Assembly: GCA_016212965.1 (NCBI GenBank)
Contig: JACRDA010000071.1
Coordinates: 1 to 64,000 of the forward strand
DNA from: Myxococcales bacterium
GTDB taxonomy: Bacteria > Myxococcota_A > Polyangia > Polyangiales > Polyangiaceae
Reading direction: 5' to 3'
DNA: 64,000 nt
Under the pieces are notes generated by a model, which was given only the letters and a program-made list of their open reading frames with translations, was not told the origin of the DNA and ran no database searches. Shown here piece by piece: positions 1 to 64,000 of this stretch. Made by a program: the position numbers and the translations under genes. Positions within the stretch are counted from its first letter, which is position 1. Every line of letters starts with the position of its first letter.

Positions 1-1603
1 CGGCCGCGGCGCGCTCGCCGGAGGCCGCGAGCGCGCGCGCCAGCACCCCGAGGGTCGGGTCCCACGGGACGGCACCGCTCAGCCAGCCGAGCGCGCCGAG
101 CTCCCTCGGGCGCTCGGCGCGCCGGAGCAGCGCGCTCAGCATGGCGCCGCCAGCGGGCCGCCCCGCGAGGCGCTCGGAGGCGGCGGCGCGCACCGCCTCG
201 GGCACGGTCTCGCGCGCAGCCACCGCGAGCAGCGCCTCGGTCGCGTCCTCGCCGGGCTCGGCGGCGAGCCCGTCGCACAGCTCGAGCTGCAGCGGCAGCA
301 CGCGGCGGTCGGCAACCGAGAGCGCCCGCACCAGCTGGGTCGTGCGCGGCTCGGGCGCGCTCGCGGGATCCTCGCTCCTGCCCGGCTCGCGCGGCTCGGG
401 CGGGCGCGCCGAGACGGCGCACGCGACGAGGGAGGTCCCGAGCGACCGCGCGGCGACGACCCGCCCGTCCTGCGCCGACAGCCAGCGCGCCTCGCCCCCC
501 GCGTCGCACAGGGCGAAACCGTCCGCCGACGCCGCGCCGCCGAGCAGATCGTGGCGGCTCGTGACGACCCAGCCCACCGGCCCTCCCTGGACTGGGAAGA
601 CGGCGGCGATCCGGTAGTACGCGAGCAGCGCACCGCCCCCGGTCGCCGCGGCGTCCCCGTCGAGCGCTCCGGGGTGCGCGTGCACGCGCGCTCCGGTCCC
701 GCGCTCGATCCAGCGCCGCGGGTCGCGGCCGAGCGCGTCCTCGTCCCGGAGGCCGAGCCAGGTGGGCGCCTCGGGCAGGCGCGGCAGCCGCACCGCGACA
801 TCGCGGCCGCCACCCTGACGCGCCGCGACGGCTGCGGCGTCGAAGCGGAGCGCCCGCGTGCCGTCCCCGAAGTAGAGGACGCCGTCGACCGCGCGTGCCT
901 CGGTGACGGGCTCGCGCCGCACGACGCGCGCCGTCTCCCGCCCTTCGAGCAGATCGAGCACGACGACGCCCTCGCCCTGCCAGGGCAAGAAGGCGAGCTC
1001 GCCGGCCACCGCCGGCACGCCGACCTGCGCCGTGACGTCGAGCTGGCGGCGCACGCTCCCGGACCGGTCGAGCGCGAGCACGATGCTGCGCGCGCCGCTC
1101 AGGGAGCCGAGCGACACGAGCGTCGTGGCGCCGTCGTCGGCCGCCCCGCGCAGTCGACCGCCCACCCGCCGCGACCACAGGGGCTCGCCGCTCGCGGCGT
1201 CGAGCAGGAACAGCTCCCCGCCCCCGAGCCCCACCACCACCGAGCCCGCGAGCCACGGCGGCGACTCGAGCGGATGCTCGTAGGCCCAGCGCCTGGCGCC
1301 CGGCTCCGCGCGCCCGAGGACCGTCGTGACCTCGGCGTCCTCCCGCAGGACGAGGGACACGCCGACGAAGACGCTCGGCTGCTCCGCCTCGATCGCGGCG
1401 CGCGCCGCAACGCGCGCGGGCGCGTCGAAGGCTCGCTCGAAGGCGGCCAGCTCGGCACCGTCCTCGTCGGCCCACCCCATGTCGAGCGGGTGCCCGCGCG
1501 TCGGCCCACCCCCGCAGGCGCCCACGATCGCGGCGCTCGACGCGAGGACCGCGAGCGCGCGCACGGCGCGCCCCCGTCGGGCCAGGCATGGGCGTTCGGC
1601 CAC
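1..1603 (-). CDS. PQQ-like beta-propeller lipoprotein, 3' part cut off by the window edge
   Basis: An unbroken minus-strand frame of about 534 codons runs from a GTG at 1603 off the left end. The N-terminus is Arg-rich, then hydrophobic, and ends in a lipobox IVGAC (Cys about residue 30), so an exported lipoprotein is expected. A GTG at residue 14 would give a more normal signal peptide and may be the true start. Blade-like repeats such as LFLLDAASGEPLWSRRVGG and VVVLDLLEGRE are typical of PQQ/BamB-type propellers. The role is unknown; such proteins are often assembly or sensor scaffolds. The next gene (NUDIX) is divergent, with 156 bp between. Frame and codon use are clear; function is a fold-level call only. 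Confidence 0.7.
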   Translation of the reverse strand, partial: MAERPCLARRGRAVRALAVLASSAAIVGACGGGPTRGHPLDMGWADEDGAELAAFERAFDAPARVAARAAIEAEQPSVFVGVSLVLREDAEVTTVLGRAEPGARRWAYEHPLESPPWLAGSVVVGLGGGELFLLDAASGEPLWSRRVGGRLRGAADDGATTLVSLGSLSGARSIVLALDRSGSVRRQLDVTAQVGVPAVAGELAFLPWQGEGVVVLDLLEGRETARVVRREPVTEARAVDGVLYFGDGTRALRFDAAAVAARQGGGRDVAVRLPRLPEAPTWLGLRDEDALGRDPRRWIERGTGARVHAHPGALDGDAAATGGGALLAYYRIAAVFPVQGGPVGWVVTSRHDLLGGAASADGFALCDAGGEARWLSAQDGRVVAARSLGTSLVACAVSARPPEPREPGRSEDPASAPEPRTTQLVRALSVADRRVLPLQLELCDGLAAEPGEDATEALLAVAARETVPEAVRAAASERLAGRPAGGAMLSALLRRAERPRELGALGWLSGAVPWDPTLGVLARALAASGERAAA

Positions 1604-1759
1604 GGGTGCAAGCCTGGCGCCGGGAGCCCCTGCGGCGCAAGCGCCGCCACCCGCCCGGACGGAGCCGGCCCCCGGAGCGACCACGGCGAGGTGTAGCCTT
1701 CCCGTCGCTTCCGCTATGCTCGCCGGGCCGCGCGGCCGCTCGCCGCACGCCGCACGCCC

Positions 1760-2425
1760 ATGCTGCCCCCGTTGCCCGTCATCGAGCTCGTCGAGCTGGA
1801 GGATCTGACGCCTCCCGCGGCGCCCGGCGGCTTCTTGCGCCTGCGGCGCCAGCGCTTCCGGGTCCGCGATCCCGAGGGGCGGCTCGGCGACCCCTTCGTG
1901 TACGACCGCGTCGAGCGGGCCGCGCTCGACGCCGTGGTGGTCGCGGCCCACTACCGCGACGCCACGGGCACGCGCCACGTCTACGTGCGGAGCGCGCTCC
2001 GCCCGCCGGTGCACCTCCGCCCGCTCGCCAGCCGGCCCCTGCCGGAGAAGGCGACGCTCGGCGCGCTGTGGGAGCTGCCCGCCGGCCTGGTCGAGCCCGA
2101 CGAGTGCAGCGCCGAGGGGCTCCGCCGCTCGGCGGCGCGCGAGCTCGGCGAGGAGACGGGCTTCGTGGCGGACGCGGCAGAGCTGCAGGGGCTCGGCCCC
2201 GCGACCTTCCCGTCGGCCGGGGTCATCGGCGAGCGCCACCATTTCTTCCACCTCGAGGTGCGCCCGGCCGAGCGCGGCCACCCGAGCGAGGACGGCAGTG
2301 TCCTCGAGCGCGGCGCCCTCGTGGTCGCCCTGCCCCTGCCGACCCTGCTCGCCGCCGTGCGCGCGGGCGACATCGAGGACGGCAAGACCGAGATCGGCCT
2401 GCGACGCCTCGCGGAGCTGCCGTGA
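1760..2425 (+). CDS. NUDIX hydrolase, ADP-ribose pyrophosphatase-like
   Basis: A 221-residue protein with a recognisable Nudix box at about residues 110-140: PAGLVEPDE, then RELGEETGF. The REL-x-EE-x-G core and upstream Gly/Glu that bind the catalytic Mg2+ are present. The stretch between the first Glu and REL is four residues longer than the usual x7 (CSAEGLRRSAA), a small insertion inside the Nudix helix region. The family cleaves nucleoside diphosphates linked to another moiety; ADP-ribose-type substrates are plausible but not proven. It is followed 36 bp later by NAD kinase, so the pair may act together in NAD metabolism or house-cleaning. Confidence 0.8.
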   Translation: MLPPLPVIELVELEDLTPPAAPGGFLRLRRQRFRVRDPEGRLGDPFVYDRVERAALDAVVVAAHYRDATGTRHVYVRSALRPPVHLRPLASRPLPEKATLGALWELPAGLVEPDECSAEGLRRSAARELGEETGFVADAAELQGLGPATFPSAGVIGERHHFFHLEVRPAERGHPSEDGSVLERGALVVALPLPTLLAAVRAGDIEDGKTEIGLRRLAELP

Positions 2426-2461
2426 CGGCGCGACGCGCCCCCGGCCGCGAGGGCCAGAGCC

Positions 2462-3394
2462 ATGGCTAGTCCCCGTCCCCGCGTGGCCCTGGTGGTCAAG
2501 CGCTCGGCCTACGCGAAGCACCTCGAGCGCGGCGAGAAGCTCATGGGTGAGCTCCTCTCGCGCGGCGATCCCTCGGTCGCCCACGTGGTGCCGGCGCACG
2601 CGGAGCACGAGGCGGCGGTCCGCGAGGTGGAGCGCGCGGTCGCGGCGTGCGGCGCCGCGGCCACGCGCATTGCCGGCCGACGCCGCTTCGACGCGCAGCG
2701 CTTCGACCTCGTGGTGACGGTGGGCGGCGACGGCACGCTGCTCCACGCCTCGCACAACGTCGGCGCGACGCCCGTGCTCGGCGTCAACAGCTCGCCGAGC
2801 TACTCGGTCGGCTTCTTCTGCGGGGCGCAGAAGGGCAGCGTCGCCGAGGCCCTGCGCGCCGCCCTCACCGGCCGACTGCCGAGCGTGAGCCTCACGCGCA
2901 TGCAGGTGAGCCTGAACGGCCGCGTCGTGTCGGCGCGCGTCCTCAACGACGCGCTCTTCTGCCACATCTCCCCGGCCCAGACCTCGCGTTACATCCTCGA
3001 GCTCGGCCACGTGGTCGAGGAGCAGAAGTCGAGCGGCTTCTGGATCGGACCGGCCGCCGGCTCGACGGCGGCCCAGCGCTCCGCGGGCGGACGGGTCCTG
3101 CCCTTCGCCTCGCGCGCACTGCAGCTCGTCGTGCGCGAGCCCTACACACCCCACGGCGAGAGCTACGCGCTGCGCCGCACGCTCGTCCAGCCGGGGCAGG
3201 TCCTGCGCGTGCGCAGCAAGATGCGCGAGGCGGGGCTGTTCCTCGACGGCCCCGACGACGTCGTGCCCGCCGGCCTCGGCGACGTGGTCGAGTTCACGCG
3301 CGCCCCCGATCCCTTGTGCCTGCTCGGCCTCACGGCGCGGCGCAGCTGGGGCGCGCTCGGGCGCGGCCCGCAGCGCCGGCGCCCGGCGAAGTGA
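2462..3394 (+). CDS. nadK: NAD kinase
   Basis: A 310-residue protein that would phosphorylate NAD to NADP in the cytosol. The signature GGDGT motif is near residues 89-93 (VTVGGDGTLLHA). It is followed by the second conserved block NDALFCH (equivalent of the usual NE/ND motif) and GSTAA (usual GSTAY). The N-terminal VALVVKRSAYAKH is a typical start of this fold. Length matches the family. It follows the NUDIX gene by 36 bp on the same strand and ends convergently, 18 bp from the MarR gene. The call is confident; oligomeric form and phosphate donor cannot be told. Confidence 0.88.
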   Translation: MASPRPRVALVVKRSAYAKHLERGEKLMGELLSRGDPSVAHVVPAHAEHEAAVREVERAVAACGAAATRIAGRRRFDAQRFDLVVTVGGDGTLLHASHNVGATPVLGVNSSPSYSVGFFCGAQKGSVAEALRAALTGRLPSVSLTRMQVSLNGRVVSARVLNDALFCHISPAQTSRYILELGHVVEEQKSSGFWIGPAAGSTAAQRSAGGRVLPFASRALQLVVREPYTPHGESYALRRTLVQPGQVLRVRSKMREAGLFLDGPDDVVPAGLGDVVEFTRAPDPLCLLGLTARRSWGALGRGPQRRRPAK

Positions 3395-3412
3395 GCGCGA
3401 GCGCGGCAGGGC

Positions 3413-3883
3413 TCAGGTCCCCGCGCTCTCGTCGAGCAGCGCGGTGAAGCGCTCGATCACGGCGACGGCCGCCGCCGCCTCGGCGCGCGGGCTCGCCCGG
3501 AGCAGCTGCTCGACCGCCGCTTCGACGGTCCCCGCCGTGGGTGCGTCGAGCGCGCGGCCCCGGCGCGTGAGCCCGAGGCCCACCCTGCGGCTGTCCAGGT
3601 GATCCCGGCGCCGCTCGACGAGCCCGTGCCGCTCCAGGCGTCGCAGCGCTGCCGACACCGTGCCGGGGTCGACGTGCAGGATGGCCGCCAGCTGGCCCGG
3701 CCTGATGCCCGGGTACGTGCCGACGCAGCGGATGACGAGGCGCTGCTGCGCGGTGATCCCGAGCCGCCGCTCCATGCGTCGCGACAGTCGCCCGAGGGCG
3801 TGCTCCAGGCGCCACAGGCGCTGCAGGAAGTCGAGCGCCGGCCCGAGCGGGAACTCCGAGGCTCCGAGCGGGCGCGCCGTCAC
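3413..3883 (-). CDS. MarR-family transcriptional regulator
   Basis: About 156 residues from a GTG at 3883. A winged helix-turn-helix occupies roughly residues 45-105: LTQ-type core GITAQQRLVIRCVG, then GQLAAILHVDPGTVSAALRRLERHGLVERR and the wing with DSRRVGLGLT. The GTG overlaps the otsB stop (GTGA), so it is the last gene of an otsA-otsB-marR operon and is likely co-translated with it. The ligand is unknown. Position suggests control of trehalose synthesis, possibly also of the divergent GH15 gene; this is inference. Confidence 0.82.
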   Translation of the reverse strand: MTARPLGASEFPLGPALDFLQRLWRLEHALGRLSRRMERRLGITAQQRLVIRCVGTYPGIRPGQLAAILHVDPGTVSAALRRLERHGLVERRRDHLDSRRVGLGLTRRGRALDAPTAGTVEAAVEQLLRASPRAEAAAAVAVIERFTALLDESAGT

Positions 3884-4635
3884 CGGGGCCCTCGCGCGCG
3901 CAGCTCGACGAGCTTCGCGAGGAGCGCGTCCACCTCGCGCTGGTCGCGCAGGAAGTACCTGGCCGCCGAGGCGCGCGACGCGCCGACGCGCACGGTGAAC
4001 AGGCGCCCCGGCTGGTCGAGCGCGAAGACGTCCTCGTCCGTGACGTCGTCGCCGACGTAGAGCGCGGTGCTCGCCCCCTCGAGCGCGCGCAGCCGCACGA
4101 GCGCCGTCCCCTTGTTCGGCGCGCGCTCGGGCAGGACGTTCACGACGAGCTTGCCGCTGACGACCCGCATGCGCACCGGCAGCGACGCGACCGCGCTCGC
4201 GATGGCCACCCGGGCCGCGCGCTTCTGGCGCGCGCGGCGGTAATGGACTGCCAGGGTGTAGCGCTTGTCCTCGATGTCCACGCCGGGCACGCCGGCGAGC
4301 GCCGCCGCGAGCAGCGCGCGCGCCCGCGCGATCTTCCGCTCGAAGGCACCGAGCTCGGCCCCGGGCTCGAGCCCGTGGTTGCCGATGACGTACTTCACCG
4401 GCGCACCCCCGAGGCGCGCCGCCACGTCGGCGTGCCCGCGCCCGGAGATGACGGCACACGGGTAGCGCTCGCACACCCGTGCGAAGAGACGCGCCGTCCG
4501 GCCGCGCATCGCGGCGCGCTCCCGGTCCGCGACGATCGGCGCCAGGGTGCCGTCGAAGTCGAAGGCGCACAGGACCCGCGACCACGCGAGCTGCGCCAGG
4601 AGCTCGACATTCTCGCGCGCGAGCAGGCGCCTCAT
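3880..4635 (-). CDS. otsB: Trehalose-6-phosphate phosphatase
   Basis: A 251-residue HAD-superfamily phosphatase that would remove phosphate from trehalose-6-phosphate. Motif I is FDFDGTLAPI near residue 24. Later come VISGR, NHGLEPG, the Lys-containing KRYTLAVHYRR block, NKGTAL and the Mg-binding YVGDDVTDEDVF. All are characteristic of OtsB. Its ATG overlaps the otsA stop (ATGA) and its stop overlaps the marR start, so the three genes are translationally coupled. It is cytosolic and acts on the product of the upstream OtsA. No missing residue was noticed. Confidence 0.9.
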   Translation of the reverse strand: MRRLLARENVELLAQLAWSRVLCAFDFDGTLAPIVADRERAAMRGRTARLFARVCERYPCAVISGRGHADVAARLGGAPVKYVIGNHGLEPGAELGAFERKIARARALLAAALAGVPGVDIEDKRYTLAVHYRRARQKRAARVAIASAVASLPVRMRVVSGKLVVNVLPERAPNKGTALVRLRALEGASTALYVGDDVTDEDVFALDQPGRLFTVRVGASRASAARYFLRDQREVDALLAKLVELRARGPR

Positions 4636-6866
4636 GCGCCCTCGACCCCCCAGGCGGCGCGCCCCGCACCGAAGCGCCCGGTCATGCGCTCCTTGCGGCG
4701 GATCTCGGCGGCGTCGACCAGCATGCGGCCGGCCCACCGGTACACGTTGAACTCCGACAAGAGCCGCCGCATCGACCGCATGCGCGCCCGCTGCTCGTCG
4801 GCGGGCATGTGCAAGGCCGCGGCGAGCGCGTCGCTCGCCTGGCGGAGGTCGTAGGGGTTGACGATCAAGGCCTCGGTGAGATCGCGCGCCGCGCCCGTGA
4901 ACTGGCTCAGCACGAGCACGCCGCGCTCGTCGTCGCGCGCGGCCACGAACTCCTTGGCCACGAGGTTCATCCCGTCGTGCAGGCTGCTCACGTAGCAGAG
5001 GTCCGCCGCGCGGAAGTAGCGGTACACCGCCGTTGGCTCGTGATGGGTCCGCAGCAGAACGATGGGGTGGTAGCTCTCCGTCGACCACCGGGCGTTGATC
5101 TCCGCCGCGAGCGCCTCCACGCGCTCGTTGAGCTCGCGGTAGCGCTCGATCTTCGTCCGGCTCGGCGCCGCCACCTGCAGGAACGTGAAGCGTCCGCGAA
5201 ACTCGGGGTAGCGCTGGAGGAGCTGGTCCACCGCGGACAGGCGCTCCTCGATGCCCTTCGTGTAGTCCAGGCGATCGATGCCGACGCCGACGAGGGCGTC
5301 CGGCGCGAGCCCGAGCTCGACCCGCACCTCCGCCCGGGCTTGCGCCACGGGTGGCACCTCGGAGAGCCAGTGCACGGGCCACTCGATCGAGATGGGGTAC
5401 GGCCGCACGAGCGTGCGCCGCTCGCCCTGCACGACGGCGGTCGCCTCGCGATCGATGCGGCTCTCCATGAAGGCGTCGACGCCGTCGATGAAGTTGCTGC
5501 AGTGCTGCCGCGTGTGGAAGCCGACCACGCTCGCCCCGAGCAGGCCGGCGATGAGCTCCTCCCGCCACGGGCAGATGCCGAAGCGCTCCGCGTTCGGCCA
5601 CGGAATGTGCCAGAAGACGATGATGGTCGCGCGCGGCAGGCGCTCGCGGATCATCTTCGGCGCGAGCGCGAAGTGGTAGTCCTGCACGAGCACGATCGGG
5701 TCGTCGCCCTCGACCTCCTCGCACACGGCGTCGGCGAACTTGCGGTTCACGCGCACGTAGTGCTCCCAGTCCTCGGCGCGGAAGACGGGCCGCGTGTGGG
5801 CCAGGTGGCAGAGCGGCCACAGGCCCTCGTTCGAGAAGCCGTAGTAGTAGCCCTGCTCTTCCGCCTCCGACAGCCACACGCGGCGCAGCAGATAGGACTC
5901 CTCGCCCGGCGGCACGCGCACGCGATCGTCACCGTCCACGGTGTCGCGATCGGCGCTCCCGCTGCCGTGTGCGACCCACACGCCGGAGCAGGCCCGCATG
6001 ACGGGCTCGAGCGCCGTGACGAGACCGCTCGCGGGATGGAGCACGCGGACGCCCTCGGCGCCCCGGTCGTGGCTGTAGGGCTCGCGGTTCGCGAGGATGA
6101 CGATGCGCTCGCCGTGGAGGTACTTCTTCAGCGTCGCGTGCAGGCGCTCCGCGCTCCACGCCCCGGCGCGGCCCTCCTGCTCGCGTTCCTCTGCCAGGCG
6201 CTGTGCCAGGGCCCGCACGTCGCGCACCAGCGGCTGGAACTCGTCCGTCCCTTCGCCGCCGAGCGCGCGGCGGAGCTCGAGGTTCCAGCGCTTCCAGGCG
6301 AAGCGCGCCGCGAGCAGCGTCACGACCGAGGCGCCGAGGGACAGGACGAAGAACGCGACGAGCAGGATGTTCCGCGTCGTCGCCTCGCGGCGCTCGAGGA
6401 ACCGGAGGTCGTGCACGAGCACGACGGCGCCGAGCGGCTCCGGATCGCCGTCGAGGAGGAAGACGCCCACCTGCACGGGACCGGCCGCGAGGTCGGAGGC
6501 CATGGTCCACGACGTCGCGTCCTCCGGCGCCGCGTGGCGCATGCGCTCGAGCAGCGACCGGCACGGGAACTCCGCCGGGTAGCCCTCCGTCGCGGCCAGG
6601 AGCTCACCGTGGAGCGAGCACGCCGCGGCCGCCATGATGCGCTCGTCCCGCGCGATGTTCGAGAGGATCGCCGTGAGTCCGGCGCGGTCGGAGGTCCAGC
6701 GGCCTGCGAGACTGTCGTGCGCGGCCCTCACCGCGAGGCTCGACCGGAGCTCGAGGTCGCGCTCGAACCAGCCGCTCGTGATGCGCGCGAGAACCGCGTA
6801 CCCGAGGCCGGCGAGCAAGCCGAGGGCGGCGAGCAGGACCACCAGGAATCGGAGCGTCCGGCCCAT
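4632..6866 (-). CDS. otsA: Trehalose-6-phosphate synthase (GT20) with an N-terminal membrane sensor and HAMP-like module
   Basis: 744 residues, much longer than ordinary OtsA (about 460-500). Residues 5-29 form a transmembrane helix, about 30-165 an extracytoplasmic segment with three cysteines, 166-191 a second helix, and about 192-235 a HAMP-like linker. The GT20 catalytic domain follows from about 255 to 735 with the family blocks [26 protein letters not shown]-like [11 protein letters not shown] and [13 protein letters not shown]. The enzyme joins UDP-(or other NDP-)glucose to glucose-6-phosphate. The architecture implies an activity tuned by an external or envelope signal and a membrane location. 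It heads the otsA-otsB-marR operon and is divergent from GH15. Confidence 0.88.
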
Positions 6867-6925
6867 GGACTCGCTTTAGCACCCGACGATTGGAGGTCCA
6901 AGCATCATGTGCTAGAGCGGTGCTC

Positions 6926-8695
6926 ATGTCGCTCTCCGACCTCGGCCTCGTCGGCAACTGCCAGGTCGCGGCGCACGTACGTCGGGACGGGGCCGTCGTG
7001 TGGTGCTGTCTGCCGCGCTTCGACTCGGCGCCCGTCTTCGGCGCGCTCCTCGACGAGGCCGAGGGCGGACGCTTCTCGATCGGGCCCGCCGGCACCGCGC
7101 CCGGCGAGCAGCGCTACGTGCCGAACACCAACGTCCTCGAGACGCGCTTCGACACGCCGGACGGCTCCTTTCGCGTCCTCGACTTCGCCCCGCGCTTCGT
7201 GCAGTACGAGCGCAGCTTCCGGCCGACCAAGCTGGTGCGCATCGTCGAGCCCCTGTCGGGCACGCCGCGCATCCGCGTGCTCTGCGATCCCATCCTCGGC
7301 TGGTCGAAGCGCCGGCCGCGACGCGAGAGCGGGTCCCATCACGTCGCGTTCCACGGCTACGACGCCGAGCTCCGCCTCACGACGGACGCCCCGCTCGCCT
7401 ACCTCGACGGCGAGCCCTTCGCACTCACGGGGCGGCGACACTTCGTGCTCGCGTGGGGCGCGCCGGTCGAGGAGCCGCTCGAGCCCCTGTGCGACCGCTT
7501 CCTGCGCGAGACGACGCGCTACTGGCAGGAGTGGGTCAAGCACTGCGACATCCCGTCGCTCTTCCAGGAAGAGGTCATCCGCTCCGCCCTGGCGCTGAAG
7601 CTCCACTGCTTCGAGGACACGGGCGCCATCGTGGCCGCCTTGACGACCTCGATCCCCGAGGCGCCGGGCTCGGGTCGCACCTGGGACTACCGCTACTGCT
7701 GGCTGCGCGACGCCTACTACGCGCTCGGCGCCTTCCGCCTGCTCGGGCACTTCGAGGAGCGCGAGCAGTTCCTGCACTACCTGCTCAACGTCGCCTCGTC
7801 GGCGCCCGACCTCGATCTCGCGCCGCTCTACCGCATCGACGGCAAGAGCGACCTCGAGGAGCAGATCCTCACGGCGTGGCCGGGGTTTCGCGGCGAGGGG
7901 CCCGTGCGCGTGGGCAACGGCGCGGCCCGGCACAAGCAGCACGACGTGTTCGGCGAGATGGTCCTCGCGCTCACGCCGCTCTTCCTCGACGCCCGCTTCC
8001 GCGATCAGGCCACGCCGCCGGTGCTCGATCTCGTCACGCGCCTCGCGCGCCGGGCGGTCGCCGTCGCGGGGCAGCCCGACGCCGGCATCTGGGAGTTCCG
8101 CTCCGGCTGGCGACCGCAGACCTTCAGCTCGCTCATGTGCTGGGCGGCGGCCGACCGCATGAGTCGCATCGCGGCGCAGCACCGGCCCGCCGACGCCGAG
8201 GAGTTCGCCGCGGCTGCGACCCGGATCCGCGAGGAGATGCTGACGCGCGCCGTCGACGCCACGCGCGGCTGCCTCGTGGCGGACTACGGCGGCACCGAGG
8301 TCGACGCGGCGCTGCTGCAGGCCGTGACCCTGCGCCTGTTGCCGAAGGGCGACCCGCGCACGCGCGCGACCGTCGAGGCCATTCGCCACGATCTCGAGCG
8401 CAACGGCTGGCTCATGCGCTACCGCAGCGACGACGGCTTCGGCGTACCCACCGTGGCCTTCACCCTGTGCACCTTCTGGCTCGTGGAGGCGCTCGCGCGC
8501 CTCGGGCAGGAGGACGAGGCGCGGGCCGTGATGGAGAGGCTCCGCACCGTGGTGTCACCGCTCGGCCTCCTGGCGGAGGACGTCGAGCCCGCGAGCGGCA
8601 CCATGTGGGGCAACTTCCCCCAGGCGTACTCGCACGTGGGGCTGATCCACGCCGCCTTCACGGCGTCGCCGCGCTGGTCGGAGTTCGGGACGTGA
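6926..8695 (+). CDS. Glycoside hydrolase family 15 (glucoamylase/trehalase-like)
   Basis: About 589 residues from the ATG at 6926; a start 36 bp upstream is also open, but homology-like sequence (SDLGLVGNCQVAAHV) begins at this ATG. The N-terminal beta domain is followed by the (alpha/alpha)6 catalytic domain, with WDYRYCWLRDAY (about 255-266) holding the general acid region and the late block LLAEDVEP containing the base Glu. No signal peptide is evident, so it is cytosolic. GH15 enzymes of this form hydrolyse alpha-glucans or trehalose. Divergence from otsA across 59 bp suggests trehalose turnover. Its stop overlaps the next gene (GTGA). Confidence 0.83.
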   Translation: MSLSDLGLVGNCQVAAHVRRDGAVVWCCLPRFDSAPVFGALLDEAEGGRFSIGPAGTAPGEQRYVPNTNVLETRFDTPDGSFRVLDFAPRFVQYERSFRPTKLVRIVEPLSGTPRIRVLCDPILGWSKRRPRRESGSHHVAFHGYDAELRLTTDAPLAYLDGEPFALTGRRHFVLAWGAPVEEPLEPLCDRFLRETTRYWQEWVKHCDIPSLFQEEVIRSALALKLHCFEDTGAIVAALTTSIPEAPGSGRTWDYRYCWLRDAYYALGAFRLLGHFEEREQFLHYLLNVASSAPDLDLAPLYRIDGKSDLEEQILTAWPGFRGEGPVRVGNGAARHKQHDVFGEMVLALTPLFLDARFRDQATPPVLDLVTRLARRAVAVAGQPDAGIWEFRSGWRPQTFSSLMCWAAADRMSRIAAQHRPADAEEFAAAATRIREEMLTRAVDATRGCLVADYGGTEVDAALLQAVTLRLLPKGDPRTRATVEAIRHDLERNGWLMRYRSDDGFGVPTVAFTLCTFWLVEALARLGQEDEARAVMERLRTVVSPLGLLAEDVEPASGTMWGNFPQAYSHVGLIHAAFTASPRWSEFGT

Positions 8696-10455
8696 GCGTC
8701 GCGCAGAGCCGCGCACGCGACGCGGTGCGCGGTCTACAGGACTGGCTAGCCGAGCATCTGGGCGTCGCCTCGAGCGATCGCCAGGCGACCCTCGAGGCGC
8801 TGCTCGCGCGCGGCGAGAAGGGGCGGGCAGCGTACTGGCTGCAACTCGTGCTCGCGATGGGCATCGCTACCATGGGCCTCGCGCTGAACAGCAGCGCCGT
8901 CGTGATCGGCGCCATGCTGGTCTCGCCACTCATGGGCCCGATCGTCGAGCTCGGCATGGGGCTCGCGATCGGCTGGCCGTTCTTCGTCGTGCGCGCCCTC
9001 ACCCGCACGATCGTGAGCGTGGTCGTCGTCGTGGGGGCGGCCGCCGTCCTCACGCTGATGCTGCCCTTTCGCGAGGTCACCGCGGAGATCGCGGCGCGCA
9101 CCACGCCCACATTGCTCGATCTCGTGATCGCCGGGCTGTGCGCGCTCGCGGCCGCCTTCACGACCATGCGCAGCGGGTCCGACACCGCTGCGGCAGCCGC
9201 GGGCACCGCCGTCGCCATCGCGCTCGTGCCCCCGCTCTGCGCCGTGGGCTTCGGGCTCGGCGCAGGAGCCCGCGAAGTGGCACTCGGCGCCGGTCTGCTC
9301 TTCAGCGCGAACTTGAGCGCCATCGTGCTCGTCGCAACGGCGAGCTTCCTCCTGCTCGGCTACAACCAGGTCGATCGCGCCGCGCTCGAGGCTCTCCGCA
9401 GTGCGCTTCCCGACGCGCGGGGCGCCTCGCACCGCATCGCCCACTGGCTTCGGCCCGCCTTCGCCTCGCGCTTCGGGGCGCTGTTGCGCCTCACCATGCC
9501 CGTGCTCCTCGTCGGCGCCGTGGCATTCCCCCTCGGCCGTGCGCTCCGCGAAGTGCGCTTCCAGATGGACGCGCGTACCGCGGTCGACCGGGTGACGAGC
9601 GGGCTCTCGCCCGAGACGGTGCGCGCGAGCTTCGGTATCGTGGGCCGTGTCGTGAGCGTGCGCCTCGTGGTGCTCGGCAGTGCGCACCACGCCACGGCGG
9701 TGCGCGCCGAGCTCGAGGAGGCCATCCGCGCGCTGCCCGGCGCACGCCCTGCGGTGGTCGTGAGCGCGGTGGCGAGCGTGGACGCGCTGCGCGAACTCGC
9801 CGCGCAGGTCGAGCGCACGGCACCACAACCGCCCGTGCCGACCCCAGCTCCGCCGTTCGCGAGTCCCGCCGCGGCGGACCTGGCCCTCGATGTCGCCGGA
9901 GCGCTCGCGGCACGCTGGCCAGCGGCGGCCGCCGGAGAGCTGCTCGGGACCGACGTTCGACTGCGCGACGCCGGACTCGAGCTTCGGTTGGTGCACCGCG
10001 GCGAGCCCCTCGGACCAGCAGCCGAGGACCTCCTCGGCGCGGCCCTCGAGGAGGAGCTCCGCGTGCCGGTCCGCATCGCAGGGCTCACCCTGCCGACCGA
10101 ACCCATCGAGGCCCCGGCGGAGGAGGGCGCGCGGTGGGCCCCCCTTGCGGCCCTGGCCCTCGAGCGCCTCGCTGCCGTCCCGGGGTGGCGAGCCTGCGCG
10201 GTCGTGCCCGAGACCGGGGACGCGGCGCCGGTCGCGGCGCTCCTGCGCGCGTCGGAGGTGGCGCGCCAGGGGCGGCTCGACCTGCGGCTCGGATCCGCGT
10301 GGTTCCTCGACGTCCGCGCGGAGGCCTGCCCCGCGCCACCGGCACCCTCCGACGCTGCCGGCGGCAACGGCGGAGCCGCAACCGGCGGCGGGGGCGCAGC
10401 CCCGATCGCGCCGGCGGGAGGGACGGCGGCAGCGGCGGGAGGCGCCGGTCCGTGA
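8692..10455 (+). CDS. DUF389 membrane protein with a long C-terminal extension
   Basis: About 587 residues from a GTG at 8692 that overlaps the GH15 stop. The N-terminal half carries several transmembrane helices and the DUF389 signature GAMLVSPLMGPI near residue 75. A cytosolic or periplasmic region follows, with a proline-rich linker (about 370-390), and it ends in a low-complexity Gly/Ala tail. DUF389 has no firm function; members are widespread in bacteria, cyanobacteria and myxobacteria. Convergent with the antiporter genes. Boundaries are confident, function unknown. Confidence 0.75.
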   Translation: MSVAQSRARDAVRGLQDWLAEHLGVASSDRQATLEALLARGEKGRAAYWLQLVLAMGIATMGLALNSSAVVIGAMLVSPLMGPIVELGMGLAIGWPFFVVRALTRTIVSVVVVVGAAAVLTLMLPFREVTAEIAARTTPTLLDLVIAGLCALAAAFTTMRSGSDTAAAAAGTAVAIALVPPLCAVGFGLGAGAREVALGAGLLFSANLSAIVLVATASFLLLGYNQVDRAALEALRSALPDARGASHRIAHWLRPAFASRFGALLRLTMPVLLVGAVAFPLGRALREVRFQMDARTAVDRVTSGLSPETVRASFGIVGRVVSVRLVVLGSAHHATAVRAELEEAIRALPGARPAVVVSAVASVDALRELAAQVERTAPQPPVPTPAPPFASPAAADLALDVAGALAARWPAAAAGELLGTDVRLRDAGLELRLVHRGEPLGPAAEDLLGAALEEELRVPVRIAGLTLPTEPIEAPAEEGARWAPLAALALERLAAVPGWRACAVVPETGDAAPVAALLRASEVARQGRLDLRLGSAWFLDVRAEACPAPPAPSDAAGGNGGAATGGGGAAPIAPAGGTAAAAGGAGP

Positions 10456-10482
10456 CGCTGCCGCCAGCACGCGCTGCGCCGC

Positions 10483-10842
10483 TCACGCTGTCCCGCCCCG
10501 GCGGCTCGCGCCCGCCTCGGGTGTCGCCAGGAAGCTCCGCACGGCCTCCTGGTCCGCGGCGTCCCCGGGCTCGCGCGTGAGCGCCACTTCGACGACGTCC
10601 CCGGGCGCGAGCTGCAGGTCGTCATCGACGACGACAACCGCCTGCGACCGGCGCACGAGCAGGGGCAACACCCTGCCGCGCGAGGCTCGCGGGAAGGCGT
10701 CCGCCGCGAGAACCTGCCGGGTGACGGTCCAGCGCTCCACGCGAGCGTCGTCGTCGGCGAAGAGCTGCAGCCAGGTGCCGAGGTTCTGCTCCCCGCCGAA
10801 GATCACCTTGTAGCCCTGCCGGCGGGCCATCTTCTCCGTCAC
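10483..10842 (-). CDS. C-terminal regulatory piece of the cation/proton antiporter, in the -1 frame
   Basis: A 119-residue frame beginning at GTG 10842 (VTEKMARRQGYKVIFGG) that overlaps the antiporter stop (GTGA). It continues without a break where the NAD-binding (RCK/TrkA-N-like) domain of the upstream gene stops. It ends in a basic and acidic segment (VVVVDDDLQLAPGDVVEVAL) typical of the TrkA-C side of such antiporters. The junction is a run of seven G. Either the two frames are joined by -1 slippage, or the gene is broken by a one-base error or mutation, or it is a true separate subunit made by coupling. An internal ATG at 10830 is an alternative start. Confidence 0.6.
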   Translation of the reverse strand: MTEKMARRQGYKVIFGGEQNLGTWLQLFADDDARVERWTVTRQVLAADAFPRASRGRVLPLLVRRSQAVVVVDDDLQLAPGDVVEVALTREPGDAADQEAVRSFLATPEAGASRRGGTA

Positions 10843-12359
10843 CCCCCCTCGCGCTCGTCGAGCGCGACGTGCAGCGTCGGGCCGCGAAAGTCGTCCTTGA
10901 GGCGCCGCGCGAAGAGGCAATTGACGCTCTCGGTCGGCGTGAGGCCGATGCAGTGGGCGCGCTGGGCGGCCTGAGCTTCGCCGAGCACGTCGGGGTCTAG
11001 GCCGTTGGCGCAGAAGGCATCGAGGCCGGCGGCCCGTGCCCGCTCGCATGCATCGCCGTTCGTGTCGATGACCGCCACCTGCTCGCCGGCGTCGCGCAGC
11101 GAAGTCGCCAGGTGCCGTGCGAGCGCGTTCGCGCCGAGCACCAGGTAGCCCGCTCGAGGCTCGCGCAGCACGCGCAGGAGGCGCCCCACGAGCCGGCCGC
11201 TCAGCCCCTGCAGGGTGACCGTGATGGCGATGACGAGGAAGACGAGCGCCTCGAGCTGCGGGCCACCCTCGACCCCGGCGTCGTGGAGGTCCACGGCGAA
11301 CACCGAGGCCACCGCGGCCGCGACGATGCCGCGCGGCGCCACCCAGGCCATGAACAGGCGCTCGCGAACCGTGAGGTCGGTCCGCCACGCGCTGAGCGCG
11401 ACGTTCAGGGGTCGCACGACGAAGATGAGGATCGCGACCACGCCGAGGCCCGGCCAGCCGAGCGCGAGCACGTGGCTCATCCGCACGGCGGCCGCGAGCA
11501 GGATGAACAGCGTGCCGATGAAGAGCACGCTGAGCTGCTCCTTGAAGCTCGCCAGATCGGCGAGCTCGCGGCTCTGCACGTTGCCGACGACCAGACCGGC
11601 AACGATCGCCGCGGCGATCCCGCTCTCGGCCGCCAGTGCGCTGCTCAGCTGGTAGGCGCCCACCGCCGTTCCAAAGGCGAGCACGTTGGTGAGCCCCTCC
11701 GGCACGAGCCGGCGCGTGAGCGCCAACGCGAGCCCGGCGCCGCACGCGAGCCCCACCAGAGCGCCGACGCCGAGCCGGCCGAGCGAGCCTCCCACGGCGG
11801 TGCCGACCAGCCCGTGGGACGGTTCGACGACCACCTCGAGCGCCACGATCGCAATCGTGGCGCCAATCGCGTCGATGAAGACGCCCTCCGCCTCCAGGAT
11901 GGTCGCCAGGCGGGCCTTGGCGCCGATGCGCCGCATGAGCGGAGCAATGACCGTGGGCCCGGTCACGATGACGAGCGTCCCGAAGAGGATGGAGAGCGTC
12001 CAGGTCCACGCCATCACGAGGCGCGCCGCCAGCATGGCGCCTGCCGCCGTCACCACCGCGCCGACGGTGACGAGCCGACGGATGACGAGCGCCTGGGCGC
12101 GGAGCACCTTGAGCTTCAGGTTCAGGCCGCCCTCGAAGAGAATCACGGCAACCGCAAAGCCGATGAGCGCCGGCCTGGCCGCCCCGAGGGACTGAGGTCG
12201 GATGACGTTCGCCGCATCGGGTCCGAGCAAAACGCCCGCCGCCAGCAGCACCACGATGCCGGGGACGCCGGCGTGCCGTGCCCCGATTTGCGCCACGACA
12301 CCGACGAGCATGGCGAGCGCGAGGCACAGCTCGGGACGCTCGAAGATCGTGCCACTCAC
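10839..12359 (-). CDS. CPA-type sodium(potassium)/proton antiporter with C-terminal RCK/TrkA-N domain
   Basis: About 506 residues from GTG 12359, chosen because a strong GGAGG lies 4 bases upstream; an upstream open frame reaches 12392. Roughly 12 transmembrane helices cover residues 10-400, including VTGPTVIAPLMRRIG, EAEGVFIDAIGAT and ESGIAAAIVAGLVVGN, the conserved exchanger blocks. The last 100 residues hold a Rossmann-like RCK domain (YLVLGANALARHLA). It would exchange cations for protons at the inner membrane. The frame ends at GAG GGG GGG TGA just before the -1 frame resumes the expected C-terminus. Downstream of a ClC gene, so a pH/ion homeostasis operon is likely. Confidence 0.85.
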   Translation of the reverse strand: MSGTIFERPELCLALAMLVGVVAQIGARHAGVPGIVVLLAAGVLLGPDAANVIRPQSLGAARPALIGFAVAVILFEGGLNLKLKVLRAQALVIRRLVTVGAVVTAAGAMLAARLVMAWTWTLSILFGTLVIVTGPTVIAPLMRRIGAKARLATILEAEGVFIDAIGATIAIVALEVVVEPSHGLVGTAVGGSLGRLGVGALVGLACGAGLALALTRRLVPEGLTNVLAFGTAVGAYQLSSALAAESGIAAAIVAGLVVGNVQSRELADLASFKEQLSVLFIGTLFILLAAAVRMSHVLALGWPGLGVVAILIFVVRPLNVALSAWRTDLTVRERLFMAWVAPRGIVAAAVASVFAVDLHDAGVEGGPQLEALVFLVIAITVTLQGLSGRLVGRLLRVLREPRAGYLVLGANALARHLATSLRDAGEQVAVIDTNGDACERARAAGLDAFCANGLDPDVLGEAQAAQRAHCIGLTPTESVNCLFARRLKDDFRGPTLHVALDEREGG

Positions 12360-12428
12360 GCCCCCTCCATCGCATGGGCGCGCCCCGCCCACCAGGTGCT
12401 CGCAAGCCAGCGGCCTCCCGCCGGGCGC

Positions 12429-12629
12429 CTATGGCGCGATCAGCGCGTACCCGAAGGCCACGCACTGGATCACCGCGAATCCGACGAGCCCCACGGGCAG
12501 GAACTGGAAAAAGCCGAAGCGCACGGGCCGGTCCTGCACTACGAGCGGGTGAAGCTCCGCGTGCCGCTCATCGCCACGAGGTCCATCTCGTCCGCGAGCG
12601 CTCGAGGCGCCGGTGCGGCTCGAGCTCAT
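12429..12629 (-). CDS. Small putative membrane protein, unknown
   Basis: A 66-residue frame whose ATG overlaps the ClC stop (ATGA), which argues for coupled translation. The first half is basic and polar; the last 30 residues form one likely transmembrane helix (FFQFLPVGLVGFAVIQCVAF). I recognise no family. It sits between the ClC and antiporter genes and could be a small accessory subunit, or an eroded remnant of a larger membrane protein that kept only its last helix. Codon use is GC-rich as in its neighbours. Low confidence. Confidence 0.4.
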   Translation of the reverse strand: MSSSRTGASSARGRDGPRGDERHAELHPLVVQDRPVRFGFFQFLPVGLVGFAVIQCVAFGYALIAP

Positions 12630-14563
12630 TGCTGACCGGCCTTTCGGTCTGCTGCCTCGAGCGACGGCGCCGATCCGGGAGCTTCCGCGCGGTCGATCGC
12701 CGTGAGGTAGATCTGCGCGATCTGTGCCTCGTCGAGGAAGCCCACGACTCTACCGCCGTCGATCACGGGCAACTGGCGCAGGTCCCGTGACACGAAGAGC
12801 TGGGCGGCGCGGCGCAGGTCGTCGCCGGGGCCGAGGTCACCGGCCGCGCGCATCGCGTCGGCGGCCAGCGCCCAACTGATCGCTTCCCCGCCGAGCGCCA
12901 GCGAGCGCAGGGCCTCGGCCGACACGAGGCCGACGATGCCGCCCCCGTCCTCGACCACCGGGAACACCTCCTGCCAGTCGGCGTCCTCGACGTACCGCAG
13001 CATCTCGACAGCAGGCGTCTTGGGACGAAACGACACCCAGGAGCCGTCGGCGCGCATCAGCTGGTCGACGTGCATGCCGCGGAGTGCGTCGGCCAGAGCC
13101 GCGTCGCGGTGGACTGGCGAGTCCTGCACCGTCGGGACCTGGGCCTCGTAGAGGGAGCTCTTGCGCAGCGCGATGAACGCGATGCCCCCGCTCAGCATGA
13201 GCGGGACAAGGAGGTCGTAGTTCCCGGCGAGCTCGCACACGAGCACCAGCGCGCTCAGTGGGACGTGGGCGATGCCACCATAGAAGGTGCCCATGCCGAC
13301 GAGCGCGAAGGCTGCCGGATCGATCGCCACCCCCGGGAACACCGACTTGGCGGCATGGCCGAAGGCGCCACCGAGCACGGCGCCGATCGCGAGGGACGGC
13401 GCGAAGTCGCCGGCGCTGCCACCCGAGCCGATCGTGAGAGACGAGGTCACCATCTTGCCGAGGGCGAGCACGAGCAGCATGCCAGCCGCGCCGATGCCGG
13501 TCGGCAGCCAGTCGGTGCCCGAGACCACGGCCTGCACGGCTCCGTAGCCGCCGCCGAGCAAGCCCAGGCCCTGCCCCGCGCCGCCGACATGAGGGGCTGC
13601 CAGCGCCAGCACGCCGACGGCTACCGCCCCAAGCATGAGGCCACCGAGCCCGGGGCGAAGCCACTCGGGCCCGGGCAAGCGCGAGAACCCGCCTCGCATC
13701 GCTCGAAAGATCTTCACGAACAAGGCGCCGGCCGCCGCGAGCAGCAGCGCCTGCAAGGCAAACAGCGGCAAGAGCGCAGGCACGAACTTGAAACGGACGT
13801 CGACCGCGATGAGCGTGCTCTCGCCGTAGAGCGAGGTGACGACGGAGTAGGCGATGACCGAGGCAAGCACGCTCGGCACGAGCGCGTCCGACTCGAAGCC
13901 GTCGCGGTACAGGATCTCGACCGCAAGCAGGGCCGCGCCGAGCGGTGTGCGGAACACGGCCGAGATACCCGCCGCCGTCCCCGCCACGAGCAGGATCCTG
14001 CGTTCGCGCGCGCTGACGTGGAGCAGCCGGGCGACGAGCGAGCCGAGCGCGCCGCCGATGAGAATCGTCGGGCCCTCGCGCCCACCCGACCCTCCGGTCG
14101 CGAGCGTGAGGGTCGAGGCGATTGCCTTCACTCCGATGACGCGCGCCCGGAGCGAGCCGCGGTGCTCGTGAAAGGCCTCGATGGTCGTGTCTGCGCCGCC
14201 CCCCTTGGCCTCCCGCGCGAGCCGGGTGACGAGCCCACATCCCACACCTCCGAGTGCGGGCAGCAGGACGAGCAACCAGGGACGGTATGGCCCCGGATCG
14301 CCGAGAAAGTCCGCGAAGGTCTCGCCGTGGGCGCGCAGCGGTTGGTAGCCGCAGAGCTTCTCGAGCAGCACGCGCTGCAGGAGCTCGATGCCCCCGAAGA
14401 ACAGAGCGCCCACGATCCCGGCCGCCACTCCGACGAGGGCTGCGTGCAGGAGCGTGCGGCCCACGATGCGCAGGTCGAGCGGCGCGGACTCGGCGAGGGC
14501 GTTCGCAAGCACCCGGGAATCGCGCCGCCACCACGCGCGGAGGCGCGCGAGGCGTCTCAACAT
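12626..14563 (-). CDS. ClC-family chloride channel/transporter with two CBS domains
   Basis: About 645 residues from ATG 14563; a TTG 36 bp upstream is a weaker start. The ClC core (about 35-430) shows the gating motif GSGGREGP, with the gate Glu present, and GSGGSAGDFAP for the second anion-coordinating loop. Two CBS domains follow (about 495-640). At the position of the internal proton Glu of E. coli ClC (IIEEM), this protein reads AVEIL, so that Glu is replaced by Ile, as in many channel-type ClCs. Passive chloride flow rather than H+/Cl- exchange is therefore possible. It heads a unit with the small ORF and the antiporter. Confidence 0.87.
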   Translation of the reverse strand: MLRRLARLRAWWRRDSRVLANALAESAPLDLRIVGRTLLHAALVGVAAGIVGALFFGGIELLQRVLLEKLCGYQPLRAHGETFADFLGDPGPYRPWLLVLLPALGGVGCGLVTRLAREAKGGGADTTIEAFHEHRGSLRARVIGVKAIASTLTLATGGSGGREGPTILIGGALGSLVARLLHVSARERRILLVAGTAAGISAVFRTPLGAALLAVEILYRDGFESDALVPSVLASVIAYSVVTSLYGESTLIAVDVRFKFVPALLPLFALQALLLAAAGALFVKIFRAMRGGFSRLPGPEWLRPGLGGLMLGAVAVGVLALAAPHVGGAGQGLGLLGGGYGAVQAVVSGTDWLPTGIGAAGMLLVLALGKMVTSSLTIGSGGSAGDFAPSLAIGAVLGGAFGHAAKSVFPGVAIDPAAFALVGMGTFYGGIAHVPLSALVLVCELAGNYDLLVPLMLSGGIAFIALRKSSLYEAQVPTVQDSPVHRDAALADALRGMHVDQLMRADGSWVSFRPKTPAVEMLRYVEDADWQEVFPVVEDGGGIVGLVSAEALRSLALGGEAISWALAADAMRAAGDLGPGDDLRRAAQLFVSRDLRQLPVIDGGRVVGFLDEAQIAQIYLTAIDRAEAPGSAPSLEAADRKAGQQ

Positions 14564-14727
14564 GCGCGCATGCTGGCACGGTCCCTCGCGCGAAGCCAAG
14601 GCGAGGCCGGCACGGCGTCCGCGCGCGCGAGCTGTCGCGATGATCCCCCGGCACCAGGGTCATGGTGGGCGCCGGTGCGGCAAGCTTCCCGGACTCGCAA
14701 CGCCATCAGCCGACGACCGCGCGCGCC

Positions 14728-16182
14728 TCAGCAGAACCACCGCCCGAGCTGGAGCGCGACGCGTCCGCTCGTGGCGGTCAGGAACTGCTCCACGGCCACG
14801 TCGGACGCGAGCTGCTGCAACGGCGTCGACCAGGTCGGATACGCGTGGATGGTGGCGGCCAGATCGCGGATCCGGAGTCCGTGTTGCAGGGCGAGGGCGA
14901 TCTCGCCGATGAGCTCACCTGCGTGCGCGGCTACTATGCTCGCGCCGAGAAGCCGGCCGTCGCGCCGGGCCACGAGCTTGATGAAGCCCGCGACCTCGCC
15001 CTCGCACACGGCGCGATCGGCGCGCGCCATCTCGAACCGGTGGATGACGACGTCGTCATCGAAGCGCGCCTTGGCTTCCGTCTCGCCGAGGCCGACGTGC
15101 GCGACCTCGGGGTCGAGGAAGGTCACCCTGGGCACGACGTCGCTGGTGCCGCGAGCGTTGCCGGGCAGGAGCGCATTGCGCACTGCCTGGAAGCACTGCC
15201 AGCCCGCGAAGTGGGTAAACTGAGGGCCACCCGTGACGTCGCCCGCCGCGAGGATGTGAGACACGTTCGTCCTCAGGTTGGCGTCGACCGGGATGCCCTT
15301 GGCGCTGTGGATGACACCGGCACGCTCGAGGTCGAGGCCTCCGATGTTCGGCTTGCGACCAGTCGCCACGAGCAGGAGGTCGCCGCGCGCCGAGCCCGCG
15401 GTGGTGTCGATGACCGTCTCGTCGCCTTCGCGCCTGGCGGCGGTTGCCCGGCCCCGCACGAGCGAGATGCCCTCCGTCGCAAGGATCGCCTCGACCACCG
15501 CGCGCGCGTCGTCCTCCTCGCGCGGCAGGATCTGCTCGCCGACCACCGTCACCGCCGCGCCGAGGCGCCGGTAGGCCTGCGCCATCTCGAGCCCGATGGG
15601 ACCGCCACCGAGGACCACGAGGTGCCGCGGCAACCGGTCGTTGTCGAAGAGCTGCTCGTAGGTGACGTAGGGAACGTCCCCAAGGCCGGGGACGGGAGGA
15701 AGCGCCGGACGCGCACCGGTGCAGACGATGAAGTATCGACCGCGGATCAGGCGCTCGCCGGCCTGGACCGTGTGCGAGTCGACGAAGCGCGCCTCCGCCT
15801 CGACGACGTCGATGCCGAGGCGCGCGAGGGCGCCCGGGCTCTCGTGGCGGTACACGTCGTCGATCGCGCCGCGCACGTAGGCGCGGACCCGGCGCATGTC
15901 GACCTCAGGCGGAGCGGCATGGACGCCGTAGTGCGCTGCATTCCGCACGGCGTGTGCGACCTTCGCGGCCTTCAGCAGGGCCTTGCTCGGCACGCACCCG
16001 GTCCAGGTGCAGTCGCCGCCGATGCGGTGCCTCTCGACGAGCGCGACTCGGGCACCAATCTTGCGAGCAAACGCCGCGCCGGTGAGCCCCGCCGAGCCTG
16101 CGCCGATGACGACGAGATCGTACGGTTCGGTGGCTGCCTGCGCCTCGGCGTTCGCATGCGGGCGCTCCTCTCCGGTCCCCAT
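14728..16182 (-). CDS. FAD-dependent pyridine nucleotide-disulfide oxidoreductase (MerA/lipoamide dehydrogenase-like)
   Basis: About 484 residues from ATG 16182; a TTG 18 bp upstream is less likely. FAD-binding GAGSAG is near residue 26, the redox-active disulfide is in GGDCTWTGCVPSKAL (C-x4-C), the NAD(P)-binding fold is at VVLGGGPIGLE, and the second FAD block is ILAAGDVTGG. The C-terminal HAYPTWSTP carries the catalytic-base His region. It lacks the C-terminal Cys pair of true mercuric reductase, so it is probably not MerA. It lies 1 bp after the GTPase/methyltransferase gene, third in that operon, and may supply dithiol reducing power to it. Confidence 0.82.
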   Translation of the reverse strand: MGTGEERPHANAEAQAATEPYDLVVIGAGSAGLTGAAFARKIGARVALVERHRIGGDCTWTGCVPSKALLKAAKVAHAVRNAAHYGVHAAPPEVDMRRVRAYVRGAIDDVYRHESPGALARLGIDVVEAEARFVDSHTVQAGERLIRGRYFIVCTGARPALPPVPGLGDVPYVTYEQLFDNDRLPRHLVVLGGGPIGLEMAQAYRRLGAAVTVVGEQILPREEDDARAVVEAILATEGISLVRGRATAARREGDETVIDTTAGSARGDLLLVATGRKPNIGGLDLERAGVIHSAKGIPVDANLRTNVSHILAAGDVTGGPQFTHFAGWQCFQAVRNALLPGNARGTSDVVPRVTFLDPEVAHVGLGETEAKARFDDDVVIHRFEMARADRAVCEGEVAGFIKLVARRDGRLLGASIVAAHAGELIGEIALALQHGLRIRDLAATIHAYPTWSTPLQQLASDVAVEQFLTATSGRVALQLGRWFC

Positions 16183-16183
16183 C

Positions 16184-17965
16184 TCACGGCCTTTCTGCAA
16201 CGATCGCGGTGTAGCGCACCACGCCCGAATCGACGGCGCGCTCCGCCTCCTTCAGCGTCGCCCGGGCCGCGCGAATGTCGAAGGGCGCTGTCGCCGGCCG
16301 CTCCGCGCTCGCCGCGGCGAAGGCGGCACCGACGAGGTTGCGCTTGATGCGGCGCAGGAGCTCGCGCAGGCCGTCCGAAGCGTCCCAGCGCTCGACCACC
16401 CGGAATCCCCCGTCGCGGAGCGCCTGCGCGTAGGCCTCGCCCGTCATCGCGCGCGCGAGGCACGTACCCGTGTGGACCCAGTCTCGCAAGGTCTCGGGGA
16501 TCGCGCCCTCGATCGCCATGTCGGAGAGCGCGAGGCGCCCGCCCGGCCTGAGGACGCGGCGCATCTCGCGGAGGGCGAGCGGCTGGTCGAAGAACGTCGA
16601 GAGCGCGCACTCGCAGAGGACCGCATCGAACGCGCCAGCCTCCGCCTCGCTCGCATGAGCGTCCCCGCGGCGCAGCTCGAGCCGTTCGTCGCTCTGCCCG
16701 CGCGCGCGCGCGTCGAGCCCGAAGCCCCGAACGCCGAAGCGCTCGACCACGCTGCGCAGGCTCGTCCCCTTGCCGCACGCGACGTCGAGGACGCGGTGAC
16801 CGGCGGCGAGGCCGAGCTTGTCGGCGAGGGCGAGCGTGAGCTCGACGCCCCCCGGGTGCCAGGAGTCGCCGAGCAGGGCGCGCACGTCGTCCCGGTCGTA
16901 GAAGGCGGCGCAGCACGAGGCATCGTCGCCCGAGCCGCAGCGGAAGGCGTAGCGATGCCGCGGCGTCGGCCGCGAAGGCTCGAAGGCTTCGACCTTGCTC
17001 CAGGCGACGGACGCTGGAGCTGCGGCCTCGGCGAGCGCGCGTTCGAGACGCCCGAGCAAGACCTTCGGCGGCAGCGCCACGCGCGCATTGACGAGCCAGC
17101 GCGCCTCGCGCACCGGCTCCGAGGAGCTACCGGGCTCGAGCCTCGGTGCCTCGCGGGCGCGCACGACCGCCGCTCGCCCTCCGCCCGGCTCGAGGCTCGT
17201 CAGCTTGAGATGCGCGATCGGCGTGTCTGCCATCGCATCGCACGCTCTTCGCATCAGGTCGGCGGCGTCGAACGGCTCCTCGCCCCGGATCACGACCTCG
17301 GCGTTGCACCAGCCGAGCAGGGCCTCCGCGGCCGCGTAGCGGTCGTAGTCGATCGCGAGCGGCGCCGCGGGTCGCTCGGGCCGGGCGGCGAGCCAGTCGT
17401 CGATGCCCTGACCCGTGACGCCAGATACCCGCACCCATGTCGCGTGCGGGGCGATGCCGTGCACCGCGTCGCGCACGTCCGGGAGATCGAGGTCGGCGCG
17501 GCTCGCGAGCACGACGTCGGCCTCCTCGATCTGCTTGCGGAAGAGGTACGCCACGTCGGCGGGAAGGCGTCCAGAGAGCGCCTCCCCGACGCGCGCCGGG
17601 TCGACCACGACCGCGAGCGGCGCGAGTTCGAAGAGCTCCGGCTGGCGATCGGCGAGAGGAGCGAGCACCGTCGCGACGAGGTCGGTGCAGCTGCCGACTG
17701 CTTCGGCGATGACCACCGTGGCGCCGCTCGCCGCCGCCGCACGGAGGGCGCTCTCGAGCTCGTCGTAGCGACAGCAGAAGCAACCGCCGACGATTTCCCG
17801 CACCTCGGCATCGGCGCGACAGTCGGCCGAGTCGACGAGGGAGCGCCCTTGGTCGTTCGTGACGATGACGACGCGCTCACCGCGCTGCGTCAGCTCGCGC
17901 GCAAGCGCGCGTGCGAGCGTGGTCTTGCCCGCGCCGAGAAACCCGCCGAGGACGTGGACGCGCAT
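16184..17965 (-). CDS. Fusion protein: G3E (CobW-like) GTPase + ArsM-like SAM methyltransferase
   Basis: About 593 residues. The N-terminal half is a G3E GTPase: Walker A GGFLGAGKTT (about 7-16), the metal-binding GGCFCC (about 60-65), and a CobW C-terminal domain to about 335. The usual NKxD base-recognition motif appears as SRAD. The C-terminal half (about 350-593) is a class I methyltransferase with VLDVACGKGTS. Its cysteines in LCECALSTF and HTGTCLARAM align by eye with the two active-site cysteines of arsenite methyltransferase ArsM. G3E GTPases deliver metals to enzymes, so a self-loading metalloid methyltransferase is an attractive but unproven idea. Start ATG 17965 overlaps the radical SAM stop (TGATG). 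Confidence 0.78.
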   Translation of the reverse strand: MRVHVLGGFLGAGKTTLARALARELTQRGERVVIVTNDQGRSLVDSADCRADAEVREIVGGCFCCRYDELESALRAAAASGATVVIAEAVGSCTDLVATVLAPLADRQPELFELAPLAVVVDPARVGEALSGRLPADVAYLFRKQIEEADVVLASRADLDLPDVRDAVHGIAPHATWVRVSGVTGQGIDDWLAARPERPAAPLAIDYDRYAAAEALLGWCNAEVVIRGEEPFDAADLMRRACDAMADTPIAHLKLTSLEPGGGRAAVVRAREAPRLEPGSSSEPVREARWLVNARVALPPKVLLGRLERALAEAAAPASVAWSKVEAFEPSRPTPRHRYAFRCGSGDDASCCAAFYDRDDVRALLGDSWHPGGVELTLALADKLGLAAGHRVLDVACGKGTSLRSVVERFGVRGFGLDARARGQSDERLELRRGDAHASEAEAGAFDAVLCECALSTFFDQPLALREMRRVLRPGGRLALSDMAIEGAIPETLRDWVHTGTCLARAMTGEAYAQALRDGGFRVVERWDASDGLRELLRRIKRNLVGAAFAAASAERPATAPFDIRAARATLKEAERAVDSGVVRYTAIVAERP

Positions 17966-19272
17966 CACGACTGCCCCCGCGGGCGCCGGAGCGTGTTGTA
18001 CTCGCAGAGCGACACCGGCAGGCCCTGTCGGTCGACGACGTGTACGCAGCAGCGATCGACGCGGTCCCGGTCGTAGCTGTGCGCGTCCATGAACGGTTTG
18101 ATGCCGATGAGCACGAAGCTCCGGTAGTCGCTCCAGTTGGCGCGCTCGTCGCCGTCCGCGAGCAGGTCGAGCAACGATTCGACGAGCGCGTCGTCGCCGA
18201 GCGTCTCGAGCATGGTCTGGGGCATGCGATCGGCGAAGCGCTCGATGGTCGCGGCAACTGCAGGCTCGCGCCAGGAGTCGAACTGCGGAAAATAGCGCGA
18301 CACCGGGATGACCTTGCCGTCACGCACGAGGCCGACGGCGAGGGCGAAGCAGTTCGGGTGCGAGCACGGGATGGGACCGAAGTCCTCGGGCGCGAAGAGG
18401 CCGTCGGTCTGGCGCGCCACCTCGCGCGCCACCTCGGCGAGCGTGACCCGCTCGCCCCCGCCCACGCCCGCGCGCTCCCCCTCATAGCGCCCGGCGTAGA
18501 ACGCTGGCTGGAGAATGACCGTGTTCATCTTCGGGTGGTGCTCGAGCACGAGGCGCACGACGGCGCCGATCTCGTCGAGGTTCACCCCGCGGGTCACCGT
18601 CATCACCGGCAGAACGTAGAGGCCGACGGCGAGGAGGTTCTCGATGGCTTTGCGCTTCTCGCGGTAGAGCCCCCTCTTGCCCCGGATGAGCTCGTAGGTG
18701 CGGTCCTCGAAGCCGTCGAACTGCAGGTAGAGCTGCAGCCGGTCCTGGCCGGCGTCGATGGCGGCGAGGCGCGCAACGAAGTCCCTGTCCTTCGCGATGC
18801 GGACGCCGTTGGTGTTGAGGTAGATCTTGCGGACGCCGCGCGCGAAGGCGAGCTCGATCATGCGCTCGACATCGGGGTGGATCGTCGGCTCGCCGCCCGA
18901 GATCTGGACGATGTCTGCGTTGCTCTTGCCCGCCCCGAGCAGCTGCCCGAGCTGTCGCTCGAAGTCGTCGAACGAGAGCTGGTAGGCGTGCTCGGGGCTC
19001 GAGCCGCTGAAGCAGGTGGGACAGGTGAGGTTGCAGCGCTCGGTGATCTCGAAGATGAGCGTGCAGCTGTGGTTCAGGGTGCAGCAGCCCTTGCCGCCCT
19101 CCGGGCCGGCGTTCCAGTAGCGGCGCGCGTCGTCCGCGAGGAGCGTCTCGTCGGGACCGTGGTCGGGGCAGTTCTTCGTCAGGTAGACGCGCCCATCCCG
19201 CTCTTCCACGCGCGCCGGCAGCTCGGTGAGGCAGGTCGGGCACACGCTCTTCGTCGTCTTGAGTAGCTGCAT
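17965..19272 (-). CDS. Radical SAM protein of the Tes/MJ0619 (tetraether synthase-like) type
   Basis: About 435 residues from ATG 19272; an open frame extends 93 bp further but has no good start. It begins with a metal-ribbon: CPTCLTEL ... NCPDHG. The radical SAM cluster motif CNLTCPTC is near residue 100, then ISGGEPT. C-terminal cysteines occur in IPCSHPNC and DRCCVH. A ribbon followed by radical SAM is the layout of the archaeal tetraether-lipid synthase family, which couples lipid tails through C-C bonds. Its substrate here is unknown. First gene of a three-gene operon with the GTPase/methyltransferase and flavoprotein; divergent from ECF sigma factor 1. Confidence 0.8.
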   Translation of the reverse strand: MQLLKTTKSVCPTCLTELPARVEERDGRVYLTKNCPDHGPDETLLADDARRYWNAGPEGGKGCCTLNHSCTLIFEITERCNLTCPTCFSGSSPEHAYQLSFDDFERQLGQLLGAGKSNADIVQISGGEPTIHPDVERMIELAFARGVRKIYLNTNGVRIAKDRDFVARLAAIDAGQDRLQLYLQFDGFEDRTYELIRGKRGLYREKRKAIENLLAVGLYVLPVMTVTRGVNLDEIGAVVRLVLEHHPKMNTVILQPAFYAGRYEGERAGVGGGERVTLAEVAREVARQTDGLFAPEDFGPIPCSHPNCFALAVGLVRDGKVIPVSRYFPQFDSWREPAVAATIERFADRMPQTMLETLGDDALVESLLDLLADGDERANWSDYRSFVLIGIKPFMDAHSYDRDRVDRCCVHVVDRQGLPVSLCEYNTLRRPRGQS

Positions 19273-19282
19273 GCCCTTCGCA

Positions 19283-19308
19283 GTCTCGTCTTGTGGCGAT
19301 CTGTTACG
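19283..19308 (-). promoter_or_regulatory. Candidate ECF promoter (variant) for the radical SAM operon
   Basis: Minus-strand CGTAACA then, after the shared N16 gap, GAC. It differs from the other eight sites at one base (A for the last G of GTAACG). The predicted start of transcription would fall only a few bases before the radical SAM ATG at 19272, so the message would be almost leaderless. Treat as a weaker member of the set. Confidence 0.4.
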
Positions 19309-19409
19309 CGGCCGTCCCGCGGGGGCGCGCCGGCGCCGCTCCACTGCGCCGCGCGAGGTCGACAACCACCCGAAAGGAAGCAGAAAACAGGGAAATCAGC
19401 AACCGACGG

Positions 19410-19435
19410 TGTAACGTTCGGTCGCGTCTGGAGAC
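19410..19435 (+). promoter_or_regulatory. Candidate ECF promoter for ECF sigma factor 1 (autoregulation)
   Basis: TGTAACG, then GGAGAC, with the invariant GTAACG-N16-GAC spacing and T at position 18 of the site. It faces the sigma factor gene at 19613, giving a leader of about 170 bases. Autoregulation is usual for ECF factors, which supports ECF1 as the reader of this motif. Confidence 0.7.
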
Positions 19436-19612
19436 TCCAGTCCGCGTCAGGCGTGTGCCGGCGCGGCTGTGCCGCGGCTCCGGTCGTCTCGTCGCGTGCT
19501 CGCAAGCCATGGGACCGTTCTTGCTCCACACCCGCTGCATGACGATCGGCGCACGCTGCCCGTCGCAGCACGACCGGTGTGCGCGTCCCCGCCGCCCCTC
19601 GGGTGTTCGCTC

Positions 19613-20233
19613 ATGAGCGCAGGCGCGCGCGCACCCACGGACGACACAGCGCTGCTCGAGCGCCTGCTCGCTCGCGACGAGACCGCGTTTCTCGAGCTCG
19701 TCGACCGCTACCACGGCGCGCTCGTCCGCACCGCCGGCACCTTCGTGCGGTCGCGGGCGGTGGCAGAGGAAGTGGCGCAAGAGACGTGGCAGGGCCTGCT
19801 CGAGGCGTTGCCGCGCTTCGAGGGTCGGTCGTCCCTCAAAACGTTTCTTTTCCGGATCCTGGCAAACCGGGCACGCACGCGCGGCGTGCGGGAGGCGCGC
19901 AACGTGCCGCTGGCCGCTGAAGAGGAGAGTGACGGCGATGCCCTCGCGCGCCGCTTCGCCGAGGGAGGCGGCTGGGCCGAGCCACCCGGGCGCTGGGAGG
20001 TCGAGACGCCCCAAGCGCTGCTCGAGCGGCGCGAGGCTCTGGCCGCTCTCGGCACCGCCCTCGAAGGTCTGCCCCCGCAGCAGCGCGCCGTCGTGATCCT
20101 GCGCGACGTCGAGGGCTTTGACAGCGACGAGGTCTGTAACATGCTCGAGCTGAGCGAGACCAATCAGCGCGTGCTGCTGCATCGCGGCCGAACCCGGCTG
20201 CGAGGCGAGCTCGAGACCCACTTCACGAAGTAG
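19613..20233 (+). CDS. ECF RNA polymerase sigma factor 1
   Basis: About 206 residues from ATG 19613. Region 2 spans about 15-85, with the core-binding and -10-reading stretch DRYHGALVRTAGTFV and VAEEVAQETWQGLLEALPRFEG. Region 4 spans about 145-200 (LPPQQRAVVILRDVEGFDSDEVCNMLELSET...RVLLHRGRTRLR), the -35-binding helix-turn-helix. It would direct polymerase to the GTAACG-N16-GAC sites, one of which precedes it. The anti-sigma gene follows after 4 bp, then two small genes, all apparently one operon. Which of the two ECF factors in this window reads the motif is inferred from that self-site. Confidence 0.88.
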   Translation: MSAGARAPTDDTALLERLLARDETAFLELVDRYHGALVRTAGTFVRSRAVAEEVAQETWQGLLEALPRFEGRSSLKTFLFRILANRARTRGVREARNVPLAAEEESDGDALARRFAEGGGWAEPPGRWEVETPQALLERREALAALGTALEGLPPQQRAVVILRDVEGFDSDEVCNMLELSETNQRVLLHRGRTRLRGELETHFTK

Positions 20234-20237
20234 CCCC

Positions 20238-20492
20238 ATGCTGAGCTGTCGACAGATGACCGAGCTCGTCACGGCGTACGCCGAGGGGAAGCTCTCGTTC
20301 GGCGACCGCCTGCGCTTCCAGATGCACCTCGGCATGTGCCGCCACTGCCGCCGCTACGTGCGGCAGGTCAAGGTGACGGTGCGCGCTCTGCCTCACGTCC
20401 CGGTCGCTGCGCCGCCCCCGGCGGTCCGGGACGAGCTCCTCGCGCGCTTCCGGAACTGGTCCCCGGGACCACCGGAGGGCGTGCCGCCATGA
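20238..20492 (+). CDS. Zinc-finger anti-sigma factor (zf-HC2 type)
   Basis: 84 residues. An N-terminal Cys (MLSCRQM) and the HLGMCRHC motif (H-x3-C-x2-C, about residues 31-38) match the zinc-binding anti-sigma domain. No transmembrane helix is present, so this is a soluble ZAS-type regulator that could release the sigma factor on thiol oxidation or metal binding. It lies 4 bp after ECF1 and its stop overlaps the next start (ATGA). Length is normal for minimal zf-HC2 proteins. Confidence 0.83.
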   Translation: MLSCRQMTELVTAYAEGKLSFGDRLRFQMHLGMCRHCRRYVRQVKVTVRALPHVPVAAPPPAVRDELLARFRNWSPGPPEGVPP

Positions 20493-20602
20493 GTCGAGCA
20501 AGAGCGCGGCGTACTTCGCAGACCGTGCCTCCGATCGTGGGTGTCCTCGGGATCATCGTCGCGGCCCTCGCCAGAATGCGTCCGCGCAAGAGGACAACAT
20601 GA
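20489..20602 (+). CDS. 37-residue single-helix membrane peptide, unknown
   Basis: A short frame overlapping the anti-sigma stop (ATGA) and overlapped by the next start (ATGA), so it is embedded in the operon. A basic N-terminus, one hydrophobic stretch (VPPIVGVLGIIVAALA) and a basic tail (RMRPRKRTT) suggest a small inner-membrane peptide. It might anchor or modulate the soluble anti-sigma factor. No family recognised. Perfect start-stop overlaps on both sides are the main support. Confidence 0.5.
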   Translation: MSRARARRTSQTVPPIVGVLGIIVAALARMRPRKRTT

Positions 20603-20913
20603 CCGCCGAGGAGCTCTTCTGGCGCCTCGCCGAGCAGCTCCAGGCGGAGGATCCGCGCATCGCGGAAGGCACCATCATGAACGGCCGCTGCCTTCGCGTT
20701 GGGAGGGAGTTCGTGGCGCTCGTCGACTACAAGGGCTCGGGCCTGGTCGTGAAGCTCCCGAAGGCGCGCGTAGCGGAGCTCATCGAGGCCGGAGTCGGTC
20801 AGCCGTTTGCTCCCGCGAGGCGGGTGTTCGGGGAGTGGGTAGCCGTACCCAAGCCGAACCGACGCCTCTGGCTCGCGCTCTTGCGCGAAGGGATCGCTTT
20901 TTCGGCGTGTTGA
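20599..20913 (+). CDS. Small TfoX-N/YjbR-like protein
   Basis: 104 residues, last gene of the ECF1 operon; its ATG overlaps the preceding stop. The sequence GRCLRVGREFVALVDYKGSG and LVVKLPKARVAELIEAG resembles small alpha/beta proteins related to the TfoX N-terminal domain and the YjbR/DUF1801 group, which lack a firm biochemical role. No cysteine cluster or membrane helix except a single terminal Cys. The family call is by pattern only. Confidence 0.5.
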   Translation: MTAEELFWRLAEQLQAEDPRIAEGTIMNGRCLRVGREFVALVDYKGSGLVVKLPKARVAELIEAGVGQPFAPARRVFGEWVAVPKPNRRLWLALLREGIAFSAC

Positions 20914-21222
20914 CGTCGAATTTGGCGGGGCCCATCCGGACACGAAGATTGCCGTCTGGACGCAAGTTGCCGCTCATATGGACGCGGAACGCGCTCACAT
21001 GGACAGCCCGGAGCTCCGCATGGACAGGCCGGCGTGCCGCACGGACATCACCGCGATCCGCATGGACACGAAGGCTCCCCGATCCTTGTCCGTGCGCCGT
21101 CGCCGACTGTCCAACACGGCCTGCAGCGGTGGGGGTCGAGGAGGGCACATGGCCAGGGACAAGTCGGAGAGCAACGACAGCAGCAGCGACTGCGGCCGCG
21201 GGCGCCTGCACGAGGCTGCGGC
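20914..21222. other. Convergent intergenic region containing a 21-bp repeat tract
   Basis: A 309-bp gap between the ECF1 operon and the kinase gene, which end facing each other. It contains seven GGAC-centred repeats (see the repeat entry). No clear terminator with a T-run was seen. Confidence 0.55.
20938..21084. repeat. Degenerate 21-bp tandem repeats (CGCATGGACA core)
   Basis: GGAC starts at 20938, 20958, 20980, 21001, 21022, 21043 and 21064, i.e. steps of 20, 22, 21, 21, 21 and 21 bp. Four later units share CGC(A)TGGACA followed by variable bases and a terminal C. In one plus frame they read as heptads MDAERAH, MDSPELR, MDRPACR, TDITAIR and MDTKAPR. This may be a remnant of a heptad-repeat coding gene or a DNA array with two-turn phasing. 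Confidence 0.65.
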
Positions 21223-23220
21223 TCAAGCGGCGGCGCCGGACAGCAGTGTCATGAGCGACTCCGTCGCCTCGATGGCGTCGAGCGGCCTCCGCGCTTCGAG
21301 CAGATGGGCGAGCACCGCCTTGTTGACCTTGCCGAGGCGCTTCGGCGTGAGAACCGTACCCGCCGCGCGGAGCGCACCGCGCAGGAGGGCCTCGGCCACG
21401 AGCCGCGCCGCGAGCGCGCGTCCCACGCGCGAGCCCGCACCGATGGCGCTCCACACGAGGTCGAGGTCGACGACGCCTTTCTGTCCCGCGAGGGCCGCCA
21501 CCGGAACGACCTCGCGCAGGGCTGATGTGGCTTCGCGCAACATCTTGCTGAAGACCGCCGCGCTGCCGAGGCCGAAGTCCCTCTGGGACTCCTTGGCAAA
21601 CATCGTCGCGCCCGCGACAGCCGCCTCGAGCGCGGCGTGAACGAGCGTGTCTCCCACCGGCGCAGCGACGGACGGAGATTCCTCGAGGGCCGCGTCGGTC
21701 GCGCGGAACTCCAGGGTCGCGTCGCTCGACCGCGCCTCGAGCCAGGCGGTGGTCGCTGCGTCGCTGTCACCCTTGGAGGAGTCGCGCCGGTGCGCGGTGG
21801 CGACGAGCATGGCGGTGGGGTTGCCCTGGGAGAGCGAGATCAAGCTCGTCTGGGAGCGGTCGCGGACTGCCAGCACGCCGGTCGCCGTGGTCCGGCGCAG
21901 CCAGGCGAAGAGGCCCGCCGGCCGCACGATCTCGCTTGGGAGCGGTCCGAGCACGCGGTCGCCGTTCGCCCAGGCGCGCAGCGCCGCGACGACGGAAGGC
22001 TCGACCTTGCGCACGACGAGCGCGCCCTCGCCGCGCGCCATCGCTCCGGAGACGACCGACTTCGTCGTGACTGGGCGCGCAACCCCTCGCTCCACCTGCA
22101 CGGCCAGCGTCGGCCTGCCGGCGACGAAGGCGATGAGGTCCGCCTGCCCAACTCGATGCACGAGAAAGAGCGCAGCGCCCTCGGCGCTTTCCTCCTCGGC
22201 GAGGCGCAGCGTCGCGCCCACGTTCGCGAGCCGGATCTCGAGCAGGTGGGCGCCCGGCGGAGTCGTGAAGGGAAGCCCCGCACTATCTGCCAGCACCGTG
22301 AGCTCGCTCGTCCGCGCCTGAATCGTCGCTACTTGGCTCGTGTCGGCGAGCGGTAGCGGCGGCGTCACGGTCTCGTCATGCGCGCTGCCGCCGAGGGCGC
22401 GCTCCACGACCTCGGCGGTCTGCACCCGGTCGCGTGGATCGCGCGCCAGCATGCGCGTGATGAGCGCGACGATGTTCGGCGGCAGGTCAGGGGCGAGGTC
22501 CGTGATCGGCACGGGATCGGCGTGCAACCGAGCCACGAGCTGCTGGAGCGGGTCGTCGCCGTGGAATGGGTACGTGCCCGTCAGCATCTCGTAGAGCATC
22601 ACGCCGAGGCCGTAGATGTCGCAGCGTCCGTCGACGGGACCGCCTTTCACCTGCTCGGGCGAGATGTAGAGCGGCGTACCGACGGCCATCCCCTGCTGCG
22701 TGAGGCGTTCGCCGCCCGCGGCCGTACCGGCCGAAGCGATCCCGAAGTCGGTGAGCACGGCGCTGCCGTCGGGCGCGATCATGACGTTGTCCGGCTTGAT
22801 GTCGCGATGGAACACGCCCTTGCCGTGCGCGTGGGCGAGCGCCGCCGCCACCTGGCGCCCGATGCGCTTGACCCACTCGAGCGGTAGGGCGCCACGGGCG
22901 TCCATCAGCGCTCCGAGCGTCGTGCCCTGCAGGAGCTCCATGACGATGTAGTGGACGCCCTGATCCTCGCCGACGTCGGCGACGCGCACGATGTTCGGGT
23001 GGCGCAGGCTCGCCGCGAGCCGGGCCTCGCGCAGGAAGCGAGCCGTGTCGGTCGCGTCCTCGCCCGCGCCGTGGTGCCGGCCTAGGGCGAGGATCTTCAC
23101 GGCGACCGACAGTTCGAGCGCCTCGTGCGTGCCCTGGTAGACGTCGCCCATGGCGCCACTGCCGAGCAGGCGCTCGATGCGGCACTTGCCGATGGTGCGA
23201 CCGATCATCGACTCGGTCAT
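21223..23220 (-). CDS. Serine/threonine protein kinase with C-terminal sensor-like region
   Basis: About 665 residues from ATG 23220, which overlaps the stop of the upstream HAMP-type gene (ATGA). The Hanks-type kinase domain (about 10-275) has GSGAMGDVY, VAVKI (ATP-binding Lys), FHRDIKPDNV, LTDFGIAS and GTPLYISPEQ, all catalytic residues intact. The following 380 residues contain an Ala/Leu-rich region resembling the C-terminal domains common on myxobacterial kinases. No transmembrane helix is seen, so it is cytosolic unless tethered by its 2-TM partner. It ends the possible bufA2-ahpD-HAMP-kinase unit. Confidence 0.85.
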   Translation of the reverse strand: MTESMIGRTIGKCRIERLLGSGAMGDVYQGTHEALELSVAVKILALGRHHGAGEDATDTARFLREARLAASLRHPNIVRVADVGEDQGVHYIVMELLQGTTLGALMDARGALPLEWVKRIGRQVAAALAHAHGKGVFHRDIKPDNVMIAPDGSAVLTDFGIASAGTAAGGERLTQQGMAVGTPLYISPEQVKGGPVDGRCDIYGLGVMLYEMLTGTYPFHGDDPLQQLVARLHADPVPITDLAPDLPPNIVALITRMLARDPRDRVQTAEVVERALGGSAHDETVTPPLPLADTSQVATIQARTSELTVLADSAGLPFTTPPGAHLLEIRLANVGATLRLAEEESAEGAALFLVHRVGQADLIAFVAGRPTLAVQVERGVARPVTTKSVVSGAMARGEGALVVRKVEPSVVAALRAWANGDRVLGPLPSEIVRPAGLFAWLRRTTATGVLAVRDRSQTSLISLSQGNPTAMLVATAHRRDSSKGDSDAATTAWLEARSSDATLEFRATDAALEESPSVAAPVGDTLVHAALEAAVAGATMFAKESQRDFGLGSAAVFSKMLREATSALREVVPVAALAGQKGVVDLDLVWSAIGAGSRVGRALAARLVAEALLRGALRAAGTVLTPKRLGKVNKAVLAHLLEARRPLDAIEATESLMTLLSGAAA

Positions 23221-23591
23221 GTGTCCGCCTCCGCATGGGTCGCATCGAGGCGGGAGATGATCCGCGCCGTGCTCTTCTCGATCTCGTCGATCTCGTTGCT
23301 CACCAGGATGCCGGGCAGCGGCGGCGGCACCGTCCCAACGACGACGCGCTCGAGCGTGTGAAGCTTCTGCACGAACGACCGGAGCAGGGCCTTCACGAAG
23401 ACGTACATACCGAAGGCGTAGGCGACACCGAGGAGCAGGCTGACGGCGACGTAGAGCACCGTCGGGCCTGCCCACGCGCCGCCCGCGAACGCGATCCCAA
23501 CGAGCGGCGTCGCGATGCCGATGACGAGGCCCGATCCCATGATCGAGAGGAAGAGCTTCCACATGGCCGGCAGCTGGCGCGAATCGTCCAC
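23217..23591 (-). CDS. Two-helix membrane protein with HAMP-like linker
   Basis: 124 residues from GTG 23591. Two transmembrane helices (about 10-35 and 42-70) are followed by a cytoplasmic HAMP-like stretch (VKALLRSFVQKLHTLERVV...ISNEIDEIEKSTAR pattern, about 70-115). There is no output domain of its own; its stop overlaps the kinase start. A membrane anchor or input unit for the kinase is the simplest reading. The upstream AhpD-like gene ends 37 bp before it. Confidence 0.6.
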   Translation of the reverse strand: MDDSRQLPAMWKLFLSIMGSGLVIGIATPLVGIAFAGGAWAGPTVLYVAVSLLLGVAYAFGMYVFVKALLRSFVQKLHTLERVVVGTVPPPLPGILVSNEIDEIEKSTARIISRLDATHAEADT

Positions 23592-23628
23592 GGTCGGGGC
23601 TCCTTCCAGGGTGACGTCGGCGCTCGGG

Positions 23629-24180
23629 TCAGGGGGTCCAGGCGCGCGCCGCGAAGACGCCGTCGAGCGGCGTGACGGCGATGTGGTTCGTGTAGTTGCT
23701 GAGGGTCTTCAGCGCGATGCCGACCAGAACCTCGAGCACCTGCGACGCCGCGAAGCCCGCCTCCACGAAAGCGGCGAGCTCCGCCTCCGCGTGGCCGCGA
23801 CCGGTCACGAGCGCCTCGGCCAGGCGCCGCAGAGCCTCGAGCCGCTGGTCCTCGATCGGGACACCGGCGCGCAGCGCCTCGGTCACTTTGGGATCGTCCT
23901 TCTGCATGTCCGCCACCGTGCTGTGGACGGCGACGCAGTAGCGGCATCCGTTGGAGCGGCTCGCGGCCAGCAGGACGACGTTGCGCTCGCCCGGCGTCAG
24001 CGTCCCGCGCTCGAAGCACGCGCTCACGGCGAGGTACGCGTCGAGCGCGATGGGGGCGTTGGCAAACACGCGATACAGGTTCGGCAGGAAGCCGTAGCGC
24101 TTCGCGGTGGCCGCGAGCGTGGTGCGCGCGGGCTCGGGTGCGGACTCGGGATCGACGAGCGGGAGCGATAGCTGGGACAT
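23629..24180 (-). CDS. AhpD-like carboxymuconolactone decarboxylase/peroxidase-family protein
   Basis: 183 residues. The signature NGCRYCVAVHS (C-x2-C-x3-H, about residues 78-88) matches the AhpD redox-active site, embedded in the all-helical fold with LLAASRSNGC before it. The family includes alkylhydroperoxidases that use a CxxC dithiol. It lies 81 bp after the bufA2-type gene on the same strand, and a second AhpD-like gene accompanies the other MNIO locus at 46511, so a link to RiPP maturation or redox protection is likely. Its true substrate is unknown. Confidence 0.77.
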   Translation of the reverse strand: MSQLSLPLVDPESAPEPARTTLAATAKRYGFLPNLYRVFANAPIALDAYLAVSACFERGTLTPGERNVVLLAASRSNGCRYCVAVHSTVADMQKDDPKVTEALRAGVPIEDQRLEALRRLAEALVTGRGHAEAELAAFVEAGFAASQVLEVLVGIALKTLSNYTNHIAVTPLDGVFAARAWTP

Positions 24181-24261
24181 GGAGAACTCCTTGAACGGGA
24201 CGAACGGGCGGTGGTGCTGTTGGCGGCGGCCGGTCCGGGGACCTCGGCCGCCGCCGCCTGG

Positions 24262-24546
24262 TCACATCTTGCTCGCGAGAACGGTGCCTCCCTTGGCCTT
24301 GCACTCCTCGGCGCTGCTCGCCTCGACCCAGCCCTTACCCTGGCAGGAGTTCTTCCCCGCGCAGGTGTTCGCGGCACCGGCGCAGGCGCCCTTGCCCTGG
24401 CAGCCATTGATGCCCGAGCAGTGAACCGCGGCGGTCGCCGGGCTCGGGCTGGCCGCGGGCTGGCTGCTGGCGCCGCCCTTGTTGGCGCAGCCCACGAGCC
24501 CGGCGACTGCGGCCGCGATGAACATCCCCTTCGACGTACTGGTCAT
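24262..24546 (-). CDS. bufA2: BufA2-type bufferin precursor (Cys-rich lipoprotein RiPP)
   Basis: 94 residues. A lipoprotein-like signal ends in LVGC (Cys about 20). After a Ser/Ala/Pro spacer comes the Cys-rich core, with cysteines in HCSGINGC, GACAG, NTCAG, NSCQGKGW and EECKAKGG. The GINGCQGKGAC...NSCQGKGW pattern is that of the BufA2 group of periplasmic metallophore peptides, whose cysteines are changed to thiooxazole-type groups by the DUF692/DUF2063 pair. A good SD (AAGGAG) and its own ECF-type promoter lie upstream, allowing more precursor than enzyme. It is transcribed after the bufB-bufC pair, unlike the usual A-B-C order. Confidence 0.85.
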   Translation of the reverse strand: MTSTSKGMFIAAAVAGLVGCANKGGASSQPAASPSPATAAVHCSGINGCQGKGACAGAANTCAGKNSCQGKGWVEASSAEECKAKGGTVLASKM

Positions 24547-24583
24547 GCTGTCTCTCCTTGGTGAAGCGAGGTCCGCTTGCTCG

Positions 24584-24609
24584 GTCCCCGCACGCCTCGT
24601 TCCGTTACA
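24584..24609 (-). promoter_or_regulatory. Candidate ECF promoter for bufA2
   Basis: Minus-strand TGTAACG-N16-GAC, with GGGGAC at the -10 side and T at position 18. It lies between bufC and bufA2, partly inside the end of bufC, giving a leader of about 30 bases to ATG 24546. May also drive ahpD, the HAMP-type gene and the kinase. Confidence 0.72.
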
Positions 24610-25462
24610 GGACCGTGCCGTTTCGCTCCGTCGGGTCAGAAGTCGTCAGCGCAAGTGCCCGAGTCAGGAGCTCGTCGCTCGTCCAACGTGCGAGGTGCGC
24701 GAAGGCGCTCCGAGCGGCCTCCTCGACGGTCAGGCTGGCGCCGAGTCGTTCGCAGAGCTCCCCGAAGGTGGCCCCGCGCGCGGCGAGTGCCAGCAACTCT
24801 GCCTCCTCGACAGAGACCGCGCGGTGCCACACGGTCACGCCCTTGCGCCACACGAGGAGCGCCGCCTCCCGAGGAACAGCGTCTTGCGGTGGCGCGGCCC
24901 CTTCTTCGATCGCCTGCCACAACGGAGCGACGTCGAAGCAAACCTGGACCACGCGGTGGGCGGGGATCGGCTGCAACCGTAGGCTGACGAAGTCTTCCGG
25001 TGGGACTTGCCCGAGGTCGTCGAGGCAGAGCGGCACCGCGTCCACCGCGTCGAAGAGGTCGACCCGGGCCCACTCGAGCAGGGCGAGATCCACGAGCCAC
25101 GCACGTTGCCCGCAAAGGGGGTGCCCCGTGAGGAAGGCCGGCAAGCCGTCACCCGCAAAACGAATCGACGGATTCGCCGGCGGATGAGCGGCGAGGTAGT
25201 CGGTTACGAGGTTGTGGAACGCAGCGTCGCCGAGGACCGCGAGCGTCTTTGGGTAGTCGCCGCGCAGCACGTCGAGCAGGCGGAAGAAGTACATGTTGGC
25301 GTACACCTCGAGCCGCCCCGCGGCATCGAGGCGCGCGTCGCTCACGACCAGATCGTCGGCCGTGAGCCCGAGCCCCGACAGGGCACCTGCGACGCCCTGC
25401 GGCGCGGTGACTAGGCGGTAGAAGAGCCCCTCAACCGCGCCAAGCGAACGTTCAGCCAGCAT
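24605..25462 (-). CDS. bufC: DUF2063 partner protein of the MNIO enzyme (BufC/HvfC-type)
   Basis: 285 residues. The helical N-terminal DUF2063 domain shows the typical RLEVYANMYFFRLLDVLRGDYPKTLAVLGDAAF-like block (about 50-85) and LAAHPPANPS. The C-terminal part (about 170-285) includes an HTH-like segment. In bufferin and related systems this protein helps the DUF692 oxygenase bind its precursor. It overlaps the bufB end by 11 bp, the same overlap seen in the second locus. It is cytosolic and acts on the bufA2 product before export. Confidence 0.83.
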   Translation of the reverse strand: MLAERSLGAVEGLFYRLVTAPQGVAGALSGLGLTADDLVVSDARLDAAGRLEVYANMYFFRLLDVLRGDYPKTLAVLGDAAFHNLVTDYLAAHPPANPSIRFAGDGLPAFLTGHPLCGQRAWLVDLALLEWARVDLFDAVDAVPLCLDDLGQVPPEDFVSLRLQPIPAHRVVQVCFDVAPLWQAIEEGAAPPQDAVPREAALLVWRKGVTVWHRAVSVEEAELLALAARGATFGELCERLGASLTVEEAARSAFAHLARWTSDELLTRALALTTSDPTERNGTVL

Positions 25463-26333
25463 GACTCGCCTCCCACGACTGACTCGGCGCGAACGCTACC
25501 GCTGTGCCTGACGCCGTGACCTCGGCCTCGATGGCGGCGGCGCGCTGGGTCTCCTCGATGACGCGCCCGAGCGGCGGGATCTGCGCATCCCACTCGACCA
25601 GGGTGGACACCGGGCCGAAGCGTGCGACCGCATCGCGGTAGAGCTCCCAGACGTCGTCGCACACCGGGTGGTCGTGGGTGTCGAGAAGGAGCGGGCCGTC
25701 GGCGCTGTGGCCGGCGAGGTGGATCTGACCGACGCGATCCGCGGGCACGCCCTGGAGAAACGTGCGCGCGTCGAAGCCGTGGTTCTTTGCGCTCACGTAG
25801 ACGTTGTTCACGTCGAGCAAAAGGCCGCAGTCGGCGCGGTGACACAGCGCAGTGAGGAACTCCCACTCGGTCACGGTCGAGTGCGCGTACCGTAGATAGC
25901 TCGACACGTTCTCCACGAGGATCCTGCGCCCGAGCCGCTCCTGCACGCGTACGATCCGGGCGCTCACGTGCGCGAGCGCCTCCTCGGTGTACGGCAGAGG
26001 CCAGAGGTCGTGCCCGGTGTGGCCGCCGAAGCTCGAGAAGCAGAGGTGGTCGGAGATCCACGCCGGCTCGGTCTCGGCGGCGAGCTCCGCCACGTCGGAG
26101 AGGTAGGCCTCGTTGAGCGGGTCGACGGAGCCGAGCGACAGCGACACTCCATGGAGCACCACCGGGTAGCGCTCGCGCACGGCGCGCAGCACACGTCGCG
26201 GGTTGCCACCTGGCATCGTGAAGTTCTCGGTGATGACCTCGAACCAGTCGACGGCCGGGCGGTCCGCCACGACCTCGCGGTAGTGGACCGTGCGCAGCCC
26301 GATGCCGTGCCCGAGGTTCGGGAAACCATGCAT
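25452..26333 (-). CDS. bufB: MNIO (DUF692) multinuclear non-haem iron oxygenase, BufB-type
   Basis: 293 residues, a TIM-barrel of the DUF692 family (as MbnB, TglH, BufB). Expected iron ligand blocks are visible: LHGVSLSLG, ISDHLCFS, ENVSSYL, LLDVNNVYVSAKNHGFD, IHLAGHS, DTHDHPV and LVEWD. It would oxidise precursor cysteines using an iron cluster and O2. A strong SD (GAGGAGG) precedes the ATG, and an ECF-type promoter lies about 50 bp upstream. It is cytosolic and works with the overlapping DUF2063 gene; the nearest precursor is the BufA2 peptide downstream, with a possible extra Cys-rich ORF upstream. Confidence 0.87.
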   Translation of the reverse strand: MHGFPNLGHGIGLRTVHYREVVADRPAVDWFEVITENFTMPGGNPRRVLRAVRERYPVVLHGVSLSLGSVDPLNEAYLSDVAELAAETEPAWISDHLCFSSFGGHTGHDLWPLPYTEEALAHVSARIVRVQERLGRRILVENVSSYLRYAHSTVTEWEFLTALCHRADCGLLLDVNNVYVSAKNHGFDARTFLQGVPADRVGQIHLAGHSADGPLLLDTHDHPVCDDVWELYRDAVARFGPVSTLVEWDAQIPPLGRVIEETQRAAAIEAEVTASGTAVAFAPSQSWEASHAG

Positions 26334-26382
26334 CGACGCCTCCTCACGCGCCGGGTGCTCCGCGGCGCTCTGCTCGAGGCTT

Positions 26383-26408
26383 GTCTGCGCAAGCGCCCGC
26401 GCGTTACA
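26383..26408 (-). promoter_or_regulatory. Candidate ECF promoter for bufB-bufC
   Basis: Minus-strand TGTAACG-N16-GAC, with GCAGAC at the -10 side and T at position 18. Predicted start near 26376 gives a leader of about 43 bases to the bufB ATG, with a clear SD in it. Confidence 0.72.
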
Positions 26409-26432
26409 CGGGGATGTTCGGGGGCGCGCGCG

Positions 26433-26660
26433 TCAGCAGCAGCCGTTGGACCGACAGGCGGGTCCCGGGTCGGGCGTCATCGCCCGATCATCCTCGCCCA
26501 TGTGCGCACACGGATCCGGTCGCGGCGCACCTCCGTCACACGGGAACGGAGGCGCGTCGGCAAGGGGCACGAGCGCGCGTGGCACGACGAGCTCGACGAG
26601 CGCGCGGTAGGGTGCAGTCGCGAAGAGCCGGAAGGTCCTCTCGCACACCGCCGTCGGCAC
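26433..26660 (-). CDS. Small Cys-rich protein upstream of bufB, unknown
   Basis: 75 residues from GTG 26660. Codons are strongly G/C at the third position, as expected of a real gene here. The N-terminal half is plain (FRLFATAPYRALVELVVPRAL); the C-terminal half is Pro/Asp/Gly-rich with cysteines in FPCDGG, PDPCAHMG and the terminal ACRSNGCC. There is no signal peptide. It sits between its own ECF-type promoter and the bufB promoter, so it could be an extra MNIO substrate, a metal chaperone or a regulator. No family recognised; the weak point is the lack of a good SD before the GTG. Confidence 0.5.
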   Translation of the reverse strand: MPTAVCERTFRLFATAPYRALVELVVPRALVPLADAPPFPCDGGAPRPDPCAHMGEDDRAMTPDPGPACRSNGCC

Positions 26661-26693
26661 GCCGCGACGGAAGCGGTTGGCGTTCGTGGTGGA

Positions 26694-26719
26694 GTCTCCG
26701 CTGCGAGGCGGTCGTTACG
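26694..26719 (-). promoter_or_regulatory. Candidate ECF promoter for the small Cys-rich ORF
   Basis: Minus-strand CGTAACG-N16-GAC, with GGAGAC at the -10 side; position 18 is A rather than T. Predicted leader to GTG 26660 is about 27 bases. Confidence 0.6.
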
Positions 26720-26772
26720 GGTGTCTGTCGTGGAACTGACGTGGCTCGGGTTCGTGGGTTCGTCGACTGGGC

Positions 26773-27795
26773 TCATCTGCCGACGCTCGTCATCCCTGCG
26801 GGAGCCGCTGGCGGTGCCCGGGGCGTCTCGACCGCAAGGCCGAGCTGCGCCCGGTACGTCTCGTCGCCGGAGCGGTTGAGCTCCCAGTACGGAAGCCGCG
26901 CCGTGCCGAGCAACCGGACGTCCTCGCCATCGGACGTGGTCCAGCCGAGCACGCGGTGTGGGGCCGCCTGCCCGATGTCGAACGTGCGCCGGTAGTCGCC
27001 AGCCGCGAGCACGAACCGCGTCACCGCGCCGTTGCCATCGCCGTCCGAGCTCCGGGTGATCCTCGCCGGCACGGGCCGTGGGGCCTCGTGCGATCGTCGC
27101 ACGCGCCAGAGGGACGGAACGAGCATGCCGGACCAGTCTCCACCGCCTGCGAATGGGCCGTCGAGCTCGCGGAGCTGGATGAGCAGAGCATCTTCGTAGA
27201 GTGTGCCCGCGACAACCGGCACCGTCGCGGTGTGCTCGCCCTCGCTCGCGAAGTACGAGGCCACCTGGGACTCGACTTCGTCACGGCCCGGCCAGAGCGC
27301 CTGGAACACGTGACCGCACCACTCCTGCGCCGTGATCGTGATCTTCGCTGGCGAGAACCGCTCGTCGCTCCAGTCGTCGATGGGCGCGAAGACGGAGGTC
27401 ATGACCGAGTACGGGTAGATGCCGGCGAGGAACCGCAGACTGGCGTTGAGCTTCAGCACGTCCACGCGCTCCGCGGGCGCGACGTCGTCGTCCTTGATCC
27501 AGGTGCGCCGGTCCATGGGCTCGGTGACGTAGACGAGCACGAGCTCCCCGGCGCGGAGCTCGCCGTACCTCGGCTGCGTCGCGCGGTAGCCGGACAGCTC
27601 GGCGCTACCGTCGTACCAGAGCGCACGGAACGCGTTGCTGGCGTGCCCGCGCGGATCGCCGGGCCATGCTGGGTGAGTCGCGACGGGCGCCGGCGGTCCT
27701 GCCTTCACGGTGTCGCGCCTGCAGGCCGTGACACCCAACGCCGACGCGCACGCGACCCAGGCGATGGTCGCTGCACCCATAGGCCGAGTCGTCAC
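26773..27795 (-). CDS. Lipoprotein of unknown function, last gene of the ArsS operon
   Basis: About 340 residues from GTG 27795, which overlaps the stop of the flavin/Fe-S gene (GTGA). A signal peptide ends in a lipobox VTAC (Cys about 29). The mature part has a conserved-looking segment (ITAQEWCGHVFQALW) and beta-rich stretches (GAVTRFVLAAGDYRRTFDIG), but I recognise no named domain. It probably sits in the envelope facing the periplasm. Coupling to the membrane oxidoreductase suggests a role in the same pathway, for example as a carrier or anchor. Confidence 0.6.
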   Translation of the reverse strand: MTTRPMGAATIAWVACASALGVTACRRDTVKAGPPAPVATHPAWPGDPRGHASNAFRALWYDGSAELSGYRATQPRYGELRAGELVLVYVTEPMDRRTWIKDDDVAPAERVDVLKLNASLRFLAGIYPYSVMTSVFAPIDDWSDERFSPAKITITAQEWCGHVFQALWPGRDEVESQVASYFASEGEHTATVPVVAGTLYEDALLIQLRELDGPFAGGGDWSGMLVPSLWRVRRSHEAPRPVPARITRSSDGDGNGAVTRFVLAAGDYRRTFDIGQAAPHRVLGWTTSDGEDVRLLGTARLPYWELNRSGDETYRAQLGLAVETPRAPPAAPAGMTSVGR

Positions 27796-30071
27796 GCGGC
27801 ACCTCCGTGTGCCTCGGACGCCGCCCGAGCGCCCGTCCGGCTGCGCTCGCGCACCACCACCGCGCTTGCCGCGAGCCGATCGAACGCAACGACGCGCCCG
27901 CTGCGATCGACGCGGCCGAACTCCAGAACTCCCGTCGGACATACCTCCACGCAAGCGGAGCAGCGGACGCACTCGGGATCCTGCATCGGGGCGCCGCGGT
28001 TGGCGAAGGCCATGACGTCGATCCCCTGGTGGCAGCTCGTCGTGCACGCGTTGCACGAGATGCACTTCGCGCCGTCGGCGACGATCCGAAAGCGCGAGAA
28101 GCGCGCGTAGATGTGCATCAAGGCCGCCAGGGGACATGCGAAGCGACACCAGAGGCGGCCCGAGTAGCCGAAATAGAGGCCCGTGCCGAGCACACCCGCG
28201 AGCGCAAAGTCGACGACGGGCTTCCAGCCGCTTACGAGCAGCGCGCCGGACGCGCTCGCGGCCCACGCCCAGTCTGTCGCCCATGCCGCAACCCGCAGCA
28301 CCAGCAGCAGGCACGCGGCGCAGAGCACGATCTGGCCCACGCCGTTGAGGCGGTTCCACCCGGGGCCGTGTGGCATCTTCTCCCGGTGCCGGTCGCCCAT
28401 CGTCTCGGCGAGGGCACCGCACGAACAGAGCCAGCCGCAGTATGCCCCCTTTCCCCAGCGCCACACGATGAGCGGGATGAAGACGAATGTCTGCACGAGC
28501 CCGATGACGAGCCACCAGCCGAGCGGTTGCGCTGTGAATACGTTCCAGACGAACAGCGGCCAGGCGAGCACGAAGCCGTAGGCGCGCCAGTACTCGCGCC
28601 CGTTGGCATCGTAGCTCGCCGCCGGGAAGAGGTTGTCGGCGGCCGTCTTGAGCCACCCGGAATCCCACGCGCCGTGCCGTCCGAGCCAGGGCAGGAGGAT
28701 CTCCGGCAGCACGAACAGCGGGAACACCTGCAGCATCATCAAGACTAGGGTCTGCGCGCGGACGTATGGCGTGCGACGTCTGCGCATGCGGTCGATGCCG
28801 AAGGCGACGACGGCCACGCAGTACAGAAGCGCGATGAAGAAGCCGACGCCATTCGAAGCGGAAGCGACGAGCGCGTACCAGAGCCCGCGGGGTGCGCCCG
28901 TCGCGTCGAGCTCGAGCAGGTGCACCTTCGCGAGATGGGACGGATTCCAGGAGGCGGTCCCGAAGACACCGAAGGCCTTCATCGCGTAGAGCAGGGTCGC
29001 CGTCGCTGCGAACGCCGCCACGCCGCCCCAGGCCCACGCCGAGCGCGCGCCACGGATCCGGATCCCGGAGCGCCGGAAGAAGTCGAGGGGGGGCTCGCGG
29101 CCGAGCAGCACGAACACGGCGTCGGGTGCAGGCAGCTGCGACGCGACGCCGCCGCGCGAGACCGTGACCGCGTCGTCGTCCACCCGGACGACGCGCGTGC
29201 CGAGCCGGAGCGAGAGTCGCCCGGCGGCCGCAAGCTTGGTCGCGCGCTTCACATTGTCGGGCTTGGGTCGCGAGAGCTCCTGCCCACGGTGCACCAGGCT
29301 GACGGTCGCTCCCGCCTCCGCGAGCGCGATCGCGGCTTCGACCGCGGTGTCACCACCCCCCACGACGACGACGGGCTTGCCAGCGTGGTGCGCGGGGTCG
29401 AGGAGCCGGTTGGAAACGTGGGGAAGCTCCTCCCCGGGCACGCCGAGGCGGCGGAAGTTGCCCGTCCTGCCGATGGCGACGATGACGCGGCGGGCGCGCA
29501 GTTGCTCGCCATCCTGGAGGTCGACCAGCAGCACGTCCTTCTCGCGCCGCACCCGCTCGGCCGACGCCAGCGTCAGCGGTATGGCGTGGGGCTCCACCGT
29601 GGCGCGAAGCTCCGCCAGCAGCTCCTCCTTCACCGCGGCGGTGACCTGCAGGCGACCCCGCGGGTTCATCGCAGTGGGATAGGTGAAGATCGGCTTTCCG
29701 GCAGGGAAGTTCGCAACCGTGCTGAACGGGGTCGCGGCCTCGACGACCCGGATGCGTAGGCCGAGCGCGAGACACTCCATCGCGGCGGCCATGCCGGCGA
29801 CGCCGGCTCCGAGCACCACGACGTCGAGGACGTCCTCCGGACCTGCATGGACCGAGCGCAGCTCGGCCGCACAGCGGCGCGCGGCGGCCGTTCCCGTGTC
29901 GAGGGCGAATTTCAGGAGCGGAATGCCCGCGAGATCGCCGACGATGAACACGCCGGGGACGCTGGTGCCTCCGGAGGCGTCGCAGACGGGAAGGCGCTCC
30001 ACGGAGCCCGCCGGCCAACGGAGGTGCAGCCATCGGAGGTAGCGGCCGACGAGGCTCACGGCGTTCTCCAT
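27792..30071 (-). CDS. Membrane flavin and Fe-S oxidoreductase (thioredoxin-reductase-like + NapH/ferredoxin-like)
   Basis: 759 residues. It opens with a GVFIVGDLAGIPLLKFAL block, then a thioredoxin-reductase-like FAD domain (VVLGAGVAGMAAA, about 86-98) and an NAD-binding fold (VVVVGGGDTAVEAA, about 235). After about 340 come several transmembrane helices with GAYCGWLCSCG and CRFACPLAALMHIY, as in NapH/NosR-type proteins. Two 4Fe-4S ferredoxin motifs end it (CISCNACTTSCHQG, CVRCSACVEVCPTG). It can plausibly move electrons from NAD(P)H to a membrane or periplasmic acceptor. It overlaps its upstream neighbour by 16 bp and its downstream lipoprotein by 4. Confidence 0.78.
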   Translation of the reverse strand: MENAVSLVGRYLRWLHLRWPAGSVERLPVCDASGGTSVPGVFIVGDLAGIPLLKFALDTGTAAARRCAAELRSVHAGPEDVLDVVVLGAGVAGMAAAMECLALGLRIRVVEAATPFSTVANFPAGKPIFTYPTAMNPRGRLQVTAAVKEELLAELRATVEPHAIPLTLASAERVRREKDVLLVDLQDGEQLRARRVIVAIGRTGNFRRLGVPGEELPHVSNRLLDPAHHAGKPVVVVGGGDTAVEAAIALAEAGATVSLVHRGQELSRPKPDNVKRATKLAAAGRLSLRLGTRVVRVDDDAVTVSRGGVASQLPAPDAVFVLLGREPPLDFFRRSGIRIRGARSAWAWGGVAAFAATATLLYAMKAFGVFGTASWNPSHLAKVHLLELDATGAPRGLWYALVASASNGVGFFIALLYCVAVVAFGIDRMRRRRTPYVRAQTLVLMMLQVFPLFVLPEILLPWLGRHGAWDSGWLKTAADNLFPAASYDANGREYWRAYGFVLAWPLFVWNVFTAQPLGWWLVIGLVQTFVFIPLIVWRWGKGAYCGWLCSCGALAETMGDRHREKMPHGPGWNRLNGVGQIVLCAACLLLVLRVAAWATDWAWAASASGALLVSGWKPVVDFALAGVLGTGLYFGYSGRLWCRFACPLAALMHIYARFSRFRIVADGAKCISCNACTTSCHQGIDVMAFANRGAPMQDPECVRCSACVEVCPTGVLEFGRVDRSGRVVAFDRLAASAVVVRERSRTGARAASEAHGGAA

Positions 30072-30766
30072 GCCGACGCGGTCGACGGCGTCCCCTCAGC
30101 GCGGACGCCGCGCGCGCGTCCTTGCGTCGTCGCTCGCCTGAGTTCCTCAGGCTGGCGCCGCCACTCGAATCCGCGCGCCTCGGCGCGCGCCAAACCCTCG
30201 AGATCGTCGACGTCGTCGAGGGTCGGTCCGAGCGCGCAGGAGATCCGGTTCGCTCCGAGCCGGGTGCCGGTCGCGTCGAGGAGCTGCTGCGTCGACCACG
30301 GCAGATCGTCCGCGAAGCACGTCTTGGCCGCTTCCGGGTCGGTGACTCCTACCCCCCAATAGCCACCGTCCCGCGCCGGGCCCAGCGCGACACGCGCGCC
30401 ATCGAGGCGTTGCGCCAGGGCCGCCAGGTGACCGACCGTGAGGTCTGGGCAGTCGGCGCCGACGATGATGAGGCGCTCGCGCGTGGCGAGCGCTCGCTCG
30501 GCAGCGTGCGCGAGGCGCCTGCCGAGGCCGCCTTCGACCTGCCGAAAACGCGGCAGCCGCGCGACGGCGGTGTCCCCGAAAAGCGACGCGTCCCCTTCGA
30601 AGTAGAGCTCTGCGGCACCCGGCCACGCACGGATCGCCGCTCCGGTGCGCTCCAGCAACGCCCGGTACACCCGGAGCGCCGCCCCTTGCCCGATGTCCCG
30701 GGCGAGCCGCGTCTTGCCGCGCCCGAGCGCCGGCGCCCGCGCCAATACGATGAGCCGCGTCTTCAT
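30056..30766 (-). CDS. CofC-like transferase, rSAM/selenodomain-associated transferase 1 type (TIGR04282-like)
   Basis: 236 residues from ATG 30766. The nucleotidyl/glycosyl transferase fold starts IVLARAPALGRGKTRLARDIG, then IIVGADCPDLT and GPARDGGYWGVGV, all diagnostic of the DUF2064/TIGR04282 group that occurs beside ArsS-type radical SAM genes. It is probably a sugar or nucleotidyl transferase in arsenosugar-type product assembly. ATGA overlap with the membrane glycosyltransferase upstream and a 16-bp overlap downstream place it firmly in the operon. Confidence 0.77.
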   Translation of the reverse strand: MKTRLIVLARAPALGRGKTRLARDIGQGAALRVYRALLERTGAAIRAWPGAAELYFEGDASLFGDTAVARLPRFRQVEGGLGRRLAHAAERALATRERLIIVGADCPDLTVGHLAALAQRLDGARVALGPARDGGYWGVGVTDPEAAKTCFADDLPWSTQQLLDATGTRLGANRISCALGPTLDDVDDLEGLARAEARGFEWRRQPEELRRATTQGRARGVRAEGTPSTASAWRTP

Positions 30767-32694
30767 TCGGCTTCCGTCTCCATGCCCAACGTCGCAGGCG
30801 CCGCGCTCCGATCGGGAACGCGGCGGGTGGCCTCCCAGGCGAGGAGCACGAGCGCTGGCCCATGGGCGAGCGCAGTCACCCATGGCGCCTCGGTCCAGTC
30901 TCCCGTGCTCTGGAAGGCGAGCCCGTGGAGCCAGTAGATCGGCGCCATCGCCGTCCAGGCGGCGAGTGCCCACGAGCCCGTGAACGGCAGCAGCACCACG
31001 AGCGGCGCCAAGTACCAAGGATGCAGCGTGGGCAGGCAGAGCAAGAGCGCTGCGAGCAGTCGTGCGGTAAGGGCGGCCGGCGAAGCGCCATGCGCGCGCC
31101 CGTGCCGCCAGATGAGCGCGCTCGCGGTGCCCCATAGGCCCACGAGGACCGCGACCGTGACTGCACGCACGAGCGCGGCCGGCACGACAGAGGCTACGGC
31201 GGCTCGGATCACGGGCTCGAGTGCCCCGTGGAAATGCAGCTCACCGCCGAACCGTCCAAGGCTCCTGAAGAGGGCCGACCCTGCCGCGACGAAGGGCGCG
31301 TACGCGAGGAGCGCAACCGCGGCCGGGACGAGCCAGGTGTGGCGCTCTCCCAGGCGGCCCTGTGCCGGAGCCGCAACGAGCGCGAAGGGCTTCGTGAGCG
31401 CCGCGAGCGCAGTCCCCACGAGGCCGAGACGACGGTGTCCCCATGCAGCGAGGAGGAGCGACAGCACGAGCAGCGCCGCAGTGACGAAGTCCTGGTGCCC
31501 CTCTCCGGCGCCGAAAAGCGGGCCGACCGGATTCCACGCGGCCGCTAGCAGCCACGTGCTCGGCGCTCCGAAGTGCGCGAGCAGCAGCAGGACGAGGCCG
31601 AGCGCAGCCATCTCGGCGAGGGACACGGCGATCTTGAAGGCCATCGGCCGGACGCTGAGCGAGGTCACGGCGGCCTCGAACGCCAGGGTCACCGGTGGAT
31701 AGATCGCGGACCATTCGCGATGATTGACCCCGGCACGCACGTCGGCCGGCAGCTCGGCGAGCAGGGACGACTGCCCGGGAGCGACGAGGTACGGGTTCTC
31801 TCCGCCTCGCACCTGCACCCCCTCGACGATGTAGCGGTTCACGTCGTCGGACGGGGCGAGCCCGAGGGCGAGCACCCGCATCGCGACGGCGACAGCGATG
31901 ATCCAGGCAAGCGTCGAGCGCCCGGCCGGCCTTCGTCGGACCACGGCGAGCGCGGCGAGGTAGAGCGCTCCGAGCACGAGGCCGACGCCCGCAAAGAGTC
32001 CGGGGCGATCGCGCCACGAGCCGGGCTGAGCTGCCAAAACGGCGTACCCGAGCAGGCTCGCGACACCGAGTAGCACGAGCCACCTCCGCGCAGAGCTCTC
32101 AACGGGCGGCCGGGGCGCCGGGCGGCGCCCTTCCCAGAGCAGACGCGAGCCGACCCACGCGAAACCCGCGCAGTAGACAAAGAGCAAGACGCCGAGTCCC
32201 GGGCGCTCTCCGGTCGCTCCGAGCAACGCGCCGTAGGCAGCCCACGCCGCGCAGGCGAGCTCGACGAGCCCTCCTGCCGCCGCCGCCTTGTAGCTCCCGC
32301 TGAGGCGAGCCCCCTGCTTGGGTGTGCGCACGAACTCGGTCACGCGGCCGCGCAGAGCCTCCCAGACGGCCGCCGCGTTGGACACTGCCACGCCAGTCCC
32401 GATGGCGGCGAGGCTCGGCAAGTCGCGCAGGCGCCGCCACGCGCCGCGCCCGCGCAACACCACCTGGGCCGCGCCATAGAGAAGCGGCGGTGCGCCTGCG
32501 CCGAGGGCGAACAAGACGAGCCCGGCACTGAGCGCGTGGCTCGAGATGCGATGCAGCACTGGCATGGCGACCGGCGCCGCGGCGAGGCTCGCTAGGATCA
32601 GTGGATGCACGAGGTAGTGCGTCATGTGCAGCGTCGCGGCGAGCTTGGCGGTCACGGACCAGTTGGACCTCCAGACGCGCCCGAGGAGCTTCAC
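30763..32694 (-). CDS. N-terminally truncated GT2 (cellulose-synthase-like) fused to a GT-C membrane glycosyltransferase
   Basis: About 643 residues from GTG 32694, which overlaps the shortened ArsS stop (GTGA). Just upstream in the same frame stands ERWAKGSIQTA, the QxxRW-type end of a cellulose-synthase-like GT2 domain, but the catalytic part that should precede it is missing. After the GT2 membrane tail (to about 190) a second multi-helix domain begins, with SDDVNRYIVEGVQVRGGENPY and IYPPVTLAFEA, typical of GT-C/DUF2029 transferases using lipid-linked sugars. The first half is therefore a remnant; the GT-C half may still work. See the finding on the deletion junction. Confidence 0.65.
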   Translation of the reverse strand: MKLLGRVWRSNWSVTAKLAATLHMTHYLVHPLILASLAAAPVAMPVLHRISSHALSAGLVLFALGAGAPPLLYGAAQVVLRGRGAWRRLRDLPSLAAIGTGVAVSNAAAVWEALRGRVTEFVRTPKQGARLSGSYKAAAAGGLVELACAAWAAYGALLGATGERPGLGVLLFVYCAGFAWVGSRLLWEGRRPAPRPPVESSARRWLVLLGVASLLGYAVLAAQPGSWRDRPGLFAGVGLVLGALYLAALAVVRRRPAGRSTLAWIIAVAVAMRVLALGLAPSDDVNRYIVEGVQVRGGENPYLVAPGQSSLLAELPADVRAGVNHREWSAIYPPVTLAFEAAVTSLSVRPMAFKIAVSLAEMAALGLVLLLLAHFGAPSTWLLAAAWNPVGPLFGAGEGHQDFVTAALLVLSLLLAAWGHRRLGLVGTALAALTKPFALVAAPAQGRLGERHTWLVPAAVALLAYAPFVAAGSALFRSLGRFGGELHFHGALEPVIRAAVASVVPAALVRAVTVAVLVGLWGTASALIWRHGRAHGASPAALTARLLAALLLCLPTLHPWYLAPLVVLLPFTGSWALAAWTAMAPIYWLHGLAFQSTGDWTEAPWVTALAHGPALVLLAWEATRRVPDRSAAPATLGMETEAE

Positions 32695-33641
32695 GGCGGT
32701 CTGGATCGAGCCCTTGGCCCAGCGCTCGCCATGGCGACGGGACGGTTGGTCAGATCCGTGGGCGAGATGTCCCACAGGTGGGGCCCGGGTCGCGCGCCGC
32801 CGAGCGGAACACCGAGCGCGAGGTTGAAGTCGCAGTCGTACAGGCGGCCCTCGTGATCCACGCTGAGGGTCGACCGGCACATGAGCCCAACGAGCGTCTC
32901 CGGGTTGTAGGCCGCCGCGAGCTTCGCCTCGTAGTCCCCGAGCTCCCCGCGCACCTGAAGGTAGCGACGGAACCTGCGGATCGGCACGTTCGCCAGGCAC
33001 CACAGGCTCGTGAACTCGATGCTCCAGTCGTCCCAGAGGCGCGTGCGGTAGTCACCTTCGAGCAGTGGTTGGGGGGGCGGCAGGGACGCGCCCAGCGGGT
33101 TGTAGACCAAGTGGAGCGGTAGCTCGGGCTGCCTCCCGTAGCCGACGCCGTTCAGCTTCCGGAGCCCGGCGATGCTCCGGTCGTAGGTACCGCGGCCGCG
33201 CTGCGCATCGACGTTCTCGCGCAGGTAGCAGGGTAGGCTCGCGACGACGCCAACCTCGTGCGCAGCGAGGAAAGTGTGCAGATCCTCCTGGCCCGGCTCG
33301 TCGAGCACGGCGAGGTTGCAGCGGTCGAGAACGGAACAGCCGGCGCGGCGCGCGACCGTCACGAGCTCGCGGAAGCCGGAGATGAGCTCGGGCGCACCGC
33401 CCGTGAGGTCCACGACGGGCGGCCTGTGCCGCACGATCCACGCGCTCACGCGCCCGAGGACCTCCGGCGCGATCTTCTCGCGGCGCTGAGGACCGGCCTC
33501 CACGTGGCAATGGAGACACGCCAGGTTGCAGAGCCTGCCGAGGTTCAGCTGCAACGTGCGGAGCCCGCCGCGTCGCACGGCCTCGGTCCACGGCACGGCG
33601 GAGGGCTCGCTCGCTGCGCGATCGGTCAGACGCGGTGGCAT
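32691..33641 (-). CDS. arsS: ArsS-type radical SAM protein, C-terminally truncated
   Basis: About 316 residues from ATG 33641 (SD AAGGAGG). The radical SAM motif CNLACLHC is in LNLGRLCNLACLHCHVEAGP, typical of ArsS, then LTGGAPE. The DUF3641 region follows with HLVYNPLGASLPP, LWDDWSIEFTSLWCLANVPI and LMCRSTLSVDHEGRLYDCDF. ArsS adds a 5'-deoxyadenosyl group to methylated arsenic in arsenosugar synthesis. The family normally closes with a Cys-rich HCFGCTAG-type tail after the LWD block; here the frame runs from NRPVAM into unrelated residues and stops. Activity may be lost or changed. Confidence 0.78.
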   Translation of the reverse strand: MPPRLTDRAASEPSAVPWTEAVRRGGLRTLQLNLGRLCNLACLHCHVEAGPQRREKIAPEVLGRVSAWIVRHRPPVVDLTGGAPELISGFRELVTVARRAGCSVLDRCNLAVLDEPGQEDLHTFLAAHEVGVVASLPCYLRENVDAQRGRGTYDRSIAGLRKLNGVGYGRQPELPLHLVYNPLGASLPPPQPLLEGDYRTRLWDDWSIEFTSLWCLANVPIRRFRRYLQVRGELGDYEAKLAAAYNPETLVGLMCRSTLSVDHEGRLYDCDFNLALGVPLGGARPGPHLWDISPTDLTNRPVAMASAGPRARSRPP

Positions 33642-34510
33642 GCGGCCTCCTTGGAAGGCTCGGTCGGCGGGACGGTGGCACGGGCTGCGCCGCGGTCCCC
33701 GGCGTGCGTCGGGGCCGTGAAGCGATGGCGGACGATCGTCGTCAGAATGGCCCAGCCAGCCCTGAGCACCGCGCTGGGCCGGCCGGAGATCTTGCTCACC
33801 CCGGTGCGCCTCGCGTGCGCGTCGACGGGCACCTCCACGACGCGCAGACCGAGCCGGAGGGCCTTCGTCTGCATCTCCGCAGTCCAGCCGAAGGCCGGAT
33901 CCCGCATGTCGAGCCGGCACAGTGCCTCGACCGAAATGGCACGGAAGGGCCCCAGGTCCGTGACGCGCGCCCCGAAGAGGAGCCGCAGGAGCGCAGCGGC
34001 GACCAGATTGCCGGCCCGCTGAGGCGCGGTGAGAGCGCCGCGCTCTGCCCGACCGAGGACGCGGCTTCCGATCACGAGATCCGCCTCGTCGCGCAGCACT
34101 GGCCGCACGATGGCGTCGAGGCTCCGGAGATCATCGGCGCCGTCCGCGTCGCAGAACACGACGGCTCGTGTCCCGGCGGGAAGGACGGCGAGGGCGGCCC
34201 GACAAGCCGAGCCGTAGCCTCGCCGCGGCGCGACGACCACCTGCGCGCCGGCTTCGCGAGCGAGCTCCGCCGTCCGGTCGCTCGACCCGTTGTCGACGAC
34301 GATGACACGTTCCACGCCGCCTCGCAGAAGCCCCGCCACCACGCCCGCAACCGACCCTTCCTCGTCGACGGCTGGAACGACGGCTACGAGGCCAGCACCG
34401 TCCCACGCGCTCGCACCCGCTGCGCGCGGCGCTGCGCACGGCGTGCCGTCGACGACCTGCGGTTCGTCGCCCTCGGCGATCGTCTGCCCGCGCCAGATGG
34501 CTCTCGTCAT
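33626..34510 (-). CDS. GT2 glycosyltransferase (dolichyl-phosphate sugar synthase-like)
   Basis: About 294 residues; ATG 34510 is preferred to 34516 because GGAG abuts the first ATG and is 6 bases from the second. The GT-A fold begins VAVVPAVDEEGSV, with VDNGSSDRT, the DxD-like FCDADGADD and GPFRAISVEAL. Homologues transfer sugars to lipid phosphates or to small acceptors. First gene of the ArsS operon, behind an ECF-type promoter; it overlaps arsS by 16 bp. A role in putting a sugar on, or supplying a lipid-linked sugar to, the ArsS product is inference. Confidence 0.8.
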   Translation of the reverse strand: MTRAIWRGQTIAEGDEPQVVDGTPCAAPRAAGASAWDGAGLVAVVPAVDEEGSVAGVVAGLLRGGVERVIVVDNGSSDRTAELAREAGAQVVVAPRRGYGSACRAALAVLPAGTRAVVFCDADGADDLRSLDAIVRPVLRDEADLVIGSRVLGRAERGALTAPQRAGNLVAAALLRLLFGARVTDLGPFRAISVEALCRLDMRDPAFGWTAEMQTKALRLGLRVVEVPVDAHARRTGVSKISGRPSAVLRAGWAILTTIVRHRFTAPTHAGDRGAARATVPPTEPSKEAACHRV

Positions 34511-34569
34511 GATCATCTCCGCACGCCGCCAACGCCGCTGCGCGGCCTCGGGCTTCGGCGTGCTGAACC

Positions 34570-34595
34570 GTCCCCGCAGCGGGCCGGGCGTTACA
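34570..34595 (-). promoter_or_regulatory. Candidate ECF promoter for the ArsS operon
   Basis: Minus-strand TGTAACG-N16-GAC, with GGGGAC at the -10 side and T at position 18. Predicted start near 34563, leader about 50 bases to the GT2 start. It lies just downstream of the phosphate permease gene, which has its own site. Confidence 0.72.
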
Positions 34596-34623
34596 TTGGG
34601 TGGTAGCGCACGCAGCCGAGCGC

Positions 34624-35748
34624 CTAGACTCGGGCAAGCACCGCGTGGCAGAGCGCCGCCAGCAAGGCAGCGAGTGGCAGCGTCGTGAGCCAGGCCGCGC
34701 CGATCGTCGCCAGGGTCTTCCAGCGCACGCCGCTGGTGCCGGCAGCTACGCCGACGCCCACGATGCTGCCGGTGGAGACGTGTGTCGTGGAAACTGGCAG
34801 TCCGAGCGGTGTCGCGAGCGTGACGAGCACCGCCGTCACGAGGTTGGCGGCCAGACCCTGACCGGGCTCGAGCGGGACGATGCGGTGCGCGACCGTCTCG
34901 GCGACGCGGCGCGCACCGAGGATCCCGCCCACCCCGATCGCGATCCCTACGGTGACGCTCCCGGACAGCTCGCTGACCGAGCCGGCGGCGAGCGCCACGG
35001 CGGCGATCTTCGGCGTGTCGTTGAGACCGCGCGCGAACGACATCGCGCCGGCGCTGACGAAGTGGAGCCGGCCGACGAGGCGCGCTGCATCGACGCCGAG
35101 CACCGCCCCTTGGTAGCGCTCCGTACAGGCGGGCGCGTCGCCTGACCAGACGTGCGGCTCGAGGCGCACGTCACCGGCCGTGATCGCACCACCGGCCTCT
35201 GCCCGAGCGACGGGGACGAAGCGGCCGCCGACACAGAGGCAGGTGCCGCGCACGATCCCGAGCCGACGGATGAGGGTCCCGAGGAGCGCATGAAGGCCGC
35301 GCGCAAGGACGAGCGCGACGAGCGGGCTCGCGACGAGAGGCAGAGCGACCTTCGCAGCGAGAGCGCCAACGGCCACCGCTCCCGGCGCGGCCGACAGCCC
35401 GGCGCCGAGGAGCGCGCCAGCGAGCGCGTGGGTCGTCGAAACCGGCAAGCCCGCGCGGCTCGCCACGAGCACGGTGACAGCAGCCCCGCAGCCGACGGCG
35501 GCCAGGAAGTCGGGGGAACGCGCGACCGCAGGCGAGACGAGCCCTCCCCCGGAGAAGGTCTGCGCGAGCGACCCCGCGAGCACGGACGCGGCGAGCGACC
35601 CAGCGAGGGTCGTGACCGTCGCCCAGGCGAGCGCGCCGCGGTAGGAGGCGACGCCGCTGCCGTACAGGGTCGCGACGCCCTTGAAGTTGTCGTTCGAGCC
35701 GTTGGCCAAGGCGAGCGCGGCAACGGCGAGGAGCGCGAGCAGGGTCAT
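34624..35748 (-). CDS. PiT-family inorganic phosphate (arsenate) permease
   Basis: 374 residues with about ten transmembrane helices and the two inverted PiT repeats: ANGSNDNFKGVATL and LPVSTTHALAG in the first, ARGLNDTPKI and LPVSTTHVSTGSI in the second. The conserved Asp/Asn pairs for cation-coupled phosphate transport are present. Arsenate enters cells on such carriers. It ends 29 bp before the ArsS-operon promoter and has its own ECF-type promoter, so it shares the regulon. An SD GGAGGG precedes the ATG. It might import phosphate under arsenate stress or feed arsenic to the pathway. Confidence 0.82.
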   Translation of the reverse strand: MTLLALLAVAALALANGSNDNFKGVATLYGSGVASYRGALAWATVTTLAGSLAASVLAGSLAQTFSGGGLVSPAVARSPDFLAAVGCGAAVTVLVASRAGLPVSTTHALAGALLGAGLSAAPGAVAVGALAAKVALPLVASPLVALVLARGLHALLGTLIRRLGIVRGTCLCVGGRFVPVARAEAGGAITAGDVRLEPHVWSGDAPACTERYQGAVLGVDAARLVGRLHFVSAGAMSFARGLNDTPKIAAVALAAGSVSELSGSVTVGIAIGVGGILGARRVAETVAHRIVPLEPGQGLAANLVTAVLVTLATPLGLPVSTTHVSTGSIVGVGVAAGTSGVRWKTLATIGAAWLTTLPLAALLAALCHAVLARV

Positions 35749-35793
35749 GTCGTGCCCTCCGGCTCGCCCCGATCGGGCGCGAGGCGTGACTCT

Positions 35794-35819
35794 GTCTCGC
35801 GACCCTCGCGTTCGTTACA
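35794..35819 (-). promoter_or_regulatory. Candidate ECF promoter for the phosphate permease
   Basis: Minus-strand TGTAACG-N16-GAC, with CGAGAC at the -10 side and T at position 18. Predicted leader about 40 bases. Divergent ECF sigma factor 2 starts at 35932; no matching site faces it. Confidence 0.7.
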
Positions 35820-35931
35820 GGCTTTGACAGCCGGTCTCGCAAGATCTGCGCTCGGCACGGGATCGACAAATCGAGCGATCCCTAGGATAACTTCGCGGGA
35901 CGCCGGTGTCTTTCCGGTCGAGGGCAACAGA

Positions 35932-36522
35932 GTGAGCGGTCGACTACAGCGCGCGTCGGGCCTGCGGCTCGTGTCGGGCGCTCAGGCACCCGGCACGGTC
36001 GAGGTGGCCGCGCTCACCGTGGACGAGGCGCTCGACGCCCACCTGCACGCGCTCTACGGCGCCGCTCGCATGCTGACGGGCGAGCGCTCCGCCGCGGAGG
36101 ATCTCGTCCAGGAGACCGCCCTTCGCGCCTTTGCGGCCTGGGGCCAGCTCCGCTCTCGGGGTTCGGCGAAGGCGTGGCTGATGCGCACGCTCCATCGGCA
36201 ATTCCTGAACTCCCGGCGGACAGCGAGCCGTCGTCCTGCCGTGGTCGACGTCGATCTCGACGAGCTCGTCATGGACGCGGACCCTACGCGCGAGCTCACG
36301 CCGCCGGGCGCGGCTGACCTCTCGGACGAGGTCGGTGCGGCCCTCGACGCCATGCCACACGGCTTCCGTGAAGCCGTGTGGCTACTCGACGTGGAGGAGC
36401 TCACATTGGCGGAGGCCGCCGAGGTGTTGGAGCTGCCCGTCGGCACCGTCGCGTCACGCGCGCACCGCGGCAGGAAGCTCTTGCGGGCGCGGCTCCTCGC
36501 TGCCGGCAGGAGTGGGCCATGA
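35932..36522 (+). CDS. ECF RNA polymerase sigma factor 2
   Basis: About 196 residues from GTG 35932, preceded by GAGGG. Region 2 includes HLHALYGAARMLTGERSAAEDLVQETALRAFAAW-like sequence (about 35-70). Region 4 includes LDAMPHGFREAVWLLDVEELTLAEAAEVLELPVGTV (about 140-175). Unlike ECF1 it has no GTAACG-N16-GAC site before it, so it probably reads another promoter or answers another signal. Its stop overlaps the anti-sigma start (ATGA). Divergent from the phosphate permease. Confidence 0.85.
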   Translation: MSGRLQRASGLRLVSGAQAPGTVEVAALTVDEALDAHLHALYGAARMLTGERSAAEDLVQETALRAFAAWGQLRSRGSAKAWLMRTLHRQFLNSRRTASRRPAVVDVDLDELVMDADPTRELTPPGAADLSDEVGAALDAMPHGFREAVWLLDVEELTLAEAAEVLELPVGTVASRAHRGRKLLRARLLAAGRSGP

Positions 36523-37295
36523 AGGATTGCCGAGCACATCGGCGGGCGCTCTTGCTCGGGCAGGCCGCGCCGGGCGACCATGGTGCCCAGTGTGCCGACT
36601 GCCGCCGGTTCGGCCTGGCGGAAGAGGGGACGCGGGAGCTGCTTCAGCAGCACCGCCCCGTCTGGAGCGCTTCCGATGCGTTGCGCGAGCGGGTGCGCAA
36701 GACCCTCGAGACGGAGCGGGCACGGGCAAGTCGCGCCCCTGTCCGGCGGCGCGCAGTGCTCGGCATGCTCGGCCTCGGAGCCGGCGCCGCTGCGGCAGCG
36801 ACCGTCACCTGGTGGGTCGGGCGAACAAGCGCCGGAGCCGAGCGGGCGCGGGCGCTCGTCGAGCTACTCGTCGACGATCACCTCGAGTACGCCCGCCGTG
36901 GGGTCGAGCGGCTGCAGATCGCGAGTGACTCGGCGGAGCCAGTGCAGGCCTTCTTCGAGGCCGAGCTCGGTCTCGCGACGAGACTCCCGGTCCTCCACGG
37001 CGCCACGCTGCTCGGCGCTCGGCGCTGCAAGCTCGCGGGCCGCCCGGCAGCCCTCGTCTTCTTCGAGACCTCGGCGGCGCCGTCGCGCGGCGTCGAGCGC
37101 GTGTCACTGTTCGTCTTCGAGCAGGCGGGGGAAGACTGGTCGGCGGTGGCCGATGCTCCGTTTCTCCCGGGCAGACGAGCCGTGCAGGAGAAGCGCGGCG
37201 TCGGCCTGGTGGTGTGGCAAGAGCGTGGCCTCACCTACGTGCTGGCTGGCGCGATGGAGCCTGCGAAGCTCGGGGCGCTGATCGGCGGCGAGTGA
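36519..37295 (+). CDS. Anti-sigma factor with N-terminal Cys/His motif and one membrane helix
   Basis: About 258 residues. The N-terminus has MKDCRAHRR and HGAQCADCRR (H-x3-C-x2-C), a zinc-binding anti-sigma motif. A basic stretch and one transmembrane helix follow (AVLGMLGLGAGAAAAATVTWWV, about 85-105). The remaining 150 residues are extracytoplasmic with no named domain. A membrane-spanning zinc anti-sigma factor could sense an envelope signal and hold ECF2. Start and sigma stop overlap (ATGA). Confidence 0.78.
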   Translation: MKDCRAHRRALLLGQAAPGDHGAQCADCRRFGLAEEGTRELLQQHRPVWSASDALRERVRKTLETERARASRAPVRRRAVLGMLGLGAGAAAAATVTWWVGRTSAGAERARALVELLVDDHLEYARRGVERLQIASDSAEPVQAFFEAELGLATRLPVLHGATLLGARRCKLAGRPAALVFFETSAAPSRGVERVSLFVFEQAGEDWSAVADAPFLPGRRAVQEKRGVGLVVWQERGLTYVLAGAMEPAKLGALIGGE

Positions 37296-37399
37296 TCGTC
37301 GCACGCGGCCGTGCGCGCTGGCGCCGGCGAGGTCGGGCACCAAGACGCTCGTCCATGCGACGGTGACATTCTCGGATGACAGCAACAATAGGAGCGATC

Positions 37400-37825
37400 A
37401 TGGATTCTAGGCGAAAGATCATCGTGCTGATGGCGGCGCTCGCGCTCGGCATCGGCGCAGGCGCCTGCGGCAAGGAGCCAGGGGCTGCCGCGCCGCCAGC
37501 GGCGCCGGCGGAGGCGCTCGGCTCGGGTGACGTCACGGTCATCGGGCAGAACGTCTGCCTCGGCTGCTCCCTGAAGAAGGAGCAGGGGGCGCGAGCGCAG
37601 TGCAGCGTGTACGGGCACCGACACGCGCTTCGCGTCGAGTCCATCATGAACGCCGACGGCAAGGCGATCGCGGGCCTTGCGGGCCAGTGGCTACACTACC
37701 TCGACGACGACACGGGCGCGTCGCTCGTGAAGGGCGATGAGAATCACGGCAAGCGCGTGGAGGTGAAGGGGCACCTCTACGCCCCCGAGCGCGTGCTCGA
37801 TGTCGTGGAGGTGAAGTCGCTTTGA
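37400..37825 (+). CDS. Small Cys-containing lipoprotein, OB-fold-like
   Basis: 141 residues from ATG 37400 (SD AGGAG 6 bases upstream; an in-frame ATG at 37376 lacks one). A lipobox GAGAC gives a Cys anchor near residue 23. The mature part contains [19 protein letters not shown] (C-x2-C ... C) and a beta-rich tail ([11 protein letters not shown]) that recalls small OB-fold proteins. It might bind a metal or a thiol partner in the periplasm. The stop overlaps a TTG start of the next gene. Confidence 0.6.
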
Positions 37826-40305
37826 GCGAAGAGGGGCCGAAGCCGCGCCGCCAAGCCGCGCTACGCCTGCCTGCACGACGCGTGCGGGGCGCTGCGCCCG
37901 CCGAGCGGCGCGGCCTTCCGCGCGCGCCGACACGCGCGTCGCGCCGCGCCGCGCTCGTGACGGCGGCCCTCGTCGCGGTCGTGGTCTCCGTCGTCGTCGC
38001 TCTGTCGCTGCGCGCCCGCCATGAAGCGCCGCCCAACGTCGAGCTCGCCGAGGTGGCTGTGCCTCCCGACGGGGGTTGGAGCTTTGGGGGTGTCTTGCCC
38101 GCTGCCTCGCCCTTCAGCGTCGAGCTCGTCCACCGGCTCGAAGAGGCCTGGGCCTCGCGACCGGGCGACTACGCCCCTCGCACACGGCACCTCCGCGCGG
38201 ACGGGACGCCCCTCTACACCAATCGCCTGCTTCTCGAGTCGAGCCCTTACCTGCGGCAGCACGCCCACAACCCCGTCAACTGGTACCCGTGGGGCGACGA
38301 GGCGTTCGAGACTGCGCGCGCGCTCGGCCGCCCGGTGCTCCTGTCGATCGGCTACTCCACGTGCCACTGGTGCCACGTGATGGAAGAGGAGAGCTTCGAA
38401 GACGAGGAGATCGCCGCCTTTCTCAACGCGAACTACGTCGCCATCAAGGTCGATCGTGAAGAGCGACCCGACCTCGACGCCGTCTACATGCAGGCCGTCG
38501 TCATGCTGACCGGTAACGGTGGCTGGCCGATGACCGTGTGGCTCACGGCCGACCGAGAGCCCTTCTTCGGGGGCACCTACTTCCCACCGCGCGACGGCGT
38601 CCGCGGCGCGCGCACGGGCTTCCTCACCCTGCTCGGCCGCCTGCGACAATCGCACGACGCGGATCCGAGCGGCACCGCGGCGTCGGCGCGCGAGCTCGCG
38701 GAGCGCGTTCGGTCGAGCCTTTCCGCGGTGCCGGAAGGGCGCGGTCTTCCGGGTACCGCAGCACTCGACGCGGCGTTCGACAGGTACGGACGCGCGTTCG
38801 ACGCCGAGAACGGCGGCCTCCGCGGGGCCCCCAAGTTCCCGAGCGGCTTGCCGTTGCGCTTCCTCCTGCGCCAGCACCGCCGCACTGGGGCCGCAGCAGC
38901 GCTGCAGATGGTGACGCTCACGCTGGAGCACATGGCGACCGGGGGGATCTACGACCAGGTCGGCGGAGGGTTTCACCGCTACGCGACCGACGCGGCCTGG
39001 CGCGTGCCGCACTTCGAGAAGATGCTCTACGACAACGCGCTTCTCGCCGTCGCGTACCTCGAGGCGTACGAGGCGACGGGACGCGCCGACTTCGCCCGAG
39101 TGGTGCGCGAAGTCCTGCGCTACGTCGAGCGCGACATGACGTCCGAGGGGGGCGCGTTCTACTCGGCGACCGACGCCGACAGCCTCGGCCCGCGCGGCGA
39201 GCGCGAGGAGGGGTGGTTCTTCACCTGGACCCCCGCGGAGATCGGCGCTGCCCTCGACGCCGATCAGGCCGAGCTCGTGCGCGCCCTCTTCGACGTCACG
39301 GACGCCGGCAACTTCGAGGGCCGCAACGTCCTCCACCTCCCTCGCCCGCTCGAGATCGTGGCCACCGGGGCGGGCGGCCGACAGGCCCGGCTCATGGCCA
39401 CGATCGGCGATGCGCGCGAGCGGCTCTACGCGGCGCGCCGCGCGCGGCCCTCTCCTTTGCGAGACGAGAAGATCCTGACGGCATGGAACGGCCTCATGAT
39501 CTCGGCGTTCGCGCGCGCGGCGTCGACCCTCGCCGAGCCCGCGTACCTCGAGCAGGCGAGGCGCGCGGCGGCCTTCGTCCTCTCCGAGCTGTGGCGCGAA
39601 GGACGCCTCTTGCGGAGCTACAAGGACGGCCGTGCGCGCTACGACGGCTACCTCGATGACTACGCCTTCTTCACGGCGAGCCTCATCGATCTCTTCGAGG
39701 CGACCGGCGAGCGCCGCTGGCTCGCGGCGGCGTTCGAGCTCACGGTCACGCAGGAGCGGCTCTACGCGGATCCGCGCGGTGGTTACTTCATGACGAGCGC
39801 CGACCACGAGGCGCTGCTCGCCCGCGAGAAGCCGGGCGACGACGGTGCGGAGCCGTCGGGCAACTCGGTCGCAGCGCTGAACCTGCTGCGCCTGCACGCG
39901 CTGACCGGGGACGACCGCTACCGGCAGCGCGCCGAAGCCACGATCGGCGCCTTCTCGGCCGGGCTCACGAGCGGACGCGGTCGCTTCTCGGAGCTCCTGC
40001 TTGCGCTCGACTGGGCGCTCGACCGACCGAAGGAGATCGCCATCGTGACGCCGGACTCGCGAGACCAGGCGCGGCCGTTCCTCGACGCCCTGCACGGGTC
40101 CTTCGTTCCCAACAAGGTCGTCGTCGTGGCCGTACAAGGCGCCGATCTCGGCAGTCAGGCGGAGCTCGTGCCGCTCCTCGAAGCCAAGATCGCGATCGGC
40201 GGCAAGCCTACCGCCTACGTCTGCGAGCAGCAGCGCTGTGAGCTCCCGACGACCGATCCGGGGGCGTTCGCCGAGCAGTTGCGTGTGCCCACCGCGTCGA
40301 AGTGA
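37822..40305 (+). CDS. YyaL/SSP411-type thioredoxin-domain + glycosidase-like protein
   Basis: 827 residues from a TTG that overlaps the preceding stop (TTGA). An unusual basic N-terminal extension with one transmembrane helix (about 43-65) is followed by the DUF255 thioredoxin-like domain ([22 protein letters not shown] and [16 protein letters not shown]). A long (alpha/alpha)6 region follows (about 310-800). The CHWCH motif replaces the ordinary CxxC. Function in bacteria is unclear; the family is also known as spermatogenesis-associated protein 20. Membrane tethering here is atypical. Confidence 0.8.
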
Positions 40306-40344
40306 CGACCGGCCCGCAACGTCGCGTTCGCGGCGAGCCGGTGC

Positions 40345-41314
<970 letters not shown>

Positions 41315-41316
<2 letters not shown>

Positions 41317-41329
41317 TCCAAAACGGAGT
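41315..41329. promoter_or_regulatory. Upstream dyad 1 (ACTCC-N5-GGAGT), likely enhancer site
   Basis: Perfect inverted repeat ACTCC AAAAC GGAGT. It overlaps the GTG start of the divergent activator, so binding here could also control the activator itself. Centre at 41322. Confidence 0.6.
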
Positions 41330-41337
41330 GTACGAGG

Positions 41338-41350
41338 CTCCAGAATGGAG
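41338..41350. promoter_or_regulatory. Upstream dyad 2 (CTCC-N5-GGAG), likely enhancer site
   Basis: CTCC AGAAT GGAG, same half-sites and gap as dyad 1. Centre at 41344, exactly 22 bp (two helical turns) from dyad 1 and about 75 bp upstream of the -24/-12 element. Confidence 0.6.
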
Positions 41351-41413
41351 GCAAGCCGTTTCGCCGGGGCAACGTCTACGCGCGGCCGGCGCGCGAGTGC
41401 TCACATTTGGCCG

Positions 41414-41429
41414 TGGCACGAGCCGTGCA
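41414..41429 (+). promoter_or_regulatory. Sigma54 (-24/-12) promoter for the mercury operon
   Basis: TGGCACG-AGCC-GTGCA, one mismatch from the consensus TGGCACG-N4-TTGCA, with the invariant GG and GC in place. Transcription would start near 41440, two bases before the merT ATG, so the mRNA would be nearly leaderless. Confidence 0.7.
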
Positions 41430-41441
41430 GGGGTCACTGGC

Positions 41442-41867
41442 ATGGCCAAAGACGACTGCTGCTCGGTTCCGGTTCCAGCGCCGACCAAGGATGCGAAGCC
41501 TCGAGCCTCCCGCGGCGCACTTGCCGCCACAGCGGCTTCCATTTTTGCCGCGTTTCTCGCATCGGCTTGCTGTGTCGGGCCGCTCGTTTTCGCTTTGCTC
41601 GGGCTCGGTGGGGCGGGGCTCATGGTCAAGCTCGAGCCCTACCGGCCCCTCTTCATCGTCGTCACCTTCGCGCTCCTGGGCGCGGGCTTCTACCTGACCT
41701 ACCGGCGGCCGCGCCCTGCGCCCGCTACAGGCGGGGTGGCCGGAGCGGCGTGCGCCTGTCCCGCGCCCCGCACCAACCGCGCTGGGCGCGTCATGCTCTG
41801 GGTCGCGACCGTGGTCGTCGCGTCGCTCCTCGTCTTCCCGTACCTCGCGCCGGCTCTCTTCGGCTGA
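41442..41867 (+). CDS. merT: MerT-type mercuric ion transporter
   Basis: 141 residues, inner membrane. The vicinal Cys pair in the first helix (LASACCVGPLVFALLGLGGAG), a second helix, the cytoplasmic loop with CAC (GAACACPAP) and a last helix are the MerT pattern. An extra N-terminal DDCCSV adds a further pair. It would carry Hg(II) in from a periplasmic MerP to MerA. First gene after the sigma54 promoter; merA follows after 11 bp. The order merT-merA-merP-merP is unusual. Confidence 0.85.
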   Translation: MAKDDCCSVPVPAPTKDAKPRASRGALAATAASIFAAFLASACCVGPLVFALLGLGGAGLMVKLEPYRPLFIVVTFALLGAGFYLTYRRPRPAPATGGVAGAACACPAPRTNRAGRVMLWVATVVVASLLVFPYLAPALFG

Positions 41868-41878
41868 GGGCTCGAGCC

Positions 41879-43324
41879 ATGACGACGCCTCGAACATTGG
41901 ATCTTTCGAACGACGTGCAGCGCGGCGGCGCGTTCGACCTCATCGTCGTCGGCGCCGGCAGTGCCGCTTTCGGTGCGGCGCTGCGTGCCTCCGAGCTCGG
42001 CGCGCGGGTGGCCATGGTGGAGCGGGGCACTCTCGGCGGCACGTGCGTCAACATCGGCTGTGTTCCCTCGAAGACGCTGATCCGCGCCGCCGAGGCCGTG
42101 CACCGAGCGAACCATCCGCGCTTCGCCGGCGTCACGGCGCAGGCGCGCGTCGAGGATTTCCGAGCGCTGATGGCCGAGAAACGGAGTCTCGTCGCGGAGC
42201 TGCGTGCGGCGAAGTACGCGCGCGTGCTCGCCGAAACGCCCGGCGTCTCATTCTTCGAAGGCCACGCGCGGTTCGCCGGACCAGGGCGCATTCTGTTGAG
42301 CGGGACCGAGCTTCGCGCCGACCGGTTCGTCCTCGCCACCGGCATGCGCCCCAACGTGGTCGACGTTCCGGGACTCGAAGAGACCGGCTACTTGACGAGC
42401 ACGGACGCGCTCGCGCTGGAGGTCCTCCCGAGATCGATGGTCGTCCTCGGCGGCCGCTTCGTGGCCCTCGAGCTCGCGCAGGCATTCGCGCGGCTCGGGA
42501 CGCGGATCACCGTCGTCCAGCGCAGCCGTCACGTACTGCCGAGCGAAGACGACGACGTGGCGCAGGAGCTCGAGCGCCTGCTCGCCGCAGAGGGCTTGAA
42601 CATCGTCACGGGAGCGCGCTTGCAGAGCGCGTCGCGCGATGGCACGAACCGCGTGGTCGAGCTCGAGCGTGATGGCGAACGGATCCGCATCGCGGCAGAG
42701 CGGATCCTCGTCGCCACCGGCCGCCGCGCGAACACGCACGACCTCGGGCTCGACCTGATCGACGTCGAGCTCCGGAGCGACGGAACCGTCGTCGTCGACG
42801 ACTTTCTCGAAACCACCGTCCCGGGCATCTTTGCTGCCGGCGACGTCATTGGCGACCCGGCGTTCGTCTACACCGCGGCCTACGAAGGTCGACTCGCGGC
42901 CGAAAACGCCCTCGGTACCGCGAAGCGGACGCGAGACTACTCGGCACTTCCGGCGGTCGTGTTCACGGATCCGCAGCTTGCGACGGTGGGGCTCAACGAG
43001 AAGGAAGCGCGCGCGCGTGGCATCGAGGTAGATGTCGCCAAGCTGCCCTTTGTCCACGTGGCGCGTGCACTGGCGGCGCGCGATACCCGCGGCTTCGTCA
43101 AGTTGCTTCGTGCCCGCGGGACCGATCGCCTCGTAGGCGCGACAATCCTCGCTCCCGAGGCGGGGGATCTCATCATGGTGCCCGCGCTCGCGATCCGTCA
43201 CGCAATTCCGGTGAGCGCGCTCGCTGAGGCCTTCCACCCCTACTTGACCGCCGCGGAAGCCATCAAGCTCGCCGCACAGACCTTCACCAAGGACGTGGCG
43301 AAGCTCTCATGCTGCGCCAGCTAG
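41879..43324 (+). CDS. merA: Mercuric reductase without the N-terminal heavy-metal domain
   Basis: About 481 residues from ATG 41879. FAD fold VVGAGSAAFGAA, redox disulfide GGTCVNIGCVPSKTLIRAAE, NAD fold VVLGGRFVALE, second FAD block IFAAGDVIGD, and the C-terminal FHPYLTAAEAIKLAAQTFTKD ending SCCAS. That terminal Cys pair, absent from the related gene at 14728, is the Hg(II)-binding pair of MerA. The usual NmerA (MerP-like) domain is not fused; two separate HMA proteins follow. It reduces Hg(II) to Hg(0) with NADPH in the cytosol. Confidence 0.88.
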   Translation: MTTPRTLDLSNDVQRGGAFDLIVVGAGSAAFGAALRASELGARVAMVERGTLGGTCVNIGCVPSKTLIRAAEAVHRANHPRFAGVTAQARVEDFRALMAEKRSLVAELRAAKYARVLAETPGVSFFEGHARFAGPGRILLSGTELRADRFVLATGMRPNVVDVPGLEETGYLTSTDALALEVLPRSMVVLGGRFVALELAQAFARLGTRITVVQRSRHVLPSEDDDVAQELERLLAAEGLNIVTGARLQSASRDGTNRVVELERDGERIRIAAERILVATGRRANTHDLGLDLIDVELRSDGTVVVDDFLETTVPGIFAAGDVIGDPAFVYTAAYEGRLAAENALGTAKRTRDYSALPAVVFTDPQLATVGLNEKEARARGIEVDVAKLPFVHVARALAARDTRGFVKLLRARGTDRLVGATILAPEAGDLIMVPALAIRHAIPVSALAEAFHPYLTAAEAIKLAAQTFTKDVAKLSCCAS

Positions 43325-43347
43325 GCTACGAGCCAAGGAGAGCCAAC

Positions 43348-43668
43348 ATGAGACACGCGCTTGCTCGGCGAATCACGCTGCTCGGTACCCTGCTCGGCGC
43401 GCCCGCGTTCTCGGTGCTCGCACCTGCGCCGGCCCGCGCGCAGGCACCCGACGAAGCGAATGTGGTCCTCGCGATCGAGGGCATGCACTGCGCCAGCTGC
43501 GCCGTGACGGTGCGCGTCGTGCTGCGCCGACTCGAGGGTGTCCGCGAGGCCACGGTGGACGTCGAGGCGAAGACAGCGCGCGTGAGCTACGACTCCACGC
43601 GGGTGAATCCGGAGCGGATGATTCGCGCCATCGAGGAGGCGGGTTACCACGCTCGCGTGCAACCATGA
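43348..43668 (+). CDS. merP: Periplasmic HMA-domain mercury-binding protein (MerP-like)
   Basis: 106 residues from ATG 43348 (SD AAGGAG); a frame starting inside merA is less likely. A signal peptide (LLGTLLGAPAFSVLAPAPARA) ends near residue 32, followed by a 70-residue heavy-metal-associated domain with GMHCASC. It would bind Hg(II) in the periplasm and hand it to MerT. The stop overlaps the next gene (ATGA). Copper binding cannot be excluded, but context favours mercury. Confidence 0.83.
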   Translation: MRHALARRITLLGTLLGAPAFSVLAPAPARAQAPDEANVVLAIEGMHCASCAVTVRVVLRRLEGVREATVDVEAKTARVSYDSTRVNPERMIRAIEEAGYHARVQP

Positions 43669-44069
43669 CGGCCCTCGAGCGAGCGGTTCGCGCCAGCGTC
43701 GTCCGACGCAGAGGTTGGATCACGCGCGGTCGGCCGCTGCTCGCGCTCACCTGGGTGCTCGCGGTTCACGCTTGCCAGCGCGAGGTGCGAACGGCGTCCT
43801 CGGCGAGCAGCGCGCCAAGCGCCGCGGCATCGGATCCGCCCGCACCGGAGGAGCGCGAGGTCGAGATCATCGTCGAGGGGATGCACTGCGCGACCTGTCC
43901 CGTCACCGTGCGCACTGCCGCCGAGAACTTGGCGGGAGTCATCGACGTCCGTGTGAGCATGGCCGAGGGCCGCGCCTGGGTCCGCTACCGACCGTCCGAG
44001 ACCGCGCCCGCGTTTGTCGCCGCCGCCATCACGGACTCTGGGTACCCGGCGCACGACGCGCGCCGGTAG
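43665..44069 (+). CDS. Second MerP-like HMA protein, probably a lipoprotein
   Basis: 134 residues. A hydrophobic segment ends in VHAC (about residue 37), a possible lipobox. After a Ser/Ala/Pro linker the HMA domain has GMHCATC, with Thr before the last Cys in place of the Ser of the first copy. It may be a membrane-tethered periplasmic Hg(II) carrier working beside MerP. Last gene of the mercury operon; an ECF-type promoter for the next operon begins 81 bp later. Confidence 0.75.
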   Translation: MTALERAVRASVVRRRGWITRGRPLLALTWVLAVHACQREVRTASSASSAPSAAASDPPAPEEREVEIIVEGMHCATCPVTVRTAAENLAGVIDVRVSMAEGRAWVRYRPSETAPAFVAAAITDSGYPAHDARR

Positions 44070-44149
44070 CCCTGTCGGGGGCTCGCACCGGCGACACACG
44101 GCTCGTGGCGCCGGGGCCGATCCGGCGAGCGAGATTCTCGCGCCACTGG

Positions 44150-44175
44150 CGTAACGAAACCTCCGGTGCGGCGAC
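44150..44175 (+). promoter_or_regulatory. Candidate ECF promoter for the second MNIO operon
   Basis: CGTAACG-N16-GAC, with GGCGAC at the -10 side and T at position 18. Predicted start near 44182, leader about 38 bases to ATG 44221 with GAAGGGA as SD. Confidence 0.7.
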
Positions 44176-44220
44176 CAAGCGTGCGAGTCGGTGAAGTGCC
44201 GACGAAGGGAAGAAACGATC

Positions 44221-44730
44221 ATGACCACCATCAGCAAATACGCCCTCGCTCTCGCCGTCCTCGGGTCCGGTGCCGCCCTGTCGGCGTGCACGACCGGCGC
44301 CAACGTTCACGCGACGGAGGTGCCTGCGGCCACCACGCCGAGCCCGGAGATGGCCGCGGGCGCGAAGGCGAGCTGCGGCGCGAACCACGCGCCCGGGGCG
44401 ATGTCGACCCCGACGGGCACCGGGGCGGCGGGCTCCTGCGGCGCGAAGGCCGCTGCCGCGGGCTCCTGCGGCGCAAAGCCCGGAAGCGAGGGTTCGATGG
44501 GCGCCAAGGTGCCGGCCGGTGCCGCAGCCTCCTGCGGGGCGAACGCCGGCGCGGTGGCCGCAGAGGCCTCGACGGCTGCCACTGCGCCGACGACCACCAC
44601 CACGAGCTCCGCCCAGACCGCGCCGCCAGCGGCGCCGGCCAAGGGCGCCGTCGCAGCGCCGAAGGCGGGTGCGACGGTCGGCAAGCAGGCGCCCGCCCAG
44701 GGCGGTTGCGGCGCCGGATCCTGTGGCTGA
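44221..44730 (+). CDS. GSCGAK-repeat lipoprotein, likely MNIO RiPP precursor of an unusual type
   Basis: 169 residues from ATG 44221. A lipoprotein signal ends in ALSAC (about 22). The mature chain is low-complexity (Ala/Thr/Pro/Gly) with Cys only in short repeats: ASCGAN, GSCGAK, GSCGAK, ASCGAN and a terminal GGCGAGSCG. One repeat reads GSMGAK, with Met for Cys. This resembles the EGKCG-repeat HvfA precursors more than BufA1 or BufA2. It is first in an operon with DUF692 and DUF2063 genes and so is the probable substrate. If so, several separate Cys-Gly sites would be modified along one exported, membrane-anchored chain. Confidence 0.75.
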   Translation: MTTISKYALALAVLGSGAALSACTTGANVHATEVPAATTPSPEMAAGAKASCGANHAPGAMSTPTGTGAAGSCGAKAAAAGSCGAKPGSEGSMGAKVPAGAAASCGANAGAVAAEASTAATAPTTTTTSSAQTAPPAAPAKGAVAAPKAGATVGKQAPAQGGCGAGSCG

Positions 44731-44763
44731 CGCGTCGCAGGCGCGAGCACGAGGAGCATGAAC

Positions 44764-45648
44764 ATGAGCGTCGAGCAACTCGAAGGCGTGGGTCTCGGTC
44801 TGCGCTGGGAGTTTCTGCACGAGGTGCTCGGCGCCGCTCCCGGCGCGCTCGACGCCATCCGGTTCTTCGAGGTGGCGCCCGAGAACTACATGCGCCGGGG
44901 GGGCTACTTCCCCCACGCTCTGGCGACCGTCGCGGAGCGCCACCCGGTGACGACGCACGGCCTCACGCTCTCACTCGGCGGCGCCGACCCGCTCGACGCG
45001 GACTACCTCGCGGAGCTTCGCCGGTTCCTCGGGCGTTTCGGCGCCGGCTGGCACTCCGACCACCTGTGCTTCTCGGGCGCCGGTGGGGGCGTCTTGCACG
45101 ACCTCTTGCCGGTCGCCTTCACGACGAGCGCGGCGAAGCGCGTCGCCGCGCGCGTGCGCGAGGCGAGCGAACGACTCGGCCTTCCTGTCGCCGTCGAGAA
45201 CATCAGCTACTACACGACGCTCGGCGGCGACCCGCGCGATGAGCCCGCGTTCATCGCCGAGGTCCTCGAGCGCGCCGACTGCGGCCTGTTGCTCGACCTC
45301 AACAACCTCGACGTCAACGCCGAGAACCACGGCTTCGACGCGCGCGCCTGGCTCTCCGGGATCCCGCTCGAGCGCGTGGTCGAGATCCACGTCGCGGGCC
45401 CCGAGCGCTGGAGCGATGCCCGTGCCGAGCTCCTCGTCGACACCCACGGCGCCCCGGTGCGCCCGCCCGTCTACGAGCTCCTCTCGCGCGTCATCTCACG
45501 CACGGGCCCGGTGCCCGTGCTGCTCGAGCGCGACAACAACGTCCCGCCGCTCGCGGAGCTCCTCGACGAGGTCGCGGCGATCGATCGGGTGTATCGCTCG
45601 GCCATCGCGAAGTGGCGCGCCGTGCACGAGGGACGCCATGCAGCCTGA
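44764..45648 (+). CDS. MNIO (DUF692) oxygenase of the second RiPP locus
   Basis: About 294 residues; ATG 44764 is preferred to 44758, which stands only one base after GAGGAG. DUF692 barrel blocks with probable iron ligands: THGLTLSLGG, HSDHLCFSG, ENISYYTTLGG, LLDLNNLDVNAENHGFD, IHVAGP, DTHGAPV and LLERDNNVPP. Overall it is clearly diverged from the bufB copy at 25452, in line with a different precursor. It would oxidise Cys residues in the GSCGAK repeats. It overlaps the DUF2063 gene by 11 bp, as in the first locus. Confidence 0.86.
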   Translation: MSVEQLEGVGLGLRWEFLHEVLGAAPGALDAIRFFEVAPENYMRRGGYFPHALATVAERHPVTTHGLTLSLGGADPLDADYLAELRRFLGRFGAGWHSDHLCFSGAGGGVLHDLLPVAFTTSAAKRVAARVREASERLGLPVAVENISYYTTLGGDPRDEPAFIAEVLERADCGLLLDLNNLDVNAENHGFDARAWLSGIPLERVVEIHVAGPERWSDARAELLVDTHGAPVRPPVYELLSRVISRTGPVPVLLERDNNVPPLAELLDEVAAIDRVYRSAIAKWRAVHEGRHAA

Positions 45649-46498
45649 CCTCCAACCAGAGCGCGCACCCGAGAGCATCGGGCCGTTCGAGGCCGCGCTG
45701 GTCGAGCTCATCTGCACGGCTGACGCCGCGTCGCTCGAGCGCGATCTACCCGCCATCTTCGCGGCCCACGGGGTCGTCGACGCAGCGCGCGCGCTCGAGG
45801 CCGATCCGCGCGCGCCTGCGCGCCTCTTGGCCTACCGCACCCTCGTTCACGCGCGCTTCCGCGGGGTCGCCGAGGTGACGATGCCACGTACCGCCGCGCG
45901 CCTCGGACCGGAGCGGCTCGCGGCCGAGGTCGCCCACTTCGTCGAGGAGCACGCGTCGCCCTCGCCCTATGTGCGCGACGTCGCGACGGAGCTCTGCGCG
46001 TGGTGGACTCGTCGCTGGCCCGGTGACGCGAGCGTTCCGGGCTACCTGCTCGATCTCGCGCGGCACGAGCTGCTCGCGGTCGACGTCGGAGCGGCCGAAG
46101 ACGACGCGCCGCCCGACGCGGGCCCCGGGGCGGTGCTGTCGGCCTGGAGCGCCCTCCGCCTCCAACGCGGCGCCCGCCTCGTGCGCTACGCGTTCGCGGT
46201 CCACCGTCTCCCGGAGGACGACGTGTCCGCGGTCCCCGAGCGCATCGACACGGCGCTCCTCGCCTATCGCGATCGCGAGCACTGGGTGCGGTACCTCGAG
46301 CTCTCCACGCTCGGCGCCGCCGTCGTCGAGCGGCTCCGCGCCGGAGCCTCGCTCGAGGTCGCCGTGCGCGAGGGTTGCGGAGAGGCCGGAGCGTCGCTCG
46401 ACGGCGCCACCCTCGCTGGCATCGTGGCGCTGCTCGAGGATCTCGAGAGGCGCGGAATCGTGCTCGGGCAGGACGCAGGCAGCACCACCGGGCAGTGA
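45638..46498 (+). CDS. DUF2063-like partner of the second MNIO enzyme (HvfC-type)
   Basis: About 286 residues from ATG 45638, overlapping the DUF692 end by 11 bp. It is helical throughout, with the DUF2063-type block RLLAYRTLVHARFRGVAEVTMPRTAARLG (shown in part: LLAYRTLVHARF, VTMPRTAARLG) near residues 60-95 and a C-terminal winged-helix-like part. It is more diverged than the first copy. It likely binds the precursor leader and presents it to the oxygenase. The AhpD-like gene begins 12 bp later. Confidence 0.72.
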   Translation: MQPDLQPERAPESIGPFEAALVELICTADAASLERDLPAIFAAHGVVDAARALEADPRAPARLLAYRTLVHARFRGVAEVTMPRTAARLGPERLAAEVAHFVEEHASPSPYVRDVATELCAWWTRRWPGDASVPGYLLDLARHELLAVDVGAAEDDAPPDAGPGAVLSAWSALRLQRGARLVRYAFAVHRLPEDDVSAVPERIDTALLAYRDREHWVRYLELSTLGAAVVERLRAGASLEVAVREGCGEAGASLDGATLAGIVALLEDLERRGIVLGQDAGSTTGQ

Positions 46499-46510
46499 AG
46501 GTGAACGGAC

Positions 46511-47104
46511 ATGGGCCCGACAGACGACAGCCACGACGCCGCCGCGCCCCGCAGCGGCCAGCGCATCGCGGGCCGCGCAACGGCCCCGCTGTGGCTGCGA
46601 GCGTTCTACCGCCTCCAGAGGCACCGCTACGGCGAGGTGCTCGAGCCGACGCGCGTCTGGGCGCGCGTCCCCGCGGCGCTCCTCGGCTTCGTCCACCTCG
46701 TCGCGGCGGTGGACCGTTCGAGCTCGCGGCTGCCGCCTGCGCTGCGTTCGCTCGTGATGGTGAAGGTCTCGCAAGTGAACACCTGCGCGTTCTGCATCGA
46801 CCTCAACGCGGCGAGCGTGCAAAAGCGCGGCGTCTCGAACGACAAGCTCGCAGAGCTCCCGGAGCATGGCGCGTCGCCGCTCTTCACGGAGGTGGAGCGC
46901 GCCGCCCTCGACTACGCAGTCGCCGTAACGAAAGACGCCGCAGCGATCGACGACGAGCTCTTCGCGCGCCTTCGCCGCTTCTTCGACGACGACGCCATCG
47001 TGGAGCTCACGGCGCTCGTCGCGCTCCAGAATGCCTCGAGCAAATTCAACGCGGCGCTCCGCATTCCGGCGCAGGGCTTGTGCTTCGTGCCGCCGCGGCC
47101 GTGA
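46511..47104 (+). CDS. AhpD-like carboxymuconolactone decarboxylase-family protein (second copy)
   Basis: 197 residues. NTCAFCIDLNAASVQKRG (C-x2-C about residues 94-97) is the AhpD-type redox site, but with Asp-Leu-Asn where the first copy has Val-His-Ser, so the usual His is missing. The all-helical fold is otherwise kept (LFTEVERAALDYAVAVT). It is co-operonic with the MNIO genes, and its stop overlaps the MFS start (GTGA). Its recurrence at both MNIO loci suggests a shared redox function. Confidence 0.72.
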   Translation: MGPTDDSHDAAAPRSGQRIAGRATAPLWLRAFYRLQRHRYGEVLEPTRVWARVPAALLGFVHLVAAVDRSSSRLPPALRSLVMVKVSQVNTCAFCIDLNAASVQKRGVSNDKLAELPEHGASPLFTEVERAALDYAVAVTKDAAAIDDELFARLRRFFDDDAIVELTALVALQNASSKFNAALRIPAQGLCFVPPRP

Positions 47105-48408
47105 GCGAGGCGCCCATCCGCGTGGCAGCTCATGCCAGCTCCGGGGTCGCGCGCCTGCTTGGCGCCAACGCGCTCATCCGAGTCGCGGCGTCCGCGTCGG
47201 GGCAGCTCTTCGCGTACTGGCTCGCCGAACGCCTCGGGCACGATGCGGGCGTAGGCGCGATCCTCGGTGGCCTGGTCGGCGCCAGCTTCTTCGTCACGGA
47301 GCTCCTCGGCGCGCCCTTCGCCGGCCGCGTTGCGGACACCGTCGGACAGCGCCGTGTGCTGCGACGCGGACCCGTCTTTGGTGCGGCGTCGGGGCTCGTC
47401 GCCCTGGGTGGCACCCTCGGCTCCACCTGCCCTGTCGGGCTCCTTGCGGCGCTGCTCGTGGCGGCGCGCACGCTCGAGGGCGCGAGCGCAGCGTGCGCCG
47501 TGCCGACGACCCTCACGCTGCTGTCGCGTGCGACCGAGGGGAATGCCGCGCGCCGCACGCGCGTGATGGGCCTCTTCGAAGTGACGTCGCTCGTGGCCAT
47601 GATCGCCGGCTTCGCGCTGGCGGGTCTCTCGTGGCGCGCGGCCGGGACGGTCGCCTTCCTGGCGCTACCCGCGCTGTACGCCGCGGCGTGGCTTGCGGTC
47701 GGCTCGAGCGCTCGCGAGCCCAGGCCCGTCGCACCGAGCGCCCAGTCTGGCGTGGCCGACCCACACCTCCCGACGGTGCTCGCGACGCTGCGAGCGCTCG
47801 CACGCGACCGCGGCAGCCTGCCTTTCGCCGTCGCGTGGCTCAGCGTGAACGCCGTCGTCGGCGCCTGGCTCCAGCACGCGCCCTACGTGCTCACCCTGCC
47901 GGAGCGAACGCCAGGGCAGCTGCTCTCCGGCGGCCTCGAGAGCCACGAGGCCGGAGCGGCCTTCGTCGTCTGGGGTCTGCTCTTCCTCGCGGGCATCGCT
48001 GCCTGGTCGGGCCTCGCGCCCCGGGCACCACGGCGGCGGGTGCTCGCTCTGGGTCTCGTGGCGATGCTGGGAGTCGCCGGTACGCTCGCACTCGTGAACC
48101 ACGGCGCGCCGAGGGCGTTGCTCGCGCTCGGCGCGCTCCTCGTCGTTGTCGAGAGCGGCTTCACGCCCGCGGCTCTCGCGCACCTCGCCGACCTCACGGC
48201 GCGGCACGATGCGGCGCGCGGCACCGCCCTCGGGCTCTACTCGCTGCTGCTCGGCGGCGGGCAGCTCCTCGGGCATGGTCTCGGCGCACCTTTCGTGGCG
48301 CTCCTGCGCATGGATGGCCTGCTCATCTTGACCGCGCTGCTGTCGCTCGTGGCGCTGCTTGCCGTCGCGCATATGCCGGCGCGCGCGCACCAGGTCCCTT
48401 CGACGTAA
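47101..48408 (+). CDS. MFS transporter
   Basis: About 435 residues from GTG 47101, overlapping the AhpD-like stop. Twelve predicted helices; the loop between helices 2 and 3 reads GRVADTVGQRRV, the family's G-x3-D-x-x-G-x-R-x-x motif. A central cytoplasmic loop lies near residue 205. As last gene of the second MNIO operon it may export a small product or signal, or import a metal complex; a large peptide substrate would be unusual for MFS. Substrate unknown. Confidence 0.75.
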   Translation: MSEAPIRVAAHASSGVARLLGANALIRVAASASGQLFAYWLAERLGHDAGVGAILGGLVGASFFVTELLGAPFAGRVADTVGQRRVLRRGPVFGAASGLVALGGTLGSTCPVGLLAALLVAARTLEGASAACAVPTTLTLLSRATEGNAARRTRVMGLFEVTSLVAMIAGFALAGLSWRAAGTVAFLALPALYAAAWLAVGSSAREPRPVAPSAQSGVADPHLPTVLATLRALARDRGSLPFAVAWLSVNAVVGAWLQHAPYVLTLPERTPGQLLSGGLESHEAGAAFVVWGLLFLAGIAAWSGLAPRAPRRRVLALGLVAMLGVAGTLALVNHGAPRALLALGALLVVVESGFTPAALAHLADLTARHDAARGTALGLYSLLLGGGQLLGHGLGAPFVALLRMDGLLILTALLSLVALLAVAHMPARAHQVPST

Positions 48409-48429
48409 CGGTCGGGCGCCTTGGGAGAC
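48404..48429 (+). promoter_or_regulatory. Candidate ECF promoter for the YceI gene
   Basis: CGTAACG-N16-GAC, with GGAGAC at the -10 side and T at position 18. It straddles the MFS stop codon. Predicted leader about 63 bases to ATG 48499. Confidence 0.7.
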
Positions 48430-48498
48430 CAAGCCCCAATCGCTCTGCCCGCGTGGATGGTCCGCGCAGGGGCTCGAGCCACAGACAGGTGGTCCCTC

Positions 48499-49311
48499 AT
48501 GAATCGCAAGGTCAAGTTCGCGCTGCTCGGTGTCGGGGTCGTGCTGCTCGGAGCCGGCACGGCGTTCTTCGTCTCCACCCAGATCGACGACACCTCCGCC
48601 ATCGGTGTGCGTGCGGCACCTCCTCCTCCTCCCCCGGCTGAGCCGGCTGTGAAGGGCGCCGTGCGCATGGCCGTCGCGGAGAGCGGCAACGTGCGGTTTG
48701 TCATCGACGCCCCGGAAGAGAAGATCAAGGGCCGCTGGGGCAAGCTGCGCGGCCAGCTCGATGTCGAACCGACGGACCTTCGGAAGACGACTGGCCAGAT
48801 CGATGTCGACCTCGCCGACACCACCACCGAGACCTTCGACGACGCCGCGAAGAACCTGAAGCAGACCGAGCACGCGCGCAACTGGTTCGAGCTCGGCACC
48901 GACGTGCCCGAGGCGCAGCGCGAGCAGAATCGCTGGGCGCGCTTCACCGTCGAGAAGGTGGACGAGGTCGGCGCGGTGAACCTCGCCAGCGTGGCGCCGA
49001 CCGGCGACGCGCGCACGGTGCACGTGACGGCGAGCGGGCACCTCTGGCTCCACGGCGTGACCTCACCGAAGACCGTGAAGCTCGTGCTCACGCTCGGCGG
49101 CCCGGCGGAGCGCCCGACATCGCTCCGCATCGCCACCGAGGCACCGATGCCGGTGTCGATGAAGGAGCACGACGTCAAGCCCCGCGACGTCGTCGGGAGG
49201 TTCCTCAAGGGCGCGTCCGAAAAGGTGGGCGCCAAGATCGTTGACGACGTACAGATCTTCTTCGAGATCGAGGCGCGAGCGGTCGCAGGTGCCGAGGCGC
49301 TCGCCCGGTAG
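48499..49311 (+). CDS. YceI-like periplasmic lipocalin-fold protein
   Basis: About 270 residues from ATG 48499. A single N-terminal hydrophobic segment (FALLGVGVVLLGAGTAFFV) is followed by a poly-Pro stretch and a YceI domain: NVRFVIDAPEEKIKGRWG, GQIDVDLADTTTETFDDAAKN, HVTASGHLWLHGVTSPK. YceI proteins are beta-barrels that bind polyisoprenoids or amphiphiles and respond to stress. A membrane-anchored periplasmic location is likely. It has its own ECF-type promoter; the redoxin gene follows 84 bp later and may be read through. Confidence 0.78.
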   Translation: MNRKVKFALLGVGVVLLGAGTAFFVSTQIDDTSAIGVRAAPPPPPPAEPAVKGAVRMAVAESGNVRFVIDAPEEKIKGRWGKLRGQLDVEPTDLRKTTGQIDVDLADTTTETFDDAAKNLKQTEHARNWFELGTDVPEAQREQNRWARFTVEKVDEVGAVNLASVAPTGDARTVHVTASGHLWLHGVTSPKTVKLVLTLGGPAERPTSLRIATEAPMPVSMKEHDVKPRDVVGRFLKGASEKVGAKIVDDVQIFFEIEARAVAGAEALAR

Positions 49312-49395
49312 ATGCCGCGACCAAACCCGCGCCGGTGCCGTCTTTGCGCTCGCCCCGCCGCATCGTACATGACAGCAACAAACTGGGTGCCGAAC

Positions 49396-50175
49396 ATGGG
49401 TATGTCTCCGCGAATCATAGGGCTCGTCGCCTGCGCCGCGCTCGCAGCAGCGTGCGACGGACGCCGCGACCCACCCGCGCCCGATGCGCGCTCGAGCGGC
49501 CTCGCGTCGACGGCCTCGACTTCGGCCGCGCCGGCCACCGGCTCGGCCTCGAGCGGGAGCTCCGCGGCGCCGGGGCATCCCATGAAGGCCTACGCCTTCA
49601 CCGCCGACGAGCGCGTCGGCAAGCTTCCCGACGGCGTCGGCATTGCCGTCGGCGCGAGGGCGCCGGACTTCACGATCGATGACGCGTCGGGCGGGAACGT
49701 GCGCCTCGCCGACCTCATCGCCAAGGGGCACGTGCTCCTTTCCTTCTACCGCGGCGGTTGGTGTCCGTACTGCAGCTTCGAGGTGCACGACCTGACCGAC
49801 GCCTACCCGGAGTTCCGGAAGCGCGGCGTGACGCCGGTGGCGATCAGCGTCGACAGGCCGGAAGAATCCTCGAAGACTGCGGCCACCTACGAGATCCCGT
49901 TCCCGGTGCTGAGCGATCCCGACCTCGTTGCCCACCGCGCGTTTCGTGTGGTGCACGTCGCAGACGAGGCGGAGTTCGGGAAGCTGAAGAGCTTCGGCAT
50001 CGACCTCGAGCGCGCGAGCGGTCGCGACCACCACAGCTTCGCCATCCCCTCGTACTTCCTCGTGAGCCGCGACGGCATCGTGCGCTGGGCTCACGCCGAC
50101 GCCGAGTACAAGGTGAGGCCGAGTAGGAGGCAGCTGCTCGCCGCGGTCGATGCGGCGCGTCTGCTACCGCCGTGA
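49396..50175 (+). CDS. Peroxiredoxin/redoxin-family lipoprotein
   Basis: About 259 residues from ATG 49396 (49402 is also possible). A lipobox LAAAC gives a membrane anchor near residue 20, then a Ser/Ala-rich linker. The AhpC/TSA-like fold has GARAPDFTIDDASGGNVRL and the site FYRGGWCPYCSFE, with a C-x2-C, plus the downstream VAISVDRPEES. It would reduce peroxides or disulfides in the periplasm. It may be co-transcribed with yceI under the same ECF-type promoter. SDR gene follows separately. Confidence 0.78.
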   Translation: MGMSPRIIGLVACAALAAACDGRRDPPAPDARSSGLASTASTSAAPATGSASSGSSAAPGHPMKAYAFTADERVGKLPDGVGIAVGARAPDFTIDDASGGNVRLADLIAKGHVLLSFYRGGWCPYCSFEVHDLTDAYPEFRKRGVTPVAISVDRPEESSKTAATYEIPFPVLSDPDLVAHRAFRVVHVADEAEFGKLKSFGIDLERASGRDHHSFAIPSYFLVSRDGIVRWAHADAEYKVRPSRRQLLAAVDAARLLPP

Positions 50176-50246
50176 TCGAGCCACCACCCCCGTCGACGTT
50201 CCTCATCGACTGGCCCGCCGTCCTCTCGCGGCGGTAGGGTGCCCCC

Positions 50247-51164
50247 ATGGTGGACGACGTGACGGCAAGCGTCCCGGACTCGCGAGGCGGCACGCCGACG
50301 TGCCTCGTCACGGGCGCCAACGCGGGCATCGGCCGGGCGGCGGCGATCGAGCTCGCCCGCGCCGGCTGCCACGTGCTCCTCGGCTGCCGCAGCCGGGAGC
50401 GCGGGGAGGCAGCGGTCGCAGAAGTGAGGGCGCGTGCGGAGAGCGAGCGCGTGGAGCTCGCGCAGGTCGATCTGTCCCTGCGCGCGTCCGTCCGCGCACT
50501 CGGCGCCGAGCTGCGCGCGCGCCTGCCGGCCCTCGACGTCCTCATCCACAACGCCGCGGCCTTCGACCTCGCGCAGCGCGAGCGCGAGGTGACGAGCGAG
50601 GGGGTGGAGACCCACTGGGCCACGAACCACCTCGGCCCCGTGGCCCTGACCGACGAGCTCCGTCCGCTCCTCGCGGCTAGCGCGGGGGCGCGCGTCGTCA
50701 CGGTCTCGTCGAAGGGGCTGCAGGTCTTCCCCTGCCTGAGAGTGCACGTCGACGACCCCGAGTTCCGCACGCGGCGCTTCAGCGTCCCGCGCGCCTACTA
50801 CCAGTCGAAGCTCGCCCAGGAGATCTACACCCGCGCCCTCGCCGACGAGCTCGCCGCGACCCGCATCACGGTGCACTGCGTGCGCGTCACGAACGTGCGG
50901 GTCGATCTCGCGCGCTACCCCGACCTCTCAGCCGCTGCCCGCTTCGCCTACGGCATCAAGCGCCGCTTCGCCATCACGCCGGAGGCCATGGCCCAGACCT
51001 ACTGCTGGCTCGCGCTCGCCGGGGACGCGCGCGCCCGCCACGGGCAGACCTTCGACGAGCGGCAGCGGCCGGTGCGGCCCGTGCGCGGGGCCCGCGACGT
51101 CGAGCACGCCGCTGCGGTGATGGCGCTCACGCGGCGCTATCTCGACGCGGCGCCCGCAGCCTGA
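50247..51164 (+). CDS. Short-chain dehydrogenase/reductase
   Basis: 305 residues. The cofactor motif TGANAGIGRAAA (T-G-x3-G-x-G) lies near residues 22-33, the NAG-equivalent is IHNAAAF, and the catalytic YYQSK (Y-x3-K) is near 189. It resembles the retinol dehydrogenase/WW-domain oxidoreductase-like SDRs. NADP use is suggested by CRSRERG after the second beta strand. Substrate unknown. Not obviously linked to its neighbours. Confidence 0.82.
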   Translation: MVDDVTASVPDSRGGTPTCLVTGANAGIGRAAAIELARAGCHVLLGCRSRERGEAAVAEVRARAESERVELAQVDLSLRASVRALGAELRARLPALDVLIHNAAAFDLAQREREVTSEGVETHWATNHLGPVALTDELRPLLAASAGARVVTVSSKGLQVFPCLRVHVDDPEFRTRRFSVPRAYYQSKLAQEIYTRALADELAATRITVHCVRVTNVRVDLARYPDLSAAARFAYGIKRRFAITPEAMAQTYCWLALAGDARARHGQTFDERQRPVRPVRGARDVEHAAAVMALTRRYLDAAPAA

Positions 51165-51213
51165 CGGCTCCACCGGACTCCACCCCGCCCCGCCCGCTCG
51201 GAGGTTCGGCCTT

Positions 51214-51242
51214 TTGACAGCGGCGCGCCGGGTCCGTACGCT
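51214..51242 (+). promoter_or_regulatory. Housekeeping-type promoter for the DHH gene
   Basis: A perfect -35 TTGACA (51214-51219), 17-bp spacer, then TACGCT as a partial -10 (51237-51242). Predicted start near 51249, about 100 bases before ATG 51350. Confidence 0.45.
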
Positions 51243-51349
51243 GGACGGGTCGGGCGAGCGGGTGCTCGCTCGGCGAAGGAGCGCGCGCGTGAGTTGTTCG
51301 TTCGTCGGCCCGGCGAGCTCGCTCGAGCAGCGCTGAAGGCAGCCCGATC

Positions 51350-52456
51350 ATGACCAAGGCCGACAGCACGACCGCGGAAGGCGGCGACAAACCTGGGCGC
51401 CACGCGGAGCTCGAGAGGGTGCTTCGCAGCGCTGCGGGAGAGCCGCTCGTCGTGCTCATCGGGGGACACCCCGACCCGGACGCGATCGGCTGCGCGCTCG
51501 CACACCAGCGGCTCTGCGAGCACGCGGGCGTGCCCGCGACCATCGCGCACGTGCTGCCCGTGTCGCATCGGCAGAATCGCGCGCTCGTCAAGCTCCTCGG
51601 CATCGGGATGGTCCAGGTGACGCACCCCGCAGACCTCGAGCGTTTCGCCCACCTGTCGCTCGTCGACGCGAGCGCTCCGGACCCGTCCATCCTGCTGCCC
51701 GCGAGCCTGCGGATCCTCACGGTCGTCGATCATCACCGTGGACCCGTCGTCGAGGCGGCCTTCGTGGATGTCCGCCCTACCTTCGGTGCGTCGTCGACCA
51801 TCTACGCGGAGTACCTCGCGGCCGGCTTCGCGCCGCTCGACGGCCACCGGGACGACGCCCGGGTCGCCACGGCGCTCTTCTTCGGCATCCAGACCGACAC
51901 CGACGACTTCGCCCGCGCGACGGCGGCCGACTTCGCCGCTGCCGCCTATCTGAGAGACCGCTCCGACTCGGACGTCTTGAAGCGCGTGGGCCGGCGCACC
52001 GTGGGCGCCACGGCCATGAGCGTCGTGTCGCGCGCCCTCGCGGACCTCATGGTCGTGCGCGACTTCGCCGTCGCGGCCGTCGGGGAGGTCGCGCTTGCCG
52101 ACCGCGACACCATCGGCGCCGCCGCCGACTACCTCCTGCAGCGGGAAGACCTCGACACGGTCATCGCCTTCGGACTCGTCGGCGACAAGATCGACGGCTC
52201 CCTGCGCACCAACAGCCCGAGCGTGGAGCCCCAGACCTTCCTCGGCGCGGCCTTCGGCGTGGACCGCGACGGCCGCGCCTTCGGCGGCGGGCGCGCCGAC
52301 AAGGGCGCCTTCCAGCTGCCCCTCGGCATGCTGTCCGAAGCGGGCGACCGCGCCACGCTCTGGACGCTCGCCCGGCGGGTCGTGCTGCACCGGTTGGCGC
52401 GGGTCGTGCCCGACCTCGCGCACGAGCTCGAGCGCAAGGCACCGCCGGGGAAGTGA
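51350..52456 (+). CDS. DHH-family phosphoesterase (NrnA-like)
   Basis: 368 residues. The DHH motifs are GGHPDPDAIGCALA (about 40-53), LVDASAPD, and VVDHHRGP (about 125-132); the C-terminal DHHA1-type half includes FGLVGDKIDGSLRTNS and FGGGRADKGAFQLP. Such enzymes degrade short oligonucleotides, pAp or cyclic dinucleotides with Mn2+. An N-terminal 25-residue polar tail is extra. It lies upstream of a sigma54-type promoter and the Usp gene, in a stress and ion-homeostasis stretch. Confidence 0.8.
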   Translation: MTKADSTTAEGGDKPGRHAELERVLRSAAGEPLVVLIGGHPDPDAIGCALAHQRLCEHAGVPATIAHVLPVSHRQNRALVKLLGIGMVQVTHPADLERFAHLSLVDASAPDPSILLPASLRILTVVDHHRGPVVEAAFVDVRPTFGASSTIYAEYLAAGFAPLDGHRDDARVATALFFGIQTDTDDFARATAADFAAAAYLRDRSDSDVLKRVGRRTVGATAMSVVSRALADLMVVRDFAVAAVGEVALADRDTIGAAADYLLQREDLDTVIAFGLVGDKIDGSLRTNSPSVEPQTFLGAAFGVDRDGRAFGGGRADKGAFQLPLGMLSEAGDRATLWTLARRVVLHRLARVVPDLAHELERKAPPGK

Positions 52457-52464
52457 CACCCACA

Positions 52465-52487
52465 GCGCGCTGGCACGGCCAGCGCGC
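52465..52487. repeat. Perfect 23-bp palindrome
   Basis: GCGCGCTGGC-ACG-GCCAGCGCGC, two 10-bp arms with a 3-bp centre, between the DHH stop and the sigma54-like promoter. It has no T-run, so it is not a standard terminator. It could be a protein-binding site or an mRNA 3' stabiliser. Confidence 0.6.
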
Positions 52488-52506
52488 AACACCCCGACGC
52501 ACCAGT

Positions 52507-52522
52507 TGGCACGGGCAGTGCA
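52507..52522 (+). promoter_or_regulatory. Sigma54 (-24/-12) promoter for the Usp gene
   Basis: TGGCACG-GGCA-GTGCA, the same spacing and the same single mismatch as the mercury promoter. Predicted start near 52533, 65 bases before ATG 52598, which has AAGGAG upstream. Confidence 0.65.
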
Positions 52523-52597
52523 CGCGGTCGAGCAGGTCCGGAGCTCGCGAGCCGCCTGCACGGCCGCGGGCCTGCTGCAGAAGGAGCAGGTTGCCTC

Positions 52598-53527
52598 ATG
52601 CCCGCACCCACGACGCGCCCCGTGCGCCGAAGGCCGTTCGAGCACGTGCTCGTCGCGACCGACTTCTCCGCCGGCGCAGCGCGGGCCGTGGCGCGCACCA
52701 GGTACCTGCCCCTTGCCGTGGCAGCGCAGATCGCCGTGCTGCACGTGCTGCCGCCCCGGCTGGCCGCGAAGAGCGCGACGGGGATGGAGAGGTCGGTGCG
52801 GCGCGAGCTTGAGCGCGCGGTCGCGACCCTTTCGAGCTCGATGGCCGCCGAAGGCCGAGCCGACATCGACGTAGCCGAGCAGGTCGCCACGGGGCCGGCC
52901 TACGTGCAAATCATTCGCCAGGCGCGCACGCTCGGGGCCGATCTCGTGGTGGTCGGACGCCACGGGGAGCGCCCCGTGAAGGATCTGTTCCTCGGCTCCA
53001 CGGCCGAGCGAGTGGCCCGCGCGGGTGACACGCCGGTGCTGGTCGTGGGTCGCAAGGCGGCTCGACCCTATCGGTGCCTGCTCGTGGCGCTCGATCTCGG
53101 GGATACGTCTCGCGCCGTCGTCGAGGTCGCCCTGCGCGCGCTCGGACCGGACGTGAAGGCCGGCAGGCTCGTCCACGCGTACCACGTGCCCTTCGAGCGC
53201 TTCTTCTGGGCGAGCGCGCCCGAGGAGGAGGTGAACGCGGTCCGCCGGAAGTACCGGCAAGCCGCCGCCGCGCGCCTCGAGCGGCTCCGGACGGCGCTCG
53301 GCGACGAGGTCGTGCCATGGCAGACGTCGATCCTCCGCGGTGATCCACGCGCGGTCGTCCTCGGCGAGGCAAGGCGACGCCGCGCGGACCTGCTCGCGGT
53401 CGGGACCCACGGCCGCTCGGGCCTGGCACACGCGCTGCTCGGCAGCGTCGCCGAGCGGCTCCTCGAGACAGCGACCTGTGACGTGCTCGTGGCGCGGACC
53501 GGTCGGGTCTCGTTCGAGCTTCCGTAG
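52598..53527 (+). CDS. Tandem universal stress protein (two UspA domains)
   Basis: 309 residues. Domain 1 (about 10-145) starts HVLVATDFSAGAARA and has GRHGERPVKDLFLGSTAERV; domain 2 (about 155-300) starts CLLVALDLGDTSRA and has GTHGRSGLAHALLGSVAERL. Both carry the G-x2-G-x9-G-S ATP-binding pattern. It is cytosolic and probably expressed under stress through a sigma54 promoter. The P-type ATPase follows 51 bp later and may be co-transcribed. Confidence 0.85.
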   Translation: MPAPTTRPVRRRPFEHVLVATDFSAGAARAVARTRYLPLAVAAQIAVLHVLPPRLAAKSATGMERSVRRELERAVATLSSSMAAEGRADIDVAEQVATGPAYVQIIRQARTLGADLVVVGRHGERPVKDLFLGSTAERVARAGDTPVLVVGRKAARPYRCLLVALDLGDTSRAVVEVALRALGPDVKAGRLVHAYHVPFERFFWASAPEEEVNAVRRKYRQAAAARLERLRTALGDEVVPWQTSILRGDPRAVVLGEARRRRADLLAVGTHGRSGLAHALLGSVAERLLETATCDVLVARTGRVSFELP

Positions 53528-53578
53528 CCGCTGCGAAGGGGTGCCGCGCCTCGGGGCGGCCATGATCGGGAGAGGACC

Positions 53579-56332
53579 GTGCCGGAGCCGAGTCTCGACG
53601 ACCTCAAGAGCCGCCTCGCGTCCGACGGCGCGCACACCCTCGGCGCCGAGCAGACCTGTGCCGCCTTGGACTCGAGTGCGAGGGGGCTCGGCGCCGTAGA
53701 GGCCGCCGCGCGGCTCGCGCGCTTCGGTCGCAACGAGCTTCCCCGCGCCTTGCCCGTGGGCGTGCTGCGCGTGTTCCTCCGCCAGTTCCTGGCGCCGCTC
53801 GTCTACATCCTGCTGGCCGCCGCTGCGTTCTCTGCGGTCATGCGCCAGTGGTCCGATGCAGGCTTCATCCTTGGAGTTCTCGTGGTCAACGCGCTCATCG
53901 GGTCCGTCCAGGAGTACGGCGCCGAGCGAAGCGCCGAGGCGCTGCGCGCCCTCGCGGTCCTGAAGGCCTACGTGATCCGCGACGGCGAGGACCACGAGGT
54001 GCAGGGTGAGGAGCTCGTGCCCGGCGACATCGTGCTCCTCGAGGCAGGCAGCAAGGTGCCCGCCGACGTGCGGCTCCTGTCCACGGCCGGCCTGGAGATC
54101 GACGAGTCCCTGCTCACGGGCGAATCCAACGCCGCCACCAAGGCCTCGGCGCCGATCCTGAGCTCGGACACGCCTGTCGCCGACCGGGTGAACCAGGCCT
54201 TCGCAGGTACGCTCGTTACGCGCGGACGCGCGCACGGCGTGGTCGTCGCCACCGGTCCCAGAACGGAGCTCGGACGGATCGCGAGCTCCCTCGCGAGCGC
54301 GGACACCGCGAAGCCGCCGTTGCTCGTGCGGATGGACCGCTTCACGAAGCGGATCGCGCTCGGTGTCGGCGCGACCGCGGTGGCGCTCGGTGCGGTGTCC
54401 GTGGCGCGGGGTGGTGCCGTTGGCGAGGTCTTCACGCTGGCCATCGCCCTCGCAGTATCGGCCATTCCCGAAGGCCTCCCCGTCGCCATCACCGTCGCGC
54501 TCGCCATCGGCGCCCGGCGGATGGGGCACAGGAAGGTGATCGCCCGCCGGATGATCGCCGTCGAGGCGCTCGGCTCCTGCACCTTCATCGCGTCGGACAA
54601 GACCGGCACGCTCACGCTGAACGAGCAGTCGGTGCGCCGGCTCCTGCTCCCCGGCGAGGAGCCGTGCGACGTCACGGGCCAGGGCGTCGCTCCGGAGGGC
54701 GACGTGACGGCCCCTCCCGAGGCACGGCCTCTCGTGCGCCGCCTCGGCGAGGCGGCCGCGCTCTGCAACGACGGCTTCCTCGGTCTCCGCGACGAGGTCT
54801 GGGTGCACCATGGCGACGCGGTGGATGTCGCCTTACTGGCCATGGCGGCGAGGGCCGGCGTGCACGTGGCGACGCTCGAGGCCTCGTGCCCCCGCGTGGC
54901 CGCGATCCCGTTCGACCCCGAGCACCGCTTCGCCGCGACGCTGCACCGCAAGGCCGACACGCTCCACGCCGTGGCGAAGGGTGCAGGAGAACGCATCCTC
55001 GCGATGTGCTCGCGGATGGCCACGCGGGGGGGCGACGTGGCGCTCGACGCGGCGGCCCTCGAGGCGCAGGCGGACGCGCTCGCGTTGGGCGGATTCCGCG
55101 TGCTGGCACTGGCCGCCGGCCCGATCGAGCTCGACCCGGCGGCTGCCGACTTCGGTCACGAGCACCTCGTCGGGCTCGTCTTCCTCGGCTTCGTCGGGAT
55201 GATGGACCCGCTGCGCCCGGAGGCCCGCGCCTCGGTCGCCGCGTGTCGCCGCGCCGGCATCGAGGTGGCCATGGTCACGGGCGACCATCCGGCCACGGCC
55301 CTCGCCATCGCGCGTGAGCTCGGTCTCGCCGAGCGGCCCGCCGAGGTCGTGACCGGCTCCTCGCTCGCCAAGATCACCGCTCGCGGGGTCGAGGCCGTCG
55401 ACGAGCTGGTCCGTACGTCGCGGGTCTTCGCACGCGTCGAGCCGAGGCAGAAGCTCGAGATCGTCCAGTCGCTCATCCGGCTCGGGCACTTCGTCGCCGT
55501 GACCGGCGACGGTGCCAACGACGCCCCGGCCATGCGCGCCGCGCACATCGGCGTGGCGATGGGCAAGCGGGGCACGGACGTCGCCCGCGAGAGCGCCGAG
55601 CTCATCCTCACGGACGACAACTTCGCGTCGATCGTGGCCGGGGTCGAAGAGGGCCGCGTCGCCTACGCGAACGTGCGCAAGGTCATCTTCCTGCTCGTCT
55701 CGACCGGCGCCGCCGAGGTGCTGCTGTTCGTGCTGACGACGGCTACGGGATTGCCCGCACCGCTCTGGCCGGTGCAACTGCTCTGGCTCAACCTCGTGAC
55801 GAACGGAATCCAGGACGTGGCGCTCGCCTTCGAGCCGGCCGAAGGCGGCGAGCTCGGGCGCCCTCCCCGCCCCCCGCGCGAGCCCGTCTTCGACAGGCTC
55901 ATGCTGGAGCGCACCCTCGTGTCTGCGCTCTTCATGGCGCTCGTCGCCTTCTTTGCCTACCGATGGATGCTCGCAGAGGGGTGGCACCTCGCGACAGCGC
56001 AGAACGGCGTCCTGCTCTTGCTCGTGCTGTTCGAGAACGTCCAGGCCGGCAACAGCCGCTCGGAGACCGCGTCGCTCGTCGGCCTCAGTCCGTTGCGAAA
56101 CCGCCTGCTGCTCGTCGGCACCGTGGTGGCCCAGCTCGTGCACATCGGAGCCCTGTACGCACCTGGCCTGCGCGACATCCTCCACCTCGAGCCCGTCCCG
56201 CTCGTGCAGTGGCTAGCGACCCTGGGCCTCGCCCTCGGGCTCCTCGTCGTCGCCGAGCTGCACAAGGTGCTCATCCGGCGGCGGACCGGCACCCCATGGA
56301 AGAAGCGCGAAGCCCCGAGACCCGAGGGCTGA
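53579..56332 (+). CDS. P2-type cation-transporting P-type ATPase
   Basis: 917 residues from GTG 53579. Cation_ATPase_N, then transmembrane helices; actuator LTGESNA; TM4 IPEGLP; phosphorylation site SDKTGTLT (about 341); hinge GDGANDAPAM; C-terminal helices with NLVTNGIQDVALAFEP. It is nearest to Ca2+/Mn2+-type P2 pumps, but TM6 reads TNGIQD where SERCA-type pumps have TDGLPA, so the ion is uncertain. It sits after the Usp gene and is convergent with a Ca2+/cation exchanger, in a cation-homeostasis stretch. Confidence 0.87.
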   Translation: MPEPSLDDLKSRLASDGAHTLGAEQTCAALDSSARGLGAVEAAARLARFGRNELPRALPVGVLRVFLRQFLAPLVYILLAAAAFSAVMRQWSDAGFILGVLVVNALIGSVQEYGAERSAEALRALAVLKAYVIRDGEDHEVQGEELVPGDIVLLEAGSKVPADVRLLSTAGLEIDESLLTGESNAATKASAPILSSDTPVADRVNQAFAGTLVTRGRAHGVVVATGPRTELGRIASSLASADTAKPPLLVRMDRFTKRIALGVGATAVALGAVSVARGGAVGEVFTLAIALAVSAIPEGLPVAITVALAIGARRMGHRKVIARRMIAVEALGSCTFIASDKTGTLTLNEQSVRRLLLPGEEPCDVTGQGVAPEGDVTAPPEARPLVRRLGEAAALCNDGFLGLRDEVWVHHGDAVDVALLAMAARAGVHVATLEASCPRVAAIPFDPEHRFAATLHRKADTLHAVAKGAGERILAMCSRMATRGGDVALDAAALEAQADALALGGFRVLALAAGPIELDPAAADFGHEHLVGLVFLGFVGMMDPLRPEARASVAACRRAGIEVAMVTGDHPATALAIARELGLAERPAEVVTGSSLAKITARGVEAVDELVRTSRVFARVEPRQKLEIVQSLIRLGHFVAVTGDGANDAPAMRAAHIGVAMGKRGTDVARESAELILTDDNFASIVAGVEEGRVAYANVRKVIFLLVSTGAAEVLLFVLTTATGLPAPLWPVQLLWLNLVTNGIQDVALAFEPAEGGELGRPPRPPREPVFDRLMLERTLVSALFMALVAFFAYRWMLAEGWHLATAQNGVLLLLVLFENVQAGNSRSETASLVGLSPLRNRLLLVGTVVAQLVHIGALYAPGLRDILHLEPVPLVQWLATLGLALGLLVVAELHKVLIRRRTGTPWKKREAPRPEG

Positions 56333-56367
56333 AGCCCCCGGGCCGCCGTGCTCGCCAAGGCCGCGCC

Positions 56368-57341
56368 TCACCCTCGCGCCACCGTGATGACCGTGAACGC
56401 GACGAAAAGGAGCAACGCCACCGCCCCCTCGACGCGTGAGATGGTCCTCCGGGTCCGGATGAACACGACGGCGACGCACGTCATGACACCGAGCGCCACG
56501 AGGTCCACGGCGACCGCCCCGAGCGGCGCGCCGACCGAGCCGGCCATGCCGGCCGCGCCGAGGCAGAGGAACGTGTTGAAGATGTTGGAGCCGACCACGT
56601 TGCCGACGGCGAGGTCCGAGTGCCCGCGCCGCGCCGCGATGACGCTCGTGACGAGCTCCGGCAGCGAGGTCCCGACGGCGACGATGGTGAGGCCGACGAG
56701 TCGCTCGCTCATGCCGAGCGCCTGGGCGACCGACACCGCGCCGTCGACGAAGAGTGTCCCGCCGACCAAAAGGACGGTGAGCCCCACGAGAGCGGTGACG
56801 GCGGCGCACAACCTACCGCCGGGCTTCGGGGCGCCCGCGAGGTCGGCCGCCTCTCCGGCCATTCCCACGTCCGCCCGAGCCACGGCGACCGCCGAGGCAC
56901 TGCGCGCGGCGCGCACCATCCACACCGTGTAGGCGGCCGCGACGAACAGGAGTCCGCCCGCTTCCCAGCGGCTCACCGAGCCGTCGAGCAAGAGCAGCGG
57001 CAAGATCGCCGTGCTCGCGACGAGCACCGGAAGCTCGCGCCGCCGCAGCGTCCCGTCCACGCCCGCCGGCCGGACGAGGGCCGCGACGCCGAGGATCAGG
57101 CCCACGTTGGCGATGTTGGAGCCGACGACGTTGCCGAAGGCCACGTCGCCGTGGCCCGCGCTCGCGGCCCGCACCCCGACGAGGATTCGGGCGCGGAGGT
57201 TCCATACGCGACCACGGTGAGGCCCACGAGGAGTTGGGGGACGCGCAGCGTCAGGGCCAGCGCGGAAGCGCCGCCGACGAACCACTCCGCGCCGAAGTAG
57301 AGGAGCAGCCCGCCCCCGATGAGCTGCAGCCACTCACTCAA
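56368..57341 (-). pseudogene. Ca2+/Na+ exchanger (CaCA family), frameshifted near 57188
   Basis: A TTG start at 57341 (SD GAGGAG 6-7 bases upstream) begins LSEWLQLIGGGLLLYFGAEW and runs to VAYGTSAPE near 57188. There the expected continuation (LVGVRAASAGHGDVAFGNVVGSN) moves to the -1 frame and goes on to 56368. The second repeat VAVGTSLPELVTSVIAA...NVVGSNIFN is intact. Total span fits a family length of about 325 residues minus one base. There is no homopolymer at the break, so a true indel is more likely than slippage. If it is a sequencing error, the gene is a normal inner-membrane cation/Ca2+ antiporter. Confidence 0.75.
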
Positions 57342-57399
57342 GGGCCGCTCCTCGTCTCGCCATGGGCTCGTCTGGTGCCCCGCCGGGCGCTCGGTGCGC

Positions 57400-58821
57400 T
57401 CACAGCTCCGTCGAGCTCTCGGCTTCGTCGGCCGTCCGCGCCGCGCCCGCCGCGACCGCCGGCGCGAGGAGCAGCCGCCCGAGGCCGAGACCGAGCACGG
57501 CCGCCGCGCCGCTCGCCGCGAGCACGCCGAGCTTCGCGGCGGCGAGCAGGTTCGCGTCCGCGAACGCAAGCTGCGCGATGAAGAGGGCCATCGTGAACCC
57601 GACGCCGGCCACGACGCCGAGCACGATCAGGTGCCGCGAGCTCATGCCCACCGGCAGGGTTGCGATGCGCAGGCGCAGCGTGACCGCGCTCACCAGCAAG
57701 ATCCCGAGCGGCTTGCCGACGACGAGCCCGAGCGCGACCGCCCCCATGACCGTCCACGACGCCGGGTCGAGCGACCCACCCGACACGGAGACGCCCGCGT
57801 TGGCGAGCGCGAACACCGGCATGATGCCGAACGCGACCCAGGGATGGAGCGTCTCGATCAGGCTCTCGGCGGGCGACATGGCCTCGCGGCGCGCGACGTC
57901 GACCACGCGCAGGGTCGCGGCCAGCTCGTGCGACGAGAGCGCGCTCGGATCGACCCGGTCGAGATGCTCGAGCTCCTTGCGGGTCCCGGCGACGAAGCCC
58001 TCGGGGCCGAGCCACGCGCGGACCGGCGTCACGAGCCCGACGATGACGCCGGCGATGGTGGGATGGATGCCCGCGGCGTAGATACCCGCCCACGCGACGA
58101 CCGCGGGTACGACGTACGCGAGCTTCGTGCGCACGCCGAGCCGCTGCATCGCGAACACACCGGCGAGCCCGCCCACCGCGACCAAGAGCCCCACGGGCGC
58201 GATGCCCGAGGAGTAGAACAGCGCGATGACCACGATGGCCCCGAGGTCGTCGATCACGGCGAGCGCGAGCAGGAGCACGCGCAGCGCCGGCGGCACGCGC
58301 TTGCCGAGCAACGTCAGGATGCCGACCGCGAAGGCGATGTCGGTCGCCATCGGGACACCCCAGCCCGAGCGGGTCGCGGGGGCGCCGGCGACGGCCAGGT
58401 AGAGCGCCGCCGGGGCGATCATGCCGCCGACGGCGGCGGCCGCCGGCAGCGCGGCGCGGCGCCAGCCGGAGAGCTCGCCGTGGTGAACCTCCCGGCGGAT
58501 CTCGAGCCCGACGACGAAGAAGAAGATCACCATGAGGCCGTCGTTGACGAACCACTCGAGCGTGCGCTCGAAGCTGAACGCGCCGATGCGGATCGCGAGC
58601 GGCGTGTGCCACAGGGCGACGTAGCTCTCGCGCCAGGGCGAGTTCGCCCAGACGAGCGCCACGGCCGCCGAGACGAGCAGCAGGATGCCGCTCGCGGCCT
58701 CGATGCGCAGGAAGCGCTCGAGTGGACGACCCGCGAGCCGCGCGAAGCGCAACAGAGGCCCCCACGCCTCGGGTGGCGACGCAGGCTCGGGCTTGGGCTC
58801 GGATGGGGTGCTGATCGACAT
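57400..58821 (-). CDS. nhaA: Na+/H+ antiporter NhaA
   Basis: About 473 residues from ATG 58821; the open frame upstream lacks homology-like sequence. Eleven to twelve helices include FFFVVGLEIRREVHHGEL, ATDIAFAVGILTLLG (the Asp of the ion path), LALAVIDDLGAIVVIA (the paired catalytic Asp residues) and ALANAGV. It exchanges Na+ for protons at the inner membrane. A C-terminal Ala-rich tail is extra. It is divergent from the fluoride-responsive crcB unit and next to the damaged exchanger gene. Confidence 0.9.
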   Translation of the reverse strand: MSISTPSEPKPEPASPPEAWGPLLRFARLAGRPLERFLRIEAASGILLLVSAAVALVWANSPWRESYVALWHTPLAIRIGAFSFERTLEWFVNDGLMVIFFFVVGLEIRREVHHGELSGWRRAALPAAAAVGGMIAPAALYLAVAGAPATRSGWGVPMATDIAFAVGILTLLGKRVPPALRVLLLALAVIDDLGAIVVIALFYSSGIAPVGLLVAVGGLAGVFAMQRLGVRTKLAYVVPAVVAWAGIYAAGIHPTIAGVIVGLVTPVRAWLGPEGFVAGTRKELEHLDRVDPSALSSHELAATLRVVDVARREAMSPAESLIETLHPWVAFGIMPVFALANAGVSVSGGSLDPASWTVMGAVALGLVVGKPLGILLVSAVTLRLRIATLPVGMSSRHLIVLGVVAGVGFTMALFIAQLAFADANLLAAAKLGVLAASGAAAVLGLGLGRLLLAPAVAAGAARTADEAESSTEL

Positions 58822-59126
58822 GCTCTCCCAGCCGGCTCGCGCGCCGGCCGGGATGGCGGCCCGACCATCCGCTGTCCTGCAGCGCCGAGCGCCGCACCCT
58901 TGGTACGAAGAAGCGCGCTCAAGATCGCACAAGTCGCTTTCCCGGTCGAGCGAAGGCGCCCGTCGCCCTTGACAGCACGAGCGCTCCCGGCCCACAACCA
59001 CGGCCGATGGCGGTGGAGTCCGCCGAGAACCGCCGTCCCCGCTGGGCGGCCAATGACTCCTACGGGCTGCCGTAGGAGCGCGCTCCGAGCGGCCACGGCA
59101 CCCGCGTCGAAAGGCACGGTGACGCC
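58822..59126. other. Intergenic region between nhaA and crcB
   Basis: 305 bp holding a plus-strand -35-like TTGACA at 58969-58974 with a weak -10 near 58993, a fluoride riboswitch from about 59001, and its expression-platform hairpin. No nhaA promoter was clear on the other strand. Confidence 0.6.
58999..59078 (+). promoter_or_regulatory. Fluoride (crcB-motif) riboswitch and expression platform
   Basis: The sequence from about 59001 reads GGCCGATGGCGGTGGAGTCC, then a CCGCC closing the first stem, AACCGCC...GGGCGG as the second stem, and AATGACTCCTAC at the 3' end. The GGAGTC loop (59015-59020 region) is an exact complement of the GACTCC at 59055-59060, giving the pseudoknot typical of fluoride aptamers. 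A hairpin CTCCTACG-N6-CGTAGGAG (59057-59078) reuses the same strand and so would compete with the aptamer. It precedes crcB by about 50 bases. Confidence 0.82.
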
Positions 59127-59510
59127 ATGGAACGGTTTCTCTGGATCTGCCTCGCGGGAGCGCTCGGGACGGGCACGCGCTACCTCGTCGGCGTGTGGGC
59201 CGGCGAGCGGTTCGGGACCTCGTTCCCGTACGGCACGCTGCTGGTGAACGTCGCCGGCTGCTTTCTCATCGCGCTCGTGACGCAGATGGCCGTCGAGATC
59301 GCGAGCTTCCCGCCGAACCTGCGCTTTGCCATCACGACCGGCTTCCTAGGCGGCCTCACCACGTACTCGAGCTTCGCCTTCGAGACCGTGAAGCTCGCCG
59401 AGGACGGCGCCCGCGGCGCGGCGCTCGTGAACTTCGGGGTCACGACGGTCGCGTGCTTCGCGGCGGTCCTGCTCGGACTCGCCTCGGCGCATCTCATCAC
59501 CCGCACCTGA
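59127..59510 (+). CDS. crcB: Fluoride channel/exporter CrcB (Fluc)
   Basis: 127 residues with four transmembrane helices. GALGTGTRYLVGVW, the conserved Asn in LLVNVAGCFLIAL, and GFLGGLTTYSSFAFE are the Fluc signature. It would let fluoride out of the cell as a dual-topology dimer. A fluoride riboswitch lies directly upstream. Its stop is followed by the DUF190 gene (TGATG overlap with one possible start), a frequent partner of crcB. Confidence 0.92.
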   Translation: MERFLWICLAGALGTGTRYLVGVWAGERFGTSFPYGTLLVNVAGCFLIALVTQMAVEIASFPPNLRFAITTGFLGGLTTYSSFAFETVKLAEDGARGAALVNFGVTTVACFAAVLLGLASAHLITRT

Positions 59511-59521
59511 TGGAGGACGAC

Positions 59522-59887
59522 ATGCGCGTGCTCGACGGCGAACAGACTCTGGTCCGCATCTTCATCGGCGAGGGCGACCGGTGGCACCACCAATCGCTCC
59601 ACCGCGCCCTGCTCGAGCGCCTGCGCGCCGAGGGCTTCGCGGGCGCCACGGTGATGCGCGGCATCGCCGGCTTCGGGGCGAACAGCGTCATCCACACGAC
59701 GAGCCTCGTCGACCTGTCGGCCGATCTTCCCGTGCTCATCGAGGTGGTGGACGACGCGGAGCACGTCCAGAAGCTCCTGCCGATCCTCGACCAGATGATC
59801 ACGGGCGGTGCGCTCGTCACGATGGAGAAGGTCCGCGTGCTGCGCTACGCGAGCCGCCCGGCCGCGGGCGCTGCTCCGGGCGCGTGA
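59522..59887 (+). CDS. DUF190 protein, partner of CrcB
   Basis: About 121 residues; ATG 59522 is chosen because GGAGG lies 5 bases before it, while an ATG at 59510 overlaps the crcB stop without an SD. A ferredoxin-like/PII-like fold is expected: TLVRIFIGEGDRWHHQSLH, LRAEGFAGATVMRGIAGFG and the loop LPVLIEVVDDAEHV. DUF190 proteins often sit beside crcB and are thought to bind nucleotides or modulate transport; the role is not settled. Confidence 0.85.
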   Translation: MRVLDGEQTLVRIFIGEGDRWHHQSLHRALLERLRAEGFAGATVMRGIAGFGANSVIHTTSLVDLSADLPVLIEVVDDAEHVQKLLPILDQMITGGALVTMEKVRVLRYASRPAAGAAPGA

Positions 59888-59931
59888 CCGCCGGAGGCCC
59901 GATCGCAGCACCGGCCGGGCCGCTCGGGCGC

Positions 59932-60648
59932 CTACTTTGCCTTGAGGTGCGCGGGCACGGCGTCGAAGGAGCTCGGGAAGAGGCCGAAGGCCTCGGTGTC
60001 GCCGACCACGTCGCCCGTGCGCTGGAAGATGCGGTCCACCTGGGGCGCCGTCGCCCACCAGAGCCGCGCGTCGAGCTCGTAGCTGCTGCCGCCGAGATCC
60101 TCGAGGAACTTCTGGAAGGCGTCCGTCTCGATGCCGTCCGTGCCGGCGACGAAGGTGCGGTCGAGCGTCCCCTCCTCGAGCCAGGCGTCGAAGCTCGCGT
60201 CCGGGGAGCGCCGGCTGCCCCAGAGCCAGTAGCGCTTGCCGGCCACGGCCTCGAAGTCGAGCACACGCGTCGCGGCCAGGCCCTCGAGGATCGCCATCCC
60301 GACGTTCGAGCTCTTCTTCTCCTCGGTCGAGACCGTGATCTTGTGGGCGCCCGGCGCGAGCTTCATCACCCACCAGACGTGCGAGATGTCGCCCCAGACC
60401 ATCGGGAACGACACCATGCCGCCGTCGACGTCGACGAGCTTGATGATGGTGTAGGTGTTGTCGGTGTTCGGCGCCGGGATCTCGAGGGTCGGGCAGTCCG
60501 CCGCCGCGCACTGCGGGTCGTTCGGGTTCTTGATCACGCCGAGCTGCGGCCCCGACGGGAAGCAACCGGCGGTCCCGAGCGAGACCACGGCCGCAGACAC
60601 CCACACCCCGACCCGCGCCCCAGCGTTCCTGTTCGTCGTCATCAGCAT
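59932..60648 (-). CDS. Lipoprotein of unknown function
   Basis: 238 residues. A signal peptide ends in a lipobox GTAGC (about residue 29). The mature protein has PNDPQCAAADCPTLE, then a beta-rich stretch with ISHVWWVMKLAPGAHKITV (an Ig-like or PEGA-like segment) and AVAGKRYWLWG. No named domain recognised with confidence. Likely anchored in the outer or inner membrane facing the periplasm. It is followed after 109 bp of its own upstream region by the GT39-like gene on the same strand. Confidence 0.6.
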   Translation of the reverse strand: MLMTTNRNAGARVGVWVSAAVVSLGTAGCFPSGPQLGVIKNPNDPQCAAADCPTLEIPAPNTDNTYTIIKLVDVDGGMVSFPMVWGDISHVWWVMKLAPGAHKITVSTEEKKSSNVGMAILEGLAATRVLDFEAVAGKRYWLWGSRRSPDASFDAWLEEGTLDRTFVAGTDGIETDAFQKFLEDLGGSSYELDARLWWATAPQVDRIFQRTGDVVGDTEAFGLFPSSFDAVPAHLKAK

Positions 60649-60757
60649 CTCCTCCGCAGAAAAATCCAGGCGGGGCGCCTACCACGAGCCGCCGCGGCGG
60701 TCACGCGCCTCGGCACGCGGACGCGGCCGCCCGCGCCGCCGTCCCCGGCCCTCGGGC

Positions 60758-62827
60758 TCACTTCAGGATGAGGTGCCCGAGCGAGTAGCAGCGGTCGCCG
60801 GTCACCGGCCGCACCCGCACGGCGCGCACCGAGCGCACCGGCACGTCGAGGTCGCGCGTGTAGCGCGCCAGGCCCTTGAAGGGCTCCTCGGGCTTGGGCG
60901 GCGCGGCAGGCTGCTCGGCCGGGCCGGGCGGCGTCTTGCCGGCCGACTCGGGCGCCGGGGCCGTGCTCTTGCCCATCTCCGCGTCGCGCAGGAGCTCGTC
61001 GCCGCGCGCCCCGACGATGACGTGCCGCACCTCCGGCTTGCCCTCGTCGTCCTCGCCGTAGAGCTCGATGTCGTACTTGTCGTTGCTGTCGACCGTGATC
61101 TCGAAGCCGGTGATGTCGCGCGTCGGGGCGATCTCGATCTCCACCACCTCGTCGCCGAGGATGATGGTGTTGCCGGTGTCGTCCCAGTCCACGCGCTCGT
61201 TCCGCACCTTCTTCAAGTCGCGCTCGGCCTTGCGGACGATGTTCTTCGGCAGGTACTTCACCACGAGCTCGTAGGTCGGCAGATAGTAGAGGATCGACAT
61301 GCCGACGAAGGTGACGCCGATCCCGTACGACAGCTTACCGAGCCACAGCTTGCGGTCGCGGTACGCCTCGGTCGCCTTGGCGTAGGCGAACGCGCCGGTG
61401 ATGAGCACCGGGTACACGAAGCGAAAATCGCCGTGGTGCCCGGAGGGGATGGTCATCTTGAAGGCCATGTGCAGCCCGATGAGCATCACCGCGCTCGCGC
61501 CGAGCGCGAAGTAGCGCGACGGCCGCGAGGGATCGGGCCGCCGGCGCAGCATGACCAGGCTGCCCAGGGTGAGCCCCACCATGCCGAGCAAGAGGAAGTT
61601 CATCACCTCCGCCATGCGCCGGTTCCAGCGGAAGCTCGTCTCGCCGTCGGGCACGTTGTTGTGCGTCGCGAACAGGCTCGATTTGAGCAGGTGGTCCCAG
61701 TAGTACTGGCGCCCGGAGCCGTCGCGCCGCGCCATCACGTAGGGCTCGCGCAGAAACTGCTCGAGGTCGAAGTAGAGGTAGTTGCCCGGCTCGTTGCCCA
61801 CGAAGTCGCGCGGGTGGATCTGGTAGGCCGTCCCGAGCAGGCCGCCGGTCGCGCCCCCCTCGCTGCCGGTGCCGCGCTTCCACACGAAGGTGCCGATCGC
61901 CGCCGCCGCGAGCAGCATCGCCGGGACGGTGCGCTTCAGGATGCGCCAGCGGCCCGGTCCCTTGAGGAAGCGGTACGCGACCACGACCCCCATCACCGCC
62001 GGCACGACGAGGCCGTTCGACTTCGTGAGCACGGCCAGGACCGAGAACAGGCTCGCGAGCGCGATGTCGCGCAGCCGCTCGGACTGGAACCACGCGATCA
62101 CGTGGTAGAAGCCCGCCGCGATGAACGTGCTGACGAGCACGTCGTTGTGCATGCGCGCCGAGTTCATCACCGTGTAGGGCCAGAACACGACGAGCGCCAT
62201 GGCGAAGCGCAGCACGAAGCGGCTCTCGGACAGCCGGCGGATGGTGAGCGCGGCGTAGATGAGGAAGACGAAGATCGCGACGAAGGACACGAGCTGCGGG
62301 CCGCGGGTCGGCACCTCGAGCCCCGTCACCTCGAAGATGCGATAGGCCACCGCCGCGACGATGTAATAGATGGGCGGGTGGTGGCAGATGAAGCAGGTCT
62401 CCTGCGTCGGCAGGGACTTGTTCTTGATGAGGTACTGGACGTACTCGAGCTGCGCGTCGCCGTCGTAGTTGCGCTCGCCGTAGCCCGTGTAGGTGAAGTA
62501 GAGCGCGTAGAGCCCGAGCCCCGCGGCGACGATCACGATCGTCGTGAGGTCGAAGCGGAGCTTGCGCATCAGAGTGACCGACAGCACGAGCGCCGGCAGC
62601 CCGCACGCGAGCCCGCCGACGATGGGCGGCGCGTGCGTGTACCACACGACCGCGACCCCGAAGGCGATGAGGAACAGGCACCCCAGGATGACCTGGGTGT
62701 GCTGGTCGAAGGCGAGCCACTTCGGCATCGCCAGACGCTTCTTTGGCGCGCCCTTCGGCGGCGGCACGGGTGCCGGCACCGGCGGCGGCGTCACCGCGCC
62801 CGCGCGCCCCTCTCGCTCCTTCTCCAA
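60758..62827 (-). CDS. GT39/ArnT-like membrane glycosyltransferase with extra C-terminal domain
   Basis: 689 residues. After a proline-rich cytosolic start, about eleven helices follow. An early extracytoplasmic loop has DGDAQLEYVQYL and HHPPIYYIVAA, the acidic and HxPx features of GT39/GT83 enzymes that use polyprenyl-phosphate sugars. The last 150 residues are soluble and beta-rich (IEIAPTRDITGFEITVDSN) with a Pro/Ala linker and a final Cys (DRCYSLG). It probably modifies a cell-surface lipid or protein. Substrate unknown. Confidence 0.72.
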   Translation of the reverse strand: MEKEREGRAGAVTPPPVPAPVPPPKGAPKKRLAMPKWLAFDQHTQVILGCLFLIAFGVAVVWYTHAPPIVGGLACGLPALVLSVTLMRKLRFDLTTIVIVAAGLGLYALYFTYTGYGERNYDGDAQLEYVQYLIKNKSLPTQETCFICHHPPIYYIVAAVAYRIFEVTGLEVPTRGPQLVSFVAIFVFLIYAALTIRRLSESRFVLRFAMALVVFWPYTVMNSARMHNDVLVSTFIAAGFYHVIAWFQSERLRDIALASLFSVLAVLTKSNGLVVPAVMGVVVAYRFLKGPGRWRILKRTVPAMLLAAAAIGTFVWKRGTGSEGGATGGLLGTAYQIHPRDFVGNEPGNYLYFDLEQFLREPYVMARRDGSGRQYYWDHLLKSSLFATHNNVPDGETSFRWNRRMAEVMNFLLLGMVGLTLGSLVMLRRRPDPSRPSRYFALGASAVMLIGLHMAFKMTIPSGHHGDFRFVYPVLITGAFAYAKATEAYRDRKLWLGKLSYGIGVTFVGMSILYYLPTYELVVKYLPKNIVRKAERDLKKVRNERVDWDDTGNTIILGDEVVEIEIAPTRDITGFEITVDSNDKYDIELYGEDDEGKPEVRHVIVGARGDELLRDAEMGKSTAPAPESAGKTPPGPAEQPAAPPKPEEPFKGLARYTRDLDVPVRSVRAVRVRPVTGDRCYSLGHLILK

Positions 62828-62952
62828 GACAAGGCTCCTTCTACTGCCGACCCGTTCTCTGCCGGACGCGCTTGTACCATACCGAGATTTCGCGGGGGAG
62901 CCGCGCGGGCGGCGGCCGGCATCGCGTCGCCGTGTGGTCGTCTCTTTGCCTC

Positions 62953-62980
62953 TTGACGAATGACGTTCACTGAATTAGAT
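62953..62980 (+). promoter_or_regulatory. Promoter of the TetR gene
   Basis: TTGACG at 62953-62958, a 16-bp spacer, and TTAGAT at 62975-62980. The -10 lies inside the TetR palindrome, so bound repressor would block it. The start of transcription would be within a few bases of ATG 62990. Confidence 0.45.
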
Positions 62981-62988
62981 TCAGTGAA
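62966..62988. promoter_or_regulatory. TetR operator: perfect palindrome
   Basis: TTCACTGAAT-TAG-ATTCAGTGAA, two perfect 10-bp arms, ending one base before ATG 62990. It is AT-rich against the surrounding GC-rich DNA. Very likely the autoregulatory operator. Confidence 0.82.
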
Positions 62989-62989
62989 G

Positions 62990-63607
62990 ATGGTTCGTCA
63001 GGAAGCCAAAGCCGCCACGCGGCGCGCCGTGCGCGAAGCGGCCGAGCGGGCGTTCGCGGAGCGCGGCTACGATCGCACCTCGATCGCGGACATCGCGCGC
63101 GCCGCGGGCGTCGCGACGGGCACCTTCTACGTGCACTACCCGAGCAAGGAGGCGTTGCTCGACGAGCTGCTCGGCGCGTTCAACGCCGAGCTCGCCGCGC
63201 GGGTCGGCCAGGCGCTCGGCAAGAAGGGCACGGAGCGCGCGCGCGTGCTCGCGGCGGCCGAGGCCTTCCTCGGGGCGTGCGAGTCGCACCGCGCGTTCGT
63301 GAGCGCCTACCTCGAGCGGAGCCGCGTCGGGCTCGAGGCGAGCGCGCTCCGCGACGGCATCAACCCGCCGGCCTACGGCCTGGTGCGCGCCGCCGTCGCG
63401 AGCCTGGGCGTCGGCGGCGAGGCGCTCGAGCTCGCGACGCACGGCCTGCTCGCCCTGTGGCTGCGCATCGCCCTGCAGCACGTCTTTCGCGGAGCGCAGC
63501 CGCGCGCCGCCACCGCGGCGGTGCTCGCCGACATGACCGTGGGCGCGGTTCGCGCCCTCACGCCCAGGCGCCCCCGCGGGCGCCCCACCCTGGAGCAGAA
63601 GCCATGA
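62990..63607 (+). CDS. TetR-family transcriptional repressor
   Basis: About 205 residues from ATG 62990; the longer start at 62960 would lie inside the operator. The HTH (about 12-55) reads AAERAFAERGYDRTSIADIARAAGVATGTFYVHYPSKEALL in separate recognisable blocks (TSIADIARAAGV, GTFYVHYPSKEAL). The helical ligand domain follows with no diagnostic motif. It probably represses itself and the next gene, whose start overlaps its stop (ATGA). Ligand unknown, perhaps a lipid or acyl compound. Confidence 0.85.
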   Translation: MVRQEAKAATRRAVREAAERAFAERGYDRTSIADIARAAGVATGTFYVHYPSKEALLDELLGAFNAELAARVGQALGKKGTERARVLAAAEAFLGACESHRAFVSAYLERSRVGLEASALRDGINPPAYGLVRAAVASLGVGGEALELATHGLLALWLRIALQHVFRGAQPRAATAAVLADMTVGAVRALTPRRPRGRPTLEQKP

Positions 63608-64000
63608 TGCACGCGAGCGAGACGACGACCGCGGTCCGCACCCCCCGCACGGCGGCACGGACCCGGCTACCCGTGTGGGCTCCCGCGGCGTCGCAGCCGA
63701 AGGAGCCCACCGCGCCGGCCGCGCGCAGCGCGTCGTCGAGCGCCGCAGCGCGGCCGCGCCCCGAGCCGCTCCGGCTCGTGCGCTACCGCCCACGCCCCGG
63801 ACACGCCGATGTCGCGCGGCTCGCGGACGAGGCGCGCGCCCTCGCCGACGCGCTCGCTCCCGGCCTCGAGGCACCCGAGTCGGGCCGCGCCCTCTTCGCA
63901 CGCCGCGCGCGCTCGAGCCTCACGGCCGCGCAGAACTACGTCCACAACCGCGCCCTCGCGCGCCGCGGCCGCGAGGACTTCCGCCCGCTCACCTTCATCT
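63604..64000 (+). CDS. Unknown protein, cut off by the right window edge
   Basis: Frame open from ATG 63604 (overlapping the TetR stop) to the end of the window, 132 codons. It begins with a Ser/Thr/Pro/Ala-rich tail, then PLRLVRYRPRPGH and a helical segment, ending AQNYVHNRALARRGREDFRPLTFI. That last stretch is of a kind sometimes seen just before the Cys motif of radical SAM proteins, but the motif itself would be beyond the edge. Probably controlled by the TetR repressor. Confidence 0.5.
   Translation, partial: MMHASETTTAVRTPRTAARTRLPVWAPAASQPKEPTAPAARSASSSAAARPRPEPLRLVRYRPRPGHADVARLADEARALADALAPGLEAPESGRALFARRARSSLTAAQNYVHNRALARRGREDFRPLTFI

Follow-up and report, generated by a model that had tools for sequence, protein, structure and literature searches.

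Three genes are closely packed on the minus strand of the window, the whole stretch of 64,000 nucleotides that was analysed. In order of transcription they are a radical SAM gene (19272–17965), a gene for a fusion protein (17968–16184) and a flavoprotein gene (16182–14728). The first two overlap by 4 nt and the last two are 1 nt apart. The fusion gene could start at the GTG at 17968 (594 amino acids) or, more likely, at the ATG at 17965 (593 amino acids), which overlaps the TGA stop of the radical SAM gene; the flavoprotein gene begins with the ATG at 16182. A preliminary description of this DNA had covered the interval 16184–19272, which holds the radical SAM and fusion genes, the flavoprotein gene lying just beyond it. 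The tight packing of three genes which it reported was confirmed, and every motif it listed (GGFLGAGKTT, GGCFCC, SRAD, LCECALS, TGTCLAR and CNLTCPTC) is present in the sequence.

The domain matches are beyond chance: PF02492 (E=1.1e-18), methyltransferase (E=2.4e-14), PF04055 (E=6.7e-20), PF23545 (E=2.4e-18) and Pyr_redox_2 (E=1.2e-54). The order radical SAM, GTPase-methyltransferase, flavoprotein is repeated at four other loci (L009, L015, L014 and L012, the last at a contig end) with 38–71% identity, which supports the proposed operon as a conserved unit. Family assignment makes this trio a divergent version of the TrsS / DVU_1556-methyltransferase unit, with a putative metal insertase built into the methyltransferase (TrsM) itself. 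The names TrsS and DVU_1556 family had already been given by NCBI, and both window proteins score under the curated cut-offs.

The radical SAM protein

The radical SAM protein (17965–19272, minus strand; 435 amino acids from the ATG at 19272) has as its best named family TrsS (NF045646, an equivalog), and its gene adjoins that of a DVU_1556-type methyltransferase. With 267.6 bits it does not reach the curated cut-off of 490, nor does any of the sampled relatives, and a search of 235 genomes from the phylum to which locus L049 belongs found no TrsS protein above it. TrsS was reportedly named by Haft and Tolstoy in 2025. The closest solved relative is tetraether synthase, Tes (7TOL; E=2.7e-55, and E=2.5e-117 with a profile).

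The N-terminus contains a rubredoxin-type ribbon (C11, C14, C35 and H38; 19159–19242), invariant in 25/25 sequences, whose CX2CX20CX2H spacing is identical to C9X2C12X20C33X2H36 of Tes (PMC9433317). It is followed by a shortened auxiliary-cluster loop, GCCTLNHSC (C63, C64, H68 and C70; 19063–19086), with H68 and C70 invariant; the corresponding stretch reads CPxxCGLCPxH in Tes and in the other TrsS-like proteins. The N-terminal ligands of Tes are C73, C77, C80 and a histidine; the window counterpart keeps three cysteines and one histidine in a different spacing. The radical SAM motif CNLTCPTC (C80, C84 and C87; 19012–19035) is again invariant (25/25). Among the C-terminal auxiliary-cluster cysteines (18004–18366), those of PCSHPNC (C303, C308) are invariant and those of RCC (C408, C409) and LCEYN (C423) are conserved in at least 90% of the 25 sequences. 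The earlier assignment to a Tes-type enzyme with a ribbon and CNLTCPTC is upheld by PF23545, PF04055, the ribbon spacing and the 7TOL match.

Identity with tetraether synthase itself was rejected on the Tes model (NF045702; 217 bits, cut-off 450) and on two residues: Met439 and Tyr459, which do not vary among 1000 archaeal homologues and are kept in a control Tes (L077), are Lys392 and Val412 in the window protein. The Pfam name of the ribbon, 'HMPTM', hints at a pterin methylase; this identity was likewise rejected, MJ0619 having been re-assigned to Tes (PMC9692996, PMC9433317).

These results bear on a lipid role, in which TrsS would join or modify lipid tails by carbon-carbon coupling and TrsM would methylate a head group or a tail, the cysteines serving some other purpose. 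Tes being the closest solved relative speaks for it, as does the proposal that bacterial Tes homologues make brGDGTs (PMC8941075); the Tes score and the Lys/Val replacements speak against it, and we consider it rather improbable.

The fusion protein and the flavoprotein

The fusion protein (16184–17968, minus strand; PF02492, PF13847/PF13489) begins with a G3E (CobW/COG0523-type) GTPase domain (17369–17968; PF02492, 67.9 bits, cut-off 20.7), the model of which (pLDDT 88) has YjiA (Zn), HypB (Zn) and UreG (Ni) as its nearest solved folds. The Walker A motif GGFLGAGKTT (17918–17947), EXXG and the putative metal-binding GGCFCC (17771–17788) are invariant in 7/7 fusions; the last contains the CXCC motif that defines COG0523 (PMC2770081). 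An intact NKXD is missing from all seven fusions, which have SRAD or SRRD with the aspartate retained (SRAD at 17492–17503 in the window; S156, R157 and D159 invariant in 7/7). The metallochaperone-type GTPase with SRAD for NKxD that had been read from the DNA at first sight is accordingly well founded. The clients known for G3E proteins receive Zn, Ni, Co or B12, and this favours a metal over arsenite as the occupant of the methyltransferase's cysteine site. A middle domain (16955–17368), IDYxRYAAAEALLGW ... AHxKLTSL, is conserved among the fusions, and the Pfam scan gave no family above cut-off for it.

The C-terminal part, TrsM (16184–16954; model pLDDT 89), is a class I methyltransferase domain. 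Its best family is DVU_1556 (NF045667), matched by 30/30 relatives, although the cut-off of 155 is not reached (131.7 bits for the fusion, 134.3 for the domain alone). The profile search that the preliminary description had proposed thus favours this family and leaves the ArsM model (NF008823) far under its cut-off, with 57.3 bits of 263; the true ArsM of the same genome (C301) scores 332.7 bits. Conserved elements of TrsM include an N-terminal CC (Cys352-Cys353, 16910–16915; 31/33 and 33/33), HPGG (16847–16858; PGG invariant, H in 32/33), Glu453-Cys454 of ECALS (16607–16612; 33/33) and Cys503 of TGTCLAR (16460–16462; 33/33). As had been noticed by eye, Cys454 and Cys503 align with the third and fourth catalytic cysteines of ArsM (alignment columns 303 and 365); both columns are cysteine in 33/33 TrsM and 25/25 ArsM sequences. 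The second conserved cysteine of ArsM (GLGCGNP, Cys72-type; column 200) is present in 25/25 ArsM and falls in a gap in 33/33 TrsM. In the methyltransferase tree, where the outgroup is five generic rows on long branches and the sisterhood of ArsM and TrsM is beyond its reach, the 25 ArsM rows lie on one side of a branch with support 100/99 and the 33 TrsM rows on one side of another (96/92). Among solved proteins, TrsM is closest to RebM/AtmM/MitM-type and phosphoethanolamine methyltransferases. ArsM is absent from the 50 best structural matches listed for the TrsM model, which in itself is no evidence against it. At the EC site the nearest solved relatives are without cysteine (ESII in MitM, ESLH in AtmM).

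That the methyltransferase is simply ArsM was rejected on the profile score, the missing Cys72-type column and the tree; phylogeny, named beforehand together with an in vitro assay as a check on the earlier inference, sets TrsM outside the ArsM clade. An arsenic role for the three-gene unit is possible from the aligned cysteines. In the form given to it earlier, TrsM would bind As(III) and methylate it on its cysteines, and TrsS would join the arsenic directly to carbon in a skeleton that might be a lipid. We regard this as doubtful. Cys454 and Cys503 occupy the positions of the two As(III)-binding cysteines of ArsM, 30/30 TrsM members match the NCBIfam ArsM model, which comes next after DVU_1556 when families are ranked on best E-value, and a MerA-like flavoprotein is in the operon; the results that separate TrsM from ArsM stand against it, as do the E of the EC motif, common to RebM/MitM-type enzymes, and the presence of a true ArsM in the genome. 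We know of no G3E protein that handles arsenic, a further point against this reading. It would make a third pair of radical SAM enzyme and cysteine methyltransferase after its precedents ArsS/ArsM (PMC8552651) and ArsL/ArsM (PMC12159101), both of which make organoarsenicals.

For the lipid role, the fold neighbours of TrsM include phosphoethanolamine methyltransferases and mycolic acid/cyclopropane synthases. Such similarity is unspecific among class I methyltransferases, and the invariant cysteines of TrsM are not known from PMT or CMAS enzymes.

The third gene (14728–16182, minus strand) specifies an FAD/NAD(P) flavoprotein with a disulphide-reductase fold (PF07992, PF02852; PRK06370, 427 bits; MerA TIGR02053, 368 bits, cut-off 454). 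It had been called a disulfide reductase. The fold and the redox CxxxxC (GGDCTWTGC) agree with this name; the catalytic HPTxxE does not, being changed to YPTWST in the window and to Y-P-(T/A), with the glutamate lost, in 11/11 operon copies.

Distribution and neighbouring genes

The GTPase fusion is rare, with six relatives in three phyla and one occurrence in 329 genomes of the window's phylum. The GTPase-methyltransferase fusion was also found at L009, L012, L013, L014 and L015, and the GTPase part at L011. The radical SAM and methyltransferase genes are paired at about 33 loci over several phyla, about 16 of which have the flavoprotein. The radical SAM tree and the methyltransferase tree each join the fusion clade with gammaproteobacterial pairs, which indicates that the pair travels together.

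Relatives of the radical SAM gene have an alternative partner, a protein of the Lgt family (PF01790). Of 52 loci that have 2.5 kb of sequence on each side, 21 have the methyltransferase, 27 have Lgt and none has both; a second sweep of 20 loci gave about 11, 2 and 0. This mutual exclusivity could reflect lineage, since the tree requires only about 5–7 partner switches. Lgt is known to transfer a diacylglyceryl group to a thiol, and its presence as the alternative partner lends indirect support to the lipid idea of the preliminary description. Four actinobacterial loci share a neighbour cluster; L041, the member that was tested, is a CDP-alcohol phosphatidyltransferase, also in keeping with a lipid role.

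Arsenic genes are not recurrent among 117 neighbours, which weighs against the arsenic reading, and occur at single loci only. Counting towards it are an ACR3-type SBF transporter and, by eye, ArsR near L062; by eye again, L009 has an arsenate-reductase-like gene in its vicinity and L010 has mer-like genes.

The neighbourhood also raises the idea, to which we give a slight chance, that the operon modifies a metal cofactor, a pterin or a small Cys-rich (bufferin-like) peptide in a metal-stress island, the GTPase serving for the final metal. In the window, L009, L015 and L010, no more than about 7 kb separates the radical SAM gene from an MNIO (PF05114) operon with small Cys-rich peptides, in genomes with just 3–4 MNIO genes each; in L009 and L015, the immediate upstream neighbour of the radical SAM gene is a small Cys-containing lipoprotein-like ORF. 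Against such a maturation role, the orientations differ, the gemmatimonadotal and planctomycetotal loci gave no MNIO, the Pfam scan gave no RRE (peptide recognition) or SPASM domain, and shared synteny of the myxococcal loci may account for the proximity.

Possible pathway and comparison with known systems

We prefer a reading that is possible and could well be wrong: the GTPase would load a metal into the cysteine site of TrsM, the radical enzyme would make a carbon-sulphur bond and TrsM would cap the sulphur. At CXCC the G3E domain would bind a thiophilic metal, for which Zn(II) is the likeliest candidate, and GTP hydrolysis would lead to its loading into the candidate site of the fused TrsM (Cys352/353, Cys454 and Cys503). 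TrsS, by way of a 5'-deoxyadenosyl radical, would take hydrogen from a hydrophobic substrate at an unactivated sp3 carbon and couple this carbon to a sulphur of its C-terminal auxiliary cluster, like Tes short of SAM, with release as a thiol. TrsM would methylate the metal-activated sulphur with SAM, and the flavoprotein would use NAD(P)H to reduce the clusters or a thiol/disulphide pool. Hydrogen abstraction and a carbon-sulphur intermediate have been shown for Tes, which accumulates a sulphur-containing lipid under limiting SAM (PMC9433317); for the window we infer the substrates, the metal, the S-methylation and the part of the flavoprotein.

The family assignments, the pair recurring at 33 loci and the paired trees favour this pathway. 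The three-position cysteine set, kept in TrsM and absent from MitM/AtmM, is consistent with a metal site, and the invariant GTPase motifs and the modelled likeness to YjiA, HypB and UreG point the same way; the sulphur lipid of Tes and the exclusive Lgt partner would support it by analogy. Against it, Met439 and Tyr459 around the C-terminal cluster of Tes differ, though neither is required for Tes activity, the guanine motif is SRAD, not NKXD, and the flavoprotein is without the disulphide-reductase dyad. A GTPase is neither fused nor adjacent to most TrsM proteins, and the metal step would therefore not be general. More broadly, the bacterial Tes/TrsS-like family might be a radical sulphur-insertion platform with interchangeable caps, methyl from TrsM or diacylglyceryl from an Lgt-like protein, yielding new thioether lipids or metabolites; we think this quite improbable, but it would explain why the two partners stand in for each other and never occur together beside a radical SAM gene.

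Lloyd et al. (PMC9433317) noted Tes homologues in bacteria not known for biphytanyl chains and left their reactions open. Testable hypotheses for these reactions come from the partner genes (either Lgt or a cysteine methyltransferase with flavoprotein) and from the putative metal insertase fused to TrsM, and a third pair of radical SAM enzyme and cysteine methyltransferase, beside two known organoarsenical pathways, becomes directly assayable.

With Tes (MJ0619, 7TOL) the radical SAM protein has in common the CX3CX2C core and the C-terminal RCC...FC cluster region; it differs by an extra PCxxPxC pair, the rearranged N-terminal ligands and its methyltransferase and flavoprotein partners. With TrsS, a radical SAM (seleno)protein family, it shares the ribbon, CX3CX2C, the C-terminal cysteines and the adjacent methyltransferase gene, whereas its N-terminal cluster loop is shortened and it is without the extra C-terminal CxxC and the in-frame TGA. 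The GTPase domain resembles COG0523/G3E GTPases such as YjiA, ZigA and CobW in fold, Walker A, EXXG and CXCC, and is distinguished by SRAD and by its junction to a methyltransferase via the middle domain. The flavoprotein possesses the FAD and NAD(P) domains, the dimerisation domain and the redox CxxxxC of PRK06370 / MerA-type enzymes, with YPT for HPTxxE and without the C-terminal MerA cysteine pair. TrsM and ArsM are both class I methyltransferases with an N-terminal CC, cysteines at the third and fourth catalytic columns and a radical SAM partner, but TrsM forms a separate clade, has HPGG where ArsM has the Cys72 region and has E, not N, before the central cysteine; moreover, the radical SAM protein belongs to a different family from those of the ArsS/ArsM and ArsL/ArsM pairs. 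From the DVU_1556 family, the best-scoring named family, TrsM of the window differs in its fused GTPase.

Organization, families and distribution of the operon

As the preliminary description had it, the three genes of the unit are tightly packed, and all of the motifs cited there are present in the window's sequence. All three lie on the minus strand. By Pfam, the first gene (19272–17965) encodes a radical SAM core preceded by a ribbon at the N-terminus. Its stop overlaps the start (GTGATG) of the second (17968–16184), a fusion in which a class I methyltransferase follows a CobW/HypB/UreG GTPase, and 1 base separates the stop of the fusion from the ATG of the third (16182–14728), a flavoprotein with two dinucleotide domains. 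The closest NCBIfam family to the radical SAM protein is "radical SAM (seleno)protein TrsS" (267.6 bits; cut-off 490), followed by tetraether synthase Tes (217 bits; cut-off 450). A 2026 review (PMC13188914), citing Haft and Tolstoy 2025, counts TrsS among the predicted selenoproteins. The methyltransferase (TrsM) is nearest to the DVU_1556 family (131.7 bits; cut-off 155), which all 30 of its relatives matched. The flavoprotein comes closest to PRK06370 and MerA, under the cut-off. In the literature searched no function was assigned to TrsS or to the DVU_1556 methyltransferase.

Scanning species genomes yielded 79 loci. The DVU_1556-type methyltransferase adjoins the radical SAM gene in 33 sequences, the pair occurring in Myxococcota, Gemmatimonadota, Planctomycetota, Pseudomonadota, Chloroflexota, Actinomycetota and one Heimdallarchaeote. 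The only further partner to recur widely is a flavoprotein of the window's type, close to about 16 of the loci (ten or eleven by Pfam among 117 neighbours). The fusion is restricted to a single clade (support 100/100), whose eight radical SAM proteins come from three phyla. Seven of the eight have the GTPase; the sequence of L011 ends before the methyltransferase, and in L010 the fusion is missing. Sampling of 329 genomes from the window's phylum turned up one with the fusion, and 38 nearer relatives had none; so rare and patchy a distribution is what horizontal transfer would be expected to produce. At 9150–9300 of L010 the radical SAM gene is joined, in a different reading frame, to internal sequence of the flavoprotein gene. 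The fusion gene is absent, together with the adjoining ends of both flanking genes, either through genuine loss or because the assembly collapsed here.

The gammaproteobacterial operons (L017–L019) have a gene for a DUF547 protein (PF04784 in L017) inserted after the radical SAM gene and before that of the methyltransferase, and such a gene also lies upstream, divergently, in L009 and L015. Immediately 5' of the radical SAM gene these last two loci (approximately 7620–7905 and 7632–7910, respectively) possess a small exported lipoprotein-like ORF with several cysteines (AGSCGA...ASCGATGSCGA); none was seen 5' of that gene in the window. The window also specifies, at 24262–26333 (minus strand), an MNIO enzyme (PF05114, E=3.9e-109), a DUF2063 protein and an 87-aa Cys-rich bufferin-like peptide, with a second MNIO gene 19 kb beyond (44785–45591, plus). 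In L009, L015 and L010 too, the operon has MNIO genes no more than about 7 kb away, although these genomes and the window's contain only 3–4 each. A small two-helix membrane protein with no Pfam family (23217–23591, minus) has homologs directly 3' of the L049 flavoprotein gene (42% identity) and in L009 (1043–1378).

The methyltransferase and its fused GTPase

The preliminary description proposed a metalloid-loading ArsM-like methyltransferase; its radical SAM, GTPase and cysteine parts stood, but membership of ArsM failed three tests. Arsenite methyltransferase is the second-closest family at 54 bits against a cut-off of 263; when 33 TrsM were aligned with 25 ArsM sequences, TrsM had nothing at the second (Cys72-type) of the four cysteines that define ArsM (PMC8552651); and the tree places it elsewhere. 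Profile, fold and tree all make TrsM a RebM/MitM-like methyltransferase with added cysteines rather than an ArsM. Cysteine occupies the third and fourth catalytic ArsM columns in 33 of 33 TrsM, which also have a CC close to the N-terminus. The ECAL motif at the third column is ESII in MitM and ESLH in AtmM, and the TrsM cysteines are therefore not general to the fold; its Glu is common to these two enzymes, whereas ArsM has Asn. The TrsM active site would thus bind a thiophilic atom, whether metal or metalloid substrate. Five ArsM genes from the window's phylum (L119, L120, L123, L125 and L127) each contain one in-frame TGA, consistent with a Sec-containing ArsM.

In the GTPase the Walker A, EXXG and CXCC motifs are invariant in 7 of 7 fusions, with SRAD (or SRRD) at the position of NKXD. 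Among solved structures, the closest to its predicted one (pLDDT 88) are YjiA and HypB, both with zinc, and UreG with nickel. The G3E proteins so far characterized function in metal cofactor insertion or storage, and CXCC is carried by COG0523 proteins, a subset of which is linked to zinc (PMC2770081). The simplest reading of a putative metal insertase joined to an enzyme whose cysteine set is invariant is that the GTPase would load that site. We tentatively favor a scheme in which it would load metal into the cysteine site and the methyltransferase, so loaded, would methylate sulfur.

An organoarsenical product of TrsM and the radical SAM protein is less likely, and a metal insertase speaks mildly against arsenite in the cysteine site. 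No arsenic family was found repeatedly by Pfam among the 117 neighbours; single loci lie near what we take, by eye, to be ArsR (L062), mer genes (L010) and ArsC (L009). The arsenic reading is still live because both known pairs of a radical SAM enzyme with a cysteine methyltransferase yield organoarsenicals (PMC8552651, PMC12159101).

The flavoprotein and the Lgt-family partner

The redox CxxxxC is present in 11 of 11 operon copies of the flavoprotein. In the same 11 the HPTxxE dyad, that of disulfide reductases, is altered, His being replaced by Tyr and Glu absent, and a plain disulfide reductase is therefore unlikely. A better guess is that it supplies electrons to clusters or reduces an unusual substrate.

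Nearly all radical SAM relatives without the methyltransferase adjoin an Lgt-family membrane protein (PF01790, E 8e-23 to 2e-34 in the three tested). Of the 52 loci flanked by 2.5 kb or more on each side, 21 had the methyltransferase, 27 Lgt, none both and four neither; removal of Sphingobacterium near-copies left 21, 15 and none (n=40; Fisher p = 1e-7, with no correction for descent). In a second sweep, covering 235 genomes of a single phylum, 20 loci were recovered, about 11 with Lgt, two with the methyltransferase (one being the known L049) and none with both. The partner label requires at least five changes on the tree, and there was therefore no single split. Lgt attaches a diacylglyceryl group to a thiol by alkylation, and a cysteine-site methyltransferase could methylate one, which suggests that both may act on sulfur installed by the radical enzyme.

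Comparison with tetraether synthase

Tes takes hydrogen from an inert carbon and then bonds that carbon to a sulfur of an auxiliary cluster; when SAM is limiting, a sulfur-containing lipid builds up (PMC9433317). Lipid remodelling by the operon is improbable, about on a par with the arsenic reading, and maturation of a cofactor or peptide more doubtful still; the remaining probability belongs to none of these readings, nor to S-methylation. The genome of the window specifies two more Tes-like radical SAM proteins (C286:17214–18599 and C410:12150–13022), with 28–29% identity to the one studied here and very long branches.

The window's radical SAM protein shares with Tes an iron ribbon of identical spacing (CX2CX20CX2H) and the CX3CX2C motif, and most cysteines of the C-terminal cluster are also kept. 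In contrast, Lys392 and Val412 replace Met439 and Tyr459, which are invariant across 1000 archaeal Tes proteins and present also in L077, an archaeal control that is a true Tes at 618 bits. Because of these replacements it is unlikely to be a tetraether synthase, but chemistry of the same type as that of Tes can be expected.

Follow-up and report, generated by a model that had tools for sequence, protein, structure and literature searches.

A stretch of 64,000 nucleotides from a Myxococcales bacterium (contig JACRDA010000071.1), hereafter called the window, carries a gene for a repeat-containing lipoprotein directly ahead of genes for an MNIO (DUF692) enzyme and a DUF2063 protein. This operon probably directs the biosynthesis of a lipid-anchored RiPP that is modified at several sites, and would belong to the captophorins (PME1-dependent MNIO RiPPs) as a branch from Myxococcota with oxazolin/HvfA as its nearest known kin. 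Judged from the genes and their distribution, the window operon falls into a myxobacterial branch, widespread and as yet unnamed, of the MNIO metallophores already known. Three sequence features by which captophorins are recognized were found, namely a PF05114 MNIO with its ligand motifs, an adjacent partner with DUF2063 and an RRE fold, and a Cys-rich precursor with a signal peptide encoded upstream.

Table 1. Features annotated in the window, in genomic order
Feature	Coordinates	Strand	Evidence
sigma-54 activator gene, divergent, before merT	40345-41316		
merT, mercuric ion transporter	41442..41867	+	PF02411 69.2 bits (cut-off 32.9); start chosen from ORF
merA, mercury(II) reductase	41879..43324	+	TIGR02053 536.7 bits (cut-off 454); ends ...LSCCAS
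MerP-like periplasmic HMA protein	43348..43668	+	PF00403 67 bits; MerP model 58.8, below cut-off 92.6
Second MerP-like HMA protein	43665..44069	+	PF00403 38 bits; MerP model 46.7, below cut-off
RiPP precursor, SCG type, 169-aa lipoprotein	44221..44730	+	sequence; ATG at 44221, stop ending 44730
Lipoprotein signal peptide, lipobox LSAC (cleavage before Cys23)	44221..44289	+	sequence; lipobox-like motif also in relatives
Four internal SCGA(K/N) repeats and Met variant GSMGAK	44371..44550	+	sequence
C-terminal GGCGAGSCG	44701..44727	+	CGxGxC near C-terminus in 50/66 relatives
MNIO (DUF692) modification enzyme	44758..45648	+	PF05114 306 bits (cut-off 25)
DUF2063 + NGO1945_C partner protein (PME-type 1)	45638..46498	+	PF09836 31.1 (cut-off 27.2); PF22106 45.2 (cut-off 27)
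AhpD/carboxymuconolactone decarboxylase (CMD) protein, locus-specific	46511..47104	+	PF02627 54 bits
MFS transporter, locus-specific	47101..48408	+	PF07690 86 bits
YceI-like protein, N-terminal membrane anchor	48499..49311	+	PF04264 41 bits (cut-off 23.7)

Lipoprotein precursor and operon organization

The precursor gene is followed after 27 bp by the MNIO gene, which in turn overlaps the DUF2063 gene by 11 bp. Up to the predicted lipobox cleavage site the precursor reads MTTISKYALALAVLGSGAALSA, and the lipid Cys that is invariant in DAG-RiPPs is present. Apart from this Cys23, the mature part contains six cysteines (52, 73, 83, 105, 163 and 168), which are found in the motifs ASCGAN (51 and 104), GSCGAK (72 and 82) and GGCGAGSCG (162). 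Every one of these six is followed by Gly (P ~2e-5 by chance if only composition is considered, Gly making up 16.4% of the mature residues). The variant GSMGAK at 92, with Met at 93 in place of Cys, keeps the 10-residue register of the adjacent repeats. Since the repeats use different wobble bases in their codons, a recent duplication at the DNA level was rejected as the origin of the repeats. A sequence-only reading of this locus had described a lipoprotein of this length whose only mature cysteines stand in the repeats and the C-terminal motif, including the Met variant, and this description was confirmed. Searches against Pfam and NCBIfam matched the window precursor to none of their families, including the BufA1 (DUF2282), BufA2 and HvfA/oxazolin models (NF050137 KCGExKCG_twice and NF050188). 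A precursor profile (A1) recovered a single copy in the source genome, the window precursor itself (E 1.9e-14).

Distribution of the precursor family

At approximately 80 Myxococcota loci the precursor is built like that of the window: it has a lipobox and 0-5 (A/D/E)GSCGxK repeats, and both an ATEVPA-like motif and a CGxG(S/T)CG at the C-terminus are frequent. A contig search with the window MNIO yielded 51 loci, nearly all of them from Myxococcota or uncultured deltaproteobacteria, and at least one MNIO was detected in 47 of the 59 related genomes scanned. When each locus was read upstream of the MNIO, a Cys lipoprotein was found directly upstream in 80 of 93 SCG-clade loci; these calls were made automatically and a few of them are open to doubt, and several of the 13 loci without one lie at contig ends. 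The sequence-only reading had proposed a RiPP operon built around an MNIO and a DUF2063 protein, whose lipoprotein precursor bears several Cys sites, and had named precursors occurring mostly without DUF692 neighbours as evidence against it. In the reverse search, for which a profile of 31 precursors was run against 59 genomes, 22 of the 24 matches at E<=1e-10 adjoin an MNIO, and this retention of the MNIO neighbour in other genomes supports the proposal. Orphan precursors without an adjacent MNIO are nevertheless present (L140, L141, L143 and L144). A radical-SAM enzyme encoded beside an SCG lipoprotein in one genome (G032, locus L142) was followed up as a possible general alternative maturase, a reading that was dropped since only one homologue turned up in 290 genomes of the class and no SCG precursor adjoins that homologue. 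A scan of the phylum gave precursor matches at E<=1e-8 in 15 of 237 genomes, 14 of which belong to the same class. The family constitutes an unnamed precursor type for which Pfam and NCBIfam have no model, and it is found paired with MNIO and DUF2063 genes throughout Polyangia.

Conservation within the family is concentrated on the features noted in the window. The lipid Cys is invariant across the alignment of 31 precursors. In a curated set of 66 distinct precursors, Gly follows 183 of the 247 mature cysteines (mean of 43 and maximum of 60 in shuffles), a TEVP-like motif lies at most 28 residues from the lipid Cys in 38 (shuffles: mean 1.8, maximum 9), and CGxGxC occurs within the last 30 residues in 50. 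The number of internal repeats is variable, and Sorangium and Polyangium retain the terminal pair only. Nannocystineae precursors carry AEGSCG or DGSCG repeats, while the precursor at locus L061 has AEGKCG repeats and that at L040 passes the HvfA domain model (22.2 against a cut-off of 19.5; the control precursor L126 scored 32.1).

The modification enzyme and its relationship to known systems

The metal-ligand motifs of the window MNIO, presumed to bind iron, are conserved when aligned with 3BWW, as are the catalytic Asp (D249 of FonB) and R15. At the positions that mark the specificity of the HvfB/Lys-Cys group (Arg16 and Phe250 in FonB numbering), the window enzyme has Trp and Asn, and the clade as a whole has W/F/A/S and N/Q/H/S, respectively. 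No NCBIfam equivalog cut-off was reached by either protein: the MNIO scored 283.5 bits with HvfB (NF003818, cut-off 360) and 279.2 bits with the bufferin maturase BufB (NF050167, cut-off 310), and the best model for the DUF2063 protein was HvfC (97 bits, cut-off 142). In a maximum likelihood tree of 120 rows, the Myxococcota SCG-type MNIOs form one clade (81 rows, support 99/92). The HvfB/EGKCG enzymes fall just outside it, as represented by three references (3BWW; L126, whose precursor is the HvfA control; and L135, whose long branch is less certain), and both groups together are split from the bufferin/CKG-type MNIOs at 100/97. The SCG clade is therefore sister to the HvfB/EGKCG (oxazolin) enzymes and separate from the bufferin type. 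FonB tolerates Ala, Arg or Thr ahead of the Cys and demands that the next residue be small (PMC13097082); by this measure, the window MNIO could plausibly act on SCG and GCG.

The closest resemblance is to oxazolin (HvfA-HvfB-HvfC) and the Buf_EGKCG peptides fontiphorin and gonophorin, which likewise combine an MNIO and DUF2063 pair with a leading precursor that has a Sec-type signal and tandem x-Cys-Gly repeats. The terminal CGAGSCG of the window precursor even has a period of 5 residues, just as EGKCGEGKCG does. On the other hand, the window precursor has SCG rather than KCG, its repeats stand far apart in an A/P/T-rich chain behind a lipobox, the MNIO carries R16W and F250N, and the operon has a YceI-like neighbour. 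A DoxX gene, frequent but not universal in bufferin and oxazolin operons, was not seen in the scanned region, which began with the mer genes and reached 50.2 kb. The sequence-only reading had set the window repeats apart from those of HvfA; this distance was overstated in view of the shared period, the continuum from GSCG to AEGKCG, the HvfA match at L040 and the position of the MNIO clade. The SCG family may rather be regarded as a bridge between EGKCG oxazolins and SCG lipoproteins, and its variable residues 16 and 250 constitute a natural test of the role of the MNIO pocket in specificity.

NedA, a DAG-RiPP of Neisseria dentiae, is also a lipoprotein precursor with repeated Cys that adjoins an MNIO and partner. 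In contrast to the window precursor, whose lipidation and modification are predicted, NedA has EGKCG repeats and was proven by experiment in E. coli to be triacylated and to undergo a modification of -12 Da (PMC12636315). Bufferins 1 and 2 (BufA1/DUF2282 and BufA2) share the operon layout, and lipoprotein signals occur in approximately 16% of Buf2 (PMC12452194), but the window precursor matches neither bufferin model and its MNIO falls into another clade. The CxxxxC and adjamnio families, too, consist of Cys precursors with Sec signals ahead of MNIO-PME1 pairs and differ from the SCG type in their Cys motifs (PMC12452194). In the same landscape study, hundreds of small ORFs with Sec signals ahead of MNIOs are listed without a class, so SCG precursors may stand unnamed among the small ORFs of its Table S2.

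Neighbouring genes

On the upstream side, genes for MerT, MerA and two MerP-like proteins end 151 bp before the precursor on the same strand. No sigma-70 site was found in this gap, and its fold was no better than that of shuffled sequences when a terminator was sought. HMA proteins and MerA were rejected as conserved partners, being absent elsewhere; MerA is also missing from a genome of the same genus.

Downstream, the AhpD and MFS genes overlap by 4 bp. Both had been put forward as new partners in the sequence-only reading, a proposal that found no support when neighbour genes at the relatives' loci were traced by tblastn with named queries: neither was found at approximately 80 other loci, and a search of 58 relatives for the AhpD protein gave no hit at E<=1e-25. 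With no homologue of either gene at the other loci, this 2-kb stretch looks like a local insertion private to this genome.

The earlier description ended short of both the mer genes and the YceI-like gene that follows the 2-kb stretch. Of the 75 loci of the SCG clade, 32 have an adjacent YceI-like gene, as compared to 1 of the 25 loci of the CKG clade (Fisher p 1.7e-4, uncorrected for relatedness). It usually lies just upstream of the precursor in SCG-clade loci. In the closest relative (L006/L035, 73% MNIO identity) it lies directly 3' of DUF2063; the window gene is also downstream of DUF2063 but beyond the AhpD-MFS stretch. The YceI-like protein is therefore a recurrent extra neighbour and a candidate partner of SCG operons, and our literature search found no paper linking YceI to DUF692. 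A recurrent DoxX-like neighbour was not noticed in the relatives, where gene calling was crude owing to GC-rich shadow ORFs.

Proposed function and alternative explanations

By analogy with characterized systems, the most likely function of the operon is the conversion of Cys to 5-thiooxazole, which would yield a membrane-anchored buffer for soft metals. After translation of the precursor, the DUF2063/RRE partner would bind the signal peptide, perhaps together with the ATEVPA motif, as suggested by HvfC, FonC and BufC. The MNIO would then carry out a four-electron oxidation of each SCG-motif Cys, changing the mass by -4 Da every time and by as much as -24 Da if all six react, with 5-thiooxazole as the most likely product. 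Export and triacylation at Cys23 through the lipobox could follow, for which NedA provides a precedent, and the membrane-held thiolates may bind a soft metal. Copper is expected by analogy; the position of the operon 151 bp behind merT, merA and the merP-like genes on the same strand suggests mercury in this organism. The YceI-like protein would act somehow in the periplasm.

If the pocket changes at positions 16 and 250 alter the chemistry, the MNIO might convert the SCG cysteines into something other than 5-thiooxazole, and oxazolone-thioamides and further products are indeed made by other MNIO groups. We consider this unlikely, as all PME1-dependent MNIOs characterized so far, the group named captophorins, make 5-thiooxazoles (PMC13097082) and the bufferin groups vary at the same two positions. 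An operon of plain HvfA/oxazolin type acquired from Pseudomonadota could account for the CGxG(S/T)CG spacing, which equals that of EGKCGEGKCG, for the L040 precursor and for the AEGKCG repeats at L061. This origin appears very unlikely given that the window precursor has no HvfA match, that a separate clade of 81 Myxococcota MNIOs excludes the three HvfB/EGKCG-type references, and that the repeats and the YceI neighbour are lineage-specific. The orphan copies would fit an ordinary, unmodified Cys lipoprotein that lies next to an MNIO by chance; the linkage over approximately 80 loci, the strong Cys-Gly conservation and a gene order that matches all bufferin-type operons make this explanation highly improbable.

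The mer genes raise a further alternative, in which the modified lipoprotein serves the mer operon as a mercury-dedicated accessory that intercepts Hg(II) at the envelope, ahead of MerT and MerA. Besides the gene order in the window, a Rhodanobacter plasmid that carries buf1-MNIO-DUF2063-merT-merP and the reported MerC-bufferin fusions (PMC12452194) speak for such a role. However, mer genes were found at no other SCG locus with 6-kb flanks, including the closest relative (L035), and we regard the accessory role as improbable. Still more doubtful is a captophorin dedicated to mercury, an envelope lipoprotein whose several MNIO-made heterocyclic thiols would buffer Hg(II) for MerT/MerA with the YceI-like protein in place of DoxX; if it existed, the SCG branch would be a separately specialized class with its own enzyme pocket. 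Should the mer linkage be functional, it would extend the copper-linked RiPPs to mercury. Apart from the SCG type, for which a modified, membrane-anchored soft-metal buffer is the preferred reading, Polyangia carry a separate CKG/Buf2-like operon type, which makes up the second MNIO operon in most of the examined Polyangia genomes with two MNIO operons.

Lipoproteins and MNIO enzymes in unusual pairings

Four SCG-type lipoproteins (L140, L141, L143 and L144) were found without a neighbouring MNIO, and an MNIO operon was located at another site in each of these genomes. The orphan lipoproteins are possibly modified in trans. The L142 lipoprotein, which ends C-terminally in KEGSCGAGTCGSKKLL, lies beside a radical SAM/SPASM gene, and no MNIO match was detected in its genome (G032) at E<=1e-40. 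SbtM was the second-best NCBIfam model for the radical SAM/SPASM protein (113.5 bits vs a cut-off of 350), and its single homologue among 290 genomes of the class lacked an SCG-type precursor.

Coordinates of three of the loci
Locus	Position	Strand	Feature
L004 (G000:C97)	1159-2370		paralogous MNIO-DUF2063 pair
First MNIO operon of the window	25452-26333	-	enzyme of EWDA type
L142 (G032:C536)	4000-9000	reverse	SCG-type lipoprotein directly 5' of radical SAM/SPASM gene

MNIO enzymes were also found without a cysteine precursor. The L004 MNIO, a 51% match to the window MNIO (44758-45648), has an ERDA pocket, and the sole lipoprotein upstream of the pair carries no mature cysteine. Another ERDA-pocket enzyme, likewise lacking a precursor, is encoded in a same-genus genome (L026, G001). 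For the EWDA-type enzyme of the window, the region immediately 5' of its gene yielded no Cys lipoprotein precursor.

Variant precursors and gene orders

A 7-Cys Buf2-like lipoprotein precedes the MNIO at L002 (G000:C96), with the cysteine segments CLGINTC...CSGKGW...EECAKKGG. The Plesiocystis pacifica precursor (L056), paired with an SCG-clade MNIO, has EGSCKG repeats and places Lys after Cys, a residue class that is not accepted by FonB (PMC13097082).

The top DUF2063 match near the MNIO lies on the other strand at L009, L014, L016 and L021, departing from the usual order. On Rhodanobacter plasmid NZ_CP088926.1 (L131), the order DUF2282 bufferin-MNIO-DUF2063 is directly followed by merT and merP, which is a second MNIO-mer neighbourhood beside that of the window.
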